From Salinivirgaceae bacterium (GTDB taxonomy: Bacteria; Bacteroidota; Bacteroidia; Bacteroidales; SZUA-534), in contig JAFYYA010000077.1 of NCBI GenBank assembly GCA_017557785.1, positions 1 through 64,000 on the forward strand: a stretch of DNA of 64,000 bases, read 5' to 3'. Made by a program: the position numbers and the translations under genes. Shown piece by piece: positions 1-64,000 of this stretch (its first letter is position 1; the number at the start of each line of letters is the position of its first letter). Below the pieces are notes generated by a model. It saw only the letters and a list, made by a program, of their open reading frames with translations. It did not search any database and was not told where the DNA came from.

Positions 1-1
1 A

Positions 2-667
2 GCTAATCAGGCTGAATTTGACAAGGTGGCCGACGACGCTAAAATCGACTATGTTGTAAAACATCTGTCGAAAGAGAACGCTGCTATCTTCGAGAGCCTG
101 CCGGTGTCTGTTTCACGTCAGTTGGCACTGGAACGCGACCCGCACGGAAACGTTCAGGTATCGCTCATCGAGACCGAGCAACTGCTGGCCGAAATGGTTG
201 GCAAGAAACTGGCCGAGTGGAAGAAGGCTGGCAAGTTCGCTGGCAAATTCGCCACACAGCACCACTTCTTCGGATATGAGGGCCGCTGCGCCGCTCCGTC
301 GAACTTCGATGCCGACTACTGCTACTCGTTGGGTTACACCGCATCGATGCTGATTGGCGCTGGCAAGACCGGCTACATGTCATCGGTTCGCAACACCACC
401 GAGCCTGCCGACAAATGGATTTCGGGCGGTATTCCTATCACCGCAATGATGAATATGGAAAAACGCAACGGCAAGATGAAACCGGTTATTCAGAAGGCTC
501 TTGTAAAACTCGACGGCGGTCCGTTCAAGTATTTCGCTTCGAAACGCGACGAGTGGGCAATCAACACCGATTTCGTTTATCCTGGCCCAATCCAATACTT
601 TGGCCCAACCGAAGTGTGCGACCAACCGACTCACACTCTTCTGCTCGAGCACGGAAAGAACATTTAA
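2..667 (+). CDS. pfp: Pyrophosphate--fructose 6-phosphate 1-phosphotransferase (PFP), 3' part
   Basis: C-terminal part of the glycolytic/gluconeogenic enzyme that reversibly phosphorylates fructose 6-phosphate with PPi in the cytoplasm. The reading frame is already open at base 2, so the gene begins outside the window; the first in-window start codon (GTG at 26) is only an internal Val. About 221 residues of a protein that is normally about 550 are present. Characteristic long-form PFP segments are visible, including HHFFGYEGRCAAPSNFDADY and the sequence GYTASMLIGAGKTGYMSSVR that follows, then a C-terminal end ending in LLLEHGKNI. The family call is secure because PFP of this length is standard in Bacteroidota; nothing can be said about the N-terminal PPi/ATP specificity residues, which lie outside. 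It is followed by a good terminator, so it is the last gene of its transcript. Confidence 0.93.
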   Translation, partial: ANQAEFDKVADDAKIDYVVKHLSKENAAIFESLPVSVSRQLALERDPHGNVQVSLIETEQLLAEMVGKKLAEWKKAGKFAGKFATQHHFFGYEGRCAAPSNFDADYCYSLGYTASMLIGAGKTGYMSSVRNTTEPADKWISGGIPITAMMNMEKRNGKMKPVIQKALVKLDGGPFKYFASKRDEWAINTDFVYPGPIQYFGPTEVCDQPTHTLLLEHGKNI

Positions 668-686
668 TCAGTGTTAAATAGAAAAG

Positions 687-717
687 AAAAAGCCGTTCAG
701 TTTGGACGGCTTTTTTT
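687..717 (+). terminator. Rho-independent terminator after pfp
   Basis: An inverted repeat AGCCGT / ACGGCT with an A-run before and a seven-T run after it lies about 20 bases past the pfp stop codon. The flanking A and T runs extend the stem. Confidence 0.8.
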
Positions 718-750
718 GTGTGGATTCTCGCACTGGGTTTTCTCGCACAG

Positions 751-768
751 TCCCGATAACTATCGGGA
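751..768. repeat. 18-bp dispersed palindrome, copy 1
   Basis: The sequence TCCCGATAACTATCGGGA has perfect 8-base arms around a 2-base centre. An identical 18-base copy lies at 42519-42536, also in an intergenic space beside a terminator. It is followed by a short run of CACAG/CAGA-rich sequence. The exact recurrence 42 kb away marks it as a member of a dispersed intergenic repeat family. Confidence 0.75.
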
Positions 769-830
769 ACACTGATTACACAGAGTTTCACAGATTTCTT
801 GAATACTAGTTTAACTGATTTCCGCTTAAT

Positions 831-862
831 AAAAGCGCCAACCTTTACGATTGGCGTTTTTT
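831..862. terminator. Bidirectional terminator between pfp and lipoprotein gene
   Basis: Stem AAAAGCGCCAA / TTGGCGTTTT with a 9-base loop and T-runs on both strands. On the minus strand it lies directly downstream of the lipoprotein gene that stops at 883, so that is the likely user. Confidence 0.8.
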
Positions 863-882
863 ATGGAATTTCAATTAGACTT

Positions 883-2457
883 CTATTCACGATATTCCAT
901 ATCAACAATCAGCGTTGTTGTTACAATTTTCTTTCCAGGCAACACATACTCCAACTTCATAGGATATTTGCCTTCTGTTAAACTTGGAATATTACCATGT
1001 TTTAAAAACTCTTCCACTCCTTTTCTGACAGGGCTTTTTTCGCTGTATTTTACAAGTATATTGCGGATTTCTTTGAAATCTTTCTCAAATGAATCCAAGT
1101 ACCAATTATAAGTCATCCAATTAGAGCGACCTTCCAACTTACCTGTTTTAACTTCTTCATCAGTCAATGTAACACCTTGTGCACCATAAATATAATAATG
1201 CACATAGGCAGGCGGCATACAGTCACCTACAATTGACTGTACATCCGCATTTTCATAAATCAATGGTGCCATTTTTTCTTTATACCACTCACAATTATCG
1301 TAATCAAGGTTCACGTGAATCAAACTGCGCGACGGTTCTTTTTTGTTGTAATCATAATCATCAAATGATTCGAAAAAAGTATCAGTTTTTATACCTATTA
1401 CCCAACTGCTCTTCATATGGTACTGTTTATACTTAACTAACCCACCAATAGATGTATTATCCATTTTTTCGGAAATGGTATTGTAATAACTTGTACGGAA
1501 ATCAATGGCGTAGATTTCGTAAGGCACACTTGCATCGGTTTGCGAAGAATCTTTTGCAATGTTTACTATTGCAAGGTGATAAATCACATTGGTGTCAAGG
1601 CGAAGGTCGGCAATTGAATAGTCAATTTCTGCGCTTCCGAAGCCGTTTGTAGCGGTTGTATAGGTGAAATCGACGGTTGTGGTCTCGCCGCCAAAAGGTG
1701 TTATGCGGATTTTCTGCTCGTAGCCCTTTTCTTTGTATTGGTTGAGCAAATATGAGTAGTCGAAATCGAGAATCATATATGCCGTTTGGTATTCTTTGGG
1801 AAGGAAAGCATACTGACGGTCAGCGGGATAGGCATACAGAATATGTTTTGGGTCGAAAGCGAAACGGCGCTCACCAGCCGTAAACTCTGTGGTTTGCTCT
1901 TCGAAATAATCGTTGCCGTTTTCGTCTTTAATTATTTGCCAGACATTGCCAACCTTCTGTTCAAACTTGATTTTAACATAAGCACTGTAACTTGCACCAT
2001 TTTCGTAAGGTTCGGGCATATTGAAGAAACTTGTCAGACTATCGCTGCTGCTCGAGAATGTGCCGTTAATCTGTGTACCGTCAGCCTTTTTAAGCGTAAA
2101 TTCTGCAATAGATATGCGGTAAACCGACTTCCAATCGAACGCCGTATCGGTATTCAACGGCACATTGAAAACTACTTGCGGCTTGTCGAACACATCAACC
2201 GAAGTTGATTTATCGGCAGGTAAAAACTTATCAATTACGCCTTTGCTGAATGGTGTACCAACTTTAATTTGAACAAGTTCCGCCATTCCGATAGTATCAG
2301 GCACTTGTGGCGTTGTGTCAGTAATGTTGGTAGTATCACTCACAACGGTTTTGTCGTCTTCCTTTTTCAATTCTTCGTCATCATCATTTTTGCAACCAGC
2401 AAAAGCGAACGCTGCCAGCACTGTGGCTATCAAGCCAAATTTGATTATTTTCTTCAT
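883..2457 (-). CDS. Orphan surface lipoprotein of unknown function
   Basis: 524 residues. The N-terminus is a lipoprotein signal: charged MKKIIK, a hydrophobic stretch and the lipobox AFAGC (Cys21). The Cys is followed by KNDDDEE, matching the acidic lipoprotein export signal known to place Bacteroidota lipoproteins on the cell surface, so surface exposure is likely. The mature part begins with an acidic, Thr/Asp-rich linker (residues 22-55). From about residue 70 to 190 the pattern (a conserved PADKSTSVDVFDKPQVVFN segment, then alternating strands) resembles an Ig-like domain of the kind found in SbsA/Big families; the rest is beta-rich and unrecognised. It is monocistronic, flanked by its own promoter (2508-2515) and a terminator. 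I do not recognise a specific function; ligand-binding or adhesion is only a guess. Confidence 0.75.
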   Translation of the reverse strand: MKKIIKFGLIATVLAAFAFAGCKNDDDEELKKEDDKTVVSDTTNITDTTPQVPDTIGMAELVQIKVGTPFSKGVIDKFLPADKSTSVDVFDKPQVVFNVPLNTDTAFDWKSVYRISIAEFTLKKADGTQINGTFSSSSDSLTSFFNMPEPYENGASYSAYVKIKFEQKVGNVWQIIKDENGNDYFEEQTTEFTAGERRFAFDPKHILYAYPADRQYAFLPKEYQTAYMILDFDYSYLLNQYKEKGYEQKIRITPFGGETTTVDFTYTTATNGFGSAEIDYSIADLRLDTNVIYHLAIVNIAKDSSQTDASVPYEIYAIDFRTSYYNTISEKMDNTSIGGLVKYKQYHMKSSWVIGIKTDTFFESFDDYDYNKKEPSRSLIHVNLDYDNCEWYKEKMAPLIYENADVQSIVGDCMPPAYVHYYIYGAQGVTLTDEEVKTGKLEGRSNWMTYNWYLDSFEKDFKEIRNILVKYSEKSPVRKGVEEFLKHGNIPSLTEGKYPMKLEYVLPGKKIVTTTLIVDMEYRE

Positions 2458-2507
2458 TTTAATGCTTTAATTATTAGAAACGGATTCTTTAATAATAAAC
2501 CTTAAGG

Positions 2508-2515
2508 CAAATATA
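2508..2515 (-). promoter_or_regulatory. Bacteroidota -7 promoter element for the lipoprotein gene
   Basis: Minus-strand TATATTTG matches TAnnTTTG exactly, about 50 bases before the ATG at 2457. No convincing -33 TTTG is found at the usual spacing. Confidence 0.5.
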
Positions 2516-2572
2516 CAAATAAATGCGAGCATACGCGCTTCGCTTTCTTTCGTCGGAAATGTACCTTTAGTT

Positions 2573-2917
2573 CTATCCTTTGTACTTCCCCCGCACAATC
2601 AGGTACGAGTTTCGGGTGAGTTCGCGAAGAAGGTCGGCGGGGGCGGTGCGGGCATCAATGCCAATCCAGTGTTTGGGTGAAAGGTTGGACGGCTTTCCAA
2701 TGCAGTCGTAGCCGGCCTTGAGTTCTTCAATGCGGTCGGGTTGGCATTTGAGTGTGACAATGCCGTAATTGTCGCAATCGAAAAAGGCGAACATGTGGCC
2801 GTGCACGTAAAACACCAGCACACTCGCGCCGTGAGGGAAAGCCGCAAACGGCATCTTCTCCACAACATCGGCGCCAAGCGAAAGACAAAAATCGCGATAT
2901 GTCTCAATGTCGAGCAT
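2573..2917 (-). CDS. MmcQ/YjbR family protein
   Basis: 114 residues, close to the usual 110-120 of the MmcQ/YjbR family, which has a double-wing DNA-binding-like fold (CyaY-like) of unclear role. Family hallmarks are ETYRDFCLSLGADVVEKMPF at the N-terminus, the strand AFFDCDNYGIVTLKC, the CQPDRIEEL segment and the HWIGIDA motif near residue 85, followed by a C-terminal helix (LLRELTRNSYLIV). The ATG at 2917 was chosen: the frame is open up to 2998, but that would put the start inside the terminator and 3' end of the preceding TonB-receptor gene, and family members begin at the equivalent of MLDIETYRDF. It lies downstream of a terminator, so it probably has its own promoter. Confidence 0.85.
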   Translation of the reverse strand: MLDIETYRDFCLSLGADVVEKMPFAAFPHGASVLVFYVHGHMFAFFDCDNYGIVTLKCQPDRIEELKAGYDCIGKPSNLSPKHWIGIDARTAPADLLRELTRNSYLIVRGKYKG

Positions 2918-2942
2918 AACGCAAAGATTGAAATAATTAAAC

Positions 2943-2967
2943 AAAAAAAGGCAGGGAAACTCCTGCC
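2943..2967 (-). terminator. Terminator of the TonB-dependent receptor gene
   Basis: On the minus strand GGCAGG / CCTGCC with a 6-base loop is followed by seven T residues, about 20 bases past the receptor stop codon. Confidence 0.75.
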
Positions 2968-2987
2968 CTTTCGATTGTTTAATCAAC

Positions 2988-4859
2988 TCAAAACTCAATC
3001 TTCACCCCGCCCATAACGGTAGCCTTCGGCATCGGGTAGCCAGCGTTGATTTCGTACTCTTGCGCCAGCAGATTCTCACCGCGAGCCCACAGGCTGAAAT
3101 TCTTTGTCAGGCGGTAACTGCCCGACAGATTGAGCAGACAGAAATCTTCGGTCTTCTCGTTAGCGCCGACGGCTGTGTAAAGGTTATGCACATACTGCAA
3201 ACCCGCCATCAGAGCCAGTTTGCCGTAGTTGAAGTTTGCACCCGCAAAACCCTTATATTCAGGCGCGGCCACCACCTTGTTTTCCATATGCAGCAGCGAG
3301 TGGTTGGTGTTCAGGCTCACGTGCTCGTTAAGCGCATAGGTGGCTTCAAGTTCAAGGCCGTAGTTCTCAATCTCGCCTGTGTTCACGTTGCGCGGCTTGC
3401 CGTCAACTGGCTGTGTCTGAATCATATTGTCGCCTTTCAGATAGTAGATGTTGGCGCCGTAGGTGAGTTTGCCAAAGCGATGACGCCACGACAGTTCGTA
3501 GTTCCAGATGCGCTCTGCTTCAAGGTCTTCGTTCGACGGCGGATAAAGGTACATCTCGCGCATTGTCGGATTACGGAATCCCTTGCTAATCATTGCTTTG
3601 GCTTCGGCGGTAGCCATCGGGCGGATGACAATGCCCGCCTGCGGAATCCACTCGCCGCCAGTCACCGAATGATGGTCGAAACGGATGCCGGCATCAACTG
3701 TAAACCAATCGGTTACGTCTTGGCGAAAATCAACGTATCCTGCCACTTCGTGACGTGTCGATTTTGCCGTCTGCTTGTTCGGAATGGTCATCACCGTATC
3801 GGTTTTCTTGTTGGTATAATAGGCATCGCCAAAAATATGCTGATAATCAAAGCCTACGGTCACGCGGTTGCCGCCGAAAAGTTGTGCGCTCTGATAAACC
3901 GAGACGCCCGTCAGTGCGTCTTTCGAACGGAAATAGCGGTCGGTGGTCAGAGTATCGACCTTTGTACCATCGTCGATTTTGTGGCGACCGAAATTCGAAT
4001 AGACGCTCACTGCGCCGCTCGTGCTGCCGTAGTTGTTCTCAACGGCCGCCGTCATCACACCGCGCAGAATCCACTGCTCGGCACCATAGACGGGCTCGGC
4101 GGTGCTGCCAGGGTATTTCGAGTCGAAGCGGGTGATGTCGGCATTGGCGTAGGCGTTCCAGTGCTCGTTGATGTCGTAACCCAACTTCACGTAGCCGCCC
4201 ACCTGTTCAAAATCCATATTTGGCCGATGGTTGTCGGACCTGTTATAAACGGCCGACACGGTGCTCGAAAACTTGCCCACACGCGCCTGGTTCGACGCTT
4301 CGGCCATCAGCGTTCCGTGGCTTCCGCCGCCCAGATTCACGCTGGTGCGGACGCCGTCCTGCTTCATCGAGCGGGTGACGATGCTGATGACGCCGCCCAT
4401 TGCATTGCTGCCGTAGAGCACCGATGCGGGGCCGCGCAGCACTTCAACGCGTTCGGTCATCATTGTCTGATAACTGTCGGAAATTGGGTGGCCGAAGATG
4501 CCCTGATACTGCGGATGACCATCGATAAGTACCAGAATATCAGTGTTTGGCGTTCCGCCGATACCACGCACATTGATGGCGCCCGAGCCGCCGCCCGACA
4601 CGCCGAAGCCCATCACCGCGCGGCTGGTCAGAAACAGGCCTGGCACTTGCTGCATAACGGTTGGCAGCACCGAAATCTGATTCTGTTCTGTCAGTTTTGC
4701 CTGGTCGACAACCGAGACCGTCATAGGCAAATGTCTGATATCTATTGGGTTGCGAGTTCCTGTCACTACCACTTCCTGAATGTTGACTGTGTCGGTCTGC
4801 GCCGATACCGCGCCGTACGCCATTGTGGCGGCAATTGTCAGAATGATAATACGTTTCAT
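2988..4859 (-). CDS. TonB-dependent outer-membrane receptor (BtuB/FepA-like)
   Basis: 623 residues with an Sec signal peptide (MKRIIILTIAATMAYGAVSA, cleavage after Ala20). Residues about 27-150 form the plug domain: the TonB-box-like EVVVTGTR, the segment ending in INVRGIGG, then LVLIDGHPQYQG and VEVLRGPASVLYGSNAMGGV. The rest is a 22-strand barrel ending with Phe (VMGGVKIEF), as needed for BAM recognition. There is no SusC-type N-terminal carboxypeptidase-like extension and no SusD neighbour, so this is a siderophore/heme/cobalamin-type importer rather than a glycan importer. The substrate cannot be read: no adjacent ABC transporter, HmuY-like lipoprotein or cobalamin riboswitch was seen in the 146-base leader. 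It is separated from the upstream kinase gene by a possible terminator. Confidence 0.92.
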   Translation of the reverse strand: MKRIIILTIAATMAYGAVSAQTDTVNIQEVVVTGTRNPIDIRHLPMTVSVVDQAKLTEQNQISVLPTVMQQVPGLFLTSRAVMGFGVSGGGSGAINVRGIGGTPNTDILVLIDGHPQYQGIFGHPISDSYQTMMTERVEVLRGPASVLYGSNAMGGVISIVTRSMKQDGVRTSVNLGGGSHGTLMAEASNQARVGKFSSTVSAVYNRSDNHRPNMDFEQVGGYVKLGYDINEHWNAYANADITRFDSKYPGSTAEPVYGAEQWILRGVMTAAVENNYGSTSGAVSVYSNFGRHKIDDGTKVDTLTTDRYFRSKDALTGVSVYQSAQLFGGNRVTVGFDYQHIFGDAYYTNKKTDTVMTIPNKQTAKSTRHEVAGYVDFRQDVTDWFTVDAGIRFDHHSVTGGEWIPQAGIVIRPMATAEAKAMISKGFRNPTMREMYLYPPSNEDLEAERIWNYELSWRHRFGKLTYGANIYYLKGDNMIQTQPVDGKPRNVNTGEIENYGLELEATYALNEHVSLNTNHSLLHMENKVVAAPEYKGFAGANFNYGKLALMAGLQYVHNLYTAVGANEKTEDFCLLNLSGSYRLTKNFSLWARGENLLAQEYEINAGYPMPKATVMGGVKIEF

Positions 4860-4907
4860 ATCAATACAAATTTGTTCATCGTAAATGTATGTCGAAAAAA
4901 ACGGAAG

Positions 4908-4930
4908 AGAACCACCCGATTTTCGGTTCT
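4908..4930 (-). terminator. Possible terminator/attenuator hairpin in the receptor leader
   Basis: AGAACC / GGTTCT arms flank an inner CCGA/TCGG alternative hairpin; on the minus strand a seven-T run follows 7 bases later. It could end the kinase transcript or act in the receptor leader. The long gap before the T-run makes it uncertain. Confidence 0.35.
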
Positions 4931-5005
4931 TTTGGGTTATTTATCGGTATTTTTCCGCCAACCCCGCTTCTACCCTTCCGATTACGCCAAGCGGAATACC
5001 TAAAC

Positions 5006-8000
5006 TTAAGCCTGCTCTTGCGGCAGCGGGAACGACACGAAGAACGATGTGCCCTTGCCCACTTTTGAATAGAACCAGATGGCACCGCCGGCGTCTTCCA
5101 CAATGTTTTTGACAATGGCCAGTCCAAGACCTGTTCCGCTGGTTTTGGTGGTGAAATTGGGCTGGAACAGTTTCTTTTCGGTTTCTGGCGAGATGCCGAT
5201 TCCGTTGTCCTGAATCTCAACAATAGCACGCCCCTTCATACAACGAAGTGAGATGTTGATTTTGCCTTTCTGTTTCTTTGGTATGGCCTGTATAGCATTC
5301 TTAATCAGATTGTTGAACACTTGAAGCATTCGCTCGTTGTCAGCAATGATGTTCACCGACTGCCCGGCAGGCTCAACAAAGGTGATTTTGGTGGTGGTGG
5401 TATCGCGGAAGAGTTCAACACTCTGGTTGATGCGCTCGTTAAGGTTCACAAGTTCGGTGCGGCCTTCGGGCATTCGTGCAAACTGTGAGAATTCTGATGC
5501 TATCGACGACAGGCTGTCGATTTGCTCAATAAGGGTGCGCGCGGTGTTCTCGAACCGCTCGTTAAAATCGGGGTCGCCGTTGCGTTGCGAGCGCTCGAGC
5601 AGTTGCACGCTGAGTTTCATCGGGGTGAGCGGGTTCTTGATTTCGTGTGCCACCTGCCGCGCCATCTCGCGCCAAGCGCTCTCGCGTTCCGATTTGGCAA
5701 GCCTTGACGCACTGATACTCAACTCTTCGAGCATCAGATTGTATTCATTCACCAGTTCGGCAATCTCATCGTCGCCATCGTACTCAACGCGCTGGTTGCT
5801 CTTGCCAAGGTCAAGGCTGCGGATTCGTTCCTGAACACTCACAATGGGCCGCGTTATGCGGTTCGACAGGAAAATGGCAATCACCACACTCAGCACCACT
5901 AGCACCGCGTAGATGTTTATTACGGCCACTGACACACTCGTAAGTTCCTGGCGCAAAGGTGTTTGCTTGATAAAATAAGGCAGATTGATGTAAGCCAGCA
6001 GTTTATTGCGCGAATTGATGAATGGCACATAGGCCGAGTAATAGTTGAGTTTGCCGATGCTCTCGCTCTGCACAATCCGCGATTTTTTGTTCATCTCAAG
6101 TTCGCGGAAGGCCGTGGCGTTCATCTTCTCACTCGTGAGTTTGCGCGAGTAAATCTCGCGGCGCGAAGTGGCAATCAGGTTTCCCGTCTGGTCGTAAAGA
6201 TTGATGTCGGTGAGCAGTGTGTTCGAAATCGATGCCATGAGCGAGTTGAGTTCGTCTGCCGGAATGCGCTTGATATCGGTAATGTTCGAGTAGCGCTGCT
6301 CAATTTCCATCAACGCCGACTGCACCTTGCTCGACATTATTTCGTTCTGCGAGCGTTTATATTGATTGATAGTGTAATAAACCACGCCGCCCGCCACTGA
6401 CACCGTTGAGATGATGAGAATGACCAGAATCGACACCAGCACCTTGTTTTTGATGGTGAAACGAATGTCGAACATCTTGGTGTAGGAATTGCCCAAAACC
6501 AGCAACAATGTGATTATCAGCAAGAAGAATACGAATGTATAGGTAAGCGAAATCAGAATGTTGAAGGCTGTGATGGTGGGCGTGCTCACAATGATGCAGT
6601 TCTCGCTGTCGCTGACGTACATCACATGGTCGTAATGCTCAACGCTGAAATGACTGAACTCGCCGTCGTGCTTGCCATACACCTGATTGTCGAACGCATA
6701 TGGGAACGTGCCCGAATGCGCCGTGAGTCGGCCGTTCTGGTATTTTGCATAACTGATATGCTGCTTGTAGCGGTCGGTGCTGAGCGGTTTCTCGAGCAGC
6801 AGTTCGGGATAGCCGAGCACTTCATAGTTGAGTTTCGGCGCCAGGCTGAAGAACAGCGTCACGGTTTCCTTTTGGCGCGACGGAACGGCAATGCGTATCA
6901 GATAACTGGTTTCCGACGAAGCGTTCCTGATTCTGAACAGTCCCTGCACCGGCGTTTGCGAGCCGTATTGCCGCAGATAGCGGTTGTAATACTGATGGCA
7001 GTTCTGCTGGTTCTGGTCGGGGCCGAAACTGATTTCGTCGTGCTGGTCGCACACTGTCAGGCTGAAGTTGTAGCGATTTAGATAACCATTGAAATACTGA
7101 TTCTCGATGTATCGGTAAAGGTCGTCGTGGCTGTATTCCGATGCCGCCAGAATGGATGCTATCTGCTTGTCGGCCTTTATATTATTGATGATATCCGACA
7201 AAATGACTTCGGCTGCAGGGTCCTGCATCTGTGAAAGATTGACGCACAGAACTTCGTTCTCTTCGGCATGGCGCATACTGCTCTCGACGCGTGTGTAGTT
7301 GGTCACATAAATTGCAATCAGGCCAATCAACATTACTTCCGACGCGTAATTGACTCGATTTGTGTTGCGCAGATATAACCACAAAATACTGATAATCAGA
7401 AACGACACACACATCTGAATGTAAGGCGAACTTGGATAGTTGCAGAGCAGCAGAGCCGACGCTATAGCCCACACAGGCACCACAATCAGCAGAGCCCGCC
7501 AGAAACTGAAGGTTTTGAGCAACTGAATGACAGCCTTGTCGAGCAACAGCAGAAATCCCACGAAACAGAACGCAAGTATCAGATAACCAAGCACACCATA
7601 GATGTTGAGATTGGTGATTTCGTAAATCTCGAACGGGAAATTCGAGTCGTGAATGAGCGTGTTGAGAGTGTGCGTCAGGAAAACATAATATATCATGAGC
7701 GCAACCACCCAAAGCACCGATATGGCAATGCGGCGCACGAGCGAATATTTGTCGAGCCGCTGCAGATGCACCTTGAACGAATAGACAAATATCAAATACA
7801 CAATCATCACCACGCTAATCAGCAAATCGCCCAGCGACGGGAAGAATACAGATGCGGCATAGTGTTGCGGCGAGAAAATGCCCAACTGCGAGTAGTATTC
7901 CTGCGGCAGGAACACCTGTATGCCCACTCTGGCCGCCACGGCTATCAGCGTAAGCACAAAAAACTTGCGGTTGCTGAGCCGGTTCTTTTTGATTCCCTTC

Positions 8001-8671
8001 TGCGCGTAGAGCATCAGCAGAACAAACGACAGCAGCAACAGCGGGAATGCCACGCGGCGGCGCTTACCCGAGTCGTTGGTGTTTTCAAGGCTGAACGAGA
8101 ACAGATAGTTTCCATCAGAACTGTAGACGGCGTTTTCCGATGTCTTGTCATCGGTATTTAGACTCAGGTTGCTCTTTATGCCGAACGACGAGTGCAGTTT
8201 GTTCTGCAAAAACTCGTTCTCGTAAGCGAAATCAGTTTTCACCACAATCACACTCACCACCGTCTGCTGCTTGTTGGTCTTGTAACGCGGAATGACGCAG
8301 GCGTTGCCCGTGTTCACAAACGACTGTTTGTACCACATGGTGCCATCGGGAATGGCTATTGAGTTGTTGGTCCAGTAGACCAGATTGCGTCCCGAGTATA
8401 CATAAAGAATAATGCCATGGCGGTCGAACAGGCGGTCGGGCCGCGGATTGTCGCCATTGGCAAACTCGCTGATTCGGTCGGACTGCGCGTATTCGAACAG
8501 AGTGTCGGCAAGTTGCTCGGCCAGCAGTTCCTTCTCGTGCAGAGCCTGAATAAACTTCTGGCGCTCAGGCTCAATGTTTTTCAAGCCGCCGTCGGAACTA
8601 AGCACCTTCAACCCCACCGCAAAGCAGATGATGGCGTAGAACAATAACCGGTGGCGGGCAAGAAAGTGCAT
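5006..8671 (-). CDS. Large multi-pass sensor histidine kinase (NtrY-like)
   Basis: 1221 residues, inner membrane. Order: one N-terminal membrane helix (about 8-25), a periplasmic stretch of about 180 residues, a block of eight or so membrane helices (about 205-460), a second extracytoplasmic part, two membrane helices (about 705-775), a third sensor region, a last helix running into a HAMP domain (about 895-950), then the catalytic core. His1009 in the H-box (AHEIKNPLTP) is the phosphorylated residue; the N-box NLIKNAIQAIP, G1 box DNGIGIS and G2 box GTGLGLAIVKNIV are intact, so it should be active. HAMP plus this core resembles NtrY-type kinases. No response regulator is adjacent, so the partner is elsewhere. 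It lies next to rlmH with a 79-base repeat-rich gap. The signal is unknown; the envelope is a reasonable guess from the large periplasmic parts. Confidence 0.9.
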   Translation of the reverse strand: MHFLARHRLLFYAIICFAVGLKVLSSDGGLKNIEPERQKFIQALHEKELLAEQLADTLFEYAQSDRISEFANGDNPRPDRLFDRHGIILYVYSGRNLVYWTNNSIAIPDGTMWYKQSFVNTGNACVIPRYKTNKQQTVVSVIVVKTDFAYENEFLQNKLHSSFGIKSNLSLNTDDKTSENAVYSSDGNYLFSFSLENTNDSGKRRRVAFPLLLLSFVLLMLYAQKGIKKNRLSNRKFFVLTLIAVAARVGIQVFLPQEYYSQLGIFSPQHYAASVFFPSLGDLLISVVMIVYLIFVYSFKVHLQRLDKYSLVRRIAISVLWVVALMIYYVFLTHTLNTLIHDSNFPFEIYEITNLNIYGVLGYLILAFCFVGFLLLLDKAVIQLLKTFSFWRALLIVVPVWAIASALLLCNYPSSPYIQMCVSFLIISILWLYLRNTNRVNYASEVMLIGLIAIYVTNYTRVESSMRHAEENEVLCVNLSQMQDPAAEVILSDIINNIKADKQIASILAASEYSHDDLYRYIENQYFNGYLNRYNFSLTVCDQHDEISFGPDQNQQNCHQYYNRYLRQYGSQTPVQGLFRIRNASSETSYLIRIAVPSRQKETVTLFFSLAPKLNYEVLGYPELLLEKPLSTDRYKQHISYAKYQNGRLTAHSGTFPYAFDNQVYGKHDGEFSHFSVEHYDHVMYVSDSENCIIVSTPTITAFNILISLTYTFVFFLLIITLLLVLGNSYTKMFDIRFTIKNKVLVSILVILIISTVSVAGGVVYYTINQYKRSQNEIMSSKVQSALMEIEQRYSNITDIKRIPADELNSLMASISNTLLTDINLYDQTGNLIATSRREIYSRKLTSEKMNATAFRELEMNKKSRIVQSESIGKLNYYSAYVPFINSRNKLLAYINLPYFIKQTPLRQELTSVSVAVINIYAVLVVLSVVIAIFLSNRITRPIVSVQERIRSLDLGKSNQRVEYDGDDEIAELVNEYNLMLEELSISASRLAKSERESAWREMARQVAHEIKNPLTPMKLSVQLLERSQRNGDPDFNERFENTARTLIEQIDSLSSIASEFSQFARMPEGRTELVNLNERINQSVELFRDTTTTKITFVEPAGQSVNIIADNERMLQVFNNLIKNAIQAIPKKQKGKINISLRCMKGRAIVEIQDNGIGISPETEKKLFQPNFTTKTSGTGLGLAIVKNIVEDAGGAIWFYSKVGKGTSFFVSFPLPQEQA

Positions 8672-8677
8672 TTTCGG

Positions 8678-8705
8678 GGTGTTAGGTATTGGGTGTTAGG
8701 TGTTG
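8678..8705. repeat. Intergenic GGTGTTAGG-type repeat
   Basis: Repeated units GGTGTTAGG / TATTGGGTGTTAGGTGTTG; a related inverted copy lies at 49466-49493. Just after it are tandem GTTATC units (about 8724-8752). This simple intergenic repeat lies between rlmH and the kinase gene. Confidence 0.5.
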
Positions 8706-8750
8706 ATCAGCGTCAGTGTTAGAGTTATCGTTTTTCGTTATCGTTATCGT

Positions 8751-9224
8751 TTAAATATGGTGGTACGGTTCGCCTTTCAAAATTGTGTGGCAACGGTACA
8801 GTTGTTCAACAAACAATAATCGAACCAATTGATGCGGAAAAGTGAGTTTTGAGAGTGAAATTTTTGCATTGGCCCTGGCGTACACTTCGTCGGAAAAGCC
8901 GTAAGGGCCGCCAATCAAGAACACAAGCCGCTTGTGGCCTGCAGCAAACACGCCGCCCATCCATTCGGCCATGCCCACCGATGTCAGTTCGCGGCCGCGC
9001 TCATCGAGCAGCACCACATAATCGCTCTGTTCCAACTGCTTCAGAATCAGTTCACCTTCTTTAGTGCGTTGCACCGCTTCACTCATACTTTTCGAGTTGC
9101 GGATGTCGGGCAGCGCCACAAATTCAAAAGGCGTGTAGCGCACAATCCGCTGACAATATTTTGCAATGCCAGTGTTCAAATATTCATCGTCGGTCTTGCC
9201 GATAGCGTATAGAATGGTTTTCAT
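8751..9224 (-). CDS. rlmH: 23S rRNA (pseudouridine1915-N3)-methyltransferase RlmH
   Basis: 157 residues, the normal length for this SPOUT-family enzyme that methylates pseudouridine 1915 in helix 69 of 23S rRNA using S-adenosylmethionine. Diagnostic segments are VVLLDERGRELTSVGMAEWM, FLIGGPYGF (SAM-binding knot), and the C-terminal LSKLTFPHQLVRLLFVEQLY with the ending PYHHI. The start at 9224 gives the canonical MKTILYAIGK beginning. It is transcribed divergently from the DUF4783-nadC operon, only 47 bases apart. Confidence 0.97.
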   Translation of the reverse strand: MKTILYAIGKTDDEYLNTGIAKYCQRIVRYTPFEFVALPDIRNSKSMSEAVQRTKEGELILKQLEQSDYVVLLDERGRELTSVGMAEWMGGVFAAGHKRLVFLIGGPYGFSDEVYARANAKISLSKLTFPHQLVRLLFVEQLYRCHTILKGEPYHHI

Positions 9225-9248
9225 CTGTCTAAAGTCATTATAAAATAT

Positions 9249-9256
9249 TACCTTTG
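9249..9256 (+). promoter_or_regulatory. Bacteroidota -7 element for the DUF4783-nadC operon
   Basis: TACCTTTG matches TAnnTTTG exactly, 15 bases before the ATG at 9272, implying a very short leader. It lies in the 47-base divergent space with rlmH. Confidence 0.6.
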
Positions 9257-9271
9257 CCGATGGTCAAAAAT

Positions 9272-9694
9272 ATGAATTTGAAAATGTTTTCGGCAAAAAA
9301 AATGATTGTGTTGACTGCGGTGCTGGCCGCGCTGTCGGTTTGTCCGCTGCGGGCAATGTCGCAGGTGGTTGTCGTCGATTCGGTTGTCGACCGCATCACA
9401 CGCACCATCGCCGACGGCAATGCCGACTCGCTGACCGCATTTTTCAATAAGCGCGTCGAGTTGCTGATGCCCGACTACTCGGTTGTGAGCAGCCGCAATC
9501 AGGCGAATATGATTCTGAGTCAGTTTTTTGCAAAAAACAAGCCGACACAGTTCACCGTGCTTGCCCAAAACATCGGCACCGACGGCATCTCGGTCATCGG
9601 AACACTCGACAGCGGCAACCACCGCTACAGAATCAGTTTCCTGACCAAGCAACAACTGTCGCAACAACTTGTATATCAATTTTCAATAGAATAA
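9272..9694 (+). CDS. DUF4783 domain-containing secreted protein
   Basis: 140 residues with a signal peptide (MNLKMFSAKKMIVL followed by a hydrophobic run, cleavage near RAMSQ). The mature 105 residues match DUF4783, a small Bacteroidota-specific NTF2-like fold: ITRTIADGNADSLTAFF, VELLMPDYSVVSSRNQA, ANMILSQFFAKNKPTQF, VIGTLDSGNHRYRISFLTKQ. Its biochemical role is unknown. The frame is open from 9254 (TTG), but ATG 9272 is preferred because 9254 lies inside the promoter element. It is the first gene of an operon with nadC (1-base gap), as it is in many Bacteroidota. Confidence 0.85.
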   Translation: MNLKMFSAKKMIVLTAVLAALSVCPLRAMSQVVVVDSVVDRITRTIADGNADSLTAFFNKRVELLMPDYSVVSSRNQANMILSQFFAKNKPTQFTVLAQNIGTDGISVIGTLDSGNHRYRISFLTKQQLSQQLVYQFSIE

Positions 9695-9695
9695 A

Positions 9696-10544
9696 ATGGA
9701 CAATCAAGAGTACATAAAGGATTTCATAGCCCGCGCCATCCGCGAAGATGTTGGCGACGGCGACCACACATCGCTCAGTACCATTCCGGCCGACCAGCGC
9801 GGCAAGGCCCAACTGCTTGTCAAGCAAGATGGCATTCTGGCAGGTGTTGAAGTGGCGCGAATGGTTTTCGAGACATTCGACAAAGACTTGAAAATGACCA
9901 CATTCATCACTGATGGCACACCTGTGAAGAAAGGCGATGTGGCATTCATCGTCGAAGGGCGCGAACTCTCGATTCTGCAAACCGAGCGCCTGGTGCTCAA
10001 CTTTATGCAGCGGATGAGCGGAATCGCCACTCAGACAAGCAAATATGTTGAACTTGTGAAAGGCCTTCACACCAAGATTCTCGACACCCGCAAAACCACA
10101 CCCGGAATGCGTGTCTTTGAGAAGATGGCCGTGGTGATGGGCGGCGGACAGAACCACCGCATCGGACTCTACGATATGATTCTCATCAAAGACAATCACA
10201 TCGATTTCGCTGGCGGCATTCCGCAGGCCATCAACCGTGCGAAAGAGTATCTGAAAGCCAAAGGCAAGGACTTGAAGATTGAAGTTGAAGCGCGCTCGTT
10301 CGACGAGATTAAGCAGATTATGGAAATCGGCGGCATCGACCGCATAATGATTGACAATTTCTCGATTCCGGACACAAAAAAAGCCGTTGAGATGATTGAC
10401 GGCAAATATGAGACCGAAGCATCGGGCGGCATCACCGACGCCAACTTGCGCGACTACGCCGCCACCGGTGTCGATTTCATATCGGTTGGCGCACTCACGC
10501 ACCAAATCCGCAGTCTCGACTTGAGTTTAAAGGCAATAAAATAA
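9696..10544 (+). CDS. nadC: Nicotinate-nucleotide pyrophosphorylase (carboxylating)
   Basis: 282 residues, full length. Converts quinolinate plus PRPP to nicotinate mononucleotide, CO2 and PPi in de novo NAD synthesis (cytoplasm). Visible family motifs are the helix ERLVLNFMQRMSGIAT (residues 97-112), DTRKTTPGMR (130-139), GGGQNHRIGLYD (149-160) and IKDNH (164-168), then the barrel strands IEVEARS, IDRIMIDNF, EASGGI and FISVGALTH that hold the phosphates. Tightly coupled to the upstream DUF4783 gene and overlapping the next gene by one base (TAATG). A NAD kinase gene lies three genes further on, so this run of genes touches both NAD and NADP supply. Confidence 0.97.
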   Translation: MDNQEYIKDFIARAIREDVGDGDHTSLSTIPADQRGKAQLLVKQDGILAGVEVARMVFETFDKDLKMTTFITDGTPVKKGDVAFIVEGRELSILQTERLVLNFMQRMSGIATQTSKYVELVKGLHTKILDTRKTTPGMRVFEKMAVVMGGGQNHRIGLYDMILIKDNHIDFAGGIPQAINRAKEYLKAKGKDLKIEVEARSFDEIKQIMEIGGIDRIMIDNFSIPDTKKAVEMIDGKYETEASGGITDANLRDYAATGVDFISVGALTHQIRSLDLSLKAIK

Positions 10545-11488
10545 TGAGTTTCAAAAAAATAATCGAAAAATGGAAGGCACGGCTCGATGCCGTTATAGAG
10601 TGGACCAAGCGCCACACTCTGCCCGGATTCGGCCATCTGTCGATGTTCGAAGTGGGCTCGTTTTTCGTTAAGGGAATGTCGAACGGCACGTTGGGCATCC
10701 GCGCGGCCAGCATCGCCTTCAACTTCTTCCTGGCAGTGTTCCCTGGCTTGCTGTTCCTGTCCACGCTTATTCCTTACATTCCGATTCCGAATTTCCAAAC
10801 CGAACTGATGGATTTGCTCGAGCAACTCATCCCGTCAGAAACGTTTGAGACTATTGAAGAAACTCTTGCCGACATTGTGATGTATCCGCGAAGTGGTTTG
10901 TTGTCAATTGGTTGCATCACCACCATCATCATCGTATCGAATGGTGTAACGGCGGTCATCCGAGCCTTCAACCAGTCAATCAACGTGCACGAAACCCGCT
11001 CGTTCATCAACCTGCGAGTGTCGTCACTCATTATGGTGGGGCTCATCACCGTGCTTTTGGCCACAGCCATCGCGCTGCTCATTTTCGGCCGCACAATACT
11101 GGCCTATCTCATTGCCAAACGCATCCTTTTCGGCACCTTCTCAACCGTGATGTTCTACATTGTTCAGTGGCTTATCATCCTGTCGCTCTGCATTGTAAGC
11201 GTTTCGGTGATTTACTATTTCGCGCCAGCAAAGCACACTCATATGGGTTTCATCTCGACGGGTTCGGTGATGGCCACGCTGCTGTTGCTGCTCACATCGG
11301 CCGGATTCGGTTTTTATTTGGCTAACTTTAGCAATTACAATGCGTTATATGGCTCAATCGGCACGCTTATCGCGATACTCGTCTGGCTCAATATCAACTC
11401 GAGCATTCTGCTTTTGGGATTTGAACTGAACCTGAGCATCCAGGCGGCACACGAGAAGAAAGCCGAAGCACTGCCACAAACCGCTTAA
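10544..11488 (+). CDS. YihY/BrkB family inner-membrane protein
   Basis: 314 residues with six predicted membrane helices. The family signature is RAASIAFNFFLAVFPGLLFL near residues 52-72; further helices cover about 120-145, 165-195, 200-230, 245-270 and 278-300 (GTLIAILVWLNINSSILLLG is typical of the last pair). Members were once called 'ribonuclease BN' or virulence factor BrkB; the transport or other role is not settled. The start overlaps the nadC stop, indicating translational coupling. Confidence 0.9.
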   Translation: MSFKKIIEKWKARLDAVIEWTKRHTLPGFGHLSMFEVGSFFVKGMSNGTLGIRAASIAFNFFLAVFPGLLFLSTLIPYIPIPNFQTELMDLLEQLIPSETFETIEETLADIVMYPRSGLLSIGCITTIIIVSNGVTAVIRAFNQSINVHETRSFINLRVSSLIMVGLITVLLATAIALLIFGRTILAYLIAKRILFGTFSTVMFYIVQWLIILSLCIVSVSVIYYFAPAKHTHMGFISTGSVMATLLLLLTSAGFGFYLANFSNYNALYGSIGTLIAILVWLNINSSILLLGFELNLSIQAAHEKKAEALPQTA

Positions 11489-11522
11489 TTTTCAATAGAA
11501 ACAATTTAACATTCAAATAGAT

Positions 11523-12314
11523 ATGAAAAGAATCAAAATCACATTGGCCACATTGCTGCTCGCGTTGTCGGGCACGCTGTCGGCACAGATAACCGAAGTT
11601 GGAATAGCATCGTTCTACGCCGACAAGTTCGACGGCCGGATGACCGCCAGCGGCGAGACTTTCAGCCAGAAGAAGATGACTGCCGCTCACCGCACGCTGC
11701 CGTTCGGCACAGTGGTCCGCGTCACCAATCTCGACAACAATCTGTCGGTCGACGTCACCATCAACGACCGTGGACCGTTTGTCGAGAAGCGTATCATCGA
11801 CCTGTCGAGAGCAGCCGCCGAAAAGTTGAATTACATCAACAAGGGCACGGCAAGTGTCAAGGTTGAAGTCATCAGCCTGCCCGAATCGAACGCCGCATCG
11901 GCAACCGAGATGAAGCGCAGTTCGTCGGCACCGGCGTGGCCGGGTTCGCAGCCGGCAGCCAGCGAGCAACCTGCCGCCCAGCCAGCAGCACAGGCCGAGT
12001 CTGCACCGCGCACCACTCAAGTAACTGAAGTTCAGGCACCAGCCAACGAATATTTCAAGATTGAATCGACGCCCATCCATCCGAAAGGCTTTGGCGTGCA
12101 ACTCGCTTCGTTCCAGGAAGCAGCCAATCTGGTAAAGCGTTGTGCTGAAATCAAGTCGCTGATTAATAAAGACATAATGATTCAAATCGGCGACAAGGAC
12201 GGCGTGAAGGTTTACCGAATCATTGCCGGTCCGTTTGAGACGCGCGAAAAGGCCGAACATTTCAATAAGAAACTGACCGATTTCAGCGGCAGTTTCATTG
12301 TAACTCTCGAATAA
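11523..12314 (+). CDS. rlpA: RlpA-like septal ring lytic transglycosylase with SPOR domain
   Basis: 263 residues. Signal peptide to about residue 22 (ALSGTLSAQ). Residues about 27-110 form the double-psi beta-barrel of RlpA (GIASFYADKFDGRMTASGE, FGTVVRVTN, INDRGPF), the fold that cleaves denuded peptidoglycan glycan strands in RlpA. A Ser/Ala/Pro/Gln-rich linker (about 120-175) leads to a C-terminal SPOR domain (about 183-263: GVQLASFQEAANLVKRC ... YRIIAGPFETREKAEHF) that binds denuded glycan at division sites. There is no lipobox Cys, so it is periplasmic rather than anchored, unlike the E. coli lipoprotein. It is probably in the nadC operon (34-base gap). Confidence 0.92.
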   Translation: MKRIKITLATLLLALSGTLSAQITEVGIASFYADKFDGRMTASGETFSQKKMTAAHRTLPFGTVVRVTNLDNNLSVDVTINDRGPFVEKRIIDLSRAAAEKLNYINKGTASVKVEVISLPESNAASATEMKRSSSAPAWPGSQPAASEQPAAQPAAQAESAPRTTQVTEVQAPANEYFKIESTPIHPKGFGVQLASFQEAANLVKRCAEIKSLINKDIMIQIGDKDGVKVYRIIAGPFETREKAEHFNKKLTDFSGSFIVTLE

Positions 12315-12320
12315 TCAATT

Positions 12321-13199
12321 ATGAACGTTGCCATCTACAGTCAGTTGTTTGGTTCGCAGCACGAGAGCCTGCTCAAAACGCTCTTCGATGCGCTCAGCCG
12401 CCACAAGGCGCGGATATGGCTGCACCCGTTGTTTGCGCCGGTTTTCAACCTTTGGCAGCAGAACAGCGGCCTGACCTATGCGAACATCGACACAACGGGC
12501 AAAATGCCTGACAACCTTGATTTTATCATTGTTCTGGGTGGCGACGGCAGTTTTCTGAAGGCAATCAGCGAGTTTGAGCACTTGAACGTGCCGTTTGTGG
12601 GCATTAACACGGGGCGGCTGGGTTTCCTGGCCGACATCTCGCCCGACGATGTGGCAAGCGCCATCGACGCTATGGCTGCCAATCAGTTCATTGTTGAGAA
12701 ACGGCCGCTGCTTGCGCTTCAACCGCAAATCAAAGAGATTAAGCATCCGTTCGCGCTCAACGAGATTACTGTGCACAAGTGCGACAGTTCGAGTATGATT
12801 GTCATCCACACCTACATCGACGATAAGTATCTGGCAAGTTATTGGGCTGACGGACTGATAATTGCAACGCCGACTGGTTCAACGGCCTACTCGATGAGTG
12901 CCGGTGGCCCCATCTTGTCGCCCGCGTCGCAGAACATCATCATCACGCCAATTGCATCGCACAACCTGACGGTGCGGCCGCTCGTCATCCCCGACTACAG
13001 CACCATTCGCATCACGGTTGAGAGCCGCGAGCAGAACTATATGCTCTCACTCGACTCAACATCGGTGGTGCTGAGCAATCCGTCGGAAATCACCATCAGC
13101 AAGGCCGAACGCAGCGTGAGCCTGATAAAATTCGACGGCCACGGATTCTTCTCAACCCTGCGCAACAAACTGATGTGGGGTGCCGACAAACGGAATTAG
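12321..13199 (+). CDS. nadK: NAD kinase
   Basis: 292 residues, full length. Phosphorylates NAD to NADP with ATP (or polyphosphate). The GGDGS motif is at 73-77 (VLGGDGSFLKA), the GRLGF motif at 98-102, and the NAD-binding segment TGSTAYSMSAGGP at 185-197; the C-terminal HGFFSTLRNKLMWG is typical of Bacteroidota enzymes. It starts 6 bases after rlpA and is followed 3 bases later by a GtrA gene. Confidence 0.97.
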   Translation: MNVAIYSQLFGSQHESLLKTLFDALSRHKARIWLHPLFAPVFNLWQQNSGLTYANIDTTGKMPDNLDFIIVLGGDGSFLKAISEFEHLNVPFVGINTGRLGFLADISPDDVASAIDAMAANQFIVEKRPLLALQPQIKEIKHPFALNEITVHKCDSSSMIVIHTYIDDKYLASYWADGLIIATPTGSTAYSMSAGGPILSPASQNIIITPIASHNLTVRPLVIPDYSTIRITVESREQNYMLSLDSTSVVLSNPSEITISKAERSVSLIKFDGHGFFSTLRNKLMWGADKRN

Positions 13200-13202
13200 G
13201 CA

Positions 13203-13637
13203 ATGGAAACCCTTTGGGCAAAACTTTTCGGCAAAACCGACAGCACAACCGTGCAGATTGCGCGCAATGCTGTGGTTGAAGGCATCCGTTATCTGACCAA
13301 CATTGCCATTCTGTGGTACTTGAACGAGCGTCTGCTCGGTCCCGACTGGCTGGCTGTGTCAACGTTTGTGGCATCGCTGCTGGCGGGGCTTGTCAACTAC
13401 GGACTCTGCACCATCTGGGTTTTTCACAAGAAAGCCGGCGGTGCGGGCAAGAGTCTTGTGCAGTTTGCCGTCTTCACTCTCATTGGCGCGGCTGGACTGG
13501 CCATCAACATTGGCATCACCACCGTGCTCACCAACCGCTGCGGCGTTTATTTCCTGATCAGCAACACCATAGCACAGGTTGTGGTTTTCTTCTTCAACTT
13601 TTTCATGCGGAAAAAAGTGGTGTTCGACCGCAAGTGA
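13203..13637 (+). CDS. GtrA family membrane protein
   Basis: 144 residues with four membrane helices (about 17-38, 49-68, 83-103, 112-135) and the family features LVNYGLCTIWVF and a C-terminal FNFFMRKKVVFDRK. GtrA proteins are thought to flip or handle polyprenyl-phosphate-linked sugars for cell-surface glycans (gtr and arabinogalactan systems). Last gene of the plus-strand run; the actual substrate cannot be inferred from the neighbours. Confidence 0.9.
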   Translation: METLWAKLFGKTDSTTVQIARNAVVEGIRYLTNIAILWYLNERLLGPDWLAVSTFVASLLAGLVNYGLCTIWVFHKKAGGAGKSLVQFAVFTLIGAAGLAINIGITTVLTNRCGVYFLISNTIAQVVVFFFNFFMRKKVVFDRK

Positions 13638-13678
13638 GAACGCCTTGAAAATTCAAGGGTGCGATTGGCAAATTTGAT

Positions 13679-13686
13679 TACATTTG
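13679..13686 (+). promoter_or_regulatory. -7 promoter element for tRNA-Arg
   Basis: TACATTTG, exact TAnnTTTG match, 10 bases before the mature tRNA 5' end. Confidence 0.55.
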
Positions 13687-13696
13687 CGCCCGATTC

Positions 13697-13768
13697 GGTC
13701 TCATAGTTCAATGGATAGAATTTCAGATTCCGGTTCTGACGATTAGGGTTCGACTCCCTATGAGATCA
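13697..13768 (+). tRNA. tRNA-Arg (anticodon CCG)
   Basis: Full cloverleaf: acceptor GGTCTCA / TGAGATC (one G-T pair), anticodon stem TCAGA / TCTGA with loop TTCCGGT (anticodon CCG, reads CGG), T arm TAGGG-TTCGACT-CCCTA, discriminator A. CCA is not fully encoded (ACCT follows), so it must be added after transcription. Confidence 0.95.
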
Positions 13769-13773
13769 CCTAG

Positions 13774-13812
13774 AAACCCTTGCAATCACATGGTTGCAGG
13801 GGTTTTGTTTTT
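13774..13812 (+). terminator. Terminator of tRNA-Arg
   Basis: A 12-base stem AAACCCTTGCAA / TTGCAGGGGTTT (one wobble pair), 8-base loop, then TTGTTTTT. Its T-run touches the stop codon of the convergent alkyltransferase gene. Confidence 0.85.
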
Positions 13813-14305
13813 ATGAACGCCAACTAATCCCTTCCAACTTAAGCAGAGCCTTTTTGTTTTCGATTCCACCACCATAGCCAGTCAAACTGCCATTGGCTCC
13901 CATAACTCTATGGCAAGGGATAATAATACAGATTGGGTTCCATCCCACCGCACCGCCAACCGCCTGAGCCGACATTCTCTCAATGCCGCATTCTTCAGCA
14001 ATCCGCTCGGCTATTTGACCATAAGTCAAGACTTCACCGAAAGGAATTGTCCGCACTATTTCAAGAACCTTGTTACGGAAAGGGGTTGCATTTTCAATTC
14101 TGAATTTTGGCACGAAATCGGGCTTCCGTCCTGAAAAATAAACATCGAGCCAACGGCTGGTTTCCTGAAAAATCGGCAACTCATGGTGCATGCTGCCAGA
14201 ATCACTCTCCTTTGTGAACCTAATGCCCGTCAATTCCGCACCATCGGATGTGACGAGCAAGTTGTCGCATACATCAGGGGTATGATATATATAACTGAAT
14301 ATCAT
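13811..14305 (-). CDS. ogt: Methylated-DNA--protein-cysteine methyltransferase (Ogt/MGMT)
   Basis: 164 residues. Suicide repair enzyme that takes O6-alkyl groups from guanine. The active-site motif PCHRV is present with acceptor Cys131; the helix-turn-helix and arginine-finger region is seen in FGEVLTYGQIAERIA (90-104) and AVGGAVGWNP (115-124), and the substrate-side GSLTGYGGGIENKKALL follows. The N-terminal lid domain is short and divergent, as in Bacteroidota homologues. The frame is open to a GTG at 14314, but the ATG at 14305 gives the usual beginning and is preferred. Monocistronic; converges on tRNA-Arg. Confidence 0.93.
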   Translation of the reverse strand: MIFSYIYHTPDVCDNLLVTSDGAELTGIRFTKESDSGSMHHELPIFQETSRWLDVYFSGRKPDFVPKFRIENATPFRNKVLEIVRTIPFGEVLTYGQIAERIAEECGIERMSAQAVGGAVGWNPICIIIPCHRVMGANGSLTGYGGGIENKKALLKLEGISWRS

Positions 14306-14351
14306 ATTGTTCACATTATTTAGAATGACACAAAGATAACGTTAAAAACAA

Positions 14352-14388
14352 AAACCCGCCGTGCAACCATTTGTCGCACGGCGGGTTT
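14352..14388 (-). terminator. Strong terminator of the giant T9SS-cargo gene
   Basis: Ten-base GC stem CCCGCCGTGC / GCACGGCGGG with an 11-base spacer and T-runs on the minus strand (GGGTTTTTGT), 20 bases after the stop of the 5005-codon gene. Confidence 0.88.
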
Positions 14389-14407
14389 GATTTGTTACAG
14401 GCCAAAC

Positions 14408-17400
14408 TTATTCAACCACAAACTTGCTAACGGTCTGGCCATTATCGGTGAAGACCTTGATAAGGTACATGGCCGGCTGCAACTTCCAGTCAGTGGCATC
14501 AATCTGGAATGATGACATTCCTGCGGTGCTGACTGTACGGTCGATGAGCGATTGTCCGCTCATGTCAGCAACCACATAACGTAACTTGCTGCCGCTGATA
14601 CCGCTAACCGTAATTCGGATGTTCTGGCACTGGCCCGGGTTCGGCGCCACGCTTGCATCCAATACCGGTTGGTCGGCATTCTCGATGATGACAGCAATCC
14701 AATCAGCCGCAACTGTTACGGTACCATCATAATCGGTCTGAAGCAGACGGTAGTAATGCGTTCCTGCGGACTGGTTGATGTGCAGGTAATCGTAATCGGC
14801 ACCTTCTCCTGCCCCGCCTTTAGCCGCAACAGTGTCAACAGTTTCCAACTCGCCGTCGAACATGTGCTCGATGGTGAAATAGTCGTTGTTGCGCTCCGAT
14901 GCAGTGCTCCACGTGAGTTTCACATCAGTATTGTTAGGTGTCACAGCAGCATCAAACGAGACGAGCTCGATTGGAAGCGGGTTAATATCGGGCCGCTTTG
15001 TACCAAATGTAACATCCACACCACCTTCGTCGGCAAGAGCTACAGGACCACCCGACGCAAGAGTGCGCCGCGATGCACCTTGCCGCATGGTTTGTGATGA
15101 TGACGAACTCTTCTTAATTTTAATCATTCTGCCTGATTTAACAGTACCAGATTTCTTATCAGCGGACATTGTGCCACCATCAAATCCGTAACTGTACCAT
15201 TTTCCGCCACTAAGCACGGCCACCAACAACTCTTTTTCATCTGTAATTTCACTATATTCTGAATCGTTCCAATAAAGCGTCAGATTAGCGTCAATGTCAT
15301 TTTTATTGCTTAAGTGCCACGATTCCAGATGACTGACTTTCAAAACATTTGCTTCGTCAAGATTGCCAACCGACTGTGGTTTAGTGTTTCTGTACTCTGC
15401 CACCATGAAATATGAAGTAGCACCTGTTCCAGATATACCAACCTGTGCCAATCCACGCTCAGAGCCAATCGGAAAGACAAAATCACCACTTCCGTCTCTT
15501 TCCATCTCACCTATCACATACGAATCAGCATTTCCGATTGATGATTTTGCACCAGCCAATATCAGACGTGACGATGACGTTGAGTGCAACTTACCTTTTA
15601 TCAAATTAAGACTACCTGTCACCTTGATTCCCGATCCAAGATCGATCTGCGGTGATGTTGGCGAAGAGTTGTTAATGGTAAGATTGTAAAGCGCACGGTT
15701 AGGCGTAATGCTGAGTATCTGTTTATCAGAACCATTAAGCACCAATGTGCTTGTACCATTAATGAAATCGCCATAAGTAGTAATTGTAAGGTTGCCACCA
15801 AGCGAAATAGTATGGCTTCCTGCAGCAAGAGTTGTGTAATTCTTCACATTAATCGAGCCACCGACTTTTATGTCTGAAGTGAGAGTTTTTGTGCATTTGT
15901 CTGTTTTGCTCAAACCACCTTCAAAAACAATGTTGTAGCACGAATCCAAAGCAACAATTTGGTCGGTTTCACTGCTGATATACACTTCAGAATTAGCAGC
16001 AGCCAATACATGGCCGTCAGCACCTAAAACATCCTTCATAAAGGTGATTTTTGCACCCTGGGCAAGCTTCAATTCGCCATGGATGGTAGCGTTGCCAAAG
16101 ACTGTCAGCGTTGCACCCGAAGCCACTTCGAGTTTACCACCTTCGTTAATTGTCATATCGTAGCATTTACCTGTCGATGTGACTTTTGGCGTGTTGTTGC
16201 CAGGATCAACAGAATTGACTCGAATGTTCACTCTTTCATCCGGGATATATTTACCCGTCCAGTTTTCTTGTGTCGAATATGCGTCTGTCAATGCGCCATT
16301 CAGCCAAGTAATTGTCGGATAGGTTAATCCGAAGGTCAGTTTTCCGGATTCTTCAATTGGCACACGCGTAGTGATATATCCGCGAAGTGTATCTTCTTCG
16401 TAACCTGACAAGGCATTGATAATCTCTTTTTCGTGTTCAACCACTCTGTCAATCTGTCGAGTCCACTTGTTATCCTTATAAAGCACAACCGACACCACAT
16501 CCATATCTTTCAGTTCACTGTAATAACGGTCGTACCAATAAAGTTTGACCTTAGGCATTGTTGAACCCGAATTACGATTCAGCGTCCAGTATTCCTTTTT
16601 ACTGATTTGGTTCACATCGGCATCCAGATTAGTCTGATTGTCTGGCATGTCGCTATGGTACCCTACCTGGAACTTGCTCGAGCCGCCCAAATCAAAGATC
16701 TCGATTGGCGCATAACGGTCGTTGCCGCCTATCGGGAAATAGAAATCTGCCGAGCCTTCTTTCTCAACTGTTCCATTGATGTAACTTTCAGGACTTCCAC
16801 CAACAACCGACGCACCTTCTGTCAGGCAAATCGGGTTCGATGCATTACCTTTCAGAATACCATGAGTAAGTGTCAGCACGCCTGTTATTGTCTGCGTGTA
16901 GGTTGTTGAGAATGCCGCCAACTTAGGATTGTTGAACGTGACATTTGTGAATGTTTCCGGCTTGTTGATGTCTTGCATTACCGAACCGGCAAATATGACT
17001 GCTCCTGTGCCGCCAATGAAGTTATTCTTCTGTGAGCCGGATGCAGGCCTGTTCCAGTTGCCGCGGCATGTGATATTGGTTGTGCCAAGGGCTTTCACTG
17101 TCGTGCCGACGGTTATATCCTTCACAACTTCAATATCGATACCAATATTCTTTGTGTTGGTGCCAATCAGCTCCAAATTATAGAACGACAACGTAGTGTT
17201 CGACGATATGGTTTGTTCTTTGCTGCCATTCAGTCTGACGGTTCCATTACCATGGATGAAATTGCCACCTGTTTTGGTGAAATCACCACCGATTTCAAGA
17301 ACGCCACCATTGCAGTTGACATTTCCGCCGCTGATTGTGAAATTGTTCTCAATCTTAAGTGGCTTACCAGCTTCAACTGTGAATGTCACTGTTGCACCGC

Positions 17401-20400
17401 CTACGTTCTGCACTTCAAAATCGTAGAATGAATAACCATTCATTGAAATGTCACGGTTTGATGACGATGACCAAATCACTTTTGAAGAACCACCGTGGAT
17501 GAACTTACCAGAGTTGGCGAACTGGCCGTTGATTGTCACTGTGCTTAGGTTAGTGCCATCTGATGCAGTAAAGGTAGCATTCTCGCCTATCGACAAACCG
17601 AGTTTCGAGTCGGTAACCGCAAGATTCTTACCATCATTTATTTCCAGAGAAGCATTAGAATAAACGTCTATACCTTTAACTTCTACATCGCCTTCCAAAT
17701 TTCTATCTATAACAGGATACTGTCCATGTTCTACATATGGTATAAACACACGTGTTGTAGAATTTGGCGTACCTTCCTGTCCAAGTCCGTTGTCCCAGTT
17801 TTTCGGGTTAGACCAAAGTTTTCCATATACTCCGGAATCATCATCTTCTCCGCTCATATTCTTATTGCCTATCCAATGGCGCACATCGCCTGAATATGAC
17901 CATCTGACAGCACCTGATATAGCCGAAGGTTTATCTTCGTCCACGTCGTTCTCGAAATAGTAGCCGGCAACAACGCCAACCGCATCGCGAATGTTGATGT
18001 TACCAACAGATGATAAGCGGCTTCTTTTTACATTGTATTTCGCGCCAGCATTGAAATAGACATTGCTGATTTGTAACTCAGCATCAGCTGCTGCCAAATT
18101 GTTTTCAAGCCACATATAGCATCCGCCCGCTGTTCCGCTCGAGTACTGACCGTTCGAGAGATTGTCTGTAGCGTTAATTGTTGATCCGGATTTTAAATGC
18201 AGACCGTCGGCATTCAGACGCTCAATCTTATAATAGCGGGCTGCAATTTCGCCGTCAACTGTGAACGAATAGGTTCCTGTTGTCTTCTGCGATGTTACAA
18301 TAGCTTCGTGGTTTTCTATGCCAACAAGCGAGATAAGTCCGCCGTTCTTGACATTGATATAGGCGTTATTACCCATCTTAAGCTTACCATCGTCAACAAG
18401 ATAGAGCGCACCAGCGATATTCAGATTATCGACACCTGTGCCGTCACCTAAGTTGATGGTATTGTCCCCGACAGTCAGCGAACCACCATCGAGTTCAATA
18501 TTATGGCTGATATACAACTCATTGCCAGTCAACGAATAATCACCCGACTTGAACTGTACGTTGTTGTAAGTACTGCGTCCAGGATTGAATGTGTGTGCAT
18601 TTCCGTCAACAGCATTGAAAATAAGTGTGCGGGTTTGCGGCATGAATGTTCCATTGTTTGTGAAATTGCCACCCACAGTCACATCGTAAGAGCCAACATC
18701 GAATGTGCCTTGCCTGATTTCGAAGTTTCCGCCCACCTTCAATGCCGACTGAGCCTGAACATTTCCAATGTTGTCAATCACGAGATTATTGAAACTCAAA
18801 GCTTTGTTCTGAATGGTCTTGACACCAACACCTATCATTTCCACAGTACTTGCGCCTTCATTCAGGTTGCCTGATGTTCCAATCACCCAGTTGCCATAGA
18901 GTTGCACTTTGTCAAGTTCCGATGTCATGGTCAGTGTTCCGTTCACAGTGATATCAGATGTTGCTATCAATGCGTACCCGAGTGTATCAGGCATGTCCGA
19001 CTCAAGTTTGATGGTAAGTACGGCAACTTTATCGATAGTAAGCTTCTTTGCGCGTGCCCCGCTTCGGTCAATAATCGGATACTTGTTCATGCCAGCCGAT
19101 GTCGATGGGATAGTAACATTGTTCGACTCACCAGGAATTGTGTGCGGCACTTCAACACCATTAAGTTTGGCTGTCCAGTTCATCGGATCCCACCAGTCGT
19201 TTGAATTTGCACCAGCTGTCCAAATATACTCAACATCACCCTTCCAGTTGATAAGGCCGTGCGGGTCATTTTCATAGAGTTCGCCTGCAAGCAAACCAGT
19301 GGCGTTGTACACATCAATACCGCCCGACGAGCTTTCTGTCTTTTTGATGTTTACCGCACCACCACCTGGGTTGTTCGGGAACGATATATCAACAATGCTG
19401 TCAGTTTTGATGAATTCCTGATCATTGCGGATATCAAGGCAGACACCAGCCGAAACCACATTGCTGAAAATACCGTGGCTGAAGTTGCTAACGCCATGAA
19501 TTGTGGCGTCTTTCGATATGATGATACCCTGTTTTGCCAGATACGAGAAACTATAGTACTCTGCCTTGATTAAGCCGCCTTCAACAGTGAAATAGTAACG
19601 GTTCGAACCGCCATCGTTGGTAATCTGAGCATAATTGACATTATCGCCAACCGCTTCAAAAGTACCGCCAGCCTTCACCACAAACGATGAAGCTGAGCCG
19701 ATGCGCAGTTTTCCGCCTGGTCCCACAATGTATGTTCCGTAAATAAGGCTGTTATCGTATGAGTTACCAAGCGTCACAACATTTTTGTTGTGCTTGAATA
19801 TGCCTTTCTGCAAAGTGAAGTTTCCATAAACCGTCAGGTCATCGTTCACAACGAATGTGCAACCAGAACCATTGATAACTAAATCGTTAAGAATTGAACC
19901 CGCAGTTGTAATGTTGCAAGTTCCGGTTGAGCGATAAAGCTCATAGCAACCAGAGTTGTTGATGACACCCGGTGAACTTACTTGCACATCACCGCCAATT
20001 CTTACGCGATAGCCGCCAACGCAATTCATTTTGCCGCCTTTGACATATAGCGAACCGCCCACTGTCAGGTCAACCGAAGCTGCATAGAACTGATCTGTTC
20101 CTGTTTTTGCGACTTCGACATCATAGAACGGGTTGTCGACAGACACACCAAGATAAGCATACTGGTTGCCACTGCTACCATTGAAAATCACCCGGCCTTT
20201 TCCTGGAATAAACCTACCATTGGTCTGGTTGTACCAGTGTCCAGCCAAGTAGATGTTCTTGTCATTGGCATCAAGCGTTCCGCCGTTCTCACTGATATTT
20301 AAATTTTTCTGCACGATTATGTCACCTTCAAGAGTCTTGTAGGTGTCGCTGTTCATATAGAGATAACCATAGCGAACATTATCGCCGCCGCGGATTGTCT

Positions 20401-23400
20401 GGTTCATCGGACCATTGTAGTATGAATAGCAACTTGTTCCTGATACTACATAGTTTGCAAAAGTCGGATAGTTATTCTCACCGCGGGCATAGACATTGAT
20501 AGTTTTGGTACCAGTCATTTCGAATGTTCCGTCACCGTTGATATGATTGGTCAGCATATCAAGGTTGCAGGCTTCCAAAGTCAGATTGCCAGTCATTGTG
20601 GCATCGGCACTGATATATTTGGTGCTCAGCGTCATATCAATATCGTGGAACTTACCGCCCCAAATGTATTGTGCGTGATTGCCGCTGAAGACAATCTTAC
20701 CAGAGCCCACATATCCCTTGTCCTTCGGTGCTTCCCAATAGTAACCGGTGAAGGTGTGCTGCTTATTGCCATCGTTGAAAGTGGCATTGCCGTCAATCAG
20801 CACATTACCCTTGATGGTTAGCGGACTGGTTGCCAGCAATGTGGCATTGTCTTCAACAATTATGGTGCGGGTTGTACGGCTGCTGCTGTTGTAAGTGGCG
20901 TCGAATGTGCCAGCAATGGTCTTCGTGCCTTCATTCGAGAATCTGACACGACTAAACTTGCCGTTTGTTATTGTCTGGTTGACACCATTGAAATTAACAA
21001 ATCCTGTTTCGACATTGTTGAATGCACCACCAGCTGCGATAGTGTAATCGCCCTTCACATTGTAAACATAACTTGCAGTTGAAGGCCATAGAGTTCCTTT
21101 ATTAATATCGACATTGCCGTTGAAATTGACTGGCGAACCTGACAGCATGAAGGTTGCCGCACCGTCGAAGCTTACATTGTTGAAATCAGATTTATGCGGT
21201 GAGATTGTAACACTACCACCACCTGCCTTGAAGCGAACCGTTCCGTTTTGCGGGACAAAATAGCCTCTTGTGGCGATGTTCCAATCACCATAAACATCAA
21301 TAACTGCGTCATCTTCAATAGCGAGCACTGCGCCATCCTGCACATCAACCGAACCTTCTACCTTCAATGCTGGTGCCGAAAGTCCCTTTTCAATTGTCAG
21401 AGAACCATTTACAATGATAAGGTCGTTGCAGACCGCACCGTTATTATATATAATAGGTGCGTTAGCGGTGAGCGGTATACGGACAGATTTGGCTGCGGTT
21501 GGAACTTCCATCGGGAACCAGTTGCGCATATCGAACCAATCGCTGCTGACACGGCCAGTCCACACAAGTTCTGCAACTTCAGGCCAGTGGATTTTGTGAG
21601 TACGCGGCGTCATTCCCGTTTTGTACGGTTTCGAGAATGCGTACATCTCATAGTATTGGGTTCCTAGACCGCCGTTGATTGTTCCGCCAAGAGTAATGGC
21701 TGTCGCAAGCGTACTGTCGCGCAAAATGTTGAAGTGGGTACCGATTGTCGGCGTTCCGCCATGGTTGAACGACAGGTTGTTAATATTCGGATTAGATATG
21801 TTTTTAGAATTGATAATCAAATATATAAACGTATCAACAACTGTTTCTTTGTCTTTTGGCCGCTTGTAACTTGTGCTAGTGTACATATTCGACCATATAC
21901 CGTTCGAAAGGTTGTTGACTGGGTCGATTGTCGCATCTTCGTGGATGTTGAAACCCGTTGGTGCAACATACTGAATCTGATAGTAATTGGCAGCAATTTC
22001 GCCATAAATGTCAATTTCTGTACCACGGTCGTTGCTGCCAGTGCTGCGGCCAATCACGGCGTTGGCGTTGGTTTCGCCCACAAGCGACAGTTTTCCGTAA
22101 ACCCGCAAATGAGTGTTATCGTCCTGATGGTTGAACTGAAGTGACGCACCGCCGTCAACATAAAGTTCACCGTTGGCCAGGACATCAACATACTCACCAT
22201 CGGGAACATAAGGTGGTTCTGTCGAATTGGCGTCATCATTACCAACAACCAAAATGTTCTTATTCAGATGGAATGTCGCATTCTTACCAATTGTCATACC
22301 ATCTTTTAATGTCATCTGGTCTTCAAGTTTGTATGTGCACTTATTTGTAGTATTCTTGTTGAATACCACCACATTAAAGGTTTGGTTATTGGCTTTAATA
22401 CGTTTTTCTTCAGTTGTTTGCGAATCGAAATAAACCGTGTCGGTCTGACTTGTGAACGAGCCGTTGCAAACCCAGTTGCCTTTCACGTAAACCGTTTTGC
22501 CATCAGCCGCAGTGCTACCAACCGAGAATGTCACACCTTCGTCTATGGTAAGATTGCCGACATGCAGGTCACCTTCCAAGATTTTCGAACCAGCATTCGA
22601 GAACTGAATGTTCTCGCAAGTGATTGCAGGCAGATTCTGTGTGGTGTTGCGGTTGAACACAAGAGTAGCGGCCTTTGTATCCCATTCGCAATCATCAGCC
22701 AATTCAATTTTAGGCGAAGCAAGGTAGTGCGTGAATCCGCCCATAAGGAATTTTGACTTTTTACCAATGCTGAACGTTCCAGTGTTCAATGTGATGCCGT
22801 TGTTCTTAACTTCAACCGTATCGTTGTCTGTAATAATGATACCATTGAATATGTTATCCGCACCCATAAATATATAATGAGTGGTGTCACCGTCGAAAGT
22901 GAAAGAGCTGCCATAGTGGCGGAACGTTCCTTTATTATCGATGGTGTCACCGCTGAACACAACTGCATCATTGGTGCTGAACGATGTACCCGAAGCAATT
23001 TTTATTGTTCCGGAAATATTCACTTTTGTGTCATCGAGTTCCTTAACACCCGAACCGCACAATTCTATATTCTTAAGATTCAGCTCAGTACAGTTGCCAC
23101 CAGTTGCTATTTTCTGGTCACCATTGGCCATAAGGTACAGTGTTGTGTCGGTATGGTAGTTGCGCAAATCGTTCGATGCACCCCACAAATAGAACTTGTG
23201 GTCTTGTGCATTCACGGTTGTGGCATCCTGAGCATTTGTGAAATTGCCACGGACAGTAAGGTCACCGTCAAAGTCGACTGTTCGCACAACCGACGCGTTC
23301 AAATACAATGCACCGTAGACAACATCCTGAGTGTAAACCGTCTGGTCGGCTGACGCTTCAAGATAGGTTGTTGTTGTCTCGTCGAGCAGATAACTGCCGA

Positions 23401-26400
23401 ATCCCTGCGGGAATGCCACGCCCTTTGACTTTTCAACCGATGAGTGCAACTGACAGTTCACACCCATCTTGAAGTGTTTATCCGGTTGACCTGTTATCTT
23501 GTTGCCGCGCATGTAGAATCGTGTTTCAGGGTCAAATTCCATGTCGCCCGTCACATTCCAGTCGCTGCTAGCATACAAATATCCTGTACCATGCTTGTAA
23601 ACATTGCAGAAATCGGTGATGTTGGCGCTCACATCCCAACTGCCGCCAATATGATCGAGTGTTCCATCCGTGCCCCACCTAATCTGCTTGCCGTTGTTGG
23701 CCATTGCTATAGTACCAGTAAGGGTAATCGTATGATTGTCAACATTCAGAATTGCCAGAGAGTCGTTGATATTCAACGTTCCGACAACCGAGATATCACC
23801 ACTCATAGTCTTTGTTGTACGTCTGATACTGAAACTGCTACCGCTCGAGCCTTTATACTCGTTCCGCAGAACCAAGTTATAATATTGAGCCGGACTGATT
23901 ATCTGGTCAATCGAGTCGCGATAGTACACCGAACCGCCAACCAGTTCCGTTTTCATATCCTTCGGGAAGTTGTCTTCGCCATAAATCAGCAATGCACCGC
24001 CGTAAGATACGAATGTGCTGTTGCCGGTTACGCCGTTGATTGAACCGTAACGACCAATCACAACATCAATACCGCTCACCATCTCAACCGTGCCTTTGAC
24101 GTTGGTTGTGTCGTAGAAATGCTTTGTTCCAGTTCCTTGCAGAATAATATTGTTAAACGTTGTAATACGCGTGTCGCGTTTCACCGGGTCATCATTATGC
24201 TTTCCGAAATAGACGGTGCTTCCACTACAAATAACCGCACCGTCGCCGCTCTGTGCAAATGCGGTTTCGCCTTTATAGTTGTACCAGTAGGTTGGCCTAC
24301 CAATCAGATGGATGTTAGATGTTCCGGCATCCACTTCAGTAACACTATTGTTTATGATAAAATACCGACGGACAGACAAATCACTGGCAATAACCTTTTT
24401 AGACTTGCCTGTGAAATCTATACGCCAGAATTTGCCACCACTGATTGTCTGAATTTTACCTTCTTCATCAGCGTTGAAATTAACTTTCGATTCACCTTCA
24501 TCGAAAATGCCGCCATTATTAATCCAGTCGCCGCCAATGTTGATGGTTCCTGTACCAGCCACAAGTGTGGCATCTTTTTCGAGAATAATATTCCCATTGA
24601 TTGCGATTGTTCCAAGAAGCGACAACGAACCGCTTCCTTTAAGTATCATAGTGCTCATCGGCTGACCAGACGGAATCGACAACTGATGAATACCTGCCTG
24701 CAAGTCAAATATTGTCGGCTGGCCGTTGGGCGTATAAGTACCACTACTGATCCACGAACCATTCAAAACCAGAGAGTCTCTTTCGCCTGTCTGGACGAGT
24801 TTCGAGTTTTTCATCATCGTCAGTTTGTTTCTCACTTTCAAACCGCAAGCCACGCCTTCGCCTACTTCTTCACCATCCAATGTAAGAGTCACTTTGCCGT
24901 CGATGGTAAGTGTCTTAACATCAGCCTGTGTTGTAATCTTTACATTATTCTTTCCTGAAACAAACTTAAGATATGCTTCATCTGTGGCACCAGGAACATT
25001 GCCACCGTCCCAGTTTCTGCCATCGTGCCAATTTATGCCGTCGCCATTACCTGTCCATACAAATCCTGATGGCTCTTCCCAGATAATCAACGTGCCTTGC
25101 GTGTCTTTTTCATGGCCTTCACCTGCCAACGAACCGTTGTAGTTTGTAAACGTTACCGGCTTTGTACCATTAGTACGCTGCACATTGTAGGTCGGCTTAT
25201 TTTCACGCGCATTGAACGAAACATTGTCAATTTTCTTAAACCCGTCAGCGATTGTAACTTTTTCCCCGATAGTCAGCAAGGCTGTTCCTGTTGAATTTGA
25301 GAACATACCATTACTAAGATTCTGAGTATTGTCAATTGTTCCGCCATCAATGTTCAAACCACTGCCATTTGTACCTTCAATGCAATAGTAGTTGGCATAA
25401 ATTTTACCTGAATCCTGCCTTATGTAATAGTAATTTTCCACAGCTGCCGCTTGTATAGTCGCCGGGTTGCCTTCTGTACCGACAATTTTCAGCGTTCCAC
25501 CACTGTTTATCAGATACTTCGAGCTAAGCATAGCCAAAGTCGCCCCCGCATCAATGTTGAGCGTGCCGCCTTTCTCAATTCTGATATTACCACCTTCATT
25601 AAATGTTATTGTGTGCCCGTTCAGACAGAATTCGCCTTTACGAATGTGTATCAGACTATCCTGACCTGTAGAAGCGGTTAGTGTATACTGAGTATAATCG
25701 CTCTTCAGCTTGTAGGTGCCGCCACCCACAACTTCAATCTGACGGATGGTATTACTCTCACCCGGGTCAAACTCATAGTCATCACCGCCGGCCGCACCGC
25801 CCAGGAGCAGTCTCGACTCAGCCCTGTAGTGTGAGTTCATCGAGAAAGTACCACCCAGGTTCCAAAGGTTGGCACCAACGTACAAGGTGTTCCAATAAAC
25901 ATAGAAGATACCAGTATTGATGGTGAAATTGTTTTCAACGTACATATCGTTCTGTTCCGACTTGATGCTGTTCTTCACCTTATAAATCGGATAAAGTCCC
26001 TTGTAATTGGTTGGGTCAGAGTTGTTTATCACAACATTATAGAACGATTTATAATCGCGGCCCTTGTTGTTGCTTTTAATAGAGTCACCAGTGTATATAT
26101 ACGAGCTGTTGCCCACAAAAGTAACCGTTCCCTTGTGCGGAATGAATTTACCTGTCGAACTGTGGTCAGGCCCGCCGGGGCCCCAGACATTGTTCTTCCA
26201 AGTTCCGCCAACTTTTATTTCATAGCATGTGGCGCCATCGTCAGGGCTGACTTCAAGGGTTGAAAGCGAATCGATTTTCAACTGGCTTGACACATTAATC
26301 ATACCTGTCAGCATTTTCTTGCCAGTTCCGGCAAACGTCACACTGCTGAATGCCGAACTACTAATATACTGATTACCGCCGCCTTCATCGTCATCGTTAC

Positions 26401-29400
26401 GGTCGAAAATCACTTCCGACGAGTGGTTGAAGGTTCCGGCATTTTTCCAGTTACCCGACACCCATAATTTACAACTACTTGTGACAATGGCATCATGATC
26501 AATAATCACATCACCATTGATATCAAACTCATTAGTTTTCAAAGCCTTGACAGCACTTCCCGTGAAATGCATTGTCGGATAAGTGTTCTCAGTGTTAGCA
26601 TTGCTGATGGATTGCTCTGCTTCACTGCTTGTGAAATGCAGACTCGCCCCTTTGGTGTGCACAAACTTGCAACCTTTATACAGATAGAAGTCACCACCGA
26701 TTATAATCCTGTGATTGTCAATATCAAAATTACCCTTACTTGTTGTGGTCATCATATTGTTGCCAACAAAGACATTGGTCTGGAACCGCACTGTGTCGTC
26801 TAATTTCTTGTCGATGTAAACATTATAGAACCGTGTGTTGATTGTGTCACTACAAGCCACATTCTGTATGTGGGTGGCGCCGTTAAGGTTCAATCGTCCG
26901 TAATCCTGATGATAGATACCGCCACCGCCATCGGTATTATCAAAATCACCATACAGGTTAATGGTGCGGTTATCGGCATTGAACTCACAACCCGAATAAA
27001 CCGACAAATCACCTTCGATGGTGAGTGTTCCTTTCAGCGTTTTCACACCGTTGCCACGCACCTGAAGATTCGGGAATTTGGTGCTTACAATCTCTTGATT
27101 GCCAATACCGCACAAAACGATTGTTGATGCCGGATTGATATTCAGATTAGCTGCCGCCAGCTTCCAGTCACCTTCAATGTACAATTCAATGCTCTCATCT
27201 TCGATGGTAAGAATCGGCGTTCCGCTGCTCACGTTTATCCATCCCATGACGGTTGTTGTTCCTTCAAGTTTTTTGACCGTGCTTCCGTAGAGTGATATGT
27301 TGCCATAGTTGAGCACCGGTATGTTCTGCGAGCCTTTTGTGGCATCGAATAGCACAATGCTGTTTTTGTCGAGTTCAACATTGCCGAAAGTCCCAATAGT
27401 CTCGCCCAAGTTGTCGGCCCCACTCACTTTGATGCGCGTGTTGTTGCCCAAAACCAACTGGTTGTCACCCGACCCGCTACCGGTAATCACATAGTCGTCG
27501 ATGTCGAGAGCAAGAAAGAGCTGCTCGTTTGTACTTGCGTTTTCCAGTTTGAGCTCGCCATCAACTTTAATGTTGCCGCTGATGGTTTTGGTTTGTGAGT
27601 TGGTCGGGTCACTGCTTGTGAAAATCAGATTGTTGAACTCATAAGTTCCATCAGTCCGCTTATAGATGACCTGGGCGCGGTTGCCGTTCATTGTCACCGT
27701 ACCAGTTGACAAAATCGACGATTTGCCCTTAACATCCGGATTATCAGCTATGTTATACCCGATAGTGTGTTCAAATCTGCCCATATTGACATTTATCTCG
27801 TCATTTGTACCCGAGTAAACATACAGGTGTCCGGCAATGTTGGTCGAGCCGTCGAATGTCTTGTTTTTGTATTGCAGATAAAGATGTCCGTAATCGGCCG
27901 CATGAACTGTCTGATCGAAATTCGAATTGTAGTATGTGGTGCTTGTGGCGCCTATTGTTATAGTTCCAAAACCTGTCGGATAATTATCAGAATGGCCTTT
28001 CAGATAGAACGCCGTACCATCATTAACAACAAAGGCCTTGCCCAATTTTCCAATCATTTGTGCGGTGAGTTCGGTCACACCATCATACGTGCCGTTCAGC
28101 ACAAATGAATTCGCTTCCAATGTGACATTGCCTTCAGGCCTGAAGGTGTCGCCGGCCTTTACCGTAGGGGTTCCGCCTTTCAACGTTATATCACCGCTTC
28201 CCAATGTGAATTCGCCATTGCTACTGTCGTTATACCTTATGGTGCCGCCTGCGATTGTCATCGGACTTTGCAGATAAATACCGCCTTCGGCAACAGCACC
28301 AACGAAGGTATGATGGTAGCCTGTTCCGTCATCGACCATCTTGGCCGTGGCCCAAGCACGCAACTCTGCTGTCGAGTTTATGTTGCCATGGAAAGTCTTG
28401 ATTCCTTCGCTTCCTTTTGCCCGGCAAGATATTCCGGCAAAAGTCACATCACCATCAAGGATAATGGTTTGATTTCTATCGGCTGCTGTTGTTTTATCAT
28501 TCTCACCTGTATAACTACCCCAGAAGCAAGTGTACTCGGTGTTTGAGTCGAAAGAACTTCCCGCTTCAACCGTAAAATTTTTATAGAAACGCAGAGAAGC
28601 CGATGTGCTTACTGTTGAATGATCTTTGACAACAAAATTACCGCAAATCTGCATCTTGCATGACAATACCAGGAATCCGCCACCCGAGACTTCTATATCA
28701 TAGAAAAAGTTATTGTTTCCATTTCCCGAAACGGATTGGACCGTGGTGCCATCAAAAATAATCTTGCCACTCGAATAATCGAACCCTGTTTTAGCGCTTG
28801 CATTCTTTGTAAAGTTTCCTGCCAGATTCATTGTGTGGCCATCCAATGTGAATTTTGTTGCCGAAGCACCGATAGTAAACGCACCGTCAATGTCCAAGTC
28901 CACATCAGCAGTGACCGTTCCCGACGCAACTTCAAAATTGTTGAATTTGGTTGTCCCCGAACCTTTTACATGTTGCGATGTTCCATTGAAAACCATATTC
29001 ACAACCTTGTTCGTGCTTTTGCGGAACTCAACCACACCGTTGTTTTCAAAATCGCCCGCCACCTGCAGAACGCGTGTACCGCTCAAATCAGCCACATCCA
29101 CTGTACAAGCCGCGTTAACCAGAAACTTCCCTGTCACTGTCGCACATTTGAACGTCTCATTCTCTCGGCCGAAAGTCAGTTTTCCGCCATCTTGCACCGT
29201 CAGGTCCGCAACTTTAATCGAATCGCCAATGGTCACATCATGCTTGACGACAAACGATGCGGATCCGTTCAAGAATGTTTCGTCCGAAATACTCGTGCCC
29301 CATGTCGCCGGGTTATTGAAATCACCAGCTCTTGCTGACGTATATATTGTTTGGGCCGAAGCTGATTCCATTACAAACAGCGCCGAAACGCCCAACAAAA

Positions 29401-29425
29401 TCTTGTGTAAATAATTCTTTTTCAT
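14408..29425 (-). CDS. Giant 5005-residue modular secreted protein with T9SS type A sorting domain
   Basis: Signal peptide to about residue 25 (VMESASAQ). The body is made of several dozen beta-rich repeats with the loose pattern GxWxNxGxF...VxFxGxxxQxI...FxNLxI...LxVxGxLxI, the sort that forms a long beta-helix or filament. Larger modules recur. An aromatic 'WTG...W...NW..(G)..VP' block occurs at Trp1457, 2622, 3402, 3851 and 4374, with a simpler NPATWG form at 38-43. A 'YY...LSNG..SN' block comes just before four of these (Tyr-Tyr near 1345, 2480, 3289, 3730), so segments get shorter towards the C-terminus. Two FPIG modules lie near 4231 and 4651. An FN3-like PIELVSFDA...WSTASERNNDYF domain lies at about 4816-4910. 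The last 85 residues (VAPNPG... to SKFVVE) are a type A T9SS sorting signal, so it should cross the outer membrane and be attached or released. A surface adhesin or sheath fibre is inferred; no enzyme motif was seen. Single-gene transcript. Confidence 0.9.
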   Translation of the reverse strand: MKKNYLHKILLGVSALFVMESASAQTIYTSARAGDFNNPATWGTSISDETFLNGSASFVVKHDVTIGDSIKVADLTVQDGGKLTFGRENETFKCATVTGKFLVNAACTVDVADLSGTRVLQVAGDFENNGVVEFRKSTNKVVNMVFNGTSQHVKGSGTTKFNNFEVASGTVTADVDLDIDGAFTIGASATKFTLDGHTMNLAGNFTKNASAKTGFDYSSGKIIFDGTTVQSVSGNGNNNFFYDIEVSGGGFLVLSCKMQICGNFVVKDHSTVSTSASLRFYKNFTVEAGSSFDSNTEYTCFWGSYTGENDKTTAADRNQTIILDGDVTFAGISCRAKGSEGIKTFHGNINSTAELRAWATAKMVDDGTGYHHTFVGAVAEGGIYLQSPMTIAGGTIRYNDSSNGEFTLGSGDITLKGGTPTVKAGDTFRPEGNVTLEANSFVLNGTYDGVTELTAQMIGKLGKAFVVNDGTAFYLKGHSDNYPTGFGTITIGATSTTYYNSNFDQTVHAADYGHLYLQYKNKTFDGSTNIAGHLYVYSGTNDEINVNMGRFEHTIGYNIADNPDVKGKSSILSTGTVTMNGNRAQVIYKRTDGTYEFNNLIFTSSDPTNSQTKTISGNIKVDGELKLENASTNEQLFLALDIDDYVITGSGSGDNQLVLGNNTRIKVSGADNLGETIGTFGNVELDKNSIVLFDATKGSQNIPVLNYGNISLYGSTVKKLEGTTTVMGWINVSSGTPILTIEDESIELYIEGDWKLAAANLNINPASTIVLCGIGNQEIVSTKFPNLQVRGNGVKTLKGTLTIEGDLSVYSGCEFNADNRTINLYGDFDNTDGGGGIYHQDYGRLNLNGATHIQNVACSDTINTRFYNVYIDKKLDDTVRFQTNVFVGNNMMTTTSKGNFDIDNHRIIIGGDFYLYKGCKFVHTKGASLHFTSSEAEQSISNANTENTYPTMHFTGSAVKALKTNEFDINGDVIIDHDAIVTSSCKLWVSGNWKNAGTFNHSSEVIFDRNDDDEGGGNQYISSSAFSSVTFAGTGKKMLTGMINVSSQLKIDSLSTLEVSPDDGATCYEIKVGGTWKNNVWGPGGPDHSSTGKFIPHKGTVTFVGNSSYIYTGDSIKSNNKGRDYKSFYNVVINNSDPTNYKGLYPIYKVKNSIKSEQNDMYVENNFTINTGIFYVYWNTLYVGANLWNLGGTFSMNSHYRAESRLLLGGAAGGDDYEFDPGESNTIRQIEVVGGGTYKLKSDYTQYTLTASTGQDSLIHIRKGEFCLNGHTITFNEGGNIRIEKGGTLNIDAGATLAMLSSKYLINSGGTLKIVGTEGNPATIQAAAVENYYYIRQDSGKIYANYYCIEGTNGSGLNIDGGTIDNTQNLSNGMFSNSTGTALLTIGEKVTIADGFKKIDNVSFNARENKPTYNVQRTNGTKPVTFTNYNGSLAGEGHEKDTQGTLIIWEEPSGFVWTGNGDGINWHDGRNWDGGNVPGATDEAYLKFVSGKNNVKITTQADVKTLTIDGKVTLTLDGEEVGEGVACGLKVRNKLTMMKNSKLVQTGERDSLVLNGSWISSGTYTPNGQPTIFDLQAGIHQLSIPSGQPMSTMILKGSGSLSLLGTIAINGNIILEKDATLVAGTGTINIGGDWINNGGIFDEGESKVNFNADEEGKIQTISGGKFWRIDFTGKSKKVIASDLSVRRYFIINNSVTEVDAGTSNIHLIGRPTYWYNYKGETAFAQSGDGAVICSGSTVYFGKHNDDPVKRDTRITTFNNIILQGTGTKHFYDTTNVKGTVEMVSGIDVVIGRYGSINGVTGNSTFVSYGGALLIYGEDNFPKDMKTELVGGSVYYRDSIDQIISPAQYYNLVLRNEYKGSSGSSFSIRRTTKTMSGDISVVGTLNINDSLAILNVDNHTITLTGTIAMANNGKQIRWGTDGTLDHIGGSWDVSANITDFCNVYKHGTGYLYASSDWNVTGDMEFDPETRFYMRGNKITGQPDKHFKMGVNCQLHSSVEKSKGVAFPQGFGSYLLDETTTTYLEASADQTVYTQDVVYGALYLNASVVRTVDFDGDLTVRGNFTNAQDATTVNAQDHKFYLWGASNDLRNYHTDTTLYLMANGDQKIATGGNCTELNLKNIELCGSGVKELDDTKVNISGTIKIASGTSFSTNDAVVFSGDTIDNKGTFRHYGSSFTFDGDTTHYIFMGADNIFNGIIITDNDTVEVKNNGITLNTGTFSIGKKSKFLMGGFTHYLASPKIELADDCEWDTKAATLVFNRNTTQNLPAITCENIQFSNAGSKILEGDLHVGNLTIDEGVTFSVGSTAADGKTVYVKGNWVCNGSFTSQTDTVYFDSQTTEEKRIKANNQTFNVVVFNKNTTNKCTYKLEDQMTLKDGMTIGKNATFHLNKNILVVGNDDANSTEPPYVPDGEYVDVLANGELYVDGGASLQFNHQDDNTHLRVYGKLSLVGETNANAVIGRSTGSNDRGTEIDIYGEIAANYYQIQYVAPTGFNIHEDATIDPVNNLSNGIWSNMYTSTSYKRPKDKETVVDTFIYLIINSKNISNPNINNLSFNHGGTPTIGTHFNILRDSTLATAITLGGTINGGLGTQYYEMYAFSKPYKTGMTPRTHKIHWPEVAELVWTGRVSSDWFDMRNWFPMEVPTAAKSVRIPLTANAPIIYNNGAVCNDLIIVNGSLTIEKGLSAPALKVEGSVDVQDGAVLAIEDDAVIDVYGDWNIATRGYFVPQNGTVRFKAGGGSVTISPHKSDFNNVSFDGAATFMLSGSPVNFNGNVDINKGTLWPSTASYVYNVKGDYTIAAGGAFNNVETGFVNFNGVNQTITNGKFSRVRFSNEGTKTIAGTFDATYNSSSRTTRTIIVEDNATLLATSPLTIKGNVLIDGNATFNDGNKQHTFTGYYWEAPKDKGYVGSGKIVFSGNHAQYIWGGKFHDIDMTLSTKYISADATMTGNLTLEACNLDMLTNHINGDGTFEMTGTKTINVYARGENNYPTFANYVVSGTSCYSYYNGPMNQTIRGGDNVRYGYLYMNSDTYKTLEGDIIVQKNLNISENGGTLDANDKNIYLAGHWYNQTNGRFIPGKGRVIFNGSSGNQYAYLGVSVDNPFYDVEVAKTGTDQFYAASVDLTVGGSLYVKGGKMNCVGGYRVRIGGDVQVSSPGVINNSGCYELYRSTGTCNITTAGSILNDLVINGSGCTFVVNDDLTVYGNFTLQKGIFKHNKNVVTLGNSYDNSLIYGTYIVGPGGKLRIGSASSFVVKAGGTFEAVGDNVNYAQITNDGGSNRYYFTVEGGLIKAEYYSFSYLAKQGIIISKDATIHGVSNFSHGIFSNVVSAGVCLDIRNDQEFIKTDSIVDISFPNNPGGGAVNIKKTESSSGGIDVYNATGLLAGELYENDPHGLINWKGDVEYIWTAGANSNDWWDPMNWTAKLNGVEVPHTIPGESNNVTIPSTSAGMNKYPIIDRSGARAKKLTIDKVAVLTIKLESDMPDTLGYALIATSDITVNGTLTMTSELDKVQLYGNWVIGTSGNLNEGASTVEMIGVGVKTIQNKALSFNNLVIDNIGNVQAQSALKVGGNFEIRQGTFDVGSYDVTVGGNFTNNGTFMPQTRTLIFNAVDGNAHTFNPGRSTYNNVQFKSGDYSLTGNELYISHNIELDGGSLTVGDNTINLGDGTGVDNLNIAGALYLVDDGKLKMGNNAYINVKNGGLISLVGIENHEAIVTSQKTTGTYSFTVDGEIAARYYKIERLNADGLHLKSGSTINATDNLSNGQYSSGTAGGCYMWLENNLAAADAELQISNVYFNAGAKYNVKRSRLSSVGNINIRDAVGVVAGYYFENDVDEDKPSAISGAVRWSYSGDVRHWIGNKNMSGEDDDSGVYGKLWSNPKNWDNGLGQEGTPNSTTRVFIPYVEHGQYPVIDRNLEGDVEVKGIDVYSNASLEINDGKNLAVTDSKLGLSIGENATFTASDGTNLSTVTINGQFANSGKFIHGGSSKVIWSSSSNRDISMNGYSFYDFEVQNVGGATVTFTVEAGKPLKIENNFTISGGNVNCNGGVLEIGGDFTKTGGNFIHGNGTVRLNGSKEQTISSNTTLSFYNLELIGTNTKNIGIDIEVVKDITVGTTVKALGTTNITCRGNWNRPASGSQKNNFIGGTGAVIFAGSVMQDINKPETFTNVTFNNPKLAAFSTTYTQTITGVLTLTHGILKGNASNPICLTEGASVVGGSPESYINGTVEKEGSADFYFPIGGNDRYAPIEIFDLGGSSKFQVGYHSDMPDNQTNLDADVNQISKKEYWTLNRNSGSTMPKVKLYWYDRYYSELKDMDVVSVVLYKDNKWTRQIDRVVEHEKEIINALSGYEEDTLRGYITTRVPIEESGKLTFGLTYPTITWLNGALTDAYSTQENWTGKYIPDERVNIRVNSVDPGNNTPKVTSTGKCYDMTINEGGKLEVASGATLTVFGNATIHGELKLAQGAKITFMKDVLGADGHVLAAANSEVYISSETDQIVALDSCYNIVFEGGLSKTDKCTKTLTSDIKVGGSINVKNYTTLAAGSHTISLGGNLTITTYGDFINGTSTLVLNGSDKQILSITPNRALYNLTINNSSPTSPQIDLGSGIKVTGSLNLIKGKLHSTSSSRLILAGAKSSIGNADSYVIGEMERDGSGDFVFPIGSERGLAQVGISGTGATSYFMVAEYRNTKPQSVGNLDEANVLKVSHLESWHLSNKNDIDANLTLYWNDSEYSEITDEKELLVAVLSGGKWYSYGFDGGTMSADKKSGTVKSGRMIKIKKSSSSSQTMRQGASRRTLASGGPVALADEGGVDVTFGTKRPDINPLPIELVSFDAAVTPNNTDVKLTWSTASERNNDYFTIEHMFDGELETVDTVAAKGGAGEGADYDYLHINQSAGTHYYRLLQTDYDGTVTVAADWIAVIIENADQPVLDASVAPNPGQCQNIRITVSGISGSKLRYVVADMSGQSLIDRTVSTAGMSSFQIDATDWKLQPAMYLIKVFTDNGQTVSKFVVE

Positions 29426-29862
29426 ACACTTACTTTTTCATCAATTAAAGCGGTAAATATATCATTCACATATAATATGTATGGGGTTTTGTGGCGAAAT
29501 GCGGAAACATTTTGACAAATATTTACAGGCGATAAGTTATGAACAAGATAAGAACACGAAATTAACCATTGACACCAACAATCCATTGTTTACGTATATT
29601 TATGTACTACAATAATTTACAAATTAAATCCACGCATAATTCCGATTCTGGTTCAAAAACGATTTCCGGCAAGTATTATCTCAAAATTCAGCGTTTCTGA
29701 CGTGTCGGCAGACCCGCTGAGCGCTAATGAAAATTTTTGTATTTTGCCGCGATTATAGTGCGGCGGTCACCGAATCGCACAGTACTAAGAATCAGTTATT
29801 TACAAAACTTATTAAAACAGAATCGCACCAACTTATACCATTGTGCGCTCACGAAAATTGTT
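29426..29862. other. Divergent intergenic region with no gene
   Basis: AT-rich 437 bases between the divergently transcribed giant gene and the parvulin operon. No ORF or RNA was recognised. It holds a 13-base palindrome ACATATAATATGT at 29468-29480, an imperfect minus-strand -7 box TATATTTA at 29454-29461 (one mismatch, 28 bases before the giant gene) and a 7-base TATTTTG at 29740-29746 that may serve the plus-strand operon. The palindrome could be an operator, but AT-rich sequence produces such things by chance. Confidence 0.4.
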
Positions 29863-31878
29863 ATGAAACGCGGAATTTTAGCACTAGCCTTTGCTGCCAC
29901 AATGCCGGCAATGGCCCAGAACAACAGCGAAGCAACAGTGTTAACCATCGACAACAAGGCCATCAGTGTTGGCGAATTCGAACGACTCTATACGAAGAAC
30001 AACACTAACGCGACATTCGACTCGCTGTCGCTTAGCGAATACATGCAACTATTTATCGACTACAAGCTGAAAGTGACTGAAGCCGAGCAACTTGGCATGG
30101 ACACCACCGCCGAGTTCCAGCGTGAGTTCGACGAGTACCGCGCCCAGCTTGAAAAGCCCTACTTCACCGACCCGTCAGTTGACGACTCTCTGGCACACGA
30201 ATCCTACGAGCACCTGCAATGGATTGTCCGCGCGTCGCACATTCTGGTCAACTGCAAACCGGATGCCAGTGCCGCCGACTCTCTGAGAGCCTACAAACGC
30301 ATTGAAGACATCTACAACCGCGCGCTGAAAGGCGAAGACTTTGCAAAGCTCGCCCGCACAAAATCAGACGACCCGTCAGTTTCCCGCAACAATGGCGATT
30401 TGGGCTTTTTCACCGCATTCTCAATGATTTACGAATTCGAGAAAATGGCATACTCAACTAAAGTTGGCGACGTATCACCCATTTTCCGCACACGGTTTGG
30501 CTATCATATCTTGAAAGTTACTGACCGCCGCCCGAATCCAGGACAAGTGAACGCGGCGCATTTGATGATAAGGGTTGACCAAAAAGCCGATGAAGCCACA
30601 AAGAAAGCCGCAGCCGACAAGATCAAAATGATTTCCGACTCGCTGGCTGCCGGCGCCGACTGGGGCAAGATGGTTAGCCGCTATTCCGAAGACGCTGGCA
30701 CCCGCAACCGACAAGGCAACTTGCAATGGTTCGCAGCCGGTGAAATGGTTCCCGAATTCGAAGAAGCAACCTTCTCTCTGAAAAACATCGGCGACATTTC
30801 AAAGCCCGTGCTCACATCGTACGGCTGGCACATCATCAAACTGCTCGGCAAAGATCCTGTCGCACCTTACGATGCACTGGAAGATCAGATAAAAAAACAG
30901 CTGTCGCGCGACGTCCGCAGCCAAATGGCACAAAAAGCTGTCATTGAGCGACTTAAAAAAGCCTACAAATTCACCGAAGACCGCGCCGCATTCAATGAGT
31001 TTGTCAGCACTGTCGACACATCAGTATGGTCTGGTGCATGGAACGCCGATAAGGCCAAAGGACTCGACAAGACTATCTTCTCGATTGCCGACACCGTAAA
31101 ATTCACTCAGCGCGACTACGCCGAACTTCTCTCGCACCGCGGTCCGATGAATAAAAAAATACCCGTCGAGATTATGCTTAAAAACGATTACGAAAACCTT
31201 GTCGAAAAAAGCATTATGGACTTTGAGCGCAAGCAACTGACCCGCAAATACCCGGAATTCGGCTATTTACGAACCGAATATCACGACGGAATCCTGCTTT
31301 TTGCTCTGATGGACAAGATGGTCTGGACCAAGGCATCGACCGACTCTGCCGGACTTGAGCAATTCCACAAAGCCAACAAACAAAACTATATGTGGGACGA
31401 GCGTTTTGAGATTGCTTCATGCTCATATGATGGCGACGCGATTACAAACGCCGACAAGAAAAACGTTGACACTAAGATAATTGCGGCGTTAAAGGCTGGC
31501 ACAAAAAAAGGTGACTACGAAAATCAAGTCAGAACGTCAATGGCCAAATTAGGCATTAAACCCGACAGCATCGGAATGGGTGGCAATGCAGGAAAATACA
31601 ACATTGTAGACGGCAAATGGTGCGACATTGACGGAATCCGTATCGACAAAGACTCGTGGGGAAAAACGAAATCGAAAGTCATGAACCACGAAGGCCGGTC
31701 TTATGTATTCTACCTGGTGCGCAAATTGTCGCCAATGCCGAAAGAGCTCGACGAGTGCCGTGGCGCTGCCATTGCCGACTACCAGAACAAACTCGAAGCC
31801 GACTGGATTGAACTTCTTCACAAAAAACACTCTGTAAAAATCAACGAACCAGTGTTCAAATCATTAATAAAGAAATGA
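29863..31878 (+). CDS. Periplasmic peptidyl-prolyl isomerase/chaperone with two parvulin domains (PpiD/SurA type)
   Basis: 671 residues from the ATG at 29863, which gives a clean signal peptide (MKRGILALAFAATMPAMAQ); the frame is open further upstream but without a signal sequence. An N-terminal SurA_N-like helical region (YMQLFIDYKLKVTEAEQLGM) is followed by parvulin domain 1 (ASHILV ... NNGDLGFFTAF ... FGYHILKV, about 140-255) and domain 2 (AAHLMIRV ... RQGNLQWFAAGEMVPEFE ... GWHIIKLLG, about 260-360); the remaining 300 residues are unassigned. It should assist folding of outer-membrane proteins. First of three parvulin-type genes in tandem; its stop overlaps the next start (ATGA). Confidence 0.9.
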   Translation: MKRGILALAFAATMPAMAQNNSEATVLTIDNKAISVGEFERLYTKNNTNATFDSLSLSEYMQLFIDYKLKVTEAEQLGMDTTAEFQREFDEYRAQLEKPYFTDPSVDDSLAHESYEHLQWIVRASHILVNCKPDASAADSLRAYKRIEDIYNRALKGEDFAKLARTKSDDPSVSRNNGDLGFFTAFSMIYEFEKMAYSTKVGDVSPIFRTRFGYHILKVTDRRPNPGQVNAAHLMIRVDQKADEATKKAAADKIKMISDSLAAGADWGKMVSRYSEDAGTRNRQGNLQWFAAGEMVPEFEEATFSLKNIGDISKPVLTSYGWHIIKLLGKDPVAPYDALEDQIKKQLSRDVRSQMAQKAVIERLKKAYKFTEDRAAFNEFVSTVDTSVWSGAWNADKAKGLDKTIFSIADTVKFTQRDYAELLSHRGPMNKKIPVEIMLKNDYENLVEKSIMDFERKQLTRKYPEFGYLRTEYHDGILLFALMDKMVWTKASTDSAGLEQFHKANKQNYMWDERFEIASCSYDGDAITNADKKNVDTKIIAALKAGTKKGDYENQVRTSMAKLGIKPDSIGMGGNAGKYNIVDGKWCDIDGIRIDKDSWGKTKSKVMNHEGRSYVFYLVRKLSPMPKELDECRGAAIADYQNKLEADWIELLHKKHSVKINEPVFKSLIKK

Positions 31879-32768
31879 AAATGAAACACATACGCACAAA
31901 GGCCCTGCAAATTGGTCTGGCCATTGCGGCAGCCGCCACTCTGACGGTGGCGATTAGTTGCCAGTTTCTGGCCCCCAACGCCCACGACGACACCATTCTG
32001 GCCAAAACCAGCAGCGCGACGCTGACACTCGGGCAAGTGAGCAAACTGGTGCCCGCCAATCTGAAAGGCGCTGACAGTGTGCAATTTGTGCAGACCTACG
32101 TCGACAAGTGGATTCACAACCAACTGATGCTTGAGCGCGCCATTGCCAACATCGACGCCGATGGCTACGAGAGCATCGAGAATATGGTGAACGACTACCG
32201 GACGGCGCTGCTCGTCTATAAATATCAGCAGCTATACATTGAGCAAAATCTTGACACGCTGATACTTGACTCAGAAATAGCAGAGCACTACGATAAGTAC
32301 GGCAACAACTTCCTGCTCGACAGTTGCGCCGTGAAGGCCGTCTTTGTACAGATACCAAAATCACTGCCCGACGGCTACAAAATCCGCAATCTGATGCGCA
32401 GCAACAAGCCCGACGACTTGGTGGAGCTCGAAGAATTCTGCTACAAAAACGCCCGCAATTTCGATGTGGGGCTCGACTGGCGCTACCTTGACAATGCTGT
32501 CCGCCAGATGCCGGAAGGCTCAATCAGCAACCCGATGGCAACAGCCAAAAGCGGACGCTTCATCGATGCAAGCGACTCACTCTACAACTACTACTTCGTG
32601 GTCAAGGAATTTCTTGACGTGAACGAGCAGGCGCCACTGGTGTTCGCAAAGGAAAAAATCCGCGAAATCCTGCTCAACCACCGAAAAAACGACCTGATAC
32701 GCAATCTTGAGATTAAAATATACGTTGACGCAGTAAACAAACAGAGATTTACGAATTATGTTAATTAA
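31875..32768 (+). CDS. SurA-like lipoprotein with degenerate parvulin domain
   Basis: 297 residues with a lipoprotein signal (hydrophobic AIAAAATLTVAISC, Cys29). The region SVQFVQTYVDKWIHNQLMLE and the following helices match the SurA N-terminal chaperone fold. The segment CAVKAVFVQIPKSLPDG and the C-terminal KEKIREILLNHRKNDLIRNL are placed as in SurA proteins, but the parvulin active-site pattern is weak, so it may be a chaperone only. Translationally coupled on both sides (4-base and 11-base overlaps). Confidence 0.8.
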   Translation: MKMKHIRTKALQIGLAIAAAATLTVAISCQFLAPNAHDDTILAKTSSATLTLGQVSKLVPANLKGADSVQFVQTYVDKWIHNQLMLERAIANIDADGYESIENMVNDYRTALLVYKYQQLYIEQNLDTLILDSEIAEHYDKYGNNFLLDSCAVKAVFVQIPKSLPDGYKIRNLMRSNKPDDLVELEEFCYKNARNFDVGLDWRYLDNAVRQMPEGSISNPMATAKSGRFIDASDSLYNYYFVVKEFLDVNEQAPLVFAKEKIREILLNHRKNDLIRNLEIKIYVDAVNKQRFTNYVN

Positions 32769-34128
32769 GATAAGGAAAACGGCCATCGGGCTGTCGGCAA
32801 TGCTGACGCTGGCTCTGCCTTCGATGGCGCAGGACAATGGTGTGGTAATCGACAAGGTGGTGGCCATCATCGGCCGTCAGATTGTGATGTACAGCGACAT
32901 CGAGACGCAGAAAATGCAGATTAAGGCACAAAACTACGCCGTGCCCGAAGACATCGACTGCCAGATTCTGGAACAGGGAATGTATCAAAAGTTGCTTGTC
33001 AATCAGGCTATTGTCGACACGGTTGAAGTCAGCGAAACGCAAGTGAACGCCGAAACCGACCGCCGGATAAACTACTACGTTTCACAGATTGGCAGCGAAG
33101 AGAAACTTGAAGAATACTACAAAAAATCGATGGACGAAATCCGCGAAGACTTGCTCGACATTGTGAAAGAGCAACTTACGGCGCAGAACATGGAAGACGA
33201 AGTTACTCGCAACGTAACCGTGACGCCGCAGGAAGTGCGCGACTGCTTCAAGTCGCTGCCGAAAGACAGCCTGCCCATGATCAACACTGAGTTTGAGATT
33301 GAACAGCTGTCGGTTTCACCAAAGATTGAAGAGACTGAAATTCTGCGAATTAAAGACCGCCTGCGTGAGTTCAAGGACCGTGTGGCCAAGGGCGAGAGCT
33401 TTGCCACCTTGGCCGTGCTCTACTCTGAAGACCCCGGATCGGCCATGAAGGGCGGCGAGTTGGGCTTTATGAGCCGCAACGACCTTGTGGCCGAATTCTC
33501 AGCCGTAGCCTTCAATCTGGTGCCAAACGAAGTGTCGAAGGTGGTGAAAACCGAATACGGCTACCACATTATCCAACTCATTGAGAAACGCGGCGAACGC
33601 ATGAACTGCCGCCACATTCTGCTTAAACCCCAGATATCGGCAAACGAAAAGAAAAACGCCATGCTGCGACTGGACACTATCCGCCAGAAGATTGTGAACA
33701 AGGAAATTACATTCAAAGAAGCCTGCTGGATGTTCTCTGACGACGAAGACACCCGCTTGAACGGCGGCGTGATGCTGAACCCGTACACCGGCACATCGCT
33801 ATTTGAAGCCGAACAGCTCGACCCAAAAGTGGCCACCGCCATCCGCAATCTTGAAGTTGGTGAAATATCGAAACCGTTTGAAGCTGAAGACGATCAGGGA
33901 AACACCGTCTGCAAGATTGTGCTGCTTCGCTCTAAGACAAGTCCGCACAAGGCCAATCTGGCGCAAGACTACCAACGCATTCAGAATCTGGCAATTGAGA
34001 AGAAAAAAGGCGATGTTCTGGAAGATTGGCTGGCAAAAACCATCGAATCCACCTACATTAAGATTGATGACGATTTCAAAAAATGCAAGTTCCACAACAA
34101 GGAATGGTTAAAAACTGACTGGCAATGA
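32758..34128 (+). CDS. surA: Peptidyl-prolyl isomerase SurA
   Basis: 456 residues. Signal peptide (cleaved near PSMAQ25), then SurA_N (IDKVVAIIGRQIVMYSDIE through about residue 165), parvulin domain 1 (IEQLSVSPKI ... KGGELGFMSRNDLVAEFSAVAF ... YGYHIIQLIEKRG, about 175-280) and domain 2 (CRHILLKPQIS ... LNGGVMLNPYTGTSLFEAEQL ... VCKIVLLRS, about 282-400), with a C-terminal helix. This is the classical SurA order and length, acting in the periplasm on outer-membrane protein folding. Its stop codon overlaps the moxR start (ATGA). Confidence 0.95.
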   Translation: MLIKIRKTAIGLSAMLTLALPSMAQDNGVVIDKVVAIIGRQIVMYSDIETQKMQIKAQNYAVPEDIDCQILEQGMYQKLLVNQAIVDTVEVSETQVNAETDRRINYYVSQIGSEEKLEEYYKKSMDEIREDLLDIVKEQLTAQNMEDEVTRNVTVTPQEVRDCFKSLPKDSLPMINTEFEIEQLSVSPKIEETEILRIKDRLREFKDRVAKGESFATLAVLYSEDPGSAMKGGELGFMSRNDLVAEFSAVAFNLVPNEVSKVVKTEYGYHIIQLIEKRGERMNCRHILLKPQISANEKKNAMLRLDTIRQKIVNKEITFKEACWMFSDDEDTRLNGGVMLNPYTGTSLFEAEQLDPKVATAIRNLEVGEISKPFEAEDDQGNTVCKIVLLRSKTSPHKANLAQDYQRIQNLAIEKKKGDVLEDWLAKTIESTYIKIDDDFKKCKFHNKEWLKTDWQ

Positions 34129-35102
34129 TTTACGAAAACGATGTGAAGGCTGTTGATGCCTTGAAGACGAATTTCGACAAGATAACCGCCGAGATTGCGA
34201 AAGTGATTATCGGTCAGGACGATGTGGTACGATCTGTGCTGCTGTCGGTTTTCAGCGGCGGACACTGCCTGCTGGTGGGTGTTCCGGGACTTGCAAAAAC
34301 ATTGCTGGTGAACACCATTGCCGACGCCTTGGGTCTGCAATACAGCCGCATTCAGTTCACCCCCGACCTGATGCCGTCTGACATCACCGGCTCTGAAATT
34401 CTGAACGAGAAACGCGAATTCAAATTCATAAAAGGTCCTGTTTTCGCCAACATCATTCTGGCAGACGAGATTAACCGCACGCCGCCCAAAACACAGTCGG
34501 CGCTGCTCGAAGCAATGCAGGAACGCTGCGTAACTGTCTCTGGCACACGCAACAAACTGCCCGAGCCATTCTTTGTGCTGGCCACGCAGAACCCCATTGA
34601 GCAGGAAGGCACCTATCCCCTGCCCGAAGCGCAACTCGACCGTTTTATGTTTATGGTGAATCTCGACTACCCGTCAATCGACGACGAGATAAGCATTGTG
34701 ACGGCCACCACATCGTCGGCCACAGCAAAAGCCGAAACTGTGATTTCCGCCAACGACCTGATTGACTTCCAGCAACTTGTACGCCGCATTCCGGTCAATG
34801 AGAATGTGGTGCGCTACGCGGTGAACGTGGCGGCGCAAACTCGCCCCAACACACCGGCGGCATCGGTTATGGCAAGCAAATATCTGGTTTGGGGCGCCGG
34901 ACCGCGCGCATCGCAATATCTGATTCTGGGCGCGAAGGCTCACGCAGCCGTTTCAGGCAAGTATTCGCCTGATGTTGAAGATGTTAAGGCCGTGGCACCA
35001 TCGGTTTTGCGCCATCGCATTGTGCGCAACTACAAAGCCGAGGCCGAAAACGTGACCGACGACATCATCATTTCCGAAATCCTGAACAACGTAAAGTTCT
35101 GA
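34125..35102 (+). CDS. MoxR family AAA+ ATPase
   Basis: 325 residues. Walker A GVPGLAKT (52-59), Walker B ILADEINR (about 111-118), sensor 1 LATQNPIEQEGTYPLPEAQLD and the C-terminal lid are complete. MoxR ATPases act as chaperones for metallo-cofactor insertion or protein-complex assembly, usually with a VWA-domain partner. No VWA or DUF58 gene is next to it; instead it is coupled to surA and lies 1 base before an OstA-like gene, suggesting a role in envelope assembly, which is an inference from context only. Confidence 0.95.
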   Translation: MIYENDVKAVDALKTNFDKITAEIAKVIIGQDDVVRSVLLSVFSGGHCLLVGVPGLAKTLLVNTIADALGLQYSRIQFTPDLMPSDITGSEILNEKREFKFIKGPVFANIILADEINRTPPKTQSALLEAMQERCVTVSGTRNKLPEPFFVLATQNPIEQEGTYPLPEAQLDRFMFMVNLDYPSIDDEISIVTATTSSATAKAETVISANDLIDFQQLVRRIPVNENVVRYAVNVAAQTRPNTPAASVMASKYLVWGAGPRASQYLILGAKAHAAVSGKYSPDVEDVKAVAPSVLRHRIVRNYKAEAENVTDDIIISEILNNVKF

Positions 35103-35103
35103 T

Positions 35104-36753
35104 ATGCTGACACATCGGTCGCTGATAGGATTTTGTGTGCTTCTGTTTGCGCTGTCGGCTGCAAACCAGTCGGTTGCGCAGAAAAAGACGAAGGTTGAGC
35201 TGATTCAGGCCAACGCCATCCGTTCCGACAAGAACATCTGCAATGGCGCACGGCGGCTCATCGGCAACGTCAAATTCAAGCAGGACAGCGCCATTATGGA
35301 ATGCGACAGCGCCCACTTCTATTCCGACCGAAATATGTTCGACGCCTTCGGGCACGTGCATCTCTACAAACAGAACAACAAGAATATCGATGTGCGCGCC
35401 GACTTTCTGCGCCACGACGGCGACCGCAAAATCGCACATTTCCGCCGCAACGTGGTGATGCGCGACAGTTCGGTGACGCTCACCACCGACTCGCTCGACT
35501 ACAATCTGCACACCGACATCGGCTACTACGAGCACAACGGCCGCATTGTTGACAGCCTGACCGTGCTCACAAGCGTGAAGGGCTACTACTACCATCGTCA
35601 ACGTGAAGTCTATTTCCGCAAAAATGTGGTGATCGACCACGACAGCGGTGAGTATCAGATGTATACCGATACCATCCGCTACGGACTAGACACAAAAATC
35701 ATCGATTTCTTCGGCCCCACTGAATTCTACAACGACACAAACTATATGTATGCCCGCTACGGCTGGTATAACACCGAGACCGAAATATCGATGTTCAAGC
35801 ACGATGCGCTGTTCCGAAATCCCAAGCAGACAATCACTTGCGACAGTCTGTCGTTCGACCGCCTGCACGAGAGCGGCACAGCCTACTCAAACGTGGTGGC
35901 CACCGACACGGTGCAGAATCTGATGGTGACAGGCGACTATGTCGAAATTCACAAAGAGCCTGAGCTGTTGATAGTTACCGACAGCGCACAGATAATTTAT
36001 GTAACCCAAGGCGACTCGCTCTTCCTGCACGCCGATACGCTGAAAGTGTGCCGCGACTCATCGGGCCAACACCGCACCTTCAGCGCCTACTGGCACGTTC
36101 GCGCCTTCAGGCACGACCTTCAACTGCAGGCCGATTCCATCTTCTTCTCGATGGCCGACAGCATTGCACGATTCTTTGGCAACCCGATTTTCTGGATTCA
36201 AGGCAACCAAATTACCACTGAATACATGGAAGCCTTCGTAAAAAACAATCAGTTAGACAAGTTTATGCTTTATCGCTCGGGAATGATTATCGCACCGCAC
36301 GACAGCACCCACTTCAACCAGATAAAAGGCGCGGAAATGACCGGCTATCTGCGCAACAACGACCTTTACAAGGTTGATGTCTTCAAGCGTGCGCAGACGC
36401 TCTACTTCCCCGTGGACGACAATCAGATTGTGGGTGTGAACAAAGGCGAGAGCACCGACCTGACCATCTATTTGAAAGACAGGAACATAAAACGACTTGT
36501 CTATCGCTCGCAGCCGCATTCCGACATTTTCCCGATTGAGAAAGTTGCCGAAGCCGATATGCGCTTGGGCGGCTTTGTATGGTTCGACGGCATCCGCCCC
36601 AAAACGCCTGCCGACATCTTCATCTGGCAAAACAATGAGTCGGCCGCCGCAAGCCGCCGCATCACCGCACCAACAACCACACCCGACGCCACACCCAAAG
36701 GACGCAAACCTGTGCCGCCCACTCGCCGAAACGCCAAACCAACTGGCAAATAA
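35104..36753 (+). CDS. OstA-like protein (LptA/LptD N-terminal family)
   Basis: 549 residues with a signal peptide (to about SVAQ26). From residue 30 to about 330 there are OstA/LptA jelly-roll repeats: LIGNVKFKQDSAIMECDSAH, FDAFGHVHLY, ADFLRHDGDRKIAHFRRNVV and similar strands. A long beta-rich C-terminal part and a Pro/Thr/Arg-rich tail (about 515-549) follow. Proteins of this type are found across Bacteroidota and are thought to bridge LPS across the periplasm, or to be part of the LptD-type export path; no beta-barrel domain is visible here. Last gene of the surA-moxR operon. Confidence 0.88.
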   Translation: MLTHRSLIGFCVLLFALSAANQSVAQKKTKVELIQANAIRSDKNICNGARRLIGNVKFKQDSAIMECDSAHFYSDRNMFDAFGHVHLYKQNNKNIDVRADFLRHDGDRKIAHFRRNVVMRDSSVTLTTDSLDYNLHTDIGYYEHNGRIVDSLTVLTSVKGYYYHRQREVYFRKNVVIDHDSGEYQMYTDTIRYGLDTKIIDFFGPTEFYNDTNYMYARYGWYNTETEISMFKHDALFRNPKQTITCDSLSFDRLHESGTAYSNVVATDTVQNLMVTGDYVEIHKEPELLIVTDSAQIIYVTQGDSLFLHADTLKVCRDSSGQHRTFSAYWHVRAFRHDLQLQADSIFFSMADSIARFFGNPIFWIQGNQITTEYMEAFVKNNQLDKFMLYRSGMIIAPHDSTHFNQIKGAEMTGYLRNNDLYKVDVFKRAQTLYFPVDDNQIVGVNKGESTDLTIYLKDRNIKRLVYRSQPHSDIFPIEKVAEADMRLGGFVWFDGIRPKTPADIFIWQNNESAAASRRITAPTTTPDATPKGRKPVPPTRRNAKPTGK

Positions 36754-36898
36754 ACTGCCAACGACAGCCAAATACGCCGCCGACAAACGCCAAGCTCTCA
36801 CAGCCGATTAAATTTGATTTTACCAAAACGCTGGCATTCAACAATATGCCCGGCCATCATTTTTTAGTTTGCTCTGTTGTGTGGAAAGAACTTTTTTC

Positions 36899-36906
36899 TA
36901 CTTTTG
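36899..36906 (+). promoter_or_regulatory. -7 promoter element for tRNA-Ser
   Basis: TACTTTTG matches TAnnTTTG exactly, 9 bases before the tRNA; a TTG at 36877-36879 sits 19 bases upstream as a possible -33 element. Confidence 0.6.
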
Positions 36907-36915
36907 TGCCGTCTT

Positions 36916-37000
36916 GGAGAGATGGCAGAGCGGTTTAATGCACCGGTCTTGAAAACCGACGTAGGTAACACTACCGGGGGTTCGAATCCCTCTCTCTCCG
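36916..37000 (+). tRNA. tRNA-Ser (anticodon TGA)
   Basis: Acceptor GGAGAGA / TCTCTCC, anticodon loop CTTGAAA (TGA, reads UCA), a long variable arm (GTAGGTAACACTAC), T loop TTCGAAT, discriminator G: a class II serine tRNA of 85 bases. CCA is not encoded (CAA follows). Confidence 0.95.
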
Positions 37001-37023
37001 CAAAGCAAAAATCAATAATTTAT

Positions 37024-37056
37024 AAAGCCTTAATTCAGAACGAGTTAAGGCTTTTT
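37024..37056 (+). terminator. Terminator of tRNA-Ser
   Basis: AAAGCCTTAA / TTAAGGCTTT stem with 11-base loop and T-run, 24 bases past the tRNA. Confidence 0.8.
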
Positions 37057-37098
37057 GATTTTGGGAAAATGCCATAAAAATAGCCTTTTCGTGTTCTA

Positions 37099-37138
37099 AA
37101 AGTGAGACTGAAAAAAGTTTCAAAGTGAGACTGAAAAA
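37099..37138. repeat. Two 17-bp direct repeats (period 23)
   Basis: AAAGTGAGACTGAAAAA occurs at 37099-37115 and exactly again at 37122-37138, in AT-rich sequence with no gene (37057-37282). It may be the remains of a transposon end or a protein-binding site; nothing nearby encodes a transposase. Confidence 0.6.
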
Positions 37139-37282
37139 CGCTGGTGTAAATATTTGTTATTCAATAATATACAAATATTAAGTTTGTGAAGATAGATTTT
37201 GTTTGTAGGGTTTGGTCGGAGACGGTTGTAGACAAAAAAGTATAACACTTTTGTCAAATATTGGCAATTTTTTCCGAAGCAG

Positions 37283-37525
37283 TTACAAGGGCTTCAGGGC
37301 AGTAATATTTTTATCTGTCATATTTCGATACAAATCGACAGGACCGAGGTGCCACAGTTTCGTCTCTTCCTGTTCCATATGTTTGTAGGTGTCAGACAGA
37401 TACACTGCTTTGATAGCATCGACAAGGCTGACTTTGCTGTGTTCCTGCACGAAACCAGCCATTCGGCTCACCTTCGACGGCAGCAACAAATACAAGTTCT
37501 GCTGGGTTATTTCTCCAATCATCAT
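37283..37525 (-). CDS. Small third partner of the DUF3990 cassette
   Basis: 80 residues, no signal or membrane segment. The central part (VSLVDAIKAVYLSDTYKHME then EETKLWHLGPVDLY) matches small proteins often found beside DUF3990 genes, with a conserved 'TKLWHLGP' stretch. The start overlaps the stop of the DUF3990 gene (ATGA), so they are translated together. A regulator or antitoxin-like partner is inferred from its size and coupling; no experiment is known to me. Confidence 0.7.
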   Translation of the reverse strand: MMIGEITQQNLYLLLPSKVSRMAGFVQEHSKVSLVDAIKAVYLSDTYKHMEQEETKLWHLGPVDLYRNMTDKNITALKPL

Positions 37526-38013
37526 ATCCTTATCTCTTTTGCTTCAACAAATATAATGCTTTTGAGCGAACGCGCAGTATGAAACAGATATTGGTCGATG
37601 AGTGAATATATGCGCAGTTCTGCAATTAGCGCCTGTTTACCTATCACACCGCCTTCGTACAATGCGAAAGCCGCATACACACGATCGTTGGCCACAGGTC
37701 CATACACAATATCATAGTCGTGAACAAAACCTTCCCGCATACGGTTTGCCATCACAAAATCAACCCATTCTTCGGTGGGAGCCTGAAACGATATTGTTTT
37801 TAGTGATTGCATAGCATCAGTATCAAACTCATACACATTCACATAGCCAGTGTCCACTTTGTTTTCTTTCATACGTCGCTGCACCCACCGCAATGCCTGG
37901 TCGTACGATGTGGTTGTGTAGAATCCGTTTCCATAATCGAGTGTGCGCTGAGCCACTCTTATTTCAGGATTCTCAACCTTCTCTATGCTTCCGTGGTATA
38001 GTTTGATTTTCAT
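37522..38013 (-). CDS. DUF3990 protein (ADP-ribosyltransferase-like fold), putative toxin
   Basis: 163 residues. Begins MKIKLYHGSIEKVENPEI, followed by LDYGNGFYTTTSYDQALRWV: the 'LYHGS' strand and 'DFG.GFY.T...QA..WA' strand-helix are the NAD-pocket hallmarks of the DUF3990 branch of the ART superfamily. The rest (DYDIVYGPVANDRVY, IAELRIYSLIDQYLFHTARSL) is the expected helical end. ART-fold proteins of this type are proposed toxins that modify nucleic acids or proteins with ADP-ribose. It sits between two small coupled genes (4-base ATGA overlaps on each side), the organisation expected of a toxin with immunity/antitoxin partners. Confidence 0.85.
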   Translation of the reverse strand: MKIKLYHGSIEKVENPEIRVAQRTLDYGNGFYTTTSYDQALRWVQRRMKENKVDTGYVNVYEFDTDAMQSLKTISFQAPTEEWVDFVMANRMREGFVHDYDIVYGPVANDRVYAAFALYEGGVIGKQALIAELRIYSLIDQYLFHTARSLKSIIFVEAKEIRI

Positions 38014-38234
38014 TTATTTCCCTTTTCTCTGATGCCAATATACTCATCAATATCTTCAAGTATCCACTGACAACTCTGTGTATGCAGCACATCGTAGTTG
38101 TCTTCCAAATAACCGAGCACACCAAATTGGTCGAGTTTCAGCATAGCCTGTTCGCCTGTCAGTTTTTTGGCATTCTTGTACTGCTCAATGCAGAACGATA
38201 CAAAATAGGCAATGTCTTGCTCTCTGCTGCTCAT
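38010..38234 (-). CDS. DUF3791 protein, first gene of the putative toxin-antitoxin cassette
   Basis: 74 residues from the ATG at 38234 (MSSREQDIAYFVSFCIEQY), which fits the usual DUF3791 length; an in-frame ATG at 38288 would add 18 residues with no family similarity. Family features: LTGEQAMLKLDQFGVLGYL and the C-terminal LHTQSCQWILEDIDEYI. DUF3791 genes commonly precede DUF3990 genes. The stop overlaps the DUF3990 start (ATGA). Confidence 0.85.
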   Translation of the reverse strand: MSSREQDIAYFVSFCIEQYKNAKKLTGEQAMLKLDQFGVLGYLEDNYDVLHTQSCQWILEDIDEYIGIREKGNK

Positions 38235-38354
38235 AGTTGCTGTATTATCCAAACACTGTTTGTTTTTGCAATTATAGCGATTTTTCATTCTTAAAACCTT
38301 TGTCGTTTTTGTAAATCTTTATCTATCTTTTGCAAACTTTTAAAACTGTTTACT

Positions 38355-38474
38355 ATGCCAACCAACAAGAATGCTTCGACACGCTATATGGTTCTCCAAA
38401 AGAAGAATTGCAGAAACTCTTGCAAACTTCATCTAAATGAATCACTAAATAAGTGGGGGCTTTCAAAATTGTGA
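38355..38474 (+). pseudogene. 5' remnant of a WYL-domain transcriptional regulator
   Basis: An ORF of 39 codons begins MPTNKNASTRYMVL, the characteristic N-terminus of Bacteroidota WYL-domain regulators (normally about 300 residues beginning MPTNKNA..R...L). After about 14 codons the similarity stops, and the frame ends at 38474. Only the start of the gene survives, next to the DUF3990 cassette. The recognition rests on a short stretch and on memory of the family, so it is moderately sure. Confidence 0.6.
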
Positions 38475-38496
38475 AATTTAGGCGCGAAAACAGGTT
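38459..38496. repeat. 38-bp repeat, copy 1
   Basis: Begins GCTTTCAAAATTGTG and ends GGCGCGAAAACAGGTT; 33 of 38 bases match copy 2 at 38535-38572 (period 76). Its first 15 bases recur inverted at 38603-38617. Confidence 0.7.
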
Positions 38497-38534
38497 GTCG
38501 GGAAAAGGTTGGAATCAGAACACAGTTGTGAATT

Positions 38535-38572
38535 GCTTTCAAAATTGTAATTTTTCGGCGCGGAAACAGGTT
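38535..38572. repeat. 38-bp repeat, copy 2
   Basis: Begins GCTTTCAAAATTGTA and ends GGCGCGGAAACAGGTT; direct repeat of 38459-38496 with 5 mismatches. Confidence 0.7.
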
Positions 38573-38602
38573 TAAAAATAAAAATTATTGTTACATTTAG
38601 GG

Positions 38603-38617
38603 CACAATTTTGAAAGA
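38603..38617. repeat. Inverted partial copy of the 38-bp repeat
   Basis: CACAATTTTGAAAGA is the reverse complement of the repeat head with one mismatch, so the two direct copies and this one could form alternative long hairpins before the terminator at 38655. Confidence 0.6.
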
Positions 38618-38654
38618 CTTTTCACAATAAGGCTATAAGCCGAAGATTTTCTCT

Positions 38655-38682
38655 GCCCCGCGTACTCCGTGGGGCATTTTTT
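38655..38682 (+). terminator. Strong terminator downstream of the repeat region
   Basis: GCCCCGCG / CGTGGGGC (one wobble pair), loop TACTC, then ATTTTTT. No intact gene precedes it on this strand; it may have served the lost WYL gene or an RNA covering the repeats. A second, weaker hairpin with T-run follows at 38701-38746. Confidence 0.75.
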
Positions 38683-38818
38683 ATGAGTATAAGAATTATT
38701 CCGTTGTGAAAACATTAGGCTGCATCGTCCTCAACGGGGCTTTTTTATTGCCCTTCCCCGCCCCATTCCGTAATTCACGTAAAAAGCCGCGGCGGGTACA
38801 CCTATAACAAATAAAAGT

Positions 38819-38826
38819 TAGTTTTG
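38819..38826 (+). promoter_or_regulatory. -7 promoter element for iorA
   Basis: TAGTTTTG, exact TAnnTTTG match, about 87 bases before the iorA ATG. Confidence 0.5.
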
Positions 38827-38912
38827 CGGAATTGTGAAATTGGCTGCGGTGGCACTTTGCTGGCTGGCCAATCACAAAAGTTTTTGAATATATCAATTTG
38901 AATTACAATAAA

Positions 38913-40505
38913 ATGGACAAGCAGTTACTATTAGGTGCCGAAGCGGTTGCCGTGGGTGCAATCGATGCGGGCATTTCTGGCGTTTATGCCTATCCTGGCA
39001 CGCCGTCGACAGAAATAACAGAATTCATTCAGAAATCGAAGGACGCGCAGAGCCGCAAAATCCGCTCGAAATGGGCGGCCAACGAGAAGACGGCCTACGA
39101 AGCCGCGCTGGGTATGTCGTTTGCCGGCAAACGCAGCATTGTGTGTATGAAGCACGTGGGCTTGAACGTCTGCGCCGACCCGTTTATGAACTCGGCCATT
39201 ACGGGCGTCAACGGCGGCTTGATTCTGGTTGTTGCCGACGACCCGTCGATGCACTCTTCGCAAGACGAGCAAGACTCGCGCGCCTATGGGCGTTTTGCTA
39301 TGCTGCCGCTGCTTGAGCCTGCAACGCAACAGGAAGCCTACGACGCCGTCCGCTTTGGTCTGGACTTGTCGGAAGCCGTGAAACTGCCTGTTGTTCTGCG
39401 CCTTACAACACGTATGTCGCACTCGCGTGCCGTTATTGAGCGCAAAGCGATGCGCGACCAAAACGCCTTCAACCCCGATGTGAACACGCGTCAGTGGATT
39501 CTGCTGCCTGCTATCGCCAAAAAGAACTACGCCGGACTGATTGACAAGCAAGCCGCAATCGAGAAATCGTCGGCCAAGTCGCCGTTCAACAAGGTTGTCG
39601 ATGGCAAGGGCAAGAAGGCCGTTATCGCCTTCGGCATTGGCTACAACTACGTGATGGAAGTATGCAAAAACAACGGCCTTGAGTTGCCGGTTCTGAAGAT
39701 TTCGCAATATCCGCTGCCGAAAGATATGGTGCAGTCGTTTATCGATAAATATGATGATATTCTGATAGTTGAGGAAGGTTACCCGATTTACGAGGAACTG
39801 CTTCGCGGATTCTCTGACAACAAGAAATTCCGTGGCCGCCTTGACGGCGCTCTGCCGCGAATGGGTGAACTCTCGCCCGACGCTGTGGCACCGGCTCTTG
39901 GCGTGAAACCCGTTGTGGGTCAGCCTGTTCCCGACATTATGGTGAACCGTCCGCCGGCATTATGCGTGGGCTGCAGCCACCGCGACCTTTACGAGGAACT
40001 GAACAGCGTGCTCTCGGCCTATCCGGGCAAGGCTGTGTTCGGCGATATCGGCTGCTACACTCTTGGCGCTCTGCCCCCCTACTCGGCAATCAACTCGTGT
40101 GTTGATATGGGCGCGTCGATAACAATGGCCAAAGGTGCCGCCGAAGCGGGTCTGCTCCCGGCTGTGGCTGTGATTGGCGACTCAACCTTCACCCATTCGG
40201 GAATGACCGGCCTGCTCGACTGCGTTAACGACAACGCACAGGTAACTATCATAATTTCAGATAATTCGACAACCGCAATGACTGGCGGTCAGGACTCGGC
40301 CGGAACCAACAAAATGGTGGATATCTGCAAGGGCCTGGGCGTTGAGCCAGAGCACATTGTAACGATTGTGCCGGTTAAGCCGCGCCTTGAACAGAATATC
40401 GAAATCATTAAGAAAGAGATTGAATACAAGGGCGTTTCGGTGATTCTTGCACAGCGCGAGTGTATGCAGACACTGGCACGGAAGAAGAAAGCGGCGAAGA
40501 AGTGA
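38913..40505 (+). CDS. iorA: Indolepyruvate:ferredoxin oxidoreductase alpha subunit
   Basis: 530 residues from the ATG at 38913 (MDKQLLLGAEAVAVGAIDAG); an in-frame TTG at 38898 is ignored. The alpha subunit binds thiamine diphosphate and oxidatively decarboxylates aryl-pyruvates to aryl-acetyl-CoA, or runs in reverse. Visible: the N-terminal pyrimidine-binding domain (GVYAYPGTPSTEI, AANEKTAYEAALG), the central domain, the CVGCSHRDLYEEL motif, and the TPP domain (FGDIGCYTLGALPP, VIGDSTFTHSGMTGLL, ISDNSTTAMTGGQ). The protein stops at about 530 residues with a Lys-rich tail and lacks the C-terminal two-cluster ferredoxin domain (CxxCxxCxxxCP) found in archaeal IorA. Followed by iorB and paaK. 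Confidence 0.93.
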   Translation: MDKQLLLGAEAVAVGAIDAGISGVYAYPGTPSTEITEFIQKSKDAQSRKIRSKWAANEKTAYEAALGMSFAGKRSIVCMKHVGLNVCADPFMNSAITGVNGGLILVVADDPSMHSSQDEQDSRAYGRFAMLPLLEPATQQEAYDAVRFGLDLSEAVKLPVVLRLTTRMSHSRAVIERKAMRDQNAFNPDVNTRQWILLPAIAKKNYAGLIDKQAAIEKSSAKSPFNKVVDGKGKKAVIAFGIGYNYVMEVCKNNGLELPVLKISQYPLPKDMVQSFIDKYDDILIVEEGYPIYEELLRGFSDNKKFRGRLDGALPRMGELSPDAVAPALGVKPVVGQPVPDIMVNRPPALCVGCSHRDLYEELNSVLSAYPGKAVFGDIGCYTLGALPPYSAINSCVDMGASITMAKGAAEAGLLPAVAVIGDSTFTHSGMTGLLDCVNDNAQVTIIISDNSTTAMTGGQDSAGTNKMVDICKGLGVEPEHIVTIVPVKPRLEQNIEIIKKEIEYKGVSVILAQRECMQTLARKKKAAKK

Positions 40506-40510
40506 TGGTC

Positions 40511-40543
40511 AATTAAAAATTGAAAATTAAAAATTAAAAATTT
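40511..40543. repeat. Low-complexity AAATT repeats between iorA and iorB
   Basis: Tandem AATTAAAAATTGAAAATTA-type units, followed by GTCTGTAGTCTGATGTCTAAAGTC-like short tandem words to about 40585. Simple intergenic repeats; no function seen. They separate iorA and iorB by 94 bases. Confidence 0.5.
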
Positions 40544-40599
40544 AGACATAAAGACTGTTGTCTGTAGTCTGATGTCTAAAGTCAAAAAAAATAAAGAAT

Positions 40600-41166
40600 A
40601 TGAACAAGAACATAATAATTGCGGGCGTTGGCGGACAGGGAATTCTGACCATTGCCACAATTTTGGATATGGCTGCAATGCACGCCGGACTGAACATTAA
40701 GCAGGCCGAAGTGCACGGAATGAGCCAGCGCGGCGGCGAAGTTCAGACGCACCTGCGCATTGCCGACGGCGAAATCTTCTCTGACCTGATTCCAATGGGC
40801 CAAGCCGACCTGATTCTGTCGGTTGAGCCGCTCGAGTCGCTTCGCTATCTGCCTTATCTGAAGAAAGATGGCGCGATTGTAACTTCCGACGAGCCGTTCA
40901 AAAACATTGGCAACTACCCCGACGAGCAGAAGGTGCTCGACACCGTCCGCAAATCGGCCGAGAACGTGGTGTTTGTTGATGCCACAAAGATTGCCAACGA
41001 ATTGGGCAACCCCAAATCGTACAACATTGTGATGCTGGGCGCCGCAGCGCGGTTCATTGGCATTAGCAACGCCGATTTTGAGTGGGCCATTGGCAACCTG
41101 TTCGGCTCAAAAGGCCAGGAAGTGGTTGATTTGAACATAAAAGCATTTTACGCAACTACTAAATAA
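40600..41166 (+). CDS. iorB: Indolepyruvate:ferredoxin oxidoreductase beta subunit
   Basis: 188 residues, normal length. Rossmann-like gamma-type domain of 2-oxoacid:ferredoxin oxidoreductases: IIIAGVGGQGILTIATIL (4-21), AEVHGMSQRGGEVQTHLRI, and the ADLILSVEPLESLRYLPYL segment. It pairs with IorA to form the enzyme. Encoded 94 bases after iorA and 10 bases before the CoA ligase. Confidence 0.95.
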   Translation: MNKNIIIAGVGGQGILTIATILDMAAMHAGLNIKQAEVHGMSQRGGEVQTHLRIADGEIFSDLIPMGQADLILSVEPLESLRYLPYLKKDGAIVTSDEPFKNIGNYPDEQKVLDTVRKSAENVVFVDATKIANELGNPKSYNIVMLGAAARFIGISNADFEWAIGNLFGSKGQEVVDLNIKAFYATTK

Positions 41167-41176
41167 TCAAATCGTT

Positions 41177-42481
41177 ATGGGATATTGGAACCAACGAATA
41201 GAGTGTATGGAACGCACCGAGATGCGTGCCCTGCAAACCGAACGCCTGAAACGTGTGGTTGACCGCGTCTATCACAACTGCCAGCCATACCGCGAGCGTA
41301 TGCAGGCCGCAGGCGTCAAACCTTCTGACATTCAATCGATTGACGACATTTGCAAACTGCCGTTCACATCGAAGAAAGACCTGCGCGACTACTATCCGTG
41401 GGGACTGTTGAGTTCGCCGCTGTCGGACATTGTGAAGATTCACGCATCGTCGGGAACTACAGGCAAACCGATTGTGGTTGGCTACACCCGCAACGACATT
41501 GCCGACTGGGCCGAAGCGGGCGCACGCTGCCTGACGGCTTACGGTCTTGGCAAGGACGACGTGATTCAGGTTTCGTACGGCTACGGCCTGTTCACTGGCG
41601 GCCTTGGCGCTCACGATGCCAGTATGAACATTGGCGCCGTCACCATTCCGACATCGGCAGGAAACACCGAGAAGCAGCTGCTGCTTATGCACGACCTTGG
41701 CACAACCGCCCTGGCCTGCACACCGTCATACGCGCTCTATCTGTCGGAATCGCTTGAGAAATCGGGCATTCCGCGCAACGAGATAAAACTGAAAGTGGGC
41801 ATCTTCGGCGCCGAACCGTGGACCGAGGAAATGCGCAAAGAGATTGAATACCGCCTGGGAATCAAGGCTTACGACATCTACGGCCTGACCGAGATTTCGG
41901 GCCCTGGCGTCGGATTTGAGTGCGAGTGCCAGAACGGCACCCACCTGAGCGAGGACCTTTTCTACCCCGAAATCATCAACCCCGAAACGGGCGAGGTTCT
42001 GCCCGACGGACAAGATGGCGAGTTGGTTTTCACCACGCTCAACAAAGAGGGAATGCCGCTCATCCGCTTCCGCACCCGCGATATCACCAGCATCACACAC
42101 GAGCGCTGCGCCTGCGGCCGCACACTGGCCAAAATGTCGCGCATCCTTGCCCGCACCGACGATATGCTTATCATCCGCGGCGTGAACGTATTCCCGTCGC
42201 AGGTCGAGGCTGTGCTCTGCACTCTGAAAGAGGTTGAGCCACACTTCTTCATCACTGTCGACCGCGTGAACAACACCGATACATTCGACATTGATGTGGA
42301 GGTTAAGGAAGAGTACTACTCCGACATGATGAGCGAGATGGAGAAACTGCGCAAGAAGATTGCTCACGCCATCCAGAGCGTTGTCGGCATCCAACCGAAC
42401 ATTCGCCCCGTTGCACCGAACACCATCGAGCGCAGCCAAGGCAAGGCAAAACGGGTTTTGGATAAGAGAAAGTTTAAGTAA
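41177..42481 (+). CDS. paaK: Phenylacetate--CoA ligase
   Basis: 434 residues, full length. Activates aryl-acetates with ATP and CoA via an acyl-AMP. Motifs: the P-loop-like IHASSGTTGKPIVVGYT (about 91-107), the adenylate motif YDIYGLTEISGPGVGFEC (about 234-251), the hinge/A8 region RTDDMLIIRGVNVFPSQVE and the C-terminal ERSQGKAKRVLDKR with the catalytic Lys. With IorAB it forms the common Bacteroidota trio that can either oxidise aromatic amino acid keto acids to aryl acids (yielding ATP) or salvage gut aryl acids for reductive amino acid synthesis. Confidence 0.95.
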   Translation: MGYWNQRIECMERTEMRALQTERLKRVVDRVYHNCQPYRERMQAAGVKPSDIQSIDDICKLPFTSKKDLRDYYPWGLLSSPLSDIVKIHASSGTTGKPIVVGYTRNDIADWAEAGARCLTAYGLGKDDVIQVSYGYGLFTGGLGAHDASMNIGAVTIPTSAGNTEKQLLLMHDLGTTALACTPSYALYLSESLEKSGIPRNEIKLKVGIFGAEPWTEEMRKEIEYRLGIKAYDIYGLTEISGPGVGFECECQNGTHLSEDLFYPEIINPETGEVLPDGQDGELVFTTLNKEGMPLIRFRTRDITSITHERCACGRTLAKMSRILARTDDMLIIRGVNVFPSQVEAVLCTLKEVEPHFFITVDRVNNTDTFDIDVEVKEEYYSDMMSEMEKLRKKIAHAIQSVVGIQPNIRPVAPNTIERSQGKAKRVLDKRKFK

Positions 42482-42518
42482 AAAGTTGAACGGGTTGAAC
42501 GGGTTGAAACGCTTCGCT

Positions 42519-42536
42519 TCCCGATAACTATCGGGA
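42519..42536. repeat. 18-bp dispersed palindrome, copy 2
   Basis: Exact second copy of TCCCGATAACTATCGGGA (copy 1 at 751-768). It follows a tandem GTTGAACGG run (42485-42508) and precedes the paaK terminator. Confidence 0.75.
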
Positions 42537-42560
42537 TAACAAGTTGAAATGACAATAAAA

Positions 42561-42593
42561 AAAAACGGTGTTCCTGATGGGACACCGTTTTTT
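42561..42593. terminator. Bidirectional terminator between paaK and the stomatin gene
   Basis: AAAACGGTGTTCC / GGGACACCGTTTT (one wobble), loop TGAT, A-run on one side and T-run on the other. Serves both convergent genes. Confidence 0.88.
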
Positions 42594-42611
42594 GTGCTGT
42601 GAAGCGGATTG

Positions 42612-43613
42612 CTATTTCTTAGCCTTCTTCTCGGTTCCTTCAAAAAGTTCCTTCAGCGAGCCGAGCGAACTCAGCACGCCTGTGGCTTCGTACGGCATAA
42701 AGACGGTCTTAGAGTCTTTGCTGCCGGCCAGTTGCTCAAAGGTTGAGATATACTTCATTGCGATGAGATACTGCGCCGGGTCGAAATGAGCGCTCTGGTC
42801 GATGGCTTCGCTTATCAGGCGGATGCTCTTGGCTTCGGCTTCGGCAACCTTGATTTTTGCTTCGGCTTCGGCTTCGGCACGCAGAATCTGAGCCTGCTTG
42901 CGGCCTTGAGCCTGATTGATTTCGGCATCACGCATACCTTCGGCTTCCAAAATGGTGGCCTTTTTGTGACCTTCGGCTTCGAGGATGGTGGCACGGCGCT
43001 CACGCTCGGCACGCATCTGTTTTTCCATCGTCTGACGGATTTCGACAGGCGGGTTAATATCCTGAAGTTCAACACGATTCACTTTCACACCCCACTTGTT
43101 TGTGGCTTCGTCGAGAATAAGGCGAAGTTTGGTGTTGATAGTGTCGCGCGATGTGAGCGTCTCGTCGAGTTCAAGTTCACCAATGACGTTACGCAACGTG
43201 GTCTGAGTCAATTTCTCGATTGCATCGGGCAGATTCTCAATCTCATAGACGGCCTTCACAGGGTCCATAATCTGAAAATAGAGCAATGCGTTGATTTCCA
43301 GGTTCACATTGTCTTTGGTAATCACATTCTGACGCGGGAAATCGTAAACCGTCTCGCGGATGTCGATGCGCGGCCTGTCGACAAAACGCACGTACTTGGT
43401 GCCGTTATATTCAGTCACATAGCGCCATTTCACCGGGCGCGGCTTGTCGATAATCGGCCAAATAATGTTGATACCCGACGACAACTGCCGATTGAATTTT
43501 CCCAAACGTTCAACGACCATCGTTTCCGACTGTTTGACGACCTTGAAGCCGGCCATCGCGAAAATTAGGACGAACAATGCTATTACAAATAGCAGAACCA
43601 ATGTTGCATTCAT
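42612..43613 (-). CDS. SPFH/Band 7 protein (stomatin-like, paraslipin)
   Basis: 333 residues. One N-terminal membrane helix (about 4-24), SPFH domain (VVKQSETMVVERLGKFNRQL through about 200), then a long coiled coil rich in Glu/Ala/Arg (about 195-265, with repeated 'ATILEAEG') and a C-terminal segment. Such proteins oligomerise into membrane microdomain scaffolds and act with NfeD proteases or membrane partners. The nfeD gene lies 3 bases upstream, the standard pairing. Confidence 0.94.
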   Translation of the reverse strand: MNATLVLLFVIALFVLIFAMAGFKVVKQSETMVVERLGKFNRQLSSGINIIWPIIDKPRPVKWRYVTEYNGTKYVRFVDRPRIDIRETVYDFPRQNVITKDNVNLEINALLYFQIMDPVKAVYEIENLPDAIEKLTQTTLRNVIGELELDETLTSRDTINTKLRLILDEATNKWGVKVNRVELQDINPPVEIRQTMEKQMRAERERRATILEAEGHKKATILEAEGMRDAEINQAQGRKQAQILRAEAEAEAKIKVAEAEAKSIRLISEAIDQSAHFDPAQYLIAMKYISTFEQLAGSKDSKTVFMPYEATGVLSSLGSLKELFEGTEKKAKK

Positions 43614-43616
43614 TTT

Positions 43617-44081
43617 TTAACTGTTTTTTGGTTTAACATAAAGTATGATACTGTCGATTTTAACCACTTCGACGGGTGTTCCTGCGGCAATTTCAGAACC
43701 GTCTAGCGTGCGTGCCTGCCACACAACGCCGTCAAGGCTGATTGAGCCTGAATCGCAGTCAATCTGCTCTTTAGCCTTGGTCACGCGGCCAATCATTGCA
43801 TCGGAATTGGTTGGTGCGCCCGTTTTGTCGAGCCACCGCAGAACCACCGGCCTGATGGCGAACATTGTGACTGCTGTGCCGCAGATGCCAATGAAAAGCA
43901 GCCAGCTGTACGAATCGGTGACGAACGAAGCCAGACCGGCACAGAAGAATCCGATACCGACCGAGCCAGCCACAAATGACGGCGTGAAAATCTCGATGAT
44001 GAACATCAGCACGCCGATGATGAAAAGAAGGGTTGTCAAATTCATCAAACTTGAAAAACCCGTTGTACTTAAAAACTCCAT
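43617..44081 (-). CDS. NfeD family membrane protein (short form)
   Basis: 154 residues from the ATG at 44081 (MEFLSTTGF); the frame is open to 44183 but those residues look unlike the family. Two to three membrane helices (about 17-37, 39-58, 60-82) precede an OB-fold domain (about 95-154: MIGRVTKAKEQI ... GVVWQARTLDGSEIAAG ... VEVVKIDSIILYVKP). It lacks the ClpP-like protease domain of long NfeD. Works with the stomatin-like protein encoded next. Confidence 0.9.
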   Translation of the reverse strand: MEFLSTTGFSSLMNLTTLLFIIGVLMFIIEIFTPSFVAGSVGIGFFCAGLASFVTDSYSWLLFIGICGTAVTMFAIRPVVLRWLDKTGAPTNSDAMIGRVTKAKEQIDCDSGSISLDGVVWQARTLDGSEIAAGTPVEVVKIDSIILYVKPKNS

Positions 44082-44191
44082 AATAATTAGTATAAAAGTT
44101 TGATATACAAAAACGTACCGCCCAAAACAAACTATCGGCGAAACGCAGTTACAATGTAATGAAAGATTTGTTTCATACGTCATGAGCGAAC

Positions 44192-44228
44192 AAAAAAAAG
44201 CCCGCGATTAAATTCGCAGGCTTTTTTT
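44192..44228 (-). terminator. Terminator of the 418-residue lipoprotein gene
   Basis: AGCCcGCGA / TCGCaGGCT stem (one mismatch), loop TTAAAT, seven-base T-run on the minus strand, 19 bases after the stop. Confidence 0.82.
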
Positions 44229-44246
44229 GTGGCTCCAAGAGCGGCT

Positions 44247-45503
44247 TTATACATACATCACCTTAGAAAGTGTGTATTTAATTATCAGATTTCCATTGAC
44301 ATATGACACCGAGTACGACGGGAAAACAAAACCGTTTGTTCCTTCAGGTGCGGGACCGTTAACATCTTCGTCGTAATAATTGTCGCTGCCGGCAGAAAAA
44401 TTCATTAATCCGGCAACATTGTTTTCACTGAATTGCGAATAAACGCCTTCATCCTTAACCTTTTGAATGTATGACGCAGCATCTTCTTCCGAAACATTTT
44501 CGATAACGACTTCAATCTCAACAACATCGTCAACATTGCAAGGGTAGAGCCATACATAGCCATTAGGTGTTTTGCCACCTTCAAACTCACGGTCAACACG
44601 CATATACTGGATATTGCCGCTGCCGGTGTACGGAATCACATATTTAGCCTGCTCCATAGCTGCCGGGTAGCGGTCGCTGAGCCATTGGCAGCCGTACTTG
44701 GTGTATTGCTGAATCATATCGGCCGGTACCACAATCGGGCCTGCCTTTTGCAACATCTTGGCAATTGTCTTATAGGTAGTTTCAAAATCACCAGCTTCGG
44801 CTATCTTGTTGTAACCGTCAAACGACAAAAACGGCATCGTAAACTCCAATTTTGCTGCGTCAATTGAATAAAGGCCTGATGCAGGATATTCAGCCACTAC
44901 AACCGTTCCAATTGTATCTTCGTAATGTGATGTAAACGCGTTACCATCATTATCGTTATAATAATCCATTGAGAAAGAGTAGATTGACGATTTTCCATCC
45001 CAAGCCTGGAAGCCTGCCGGATAGAACGATTCGCAGTACATTGCCAGTGTGCTAAGGAATTTCGATGTGTCGTCAATCATAAACACACTGCCATCGGTTC
45101 CTTTGGCAACAAGCTCTCCTTCTGAATTAACATAGATGCCCGGCTCAGCATTCTTATATTTTGCGTCCGTATTGAAGAAATCATCAATATTGCCTTGATT
45201 CTCGTCACCAGATTTATTTTCAAGTTCCGAGCACTCATTATAGTCTTTTGCCGATGATTTTTCGTAGCTGACATCAAGTCCTGCCTGTTGCAATCTGCTG
45301 ACATACAACATAACTTCTGCTTCGTTGTCCCACATATAAGACACTTGCGGCAAAGTTCCCAAAACTGTAGTGGTAACCTTCCAGCAGTAATTGCCGTCGG
45401 TGCCAGCTACCGGATTATCCTCATTACTGGAATTGTCTTCATCACAAGCGGCAATCATCATTACACTAGCCGCACAAATCATTGATAATAAGTACTTTTT
45501 CAT
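44247..45503 (-). CDS. Orphan surface lipoprotein of unknown function
   Basis: 418 residues. Lipobox MIAAC (Cys20) followed by DEDNSSNED, an acidic surface-export signal. Asp/Tyr/Asn-rich mature protein without recognised domains; notable segments are TTTVLGTLPQVSYMWDNEAE near the N-terminus, a YYNDNDG loop, and a strand-rich C-terminus ending LIIKYTLSKVMYV. More AT-rich than flanking housekeeping genes. Monocistronic with its own terminator. No function is proposed. Confidence 0.72.
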   Translation of the reverse strand: MKKYLLSMICAASVMMIAACDEDNSSNEDNPVAGTDGNYCWKVTTTVLGTLPQVSYMWDNEAEVMLYVSRLQQAGLDVSYEKSSAKDYNECSELENKSGDENQGNIDDFFNTDAKYKNAEPGIYVNSEGELVAKGTDGSVFMIDDTSKFLSTLAMYCESFYPAGFQAWDGKSSIYSFSMDYYNDNDGNAFTSHYEDTIGTVVVAEYPASGLYSIDAAKLEFTMPFLSFDGYNKIAEAGDFETTYKTIAKMLQKAGPIVVPADMIQQYTKYGCQWLSDRYPAAMEQAKYVIPYTGSGNIQYMRVDREFEGGKTPNGYVWLYPCNVDDVVEIEVVIENVSEEDAASYIQKVKDEGVYSQFSENNVAGLMNFSAGSDNYYDEDVNGPAPEGTNGFVFPSYSVSYVNGNLIIKYTLSKVMYV

Positions 45504-45587
45504 AAATTAAATATTTAAGTTAAACATCATTTATCTAATTAACACAAATCGAATTATACGATAACCAAATACAAAAGTTGTGACTTT

Positions 45588-45674
45588 TTATTCCACCACC
45601 TTCAACTCAGCTCGTTTACGTAGCATCGGCGGAAACTCTTCCTTGTTGTGCGCGTTTAGTTCATTCAGATTCAT
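45588..45674 (-). pseudogene. Chimeric relic: AlaX-like N-terminus joined to an OmpA-like C-terminus
   Basis: A 28-codon frame (minus) reads MNLNELNAHNKEEFPPM then LRKRAELKVVE and stops. The first part includes 31 bases (45623-45653) identical to bases 52615-52645 in the AlaX-like gene; the last part shares 25 exact bases (45586-45610) with the 3' end of the OmpA-family gene at 46261-46285, including the same stop codon. It overlaps the 3' end of the small lipoprotein gene and is too short to be a functional copy of either. Confidence 0.65.
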
Positions 45675-46167
45675 TCGTTATTGAAATAAATAATGGAAAT
45701 GAAAGATTTCCATTTATTGTATAAGCGCCATCGGCAATGTTGAATGTCAGGTCGTCGAAATAAAATGATGCTTCTGATTCTGAGACACTTAGCAAATAAA
45801 TCTTACCCTTGTATTCTGATGTGGTATAGTTAGAGCTGGATGATGCGAACATTCCAAAGTCCATTTTTTCGACTTTTATTTCTTCGTTTGTTTTGTAATT
45901 GCTCAAATTGTTGATGTCAATCATCAAAGAGACGATTTCGTTCCAATATTGACCTTCGGTTGTTGCAAAAAAGGAATACGTATTGTCCCAGTATTTGGTA
46001 ATGTGCGCGTCTTTAATTTCAAGTGTTGTTCCATTGGGTGCGGTAAGCGCAAACTCCTTATTTGCATCAATTTCCAATGTGTCATCCTTTAAATCATCGT
46101 TTTTGCAAGAAAAAAGGACAGTCGCAAGTGCGACGAGAACTGTTGTTTTTGAAATTACTCTGTTCAT
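45661..46167 (-). CDS. Small orphan lipoprotein
   Basis: 168 residues. Lipobox ATVLFSC (Cys21) followed by KNDDLKDD, again an acidic surface-export signal. The mature part looks like one compact beta-sandwich (FALTAPNGTTLEIKDAHITKYW..., IYLLSVSESEASFYFDDLTF, ending LSFPLFISITNESE). AT-rich; no recognised family. It lies between a chimeric gene relic and the PorE-like gene, and has its own -7 element. Confidence 0.7.
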   Translation of the reverse strand: MNRVISKTTVLVALATVLFSCKNDDLKDDTLEIDANKEFALTAPNGTTLEIKDAHITKYWDNTYSFFATTEGQYWNEIVSLMIDINNLSNYKTNEEIKVEKMDFGMFASSSSNYTTSEYKGKIYLLSVSESEASFYFDDLTFNIADGAYTINGNLSFPLFISITNESE

Positions 46168-46224
46168 AATGGTATAATTTATAGTTAAACATTAAGTAAA
46201 TTCTCTCATTATTAATTCAATACA

Positions 46225-46232
46225 CAAACATA
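46225..46232 (-). promoter_or_regulatory. -7 promoter element for the small lipoprotein gene
   Basis: Minus-strand TATGTTTG, exact TAnnTTTG match, about 58 bases before the ATG. Confidence 0.5.
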
Positions 46233-46262
46233 GCGTATTTTTTTATTAAATGCTGAAACATT

Positions 46263-48209
46263 TTATTCCACCACCTTCAACTCAGTTCGGCGGTTCGCTT
46301 CGCGACCTTCAGCGGTGGCGTTATCACCGACGGGTGCCGATTTGCCGTAACCTTTGTACGACAACTGCGACTGGCCAACACCTTGCGAAATCAGATAATC
46401 GTAAACCGATTTGGCACGTTTCTCTGAAAGTTGCTGATTATAAGCGTCGTTGCCCACATTATCAGTGTGGCCGCCAATCTCGAATTTCACGCCAGCGCTG
46501 TTTTTGATGAACACCGCCATCTGGTTCAATTCCACAAACGACTGTGGCATAAGTTCATACGAGTCGAATTTGAAGAAGATGTTGCGCAGGATGGTGTTTG
46601 CCCCAACTTGCGGTTTCTCAAGTTTAATATTGACCACGTAAGGCTTTGTGGCAGAGTAATTTCCTTCGAGATTGAAGTGCTGCGAGTTGAACAGATAGCC
46701 TGGACTGGTGGCCAACATTGCATATTGGCGGCCAACGGGCAGACTGACAAGAAAATCGCCTGATTCGGCGCTCGAAACAACCGACATCACCGTGTCGCCC
46801 TTGGGCAAATTGAGCAGTTGCACCTGCGCCTTGAGCGGCAAGTTTGTTTGCGCATCTGTCACTAAACCACTGACATACGACACCGGTGTCGGGCGAACGG
46901 CTTCGGGCAGTTCAAAGGTATAGATGTTTTTGGTGTCGCTGTTGATGTTCGACGAGAAATAGGCCGTAACGCCTTTATTATCAACCACAAGACCAATCTC
47001 ATCACGGTGCGAGTTTATGGGGTAGCCCAAATTAACAGGCTCGTTCCAATGCCCTACGCTGTCGCGGCGCGACATAAAAATATCTTTCTTGCCCAATCCT
47101 GGATGACCGTCGGAACTAAAATAAAGTGTCTGATTGTCAGGATGAATGAACGGACAAATATCATCGCCCGGGGTGTTGATGGGTGCGCCTAGGTTCTTCG
47201 GTTTGCCCCAACGGCCATTGGCGTCGAGTTCCGACACCCAAATGTCCATCTTGCCCAAACCGCCCGCGCGGTCCGATGCAAAGTAGAGATAGCGGCCATC
47301 TGGCGAAAGGCACGGCTGCTTGTCGGCCGACGCAGCATTGACAGCGCTACCCGCGTTGTAGGGCCTGCCCCACTGACCGTAAGCATTTTTCTTGGCGAAA
47401 TAGATGTCGCACTTGCCAAAGCCGTCGCGGCGATTACAACCCGTGAAAACCAATGTGTTACCATCGGCCGAAATCTGTTGCGCACCTTCGTTTCCGATGG
47501 TGTTGATTGGCGCACCAATGGGCACGGCCGGCTGCCACTTGCCATCAATAAAGCGTGTCACATAAAAATCTTCCTGCATCAGAATCGAGCCGTCGGGACG
47601 GAAATGCAGACTGTCGGGTAGCAACATTGTGAAAACCAATGTTTTGCCATCAAGCGAAAGCGACGGCCAATACTGCTCGTAAGGCAGTTCCAAATCGGCG
47701 CCCAACGATTTCGGTTCAAACGGCACTGGATTATTCACTAAATCGATGGCAATCTGACATTTAGCGATATGTTGTTTCGCCAAATCCTTCGAAATGGCAT
47801 TTGCCTTCGGATTGTTCAAAAATATTGAGTAATAGTGCTTTGACTCGGCATATTGGCCATTTCCATAAAGCGCGTTGGCCAGATTGTAGTCGAGATATGT
47901 GTCGAAGGTGGAATCGATGGCGCGGGCGGCGAGCAGAGCCTCAACAATGCACTCGCAGAAATCGCCGTAACTGCACATTTCGGCTTTCAGCAGATAGGCT
48001 TCAAGGAATCGTGGGTCTGCGTCGATGGCCTTGTTAATCTCAATTTCGGCATTGGCCAAATCGCGCTGATTCATAAACGATTTCGCACGATAATAGTACG
48101 TTTTCGCCTTGCTCGACTTGGTGGTCGTCAGCGCTTCGTGCTGGGCGTTGGCTACCACGACCGCAAGAAGCAGCGCAAAGGTTGCGAATATTTTCAGTAA
48201 CTTATTCAT
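46263..48209 (-). CDS. OmpA-family protein with TPR, PD40 propeller and CRD domains (PorE-like)
   Basis: 648 residues. Signal peptide to about NAQ23. Order: TPR repeats (about 35-150, AKSFMNQRDLANAEIEINKA), a PD40/WD40-like beta-propeller (about 180-420; repeated 'DGK/RxLxF...D', e.g. LSPDGRYLYFASDRAGGLGK and HPDNQTLYFSSDGHPGLGKK), a carboxypeptidase regulatory-like domain (about 430-505), and an OmpA peptidoglycan-binding domain (about 525-648; GGHTDNVGNDAYNQQLSEKR, GREANRRTELKVVE). This four-domain order is that described for PorE of the Porphyromonas gingivalis T9SS, which links the secretion machine to peptidoglycan. Since a T9SS substrate lies in this window, that role is plausible, but similar proteins occur as paralogues with other roles. 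Confidence 0.88.
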   Translation of the reverse strand: MNKLLKIFATFALLLAVVVANAQHEALTTTKSSKAKTYYYRAKSFMNQRDLANAEIEINKAIDADPRFLEAYLLKAEMCSYGDFCECIVEALLAARAIDSTFDTYLDYNLANALYGNGQYAESKHYYSIFLNNPKANAISKDLAKQHIAKCQIAIDLVNNPVPFEPKSLGADLELPYEQYWPSLSLDGKTLVFTMLLPDSLHFRPDGSILMQEDFYVTRFIDGKWQPAVPIGAPINTIGNEGAQQISADGNTLVFTGCNRRDGFGKCDIYFAKKNAYGQWGRPYNAGSAVNAASADKQPCLSPDGRYLYFASDRAGGLGKMDIWVSELDANGRWGKPKNLGAPINTPGDDICPFIHPDNQTLYFSSDGHPGLGKKDIFMSRRDSVGHWNEPVNLGYPINSHRDEIGLVVDNKGVTAYFSSNINSDTKNIYTFELPEAVRPTPVSYVSGLVTDAQTNLPLKAQVQLLNLPKGDTVMSVVSSAESGDFLVSLPVGRQYAMLATSPGYLFNSQHFNLEGNYSATKPYVVNIKLEKPQVGANTILRNIFFKFDSYELMPQSFVELNQMAVFIKNSAGVKFEIGGHTDNVGNDAYNQQLSEKRAKSVYDYLISQGVGQSQLSYKGYGKSAPVGDNATAEGREANRRTELKVVE

Positions 48210-48216
48210 AATCAGT

Positions 48217-48302
48217 TTTCAGAACGCAGATGACGCAGATTTAACAGATTAACGCAGATTTTTACAATTAGTACATTTCAAAATCAATTCCACGCAGATA
48301 TC
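48217..48302. repeat. GCAGAT-type intergenic repeats
   Basis: Words such as AACGCAGATGACGCAGATTT and AACAGATTAACGCAGATTTT recur, with another CACGCAGAT at 48291. A related CACAGATT stretch is at 776-797. Simple dispersed repeats in the space between the PorE-like gene and the adenosine deaminase gene; no gene here. Confidence 0.5.
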
Positions 48303-48327
48303 ACAAAACACAATAAAATATTGATTA

Positions 48328-49383
48328 TCAAATATAATCACGGCGGATAATCAGCCCCTTTTCTTCAAGAACAGCGGTTACCTTCTGAATCAAATCAACC
48401 TTCTCTTTCAAAGGCAGGAACGCCGACTTGAAGCCGTTAATTATCAGATATTTAAGTTCGCTAGGCGTGAATCCGAACTTCTCAATCACAAGCATATACT
48501 CGTCGGTGAGAGTTGTGTTGGAAATCAGGCGGTTATCGGTGTTGATGGTGACGCGGATTCCCAAATCGAAATAGAACTTAACTGGGTGTTTTTCAATGCT
48601 ATCGACGGCTTTGGTCTGCAAGTTCGACGTTACGCACATCTCAAGCGGAATGCGGTGGTCGTTCACATAGTTGAGCAAGTCGCCGTCCTCGCGCAAGCGC
48701 GTGCCGTGGCCAATGCGGTTGGCGCTCACCATATGCAGCGCCTGGTGGATTGACTGCGGCCCGTAAGCCTCGCCTGCGTGCACCGTGGTGTTGATATTGT
48801 TATTGATAATCAGGTCGAAAGCCTCTTTGTGGTCCTTGGCGGGGAAACCGTCTTCGGCGCCGGCCAAATCGTAGCCAACCACCCCGCGGTTCTTGTAGGC
48901 CACTGCCAACTCGGCCAACAAGAGCGATGTTTCGGGCGTTGAGTGGCGCAGTCCGCAGACGATGATTCCAACCTTGATATTGAAATCGCGCTCGGCTTTG
49001 GCTTTGCCCTCAAGCACGGCGTCAATAACCTCAGTCAGTTTTAAACCTTTGTTAATGTGCAAGATGGGCGAAAAACGAATCTCGAGATACCAAACATTTT
49101 CGGCGGCGCAGTCTTCGGCCAACTCGTACGTGGCGCGCACAAGCGAGTCGTAAGTCTGTAGCACAGAGCAAGTTATATCGAACGCCTTGAGATAGACTTC
49201 CAAACTTGGGCAATCCATTCCCACCTTGAGCATCGACTCGAGTTTCTTCGGGTCATCGGTTGGCAGCTTAACATTCTGTTCTTTAGCGAGTTCCAAAATC
49301 GTCGACAGACGCATCGAGCCATCCAAGTGGCAGTGCAGTTCGGCCTTCGGCAGGCTCTTCACAAATTCGCGGGTAAGTTCCAT
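48328..49383 (-). CDS. add: Adenosine deaminase
   Basis: 351 residues, full length. Hydrolyses adenosine or deoxyadenosine to (deoxy)inosine in purine salvage, using Zn. The metal motif HCHLDG (His17, His19) is at the N-terminus (LPKAELHCHLDGSMRL), followed by TVHAGEAYGP (active-site His and Glu), RIGHGTRL and VTINTDNRLIS. The TDN (rather than TDD) form of the last motif is found in many bacterial enzymes of this subtype. Stands alone between repeat-rich spacers. Confidence 0.93.
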   Translation of the reverse strand: MELTREFVKSLPKAELHCHLDGSMRLSTILELAKEQNVKLPTDDPKKLESMLKVGMDCPSLEVYLKAFDITCSVLQTYDSLVRATYELAEDCAAENVWYLEIRFSPILHINKGLKLTEVIDAVLEGKAKAERDFNIKVGIIVCGLRHSTPETSLLLAELAVAYKNRGVVGYDLAGAEDGFPAKDHKEAFDLIINNNINTTVHAGEAYGPQSIHQALHMVSANRIGHGTRLREDGDLLNYVNDHRIPLEMCVTSNLQTKAVDSIEKHPVKFYFDLGIRVTINTDNRLISNTTLTDEYMLVIEKFGFTPSELKYLIINGFKSAFLPLKEKVDLIQKVTAVLEEKGLIIRRDYI

Positions 49384-49465
49384 ATGAGTTGTAAGTATTA
49401 AGTTATCAAAGTTTTAAGTTTCGAGTAAAGTGTAATGAGTAAAGAGTAAGGATTTCCTAATCATC

Positions 49466-49493
49466 CAACACCCAATCCCAAACACCTAACACC
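49466..49493. repeat. Intergenic CCTAACACC-type repeat
   Basis: CAACACCCAATCCC and AAACACCTAACACC units; related in inverted orientation to 8678-8705. It lies in the 114-base gap before the RsmI-like gene stop. Confidence 0.5.
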
Positions 49494-49497
49494 AAAA

Positions 49498-50202
49498 TCA
49501 CGCTAATATAGCAAAAATTGCGGGACGTTTGTGCAATTCGGGTTTACGTTTGAGCCATTCGCCCACAGTCAGCGTCAGAATGAACTCGGTTTCGAGCGTG
49601 ATGTCGGCGGCAATGCACAGGCGCGTCTCATGGCGAAGGTTGTGCATCAGGTCGTCGAACAGGGCATTGTTGCGGTACGGCGCCTCAATGAAAAGTTGCG
49701 TCTGACCTTCTGTCAATGAGCGCTTTTCGTAATTGCGGATAGCTTTGGCCCGCTCAGCAGGCTTCACGGGCAGATAGCCGTTGAAAGCGAAATTCTGACC
49801 ATTCAGCCCCGACGCCATCATCGACAGAATGATTGACGATGGCCCCGACAGCGGCACCACACGGATGCCCTTGCTGTGAGCCATTGCCACCACAGCGTTT
49901 CCTGGGTCGGCAACAGCGGGAACACCCGCCTCCGACATCAACCCTACGTGCTCGCCACGTTCACAAGCATCAAGATACTGGCCGATGGTTGACAAGTCGG
50001 TATGCTCGTTAAGTTCCACAAAATCAGAGTCGTCAATTGGAAATTCCGGGTCAACGGCACGCAGAAAACGCCTTGCCGTGCGTGTGTTCTCGACAACAAA
50101 ATGCCGCAACTGCGCCGCTATTCCCAACACCTTGGCGGGAATGACATCGGCAGGCTGCTGCTCGCCTAACGTTGTGGGTATCAAGTATAAATTGCCTTTC
50201 AT
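49498..50202 (-). CDS. Tetrapyrrole-methylase-fold SAM methyltransferase (RsmI-like)
   Basis: 234 residues from the ATG at 50202 (MKGNLYLIPTTLGEQQPADV); the open frame to 50277 has no family similarity. The TP-methylase fold is evident: VENTRTARRFLR near 40, GLMSEAGVPAVADPGNAVV (about 88-106), VVPLSGPSSIILSMMASGL (about 115-133) and FNGYLPVKPAER. RsmI methylates the ribose 2'-O of C1402 in 16S rRNA; this shorter protein is the second, Bacteroidota-type paralogue, so the target base is uncertain. Preceded by a perfect -7 element. Confidence 0.88.
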   Translation of the reverse strand: MKGNLYLIPTTLGEQQPADVIPAKVLGIAAQLRHFVVENTRTARRFLRAVDPEFPIDDSDFVELNEHTDLSTIGQYLDACERGEHVGLMSEAGVPAVADPGNAVVAMAHSKGIRVVPLSGPSSIILSMMASGLNGQNFAFNGYLPVKPAERAKAIRNYEKRSLTEGQTQLFIEAPYRNNALFDDLMHNLRHETRLCIAADITLETEFILTLTVGEWLKRKPELHKRPAIFAILA

Positions 50203-50223
50203 TGTTATTGATTTGCTTTTGGA

Positions 50224-50231
50224 CAAAATTA
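50224..50231 (-). promoter_or_regulatory. -7 promoter element for the RsmI-like gene
   Basis: Minus-strand TAATTTTG, exact TAnnTTTG match, 21 bases before the ATG. A TTTG at 50255-50258 lies 23 bases upstream, slightly too far for a classic -33. Confidence 0.55.
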
Positions 50232-50332
50232 GCAAATTATTATCGTCTGCAGAACAAAGGGGTGAATGCAACAGCAATGGTTATAGGGAATGTGGATTTT
50301 TAAGGTCGGCTGTGTAGTTCAGATTTAAAAAT

Positions 50333-51514
50333 CTATTTCAACTTCGCCTCCATTTTCCTTATTAGGGCAATGTTTGCCTTGTCGTTAGCGGTTAGTTCGT
50401 TATTAACATTTGATTTTCGTGTCGTTCTCATTTTCTGTGAATTGTAAAATTCATACATATTGAAATATGCCTGGTAGAACTCCGACTTGAACGCGTAGTT
50501 GTGTTTGGCGAACAACAGATTGCGAAGGATTCCCAATTCGTATTTCCCCAAACCTTCTATATCTGCTTCCAAAAGCAAGGTGTCGTTATAGGCACGATAC
50601 ATTTGTATTTCCAATTGCGAGTTGAATTTGTAGGGTACTATAACTTTTATCTTGCGAGTTTTTGGGCTAATATCAGGTGCTATGTCAATATTGGATTCCA
50701 TATAATAATATTGGACATTCCCATTAGAATAATTAATTCCTAAACGGCAGTCGTCCAACGAGAGTGTTTGTTTTTTGGGGGTTAATTCATAGTCATATAG
50801 ATGAAAGCGTGAAAACAAGTAATGGTCGTCATATGCAAAAAATGACGTAATATTATCATTTAAAAACACATCGGTCAGTTTTATTTCTCTTGCTTCCCCG
50901 TTTCTTTCCACCAAATATTCATAGCAATATGCGTCATATTGATTTACTGTTGTTATCCAACATCTGTCATTTGGTAAAGCACATATTGATACGATTGACC
51001 TGGCATTAATATCTCCGTCTTTGGCAACCCATTCCCCATTATTTTTAACACGTAATTTTTCTGGTACTTGAAAAATCATATTTCCTTTTTGCCCTGACGA
51101 AGGATTATACTCATACACACAATTCCTATCATTATCAAAGCAATAAGTTTTCATAAAAGTCACATCACAATACCATTCATACTCTGGTTTTTGAACAAAA
51201 ACAGAATCTTTTGAAATGACAATTTTCTCTCCCCGATATTTCGGATAATAGAAAGTGGAATTATCTGAAAGATATGGTATTAATTTAGTATCAGAAACAT
51301 CAATGCTATCTATAATGCTACCATTGAATGAAACAAAACTTGTTTTCCTTTCTTTATCGTACAAAAATACTGATTCAACACCATTTATATTATTATAGGA
51401 CACAACAATTGTATCAGAACGTTCTATCCAATACGGTTCCTTGCTCATAATAAAAGATTGGGCGTTTAAATAGTAAAATGAGAAGGACAATGCTATAAAA
51501 AATAGTTTTTTCAT
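50333..51514 (-). CDS. Secreted YARHG-domain protein
   Basis: 393 residues with a signal peptide (MKKLFFIALSFSFYYLNAQ). The N-terminal 300 residues are Tyr/Asn/Asp-rich and strand-rich, possibly propeller-like, with no recognised family. The C-terminus (about 325-393) matches the YARHG domain, an extracellular module of unknown function: LRNLLFAKHNYAFKSEFYQ, YFNMYEFYNSQK, then LTANDKANIALIRKMEAKL. The gene is clearly more AT-rich than its neighbours, and imperfect direct repeats of the RsmI gene start flank it (50165-50202 and 51646-51683), suggesting acquisition or rearrangement at this site. Confidence 0.72.
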   Translation of the reverse strand: MKKLFFIALSFSFYYLNAQSFIMSKEPYWIERSDTIVVSYNNINGVESVFLYDKERKTSFVSFNGSIIDSIDVSDTKLIPYLSDNSTFYYPKYRGEKIVISKDSVFVQKPEYEWYCDVTFMKTYCFDNDRNCVYEYNPSSGQKGNMIFQVPEKLRVKNNGEWVAKDGDINARSIVSICALPNDRCWITTVNQYDAYCYEYLVERNGEAREIKLTDVFLNDNITSFFAYDDHYLFSRFHLYDYELTPKKQTLSLDDCRLGINYSNGNVQYYYMESNIDIAPDISPKTRKIKVIVPYKFNSQLEIQMYRAYNDTLLLEADIEGLGKYELGILRNLLFAKHNYAFKSEFYQAYFNMYEFYNSQKMRTTRKSNVNNELTANDKANIALIRKMEAKLK

Positions 51515-51645
51515 AGTAAATCAATGTAATATATAACCCTTACATATATACCTTATCAGAAAACAAGCTGTAATAGTTCCCTTAATTTAAAACTTTTCAC
51601 AGTTTTTAAGACGCTTTGGCGATGCAATGGGTTGCGTTAAGAATA

Positions 51646-51683
51646 CCTAACATTGTGGGTATCAAGTTAAAAATGCCTTTAAT
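51646..51683 (-). pseudogene. Relic of the 5' end of an RsmI-like gene
   Basis: 33 of 38 bases match 50165-50202, the first codons of the intact RsmI-like gene, in the same orientation. Translated, it reads IKGIFNLIPTMLG against MKGNLYLIPTTLG; the start codon is ATT and similarity ends after 13 codons. Confidence 0.6.
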
Positions 51684-51779
51684 CATCTCAAAAACACATT
51701 GCTAAAATAGAAAAGTTTTCGGCGAATAAACGATGTTTGCAATATTGAAAGTACATTAGCCGCACTATTTCTGACGGAA

Positions 51780-52544
51780 ATGAAAGTAACTTTTTTAGGC
51801 ACTGGGGCATCGCACGGCATTCCAATTGTTGGTTGCAAATGCGCTGTATGTCAATCGGCTAACCCGAAAGACAAACGGCTGCGCAGTTCAATCTACATTG
51901 AAACCGAAGGTCGGCACCTGCTCATCGACCCGGGTCCGGATTTGCGGCAAGCGGCTCTGCGCGAAGGCTTTACGCAGATTGACGCCGTGCTGATAACCCA
52001 CGAGCACAAAGACCACACCGCCGGCATCGACGACATCCGCACCTTTAACTATATAATGCGCCGCGCCATTCCGTTCTACGCTCAGCCGCGCGTCACGGAA
52101 ACCATCCGCCGCGAGTACGCCTACGCTTTCAGCGAGCCGCACTATCCCGGCGCACCCGAGATAATTCTCAATCCTATTGGCAACGAAACATTTGATGTTC
52201 AAGGTATTGCGGTTACACCGATAAACGTAATGCACGGAACGTTGCCCACAACAGGCTTCCGCATCGGGAATTTTGCCTATATAACCGATGCCAAGACAAT
52301 CCCCAATAGCGAAATGACAAAACTGCAAGGTCTTGACACCTTGGTTATCAATGCTTTGCGCATTGAGCAGCACCCCGCGCATTTGAGTCTTGGCGAAGCA
52401 CTCGACATTATCGGTCAACTGAAACCGCGTTGCGCCTATCTGACTCACTTGAGCCACAAAATACCCGTCTACGACGAACTGATTAAAATGCTGCCCGACA
52501 ATGTTTTGCCGGCTTACGATGGACTGAAAGTATTCATTGATTAA
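51780..52544 (+). CDS. Metallo-beta-lactamase-fold hydrolase (PhnP-like)
   Basis: 254 residues. The N-terminus FLGTGASHGIPIVGCKCAVC has the extra Cys pair (Cys20, Cys22, Cys25 region) of PhnP-type phosphodiesterases, and the di-metal motif THEHKDH lies at 73-79, with later ligands at VMHG, ITDAK and LTHLSH. PhnP cleaves cyclic ribose phosphates; in Bacteroidota this orphan form is a conserved housekeeping protein of unknown substrate. Cytoplasmic, no signal peptide. First of three co-directional genes. Confidence 0.88.
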   Translation: MKVTFLGTGASHGIPIVGCKCAVCQSANPKDKRLRSSIYIETEGRHLLIDPGPDLRQAALREGFTQIDAVLITHEHKDHTAGIDDIRTFNYIMRRAIPFYAQPRVTETIRREYAYAFSEPHYPGAPEIILNPIGNETFDVQGIAVTPINVMHGTLPTTGFRIGNFAYITDAKTIPNSEMTKLQGLDTLVINALRIEQHPAHLSLGEALDIIGQLKPRCAYLTHLSHKIPVYDELIKMLPDNVLPAYDGLKVFID

Positions 52545-52593
52545 TTGAATAACTGATTAATTGAAGGATTGAGAACAACTTAAATACCAAATA

Positions 52594-53058
52594 ATGAACG
52601 ACATAACCCTTAATGCGCACAACAAGGAAGAGTTTCCGCCGATGCACACCACCGAACACATTGTGAACCGCGCAATGATTAACCTTTTCGGCTGCGGGCG
52701 TGCGTTTGAAGCGCACATCGAGCGCAAAAAGAGCAAACTCGACTATCGGCTCGACCATTGCCCGTCGGACAGCGAAGTGGCAGCGCTTGAAACGGAAGTC
52801 AACCGCGTGATTGACAGCCATCTGACAGTTTCCACTGAATTCATCACGCAAGCCGAAGCCCAATCACGCTTCGACCTGAGCCGCCTGCCCGACGATGCTT
52901 CGGAAACGGTGCGTGTGGTGAAAGTCGGCGACTATGACGAGTGCCTGTGCATTGGGCTGCACGTAAGCAATACTGCGGAAATCGGCCGCTTCAAAATCAT
53001 CAGCCACGACTGGGATGCCGACACAAAACGCTGGCGGCTGCGGTTCAAATTGGAATAG
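52594..53058 (+). CDS. AlaX-like (alanyl-tRNA editing domain family) protein
   Basis: 154 residues, a free-standing version of the AlaRS second additional domain. The Zn/active-site HxxxH motif is HTTEH (His18, His22) in the usual FPPMHTTEHIVNRAM context, and the second pair CxxxH is CIGLH (Cys119, His123) followed by NTAEIGRFKI. In standard AlaX the latter reads C-x-G-T-H-V; here Thr is replaced by Leu. AlaX proteins remove Ser or Gly mischarged on tRNA-Ala. The protein is shorter than usual, so editing activity is likely but not certain. A duplicate of 31 bases of its 5' end survives at 45623-45653. Confidence 0.82.
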   Translation: MNDITLNAHNKEEFPPMHTTEHIVNRAMINLFGCGRAFEAHIERKKSKLDYRLDHCPSDSEVAALETEVNRVIDSHLTVSTEFITQAEAQSRFDLSRLPDDASETVRVVKVGDYDECLCIGLHVSNTAEIGRFKIISHDWDADTKRWRLRFKLE

Positions 53059-53141
53059 GTTTGGTATGTTTTTTTTAACTACTTTCGCACCATTCCAAAC
53101 GTCGGAATCAAATATTGCAAATATCAATAACACAAATAATT

Positions 53142-55574
53142 ATGAAGAAAATCGATTTTAAGAAATTTGTGCCGTACTTGGCGGCAATCGGAATATTCAT
53201 TGCGCTAGCAACCGCCTACTGCTGGCCTGCAGTTGAAGGCAAAGTGCTGTCGCAGAGCGATATACTTAGCGGTCAATGTATCGGCCACGAAGTTAGCGAA
53301 TACGCAAAAGCCACTGGAAACACATCGTATTGGACCAACTCGCTCTTTGGCGGAATGCCCACATTCCAAATCTCATTCCCGACAACTTCATCAAAGATAA
53401 TCAGCATATTACGCAAAGCATACACATTCTTTCTAGGGTCGGTTTGGGCATGGTTCCTGACCTATCTTTTCGGTTTTTTCATACTGATGCGCGCCTTCGA
53501 TGTGAGCAAATGGCTGTCGATAATCGGATCAATTGCAGTAACGTTATCCACTTATTTCCTGATAATTATCGCAGCCGGTCACATCCATAAGGTATTTGCC
53601 ATCGGCTATATGGCTGCTGTTATAGCCGGATTCGTCTTCATTTTCAAAAAACGATACCTGTTAGGCGCTTCTCTGACAATGGTTTTCACGGCTTTTGGAA
53701 TGATTCTGCACCCGCAGATGGCTTATTATTTCATGATGATGGTGGGAATCTTCGGCGTGGCTGAAGTCTATATCCATCTGAAAGACAAAAGAGTAAAAGA
53801 TCTGATTATCGGGATTGGCGTTTTCGCCGCATCGCTGGGCATCGGTCTCGGAACTGGATACAGCAACATCAAAACCAATTCCGAGTATATGAAAGAGACC
53901 ATGCGCGGCGGACACTCTGAGTTAAACAGCGCTGAAGGCAAGACTCAGAAGGGTCTTGATTTCAACTACGCCACGAGTTGGAGTTACGGCATTGGCGAGA
54001 CGATGACGCTGATGGTGCCGAACTTCTACGGTGGTTCGTCGCACTACGAAGTAGGCACGAAATCAAACCTTTATGACGAGATGGTGAAGCAAGGCGTACC
54101 TAAAAGCAACGCCAAACAGTTCTGCCAAAGCCTGCCTATGTACTGGGGCGACCAACCTTTCACCGAAGGCCCCGTCTACGTTGGCGCCATAGTCTGCTTC
54201 CTGTTCCTGCTTGGCCTGATAATTGTGAAAAGCCCCTACAAATGGGCACTGCTGGCCGCTACGGTCTTCTCAATCCTGCTCTCGTGGGGACGTCATTTTG
54301 AAGGACTCACATCGTTGTTTTTCAATTATTTCCCGATGTACAACAAGTTCCGCGCCGTATCATCGATATTGGTTGTGGCCGAAGTGGCAATGCCGATTCT
54401 CGGATTTATGGCCCTGCAGCAGATTATCGACAAACGCATTGGCAAACAGGAACTTAAACTTGCGCTCTGCATTTCGGGCGGCATCACGGGCGGCATCTGC
54501 CTGCTGCTGGCTCTGTTCGGCGGTTCGATGTTCAACTTCACATCGGCCAACGACGGGCAGATTTTCAGTCAGTTACCCGACTGGGTCAACAAACTGATTA
54601 TAAGTGAACGTGCAACAATGCTGACATCAGACGCCTTCCGCTCACTGATTTTCATTGCGTTGGCATTCGGCACACTGTGGCTGTTTGTAGCCGAAAAAAT
54701 TAAGGTTAAACCGATGCTGATTGCTGTCGGATGTCTGGTGCTTATCGACCTTTGGCCGGTGAACAAACGCTACTTCAACAACGACAATTTCGTGAACGTG
54801 AAGGACAGGAAGGGCTACTTTGCAAAGACCGACTACGAAGAGCGAATTCTGCGCGACACCGACCCCAACTTCCGCGTTCTGAACCTGACAAGCAACACGT
54901 TCAACGACGCCCGCACGTCGTACTACCTGAAATCGGTGGGCGGATATCACGCTGCCAAACTGCGCCGCTATCAGGATTTGATTGACGAGCACATTTCGCG
55001 CGGCAACATGACCGTACTGAACATGCTGAACACCAAATACATAATTCAGCAAACCGAACAGGGGGCGACGCCAATGCTCAACGCTGAAGCGTGGGGTAAT
55101 TGCTGGTTTGCCGACTCACTGATTGTGGCCGAATCACCACGCGAAGAGTGCGACGCACTGAACAACATCAAATCTGCCTCAACGATAGTTACTGACGCAA
55201 AATTCAGCAATCTGGTGCAGGGCTTCAACCCAGTCCCCGACTCTGCCGCAAACATTCACCTGACGAGTTATGCACCCGATGTTCTGGAATATACATCAAG
55301 TTCAAGTCTGGCCAAAACGGCTGTGTTCTCTGAAATCTACTACCCCTACGGTTGGAAAGCCTACATTGACGGGCAGCCGACAGATATTTTCCGCGCCAAT
55401 TACGTGCTTCGTGCGCTGAACATTCCAGCAGGCGAGCATCAAATCCGATTCGAGTTCCGCCCCGACACCGTCTACAAAGGCGACAAGGTTGGCGTTGTTT
55501 GCCTGATTCTAATGCTGGCGTTCGTGGCCGGAAGCATTGGCTGGGGCATACGAAAGAGTTTGAAGGCAGAATAA
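53142..55574 (+). CDS. YfhO family multi-pass membrane protein
   Basis: About 810 residues from the ATG at 53142 (MKKIDFKKFVPYLAAIG). A dozen or so membrane helices occupy residues about 10-540, with the large loop SQSDILSGQCIGHEVSEYAK and NSLFGGMPTFQIS after helix 1 typical of YfhO proteins, then a soluble extracytoplasmic C-terminal domain (about 570-790) and a last helix. YfhO proteins resemble GT-C glycosyltransferases; in Firmicutes they glycosylate lipoteichoic acid, while the Bacteroidota role is not known. Weak promoter-like TTTG/TACTTTCG at 53060-53087. Confidence 0.88.
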   Translation: MKKIDFKKFVPYLAAIGIFIALATAYCWPAVEGKVLSQSDILSGQCIGHEVSEYAKATGNTSYWTNSLFGGMPTFQISFPTTSSKIISILRKAYTFFLGSVWAWFLTYLFGFFILMRAFDVSKWLSIIGSIAVTLSTYFLIIIAAGHIHKVFAIGYMAAVIAGFVFIFKKRYLLGASLTMVFTAFGMILHPQMAYYFMMMVGIFGVAEVYIHLKDKRVKDLIIGIGVFAASLGIGLGTGYSNIKTNSEYMKETMRGGHSELNSAEGKTQKGLDFNYATSWSYGIGETMTLMVPNFYGGSSHYEVGTKSNLYDEMVKQGVPKSNAKQFCQSLPMYWGDQPFTEGPVYVGAIVCFLFLLGLIIVKSPYKWALLAATVFSILLSWGRHFEGLTSLFFNYFPMYNKFRAVSSILVVAEVAMPILGFMALQQIIDKRIGKQELKLALCISGGITGGICLLLALFGGSMFNFTSANDGQIFSQLPDWVNKLIISERATMLTSDAFRSLIFIALAFGTLWLFVAEKIKVKPMLIAVGCLVLIDLWPVNKRYFNNDNFVNVKDRKGYFAKTDYEERILRDTDPNFRVLNLTSNTFNDARTSYYLKSVGGYHAAKLRRYQDLIDEHISRGNMTVLNMLNTKYIIQQTEQGATPMLNAEAWGNCWFADSLIVAESPREECDALNNIKSASTIVTDAKFSNLVQGFNPVPDSAANIHLTSYAPDVLEYTSSSSLAKTAVFSEIYYPYGWKAYIDGQPTDIFRANYVLRALNIPAGEHQIRFEFRPDTVYKGDKVGVVCLILMLAFVAGSIGWGIRKSLKAE

Positions 55575-55613
55575 CGAACGAACACCATCTGCAGGTGTGT
55601 TTGTATGCATTTT

Positions 55614-56519
55614 CTATCTGTCAAAAAACAAATTGGCACTCACGTTCCATCTGAATTTGACAAGCATATTACCGCAAGCTGGGCGCAATGTCAATATATA
55701 AAACACCCATAATGTGATAGTTGCGCCCCATTTCAAAATTTCTGAAATGTAGCGTTTCAGTAAGGCTTTGGTACCAATGTTTTTACAGCGCAAACGCTCG
55801 CTTGCGCCTATCCCCGCGCCCAATTTGGCAATAAAATCCGCCGTAGTGCGGTGTGGCGGAATACTGTGCTCCACGGCGGCTTTGGGGAAATAATAAATTG
55901 GGAAACCAGCGGCCTTTATACGATTGAAAATGTCTTTTTCCTCGCCCCCCATCAGGTTCTTCTTGCTGCGACCCAAAGCGGTGTTGAACATTCCACACTT
56001 ATCGGCTACAGCGCGACTGATACCCATATTAGCTCCTATAGGATATTTATTTCCTTTGAACAGCGACACTTCGCGCCCCATATCCAATGCCGAAACCCAC
56101 GAATAGGTCCATCGGCAAAGCCATGCGGGTGTTTCGCCCGACTCAAACGCTGGTGTGATTTTTCCGCCAAAAGCACCTGCATCGGGATATTTCTGAAGAT
56201 AAACCGACAAATTGGCCAAATAGTCCGAACAGAGCATTGCATCATCGTCTAAAAAGACCAACCAATCGCCATTAGCTTCGGCAATTCCTCGGTTTCGCGC
56301 AAAAGACAGCCCCTGACTAGTCTCAACAAAATATCGGAACTGCACCTGCGGATAATCAGCATCGAACTGTCGGCACAACCGCTCAGTATCATCAGTGCTA
56401 TTGTTGTTGATCAGCAAAATTTCATAGTCAGACACAGGGAATCCGTTTTTAGCAATCTTTTGTAAACTGCTGTAAATGAATTTATCGCGATTATATGTAC
56501 AAACAATTAGCGAGAGCAT
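55614..56519 (-). CDS. Glycosyltransferase family 2
   Basis: 301 residues. GT-A fold: N-terminal LSLIVCTYNRDKFI, LLINNNSTDDT, SQGLSFARNRGI, and the metal-binding LVFLDDDAML (Asp91-93). Residues about 245-290 contain one or two membrane-associated helices (WGATITLWVFYIL). Sugar and acceptor cannot be read. Last gene of the minus-strand polysaccharide operon; it starts immediately after the previous gene stop. Confidence 0.92.
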   Translation of the reverse strand: MLSLIVCTYNRDKFIYSSLQKIAKNGFPVSDYEILLINNNSTDDTERLCRQFDADYPQVQFRYFVETSQGLSFARNRGIAEANGDWLVFLDDDAMLCSDYLANLSVYLQKYPDAGAFGGKITPAFESGETPAWLCRWTYSWVSALDMGREVSLFKGNKYPIGANMGISRAVADKCGMFNTALGRSKKNLMGGEEKDIFNRIKAAGFPIYYFPKAAVEHSIPPHRTTADFIAKLGAGIGASERLRCKNIGTKALLKRYISEILKWGATITLWVFYILTLRPACGNMLVKFRWNVSANLFFDR

Positions 56520-57596
56520 TTATCGGAATATTCTTACATATAGATTTTTCATAATCCTATCACATAACGAATTAAATCGTTCGAACCAAGACGGCCACCG
56601 TTGGTGGCGGCGATGCCAGTAAGCCATTGCATCGAAATGAAGTATTTTGTTTTCGGGATAAAGTTTTATAGTCCCCAAATCAAATTGTTCGCAAACCTTC
56701 TGATATTCTGATTCGGCGCAACTAAAACGTTCGGAATCAAACATTTCGCGCGGCATATCAAGAAGATGACATTTGCAGACAATCCTTAGTCTGTTCAAAT
56801 AATATTGCCGCAAAAACTGCAAACGGACAGGCGACAACTTAGATTTGTCATAATTGCCGAAAAACTTGAGCAACTGGTCTGTAACCTTTTCCAATTGCCC
56901 GATGTTGCGAACCAAAACCTGTGGGTTCATAGTCTGCCCCTCACGAGCCAAATTATATTGGTACAAATCGATATTGTAAAAAACGATACTTTGGGCAACA
57001 AACAACGGATATGTAGCCCACTCTAAATCGGTGTACGACACACCTTCGGTCTGGCGGTAGTTCATCTGGCGCAACATCTTTGTGCGGTACGTCAGTCCAT
57101 GCATCAAAAAGAATCGTATATAACCGTCTTTCAGAACATTATCAAGCTCATAAACACGTCCGTACTCATATAGTTCTTTACCATAGACATTATATTTCGA
57201 CAATTCAGTTTTGCCATCTGCATTCAGAACCGTAAAATGAGTGACCAGAATATCTGCATCAGCCGTCTGTAATTCTGCAAGGAAAGCTAGCAAACCATCG
57301 GAATTGAAATAATCATCGCTATCAAGAATCTTGACATACTTGCCTTTGGCTACAGGTAACGCCGTATTGATAGTGGAGCCGTAGTTGCCGTTGGGCTTGT
57401 CGATGACCGTAACCGTATCGGGGAACCGCTCCTTATATCTGTTGGCAATGGCGAGCGAGCCGTCGCGGCTGCCATCGTTGACCACAATAGCCTCAAGCTG
57501 CTCAAGCGCGCCGTCAACAAGCAAAGAGTCGAGACACCGCGGAAGCAAGGCCTCCATATTATAGGTGGGGATGATTATGGAAAGAAGTTTGCTCAT
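56520..57596 (-). CDS. Glycosyltransferase family 2
   Basis: 358 residues. N-terminal LSIIIPTYNMEALLPRCLDS, VVNDGSRDGS, NGNYGSTINTAL and metal site ILDSDDYF (Asp92, Asp94, Asp95). The C-terminal 150 residues are helical and lineage-specific. Similar proteins occur in capsule and LPS loci. Start overlaps the acyltransferase stop by 4 bases (ATGA). Confidence 0.92.
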   Translation of the reverse strand: MSKLLSIIIPTYNMEALLPRCLDSLLVDGALEQLEAIVVNDGSRDGSLAIANRYKERFPDTVTVIDKPNGNYGSTINTALPVAKGKYVKILDSDDYFNSDGLLAFLAELQTADADILVTHFTVLNADGKTELSKYNVYGKELYEYGRVYELDNVLKDGYIRFFLMHGLTYRTKMLRQMNYRQTEGVSYTDLEWATYPLFVAQSIVFYNIDLYQYNLAREGQTMNPQVLVRNIGQLEKVTDQLLKFFGNYDKSKLSPVRLQFLRQYYLNRLRIVCKCHLLDMPREMFDSERFSCAESEYQKVCEQFDLGTIKLYPENKILHFDAMAYWHRRHQRWPSWFERFNSLCDRIMKNLYVRIFR

Positions 57597-58753
57597 TTAT
57601 CTGATATTCTATTATTTGCAACCATTCTACCGCCTGTAAGCACAGCCAGTATTTTCGGCATAAATCTATTCATTATTAAATATATGCAATGACAGATTGC
57701 GTAAACCAAAACAGTGCCCAAAACAAGCGACGCGAAATTCAGGACCTTATTCGCGGGAGGTAAAAACAATGTTATCAACCAATTAACCACATCGACAACC
57801 AAAACCATATGTGCCATATACACAAAAAACGAACTTTTTGACAATGCGCCAACCGGGCTGTGTTTTTCGGATAGCGCCGCACACAAATTAAAGAATAGAG
57901 GAATGGCGCAAAGCACAAATAATCGTGAGGTTATGCAATAAATCCATTCGTTAACATTGAACGACACTGACGCAACAATCAGCAGTAATGCCGACAGATA
58001 CAATTGAATTTTAAAATGTTTGCTGAAAAATCCTGACATATTGAATCGGTTTATGCAAAACCACGCACCCAAAGAGAACATAAAAAACGCTTTCGACGAG
58101 AAACCAGGGTATGGAATCGATAAATCGACGCTATAAAGCAGACCAGCCAATATCAGAAAAAGTTTTCCTGCTTTCCTCACCATAAAATATATGAGAGGCG
58201 ACAGAAGCACGACCACCATAAGGTCGCGGAGAAACCAGGCCGGTTCGTCCATCGGCACGCCCGAACTGACGGAAATTCCAAAAAGATTTATCTGCTCGGG
58301 GCGTAAATCGCCATACAGACATCTGTCCCAAAACAGACGAAACCATCCGCGCTCGTTAAGCAGGGCGACCATATCAACAGGCTCGTTTCCTTTTATAAAA
58401 TGTCCGATAGAGCGCGTTATAAGGAAACCGCACATAGCTATCAGATTCCAAAGCAGATAGGGCACTAAAAGCGTGGCTCCGCGTTTTTTTATCTTAGCAA
58501 GCCAAACATCGGCGTTCCAATTTTCTAACTTCCTGAAAAACAAGTATCCGGATATGAGAAAAAAGGCAGGAACCGCGACCGAAAACAACACTCTGAAAAT
58601 CATAATTGTTGACGCTTCATACCAACCTTCGGAAAAAATCTCAGTTCCGTCGGTGTAATATTGCCTAACGTGAAGCCCGACAACCATAAAAGCCAAAACC
58701 GGCCTCAACCAATCAATTGTTTCCGATTGTATTTTCTGCCAATCGCCGCTCAT
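57593..58753 (-). CDS. Acyltransferase 3 family membrane protein
   Basis: 386 residues with about ten membrane helices. N-terminal DWLRPVLAFMVVGLHVRQY carries the family His (active-site region), followed by RVLFSVAVPAFFLISGYLFF, and GVPMDEPAWFLRDLMVVVL. Family members O-acetylate (or otherwise acylate) surface sugars using a cytoplasmic acyl donor. Overlaps both neighbours by 4 bases (ATGA), so it is tightly coupled within the polysaccharide operon. Confidence 0.92.
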   Translation of the reverse strand: MSGDWQKIQSETIDWLRPVLAFMVVGLHVRQYYTDGTEIFSEGWYEASTIMIFRVLFSVAVPAFFLISGYLFFRKLENWNADVWLAKIKKRGATLLVPYLLWNLIAMCGFLITRSIGHFIKGNEPVDMVALLNERGWFRLFWDRCLYGDLRPEQINLFGISVSSGVPMDEPAWFLRDLMVVVLLSPLIYFMVRKAGKLFLILAGLLYSVDLSIPYPGFSSKAFFMFSLGAWFCINRFNMSGFFSKHFKIQLYLSALLLIVASVSFNVNEWIYCITSRLFVLCAIPLFFNLCAALSEKHSPVGALSKSSFFVYMAHMVLVVDVVNWLITLFLPPANKVLNFASLVLGTVLVYAICHCIYLIMNRFMPKILAVLTGGRMVANNRISDK

Positions 58754-59847
58754 ATTTGCATATTCAATACATTCTCAATAATTTGGTGCATATCGTAGTA
58801 CTTATACTCAGCCAGACGACCTCCGAAAATGATGTTCGGGTTTTGTGCCGCCAAAGCCGCATACTGGGCATAAAGAGCGTTGTTGCGGCTGTTGTTGATG
58901 GGATAATAAGGTGCAGCACCACGCTCCCATTTTTGCGAATACTCATAGGTGATGACCGTGTCGGGCTGCTGGCCGAACTCGAAGTACTTGTGCTCGATGC
59001 AACGGGTATAGGGAACTTCTGCCTCGGTGTAGTTGACCACGGCATTCCCTTGAAAATCAGACACTCCTGTAAGCAGTTCATGCTCGAAACGCAGTGAGCG
59101 GAAATCCAACTCGCCAAAACGGTAGTTGTAGAAGGCGTCAATCTGACCAGTAAAGACAATCTTGTCGGCAAGAGCATCAAAATACTCGCGATTGGCAAAA
59201 TAATCGGTGTTCAGACGCACTTCGCAACCATCAAGCAACTTATTGAAAATCTGCGTATAGCCGCCAATAGGGATACCTTGAAATATGTCGTTGAAATAGT
59301 TGTTGTTGAACTCAAAACGGAACGGCAGTCGGCGTATCACAAAAGCAGGGATTTCTGTAGCCTTCATTCCCCACTGCTTTTCGGAATATCCTTTGACAAG
59401 TGTTTCGTAAATATCACGTCCTGCAAGTTTAAGCGCCTGTTCTTCAAGATTTTTTGGCTCGGAAATGTCAGCAAACTCAGCCCGTTGCTGCTCAATTATC
59501 GCCTTTGCATCTTCTGGTGTGTTAACGCCCCAAAGTTGGTGGAAAGTGTTCATATTGAAGGGCAGATTGTAGCGTTTGCCCTTGTAGTAGGCAACTGGCG
59601 AATTCACAAAATTGTTGAACGACACAAGGCTGTTCACAAAATTCCAAACCTGCAGATTCGATGTATGGAAAATGTGCGGTCCATACTTATGCACGTTGAT
59701 ACCAGCGGTGTTTTCCGTATAGCAACCTCCACCAACGTGAGGGTTGCGGTCGATGACAAGGCACTTCTTGTCCACCGCCTTCGCACGGTAAGCAAACATA
59801 CTGCCGAACAATCCGGCACCGACTATAAGATAATCGTATTGTGGCAT
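58750..59847 (-). CDS. glf: UDP-galactopyranose mutase
   Basis: 365 residues, full length. FAD enzyme that interconverts UDP-galactopyranose and UDP-galactofuranose. The FAD-binding LIVGAGLFGSMFAYRAK (Gly10, Gly12, Gly15), the VGGGCYTENTAGINVHKYGP segment, FHTSN, GYSEKQWG, and the C-terminal FGGRLAEYKYYDM are all conserved. It shows that the encoded polysaccharide probably contains galactofuranose. Confidence 0.97.
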   Translation of the reverse strand: MPQYDYLIVGAGLFGSMFAYRAKAVDKKCLVIDRNPHVGGGCYTENTAGINVHKYGPHIFHTSNLQVWNFVNSLVSFNNFVNSPVAYYKGKRYNLPFNMNTFHQLWGVNTPEDAKAIIEQQRAEFADISEPKNLEEQALKLAGRDIYETLVKGYSEKQWGMKATEIPAFVIRRLPFRFEFNNNYFNDIFQGIPIGGYTQIFNKLLDGCEVRLNTDYFANREYFDALADKIVFTGQIDAFYNYRFGELDFRSLRFEHELLTGVSDFQGNAVVNYTEAEVPYTRCIEHKYFEFGQQPDTVITYEYSQKWERGAAPYYPINNSRNNALYAQYAALAAQNPNIIFGGRLAEYKYYDMHQIIENVLNMQI

Positions 59848-59850
59848 AGA

Positions 59851-60708
59851 CTACAAATTATGGTGGCATTGTGACAAATCGGGACATATAAACTTGGCGT
59901 GAATCCGCCACTGCTCCTTTGGCGGCATCTTCATATAATCGCCATAAATGTTTTTCAAATAAGCATCTGGATTGCCAGGCGCATAAAATTTATGCCCTTC
60001 AAACTCAACTTCCGACAACGGGAACATATCAGTTTTCAATGTCGGATAACCATAAGTAAGTCGTTCCATCGGTGAAAAAATCCGATCTTTTGAACGTGCA
60101 ATACAGATCAATTTGAAAACAATTTTCAATGCAGCATAGATAACCGGAAAGACAAAATACCGAATGATATTCATCAATGTCAATGGCCGATTGTAATGGA
60201 AAAAGCCGAAACACTTTTGAAACCAATTTAAGAAAAAACGAAACGCGGGCTTTGCTAACGTAGGGTACTCGACTGCCTCAAAAACATCGATGAAAATACC
60301 GCGATGGTAATCGGTTGTGAACACATCGAAATCGTTAATATAAAAAGTATTGTCTTTGCGTATTTTAAAAATACCGCGACCAACACCTGACTGAGGCTCG
60401 TTTTTTTCTGTTTGCAAGAAATAACCATTTTCCAGCTGTGAAGCACCAATTTCAATGAATTTTTTATAATCTTCAGCAGGCATCGAGACATCAACATCAT
60501 CGTCCCACGGAATAAATCCTCCATGACGTACCGCGCCCAATAAGGTTCCATAGCTTAACCAATACTGCAAATTGTTGGATCGGCACACTCGATCAAATTC
60601 GATAAGTATTTCCAGCGCAGCCTGCTGCGATTGTCTGAAAACGCTGCCTTCTGGGTTGTATTTCGCTTTTAATTCTGCGCTATTTATTGATTCCGATACT
60701 CCTGACAT
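59851..60708 (-). CDS. LicD family phosphotransferase
   Basis: 285 residues. The LicD core is clear: LQYWLSYGTLLGAVRHGGFI followed by PWDDDVDVSM (Asp69-71, Asp73, the metal-binding residues), and the C-terminal block with DMFPLSEVEFEGHKFYAPGN and YGDYMKMPP. LicD proteins transfer phosphocholine or related phospho-alcohol groups from CDP donors onto surface glycans. The start overlaps the stop of the opine dehydrogenase gene by one base. Its donor may be made by the two enzymes encoded just upstream. Confidence 0.93.
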   Translation of the reverse strand: MSGVSESINSAELKAKYNPEGSVFRQSQQAALEILIEFDRVCRSNNLQYWLSYGTLLGAVRHGGFIPWDDDVDVSMPAEDYKKFIEIGASQLENGYFLQTEKNEPQSGVGRGIFKIRKDNTFYINDFDVFTTDYHRGIFIDVFEAVEYPTLAKPAFRFFLNWFQKCFGFFHYNRPLTLMNIIRYFVFPVIYAALKIVFKLICIARSKDRIFSPMERLTYGYPTLKTDMFPLSEVEFEGHKFYAPGNPDAYLKNIYGDYMKMPPKEQWRIHAKFICPDLSQCHHNL

Positions 60709-61730
60709 TATCCTAATAAATTATTGCAATTTATTTTACCCATTCCCCACTCATAAACCTTGTCTATAACAGGGGTGCTAATATCATATTTTTCCGCTAA
60801 TTCTTTAATAAAACGGAGTCCAAATGGAAAATCCTCAGTAAAATATCTGTTTTGAAAATCGGGGACAAAACCATTATCCGTCTCTTTCATAGGAGACAGT
60901 AATCCCCGAAAGGCAGGTATGCTCTTAATCTTTTTCGTAAGACTCGCTGCATCCGAACTCTCGTAATACTTCAAAAGTGGGAGAATAGAATCTTTCTCAA
61001 CTGGCAATTTTCCTAACAAGCTGAAAAATTCTTCATCCATTTTTATAATTGTATCAGAAGAATCGTCAGACCATTCTTCATAAAACAAGATATTGCGATC
61101 AAATGGTTTACCATCCCAATTATGAAATAACGAATACAAACGTCCCGTATGCAAAATCGGATTGCTGTTAGTCAATGATACTTCATAAAAACTTTTTAGA
61201 AGCTCCACGGATGTAATCCAAAGTTTCCCAACAAGCTGTCGAAAAACTTCTGTATCAAGAATATTTTCCGTCGCAATGTAAGCTTTAGGCTTGTAACCTA
61301 AAAGATTAGCCGAATGTCCATAAACTCCCACCCGAGCAATGAACGGGGTTCGTTGAAAGCCAAACAGTTTAGATTGTGAATCGAATATTTTATGTGCGGC
61401 GAAGAAAAAACCCGTACTGCACACTATCGACCCGACAACCGTTTTTTTAGACAAATATGGTTTTATACATTTCAGCTCGTTTTCAATAGCATAGCCAGGA
61501 AGACAAAGAAATACTATGTCACAGTTTTTAACCACAGTTTCAGGATTATCGCTGATTTCATTGATTCTTCCTATGTATTTTTTCCCTTCGCTGTCTGTGA
61601 CTTCAATTTTTTTTCCCCATTTTTCAGGATTACGCGTTAGAATATTCAACAAAACATTTTCATTCGCAGACAAAACTCCCGAACAAACGTGTCCCAATGC
61701 TCCACCACCGCAAATGCATATTTTAATCAT
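60708..61730 (-). CDS. NAD/NADP octopine/nopaline (opine) dehydrogenase family protein
   Basis: 340 residues. N-terminal Rossmann fold with ICGGGALGHVCSGVLSANEN (GGGALGH at 8-14), VFLCLPGYA, and a C-terminal octopine-DH domain (about 185-340) with TNSNPILHTGRLYSL, carrying the conserved Asn/His, and RYFTEDFPFGLRFI. Opine dehydrogenases join an amine and a 2-oxo acid by NAD(P)H-dependent reductive amination. In a glycan locus, the likely product is a carboxyalkyl-amine decoration. Gene overlaps the upstream fusion gene by 4 bases and the LicD gene by one. Confidence 0.88.
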   Translation of the reverse strand: MIKICICGGGALGHVCSGVLSANENVLLNILTRNPEKWGKKIEVTDSEGKKYIGRINEISDNPETVVKNCDIVFLCLPGYAIENELKCIKPYLSKKTVVGSIVCSTGFFFAAHKIFDSQSKLFGFQRTPFIARVGVYGHSANLLGYKPKAYIATENILDTEVFRQLVGKLWITSVELLKSFYEVSLTNSNPILHTGRLYSLFHNWDGKPFDRNILFYEEWSDDSSDTIIKMDEEFFSLLGKLPVEKDSILPLLKYYESSDAASLTKKIKSIPAFRGLLSPMKETDNGFVPDFQNRYFTEDFPFGLRFIKELAEKYDISTPVIDKVYEWGMGKINCNNLLG

Positions 61731-63535
61731 AATTGCATTAATCCATCAATCAGTTTCGTATTATCTTCGTGACTCCTGACAGCAATACGCATATACTGTT
61801 TAGCGTTGAGCCCGGCTTTCGATGTGCAGTCGCGCATTAGGATGTTGAAACGCTTTAACATTTCAATTACAATACCATTTGCGGTGTACGGCTGCATAAT
61901 TTCAACAAGGAAATAATTCGCTTGAGATGGAATCACTCGTAAATATTTGATTTCACGTAATTTGCTTTCAAAATCAGCACGTTCTTCAATAAATTTGGCA
62001 CACGCTTTCCTATAGTCTTTCTCGTATTTTGTGAAAATCTGCATAAAAAACTCCGCAAACGAATTGATATTCCATATGCTGACCGTTTTTTTCAATTCCA
62101 CAATCAGAGTTTTGTCTGCCGAACACAAAATTCCAAGCCGTATGCCTGGGACTCCATAGCTTTTTGAAATACTTTTCATTACAACCATAGTCGGGTATTT
62201 TTCCAGAATATCGTTGTGAAGCAGTGAGTTGTTTTCCCAATCTGTACTGAAATCAACAAAACTCTCGTCAACTATCAGCCTGACATTGTTTTTGCCGCAC
62301 CAATCGGCAATGCGGCAAACATCTGCGAACGGAATAAAGTTTCCTGACGGATTGTCGGGATTTATCAGCAGAAGGTTGTCCGCGTGGTTTTTCGAAAAAT
62401 AATCAATCAAGTCTTGTGCCGAATATCGGTACTCGTCGTTCTGCGGAATAAAAGTTACAAGTTCCTCCGGCTTACGTCTGTTGGGGTACTCTTCAAAAGT
62501 TGGACGGATAATACCCAATGTTCCAGGCAACATTTCCATTAAAGCCTTAATCAGTTCTGCTGCACCATTGCCCGGAATTATATATTCTTCTTTTACGCCC
62601 CAGCACTTGCTTGCAATTAACGTATTGACTTTCAACCCCGATGGATATTCCGCTACAAGAGTTTTAAAATTCGCCTGCATCTCATCAATTATGCTGGAAC
62701 TTCTAAAATATGGATTTACCAAATAACAGAAATCCAGCATTTTTGGGAACCTCCAGAAACCGCCATATCGCCCGTAATATTTTCTAATAATGTCTTTGTC
62801 TTCGGCAAACAAGGCTTCGGCGATATCCAAATCCTGCTTGTCATCAATTTCATACCATTTTTCGCCATCAAGCGGCAAAGCTTTCAAGTCGTGAGAATTA
62901 AGGAACGAAATTATCCGCAACACGTTCTCATAATACTCATTGTTTCCGACTGCTTTAATGTATGCATCCAAAAAAGGAACATACTTGTTTGCGGAAAAAT
63001 CTTTTGAAAACTTATAGATATTGACGGTTTTATAATACTCACAAGTGTCTTCGTAACGGAATGCCGCTTTGGTTATGAAATTGACAATGTTGTTGTCATT
63101 GTCGATTTTCACCATAGTTCCATCCATCCACGTTTCGTATTTTGCAATGAGTGCCAGATTCGGTTCCTTGCTTCCGACTATTAGGTTGAGGACACTGTCT
63201 TCGAAAATCAAATCACTCTCTATCAGCAAAGTATCATCTTGTTTAAGTTTTTCTTTTGCCAAATAGAGCGAATATATATTGTTAGTTTTATCGAAAATTG
63301 GGTTTTCAACATACTCAATATTATATTCTTTCTGTCTGTCGGCAAGATGGCTGACAAGTCTTGTAGCCTCGTACCCAACAACAATTACTATTCGTTTGAG
63401 ATTCAGCTTCTTCAGCTGATTGAGCAGTCTGTCGATAAGCATAGTCTCATTGACAGAGACCATACATTTGGTGTTGTTTTGAGTATACTCGCCAAGTCGC
63501 TTGCCCATTCCTGCCGCTAAAATTACTGCTTGCAT
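61727..63535 (-). CDS. Fusion protein: LicC-like nucleotidyltransferase + class I/II PLP enzyme (HisC/CobD-like)
   Basis: 602 residues. Residues 1-245 are a nucleotidyltransferase: AVILAAGMGKRLGEYT (3-18), Lys23 (NTKCMVSVNE), LLIESDLIFED (103-113) and a WYEIDD site (227-232), the layout of LicC-type CTP:phosphocholine cytidylyltransferases. Residues about 260-602 are a fold-type I PLP enzyme: GNGAAELI (322-329), NPDNPSG (392-398), VDESF (422-426) and the Schiff-base Lys458 in SISKSYGVPGIRLG. This half is closest in pattern to histidinol-phosphate aminotransferase and CobD-type amino-acid-phosphate decarboxylases. The fused protein may make an amino-alcohol phosphate and activate it as a CDP derivative for LicD. 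Whether the PLP half is an aminotransferase or a decarboxylase cannot be read from sequence. Confidence 0.88.
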   Translation of the reverse strand: MQAVILAAGMGKRLGEYTQNNTKCMVSVNETMLIDRLLNQLKKLNLKRIVIVVGYEATRLVSHLADRQKEYNIEYVENPIFDKTNNIYSLYLAKEKLKQDDTLLIESDLIFEDSVLNLIVGSKEPNLALIAKYETWMDGTMVKIDNDNNIVNFITKAAFRYEDTCEYYKTVNIYKFSKDFSANKYVPFLDAYIKAVGNNEYYENVLRIISFLNSHDLKALPLDGEKWYEIDDKQDLDIAEALFAEDKDIIRKYYGRYGGFWRFPKMLDFCYLVNPYFRSSSIIDEMQANFKTLVAEYPSGLKVNTLIASKCWGVKEEYIIPGNGAAELIKALMEMLPGTLGIIRPTFEEYPNRRKPEELVTFIPQNDEYRYSAQDLIDYFSKNHADNLLLINPDNPSGNFIPFADVCRIADWCGKNNVRLIVDESFVDFSTDWENNSLLHNDILEKYPTMVVMKSISKSYGVPGIRLGILCSADKTLIVELKKTVSIWNINSFAEFFMQIFTKYEKDYRKACAKFIEERADFESKLREIKYLRVIPSQANYFLVEIMQPYTANGIVIEMLKRFNILMRDCTSKAGLNAKQYMRIAVRSHEDNTKLIDGLMQL

Positions 63536-63632
63536 TTCCCTATTTTATTATGTTTTGGCAATATACTATATTTTGAAAATAATACTGCAGAACACGCAAC
63601 TAATGTGTACAAATTAAAGACAACTATTGGTA

Positions 63633-64000
63633 TTATTGCTTTTTTATAGCGACAAAATAATGGTTTATTCCTGTTTCAGGCAGCAAATGCCAATTCCCAT
63701 ACAATTTTGAAAGATAATTATCCGCATTACCAGGACAAGGGAACATAACTCCTTCAAAACTGTGCTCGATAAGAGGAAAAACATCCTTTTTGTGGCGTAA
63801 AGAATTGAAATTGATACCATAATCATGGATGTAGGTTGTTCCGTGAAATAAACGCCCATAGAAACGGAGAAGTTGGATAAACGGTAATGAAACAAACTCT
63901 AAAACTACCGACAATAAATGCTTGAATTTACCATCCTGAATCATAAACGTTTTCCTTCGCAGGAACTTTCCATATGTTTTTTCAACTATTTTTTTTATCG
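63633..64000 (-). CDS. Second LicD family protein, 3' part
   Basis: The frame is open to the right edge, so the N-terminal part with the catalytic Asp cluster lies outside. The visible 122 codons include IHDYGINFNSLRHKKDVFPL then HSFEGVMFPCPGNADNYLSK and LYGNWHLLPE, which align with the C-terminus of the LicD protein at 59851-60708 (DMFPL...FEGHKFYAPGNPDAYL...YGDYMKMPP). An internal Met at 63944 is not the true start. It is separated from the fusion gene by 97 AT-rich bases and is probably in the same transcript. Confidence 0.8.
   Translation of the reverse strand, partial: IKKIVEKTYGKFLRRKTFMIQDGKFKHLLSVVLEFVSLPFIQLLRFYGRLFHGTTYIHDYGINFNSLRHKKDVFPLIEHSFEGVMFPCPGNADNYLSKLYGNWHLLPETGINHYFVAIKKQ

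Follow-up and report, generated by a model that had tools for sequence, protein, structure and literature searches.

The gene set described here probably produces a 'phospho-opine', an N-(1-carboxyalkyl)-aminoethyl phosphate, and attaches it to a glycan as a decoration. We give this reading a probability of roughly three in four, judging from the protein families involved, the order and swapping of genes and the conservation of active-site residues. As earlier described, the set comprises a LicC-CobD-like fusion, an opine dehydrogenase (OpDH), a LicD and a second LicD that extends beyond the window, i.e. the whole 64 000-nucleotide stretch of DNA analysed, and it belongs to a polysaccharide locus (Wzx/UGM/GT) in a MAG assigned to a Salinivirgaceae genus. 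In the pathway that we propose, the CobD-like half of the fusion would decarboxylate L-serine-O-phosphate to phosphoethanolamine and the LicC half would couple this to CMP, giving CDP-ethanolamine. Either before or after cytidylylation, OpDH would join a 2-keto acid, probably pyruvate, to the amine by condensation and reduce the resulting imine with NAD(P)H, whereupon LicD would take the phospho-opine off its CDP carrier and link it to a sugar in a Wzx-exported glycan. Such chemistry would be a new variant of Lic/Pnt logic.

RESULTS

Locus layout and probable destination of the product

All genes of the locus are on the minus strand (Table 1), and Pfam profile scores bore out the families assigned in the first-pass annotation, namely a LicC-like/PLP fusion, an opine dehydrogenase and two LicD. 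The same genes had been called consecutive and overlapping; they are indeed consecutive, with frames overlapping by 4 bp between fusion and OpDH and by 1 bp between OpDH and LicD-B, but LicD-A and the fusion are separated by a 97-bp gap. LicD-B and the piece of LicD-A inside the window both passed the gathering cut-off of PF04991 (22.6), and neither LicD-A at full length (76.5 bits) nor LicD-B (97.8 bits) reached the cut-off of 225 for the cholinephosphotransferase model NF045866. A flippase-like gene lies 5′ of LicD-A, beyond the window, its Wzx label having been given by eye.

Table 1. Genes and domains of the locus, in the transcription order given
Feature	Position	Strand	Length and profile match
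LicD-A, putative phosphotransferase	contig C52 64469-63633	-	278 aa from TTG
LicD-A, 3′ part inside the window	63633..64000	-	PF04991 27 bits on 121-aa piece
LicC-PLP fusion	63535-61727	-	602 aa; PF12804 47.9 bits, residues 3-117; PF00155 105.4 bits, residues 315-598
LicC-like cytidylyltransferase half, residues ~1-245 (boundary approximate)	62801..63535	-	PF12804/PF00483
CobD-like PLP half, residues ~255-602, putative L-serine-O-phosphate decarboxylase	61727..62773	-	PF00155, TIGR01140
OpDH (Octopine_DH), predicted N-carboxyalkylation of aminoethyl group	61730-60708	-	340 aa; PF02317 113.3 bits
LicD-B, putative phosphotransferase	60708-59851	-	285 aa; PF04991 134.6 bits
UDP-galactopyranose mutase (Glf)	58750..59847	-	PF03275 256.8 bits
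Acyltransferase family 3	57593..58753	-	PF01757 103.7 bits
Glycosyltransferase family 2	56520..57596	-	PF00535 94.1 bits
Glycosyltransferase family 2, final locus gene	55614..56519	-	PF00535 85.5 bits

In a homology-guided recount of 80 OpDH loci, used for all counts over 80 loci below, a LicD, Glyphos or CDP-alcohol transferase was found within six genes of OpDH in 58; the remaining 22, some of them on short contigs, had none within that distance and include the two-gene units L052 and L058. LicD was in some loci replaced by CDP-glycerol- or CDP-alcohol-type transferases. One such case, L061, where fusion and OpDH are followed by a CDP-alcohol transferase, would suit a product destined for a lipid or small molecule and not a polysaccharide, as would trios of LicC, CobD-like and CDP-alcohol-transferase genes lacking OpDH (L054-L056 and L229-L232, assigned by Pfam for L054 and by similarity for the others, with the LicC of L056 cut by a contig end). 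Such a trio was present in all four newly fetched genomes out of 14 matching the PLP part alone; L057, also a match to the PLP part only, had no labelled LicC or transferase adjoining. However, the window locus holds two LicD, a flippase-like gene and GTs, which together with the transferases close to OpDH in 58 of the 80 loci makes a lipid or small-molecule destination unlikely.

The two halves of the fusion protein

The LicC half has an NTP_transferase fold with LicC (1jyk, 1.7e-14) followed by PntC-AEPT (6pd1, 2e-7) as best matches in the PDB, and with these as nearest solved relatives it belongs to the LicC/PntC class and is predicted to use CTP. The transferases of CDP-alcohol-using families that follow lend further support to the CTP activation and transfer suggested earlier. 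E106 and E203, kept in all 32 aligned fusions, aligned with the Glu pair that passages of PMC6697681 place near the amine in AEP-specific PntC, choline LicC having Asp there.

For the PLP half, the CobD model TIGR01140 gave 171.6 bits (curated cut-off 290.55) and the hisC model TIGR01141 for histidinol-phosphate aminotransferase 143.3 bits (cut-off 276.55), i.e. both scores were below their cut-offs with hisC also below CobD, and the CobD model was ahead by 28-41 bits in all four tested proteins of the present type. The best PDB match was the CobD-like protein 6oux (4.6e-41), which we take to be a Ser-P decarboxylase. Residues K458, D423, N395 and R466, presumably the PLP lysine and cofactor-site residues judging from their roles in the fold family, were found in 32 of 32 fusions and aligned with the CobD and 6oux motifs, as in PLP fold-type I enzymes. 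The CobD-like nature of this half was thus upheld by model scores and structural match alike, and a HisC-like function appears disfavoured; the sequence does not distinguish between Ser-P and Thr-P as the presumptive substrate.

Cassettes replacing the fusion

The two OpDH genomes without fusion in a family sample of 399 genomes (L362 and L363) carry PntC-like, PEP mutase, phosphonopyruvate decarboxylase and AEP aminotransferase genes, the last split into two ORFs in L362, followed by OpDH. The same AEP set was seen in L146, with three proteins exceeding NCBIfam equivalog cut-offs. L362 shares its site with L317, the four upstream genes being 76-95% identical and the downstream Glyphos, Wzx, GT2 and next gene 61%, 70%, 68% and 84%, respectively; between these flanks lies the AEP cassette in L362 and the fusion in L317, and the OpDHs of the pair share 41% identity. 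In a search of the whole window genome, all PEP mutase matches above cut-off lay on contig C137 and none on C52, so the window locus was not classed as Pnt.

A nucleotidyltransferase and an amidohydrolase adjoin OpDH in five further loci (L107, L115, L123, L129 and L150; Pfam run on L107 and L150), in whose genomes no LicC-PLP fusion was found. Four of them also have a nucleotidyltransferase-choline/ethanolamine-kinase fusion; the kinase-fused nucleotidyltransferase has no Glu at the E106 position, and the alcohol handled in these loci could be choline or a different one. In L076 and L079 the PLP gene lacks a LicC partner, whose place is taken by the PF01467 part of a LicD-PF01467 protein (L076 by Pfam with a weak LicD part of 28.8 bits, L079 by similarity). 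Because an AEP/PntC-like cassette or a nucleotidyltransferase-kinase fusion can replace the LicC-PLP fusion, the product of the latter would most simply be an activated 2-aminoethyl-phospho unit, and the proposed phosphoamine-making step is supported comparatively by this AEP/PntC-like swap as well as by the CobD-like scores.

The same evidence bears on other substrates for the PLP half. Threonine-phosphate decarboxylase CobD is its best NCBIfam model, and decarboxylation of threonine phosphate would lead to (R)-1-amino-2-propanol phosphate and its opine; yet the score is far below the CobD cut-off, the closest structure is the presumed Ser-P decarboxylase 6oux and the replacing cassette makes an aminoethyl compound, so that we find this route quite improbable. 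The PLP half could also be a DHAP or other aminotransferase yielding serinol phosphate or similar and, finally, an N-carboxyalkyl serinol phosphate decoration, as LicC-like and HisC-like genes also overlap at another place in the same genome (C96), a C96 relative in L053 scores higher with hisC (208) than with CobD (128), and C. jejuni Cj1437 is described in parts of PMC12409886 as making serinol phosphate. The consistent lead of the CobD model in proteins of the present type, and the replacement of the fusion by AEP and, less clearly, kinase cassettes, make that very unlikely.

Active site of OpDH

OpDH scored well above the PF02317 gathering cut-off (30 bits) and matched octopine dehydrogenase in the PDB at 6e-33, with H212, R324 and D329 of the latter, where Asp329 is presumably the dyad Asp, aligned to OpDH H194, R295 and D300. 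These three residues were invariant in 37 of 37 OpDH clade members, and with the catalytic His-Asp pair (H194, D300) and NADH-sensor Arg (R295) present, opine formation is predicted. R127 was likewise invariant (9 of 9 and 37 of 37 clade members) and missing in all seven distant family members, a pattern that would, as expected, fit an acidic amine substrate; for the 80-locus set this finding is in part circular, because one scan pattern contained that motif. OpDH hence resembles Pecten octopine dehydrogenase (3c7a/3iqd) in fold family and in the conserved His, Asp and NADH-sensing Arg, but it has Gln (Q126) in place of Glu142, a residue that according to PMC2924402 binds the guanidinium together with Trp278, and this Gln is directly followed by the invariant R127.

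Co-occurrence of OpDH and the fusion

Among 393 genomes sampled at order level, 13 matched OpDH at E 1e-10 or better: six at at least 34% identity, here meant by the OpDH clade, six at 26-28% and one as a 43-residue relic (G011). The fusion was complete in 13 genomes, counting G282, where it reads in two frames, and all six clade genomes were among these 13; the corresponding Fisher value of 3.5e-10 is indicative only, because the genomes are related. An apparent absence of OpDH in G010 and G015 was rejected as a sampling artefact. In the family sample, taken around Alloprevotella rava, the fusion was found in 95 of 399 genomes (7 partial or split) and OpDH in 62, so numerous members of one large family are predicted to carry the decoration. 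The co-occurrence search proposed in the first-pass annotation thereby linked the genes as anticipated, with 60 of the 62 OpDH genomes having the fusion. In 61 of the 80 related loci the fusion immediately precedes OpDH, the spacing ranging from -7 to 45 bp and the two genes overlapping in 26. OpDH was fused to LicD in 13 of the 80 loci; in one OpDH-LicD genome (L145) we found no LicC-PLP fusion and no alternative amine source adjoining OpDH. Fusion and OpDH are on separate contigs in some genomes, e.g. G309, G211, G727 and G818.

There is little chance that OpDH leaves the phospho-alcohol alone and, as a mere neighbour in variable capsule loci, forms an opine of its own or a carboxyethyl group linked to a sugar. 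Such loci are indeed shuffled, fusion loci without OpDH occur and distant Fibrobacter Octopine_DH proteins lie among other genes (by eye, DegT-like aminotransferase and ATP-grasp), but this is countered by the 60/62 association, the overlapping frames, the OpDH-LicD fusions, the pairing of OpDH with fusion and AEP cassettes alike and the position of the two-gene units L052 and L058 beside housekeeping genes.

Exchange of OpDH for an OCD/mu-crystallin protein

Regions were fetched for 88 of the 95 fusion genomes, leaving out the seven with partial or split matches. The gene after the fusion was OpDH in 55 and OCD/mu-crystallin in 15 (labelled by similarity to L223/L224, with Pfam run on L223-L225 only), and OpDH came one or two genes further on in three. 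Neither was found in the fetched region of the remaining 15, and N-alkylation is therefore optional; no region had both. Exchanges were seen within otherwise similar loci: L309 and L314 (fusion 95% identical, seven genes after the slot 93-98%), L329 and L331 (fusion 93%, LicD 84%, next three 68-89%) and L351 and L355 (fusion 84%, LicD 86%, next gene 79%). In a FastTree tree of 113 selected fusions (88 family loci and 25 more), 92 tips bore an OpDH or OCD label, and these labels required 18 changes for 18 OCD tips, and 500 shufflings gave a mean of 16.9 and a maximum of 18, i.e. the real labels were equally scattered; swaps look frequent, and the deep branches of the tree are uncertain. Because the OpDH slot is refilled by a protein of unrelated family, one with many imine reductases, reductive N-alkylation is the likely step, in support of the N-carboxyalkylation proposed at the outset; the OCD step could differ, because that family also holds cyclodeaminases and alanine dehydrogenase.

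DISCUSSION

We tentatively suggest, as a possibility that we hold with well under even confidence, that gut Bacteroidales have a modular phospho-opine coat in which recombination swaps single genes or cassettes, fusion against AEP cassette as the source of a phosphate or a phosphonate, and OpDH against OCD reductase, where OCD would yield a product of opposite stereochemistry or with the side chain of another keto acid. Epitope charge and shape would then change with the sugar backbone kept, as a one-gene antigenic switch. Phosphoethanolamine, phosphonate and opine chemistry would be joined in one interchangeable pathway, and the capsule group would, if we are right, be readable from metagenomes.

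In comparison with known systems, the proposed pathway resembles the phosphocholine Lic pathway in its predicted LicC-fold CTP activation of a phospho-amino-alcohol and LicD transfer, but a fused PLP enzyme would make the substrate where Lic uses choline kinase, and the amine would then be N-carboxyalkylated. Like the Pnt protein PntC-AEPT Tde1415, as presented in parts of PMC6697681, the fusion joins a cytidylyltransferase with the Glu pair near the amine to a PLP enzyme making its amine substrate; there, however, the product is a phosphonate and the PLP enzyme a class V AEP aminotransferase, in contrast to a phosphate and a CobD-like class I/II PLP half here. The main text of that article contains neither 'opine' nor 'octopine'. 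C. jejuni Cj1436 offers capsule-linked decarboxylation of Ser-P to ethanolamine phosphate, but its compound is amide-joined with the phosphate then removed, and the passages concerned in PMC12409886 mention neither CTP activation nor a step forming an opine.

The predicted product class is known chemically, as N-[(R)-1-carboxyethyl]ethanolamine phosphate in Proteus O antigens (sections of PMC9630907), and the present genes are a candidate set for this rare glycan group. A link to Proteus genes was sought and rejected, the main text of the paper on 60 O-antigen clusters (PMC5560731) giving nothing, O14 included, on genes for the decoration and containing 'carboxyethyl', 'licD' and 'opine' 0 times. 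In line with the earlier statement that no described pathway with this gene set was known, searches of an open-licence library gave no description of it. The predicted product is directly testable by NMR, and A. rava DSM 22548 (L124) is a cultured carrier.

In work by Vinogradov in 2001, the surface glycans of F. succinogenes S85 are said to carry aminoethylphosphonate and perhaps also a carboxyethyl form. Six Fibrobacter PF02317 proteins fall outside the OpDH clade, and this distant-protein lead was dropped because of 20% identity (two aligned) and a different gene context. The OpDH clade itself was present in 6 of 80 genomes of the Fibrobacter genus, with PF02317 in 11.

Organization of the locus

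The polysaccharide locus of the window lies on the minus strand of a 97-kb contig (G000:C52, whose positions 1-64000 form the window), in a genome bin of 3.0 Mb, with the order flippase-like gene (outside the window), LicD-A, the LicC–PLP fusion, the opine-type dehydrogenase (OpDH), LicD-B, Glf, an acyltransferase and two GT2 genes. This confirmed the row of fusion, opine dehydrogenase and two LicD genes described in the first-pass annotation, with overlaps of 4 bp between fusion and OpDH and of 1 bp between OpDH and LicD-B. In a genome of the same genus (G011), only a 43-residue relic of OpDH was left, between LicD- and GT2-like genes and close to a matching Wzx. Elsewhere in the window, a giant ORF with a start resembling a signal peptide, and with only one short tandem DNA repeat, probably encodes a giant secreted surface protein.

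Coordinates of the features discussed, as positions in the window
Feature	Strand	Positions	Length
LicC–PLP fusion	minus	63535-61727	602 aa
OpDH	minus	61730-60708	
Giant ORF	minus	14408-29425	5005 aa

Residues of the fusion and of OpDH

The best PDB match of the LicC half was pneumococcus LicC (1jyk, 1.7e-14), followed as second-best solved relative by the Treponema PntC-AEPT fusion (6pd1, 2e-7). The PLP half matched, in order, 6oux (‘threonine phosphate decarboxylase-like enzyme’, 4.6e-41), which we take to be the L-serine-O-phosphate (Ser-P) decarboxylase of Sulfurospirillum, 3ftb (annotated as HisC) and CobD (1lc5). With the NCBIfam models, CobD scored above hisC in all four proteins of this PLP type (window, L061, L052 and L054), the opposite ranking being found for the HisC-like control L053, and the CobD cut-off was reached by none of these scored proteins; the HisC/CobD-like nature first assigned to this half is thus upheld on its CobD side, though below cut-off. 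The PLP-site residues, as well as E106 and E203 of the LicC half, were invariant in 32/32 fusions. E106 aligned to Glu104 of Tde-PntC and the Asp105 position of LicC, and E203 to the Asp192 position of LicC (using an inferred chain offset of 20). According to PMC6697681, the latter position is Glu196 in PntC, located near the amine of 2-aminoethylphosphonate (AEP), and by that reading the LicC-half pocket, in which E106 and E203 match the Glu pair of PntC, would fit a small amine.

OpDH is a PF02317 protein (Pfam) in which H194, R295 and D300, invariant in 37/37 sequences, aligned to His212, Arg324 and Asp329 of octopine dehydrogenase. The last of these is presumably the Asp of the catalytic dyad. 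These three residues are common to both enzymes. Glu142 of octopine dehydrogenase, which binds the guanidinium together with Trp278 (PMC2924402), is replaced by Q126 in OpDH, followed by R127. This Arg was invariant in nine OpDH sequences collected ahead of any motif scan, and its position was Leu or Ser in 7/7 distant PF02317-family members; an Arg here would fit a phosphorylated amine substrate. Distant Octopine_DH proteins of Fibrobacter (L173-L178; two aligned, 20% identity) were also seen in capsule-like loci, together with genes labelled by eye as DegT-like aminotransferase and ATP-grasp-like.

Recurrence of the gene set and exchange of the probable amine source

Two short OpDH motifs, scanned against genome_contigs (described as covering 84,980 species), picked up 409 relatives. 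We analysed the best 80 loci, which came from Bacteroidales or related MAGs, as well as from five Fibrobacter and from a single cultured strain (Alloprevotella rava DSM 22548). Among these best 80 of 409, homology-guided counting placed the fusion immediately 5′ of OpDH in 61, and OpDH and LicD formed a single protein in 13. In five loci the PLP gene had no LicC part in its own frame: the fusion reads in two frames in L081, L142 lies at the edge of its contig, and the PLP gene stands alone in L076, L079 and L085. The fusion was found at most three genes away in L104 and L120, elsewhere in the genome for L080, L083, L097, L128 and L139, and nowhere in the genomes of seven. In five of these seven (L107, L115, L123, L129 and L150), a nucleotidyltransferase and an amidohydrolase adjoined OpDH, four of them also having a nucleotidyltransferase–choline/ethanolamine-kinase fusion around it; the amidohydrolase is of Amidohydro_3 type, and these loci represent a further variant of the pathway. 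L146 carried AEP pathway genes in place of the fusion, and nothing recognisable adjoined OpDH in L145.

When 399 genomes of the A. rava family were searched, the fusion was found in 95 and OpDH in 62, with the fusion present in 60 of those 62, either in the same fetched region (58) or elsewhere (G727 and G818; L364 and L365), giving a Fisher value of 1.4e-43 for genomes that are not independent. Fusion and OpDH co-occurred in both searches. The two OpDH genomes lacking the fusion (L362 and L363) had PntC-like, PEP mutase, phosphonopyruvate decarboxylase and AEP aminotransferase genes preceding OpDH, and a CDP-glycerol-type transferase and a Wzx-like gene after it. These labels were assigned by similarity to L146, whose PEP mutase, decarboxylase and aminotransferase scored above NCBIfam cut-offs; the aminotransferase of L362 is split across two ORFs. 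L362 and the fusion locus L317 represent the same site (upstream four genes 76–95% identical, downstream genes 61–84%); between these common flanks, L362 carries the AEP cassette and L317 the fusion. L363 shared downstream genes with L341 (54–87% identity). The fusion thus stands in for the AEP-to-CMP-AEP pathway, CDP-ethanolamine being its most likely product. Because the OpDHs of L362 and L317 were only 41% identical, OpDH appears to move together with its cassette. The two amine sources are not strictly exclusive, since phosphonate genes and the fusion coexist in L327 and L341. One further row (L291) read fusion, permease-like gene (by eye), PntC-like gene (close to that of L146) and OpDH, so that both amine-activation types stood beside a single OpDH.

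Exchange of the putative reductase and of the transferase parts

We classed 88 fusion loci of the family sample by their next gene, which was OpDH in 55 (five fused to LicD; two lying 94 and 522 bp away), an OCD/mu-crystallin-family gene (OCD) in 15, LicD in three, an opposite-strand gene in three and something else in nine, with OpDH one or two genes further on in the remaining three. L346 (G798:C1) and L321 (G724:C1) display the fusion–OpDH–LicD and fusion–OCD orders, respectively. OpDH and OCD occurred together in 0/88 regions. The OCD assignment was checked on L223-L225 (PF02423, 95–116 bits, reaching no NCBIfam equivalog cut-off), the solved proteins nearest to that of L223 being pyrroline-2-carboxylate reductase and mu-crystallin. 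L309 and L314 represent versions of one locus in which only the slot gene is exchanged (fusions 95% and seven following genes 93–98% identical); L329/L331 and L351/L355 also showed the exchange, with neighbours 68–93% identical. One slot filled by two unrelated families with imine reductases points to reductive N-alkylation as the step, the two versions perhaps differing in stereochemistry or keto acid. In another 15/88 fusion loci the region held no imine reductase of either family, and these loci may add plain phosphoethanolamine.

L076 and L079, with their PLP gene without LicC, had a LicD-PF01467 protein after OpDH, and OpDH was followed in L051 and L061 by a gene of PF04464 or PF01066, families using CDP-alcohols; these replacements fit with a CDP-activated intermediate.

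Proposed pathway

The fusion would produce CDP-ethanolamine, and OpDH, or OCD in its slot, would carry out reductive N-alkylation of the amine, with pyruvate as the default keto acid from family resemblance only. The OpDH step could precede or follow CTP activation: a free amine at the CTP step is favoured by the Glu pair of the LicC half, a late opine step by the existence of OpDH-LicD fusions. Comparative genomics supports the original proposal that a phospho-amino-alcohol is made, carboxyalkylated, activated with CTP and attached by LicD. In the open-licence PMC literature, to which our search was confined, no prior description of the gene set was found, and it would appear to be a new extension of the Lic/Pnt decoration logic by an added opine step.

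A three-gene unit of LicC, CobD-like PLP enzyme and CDP-alcohol transferase (L054-L056 and L229-L232; Pfam on L054 only), with no adjoining OpDH or LicD, may lead from Ser-P by way of CDP-ethanolamine to a lipid head group. In the window's own genome, another LicC-like gene overlaps a PLP gene of HisC-like type (G000:C96, L032) and adjoins a CDP-glycerol-type transferase look-alike (by eye), with comparable pairs in same-genus genomes, perhaps for a decoration of serinol-phosphate type. This genome also has a phosphonate cluster (G000:C137, L069) with a PEP mutase having a cytidylyltransferase-like N-terminal part, together with phosphonopyruvate-decarboxylase-like and iron-type alcohol-dehydrogenase-like genes (by eye), through which it may make a hydroxyethylphosphonate decoration as well.
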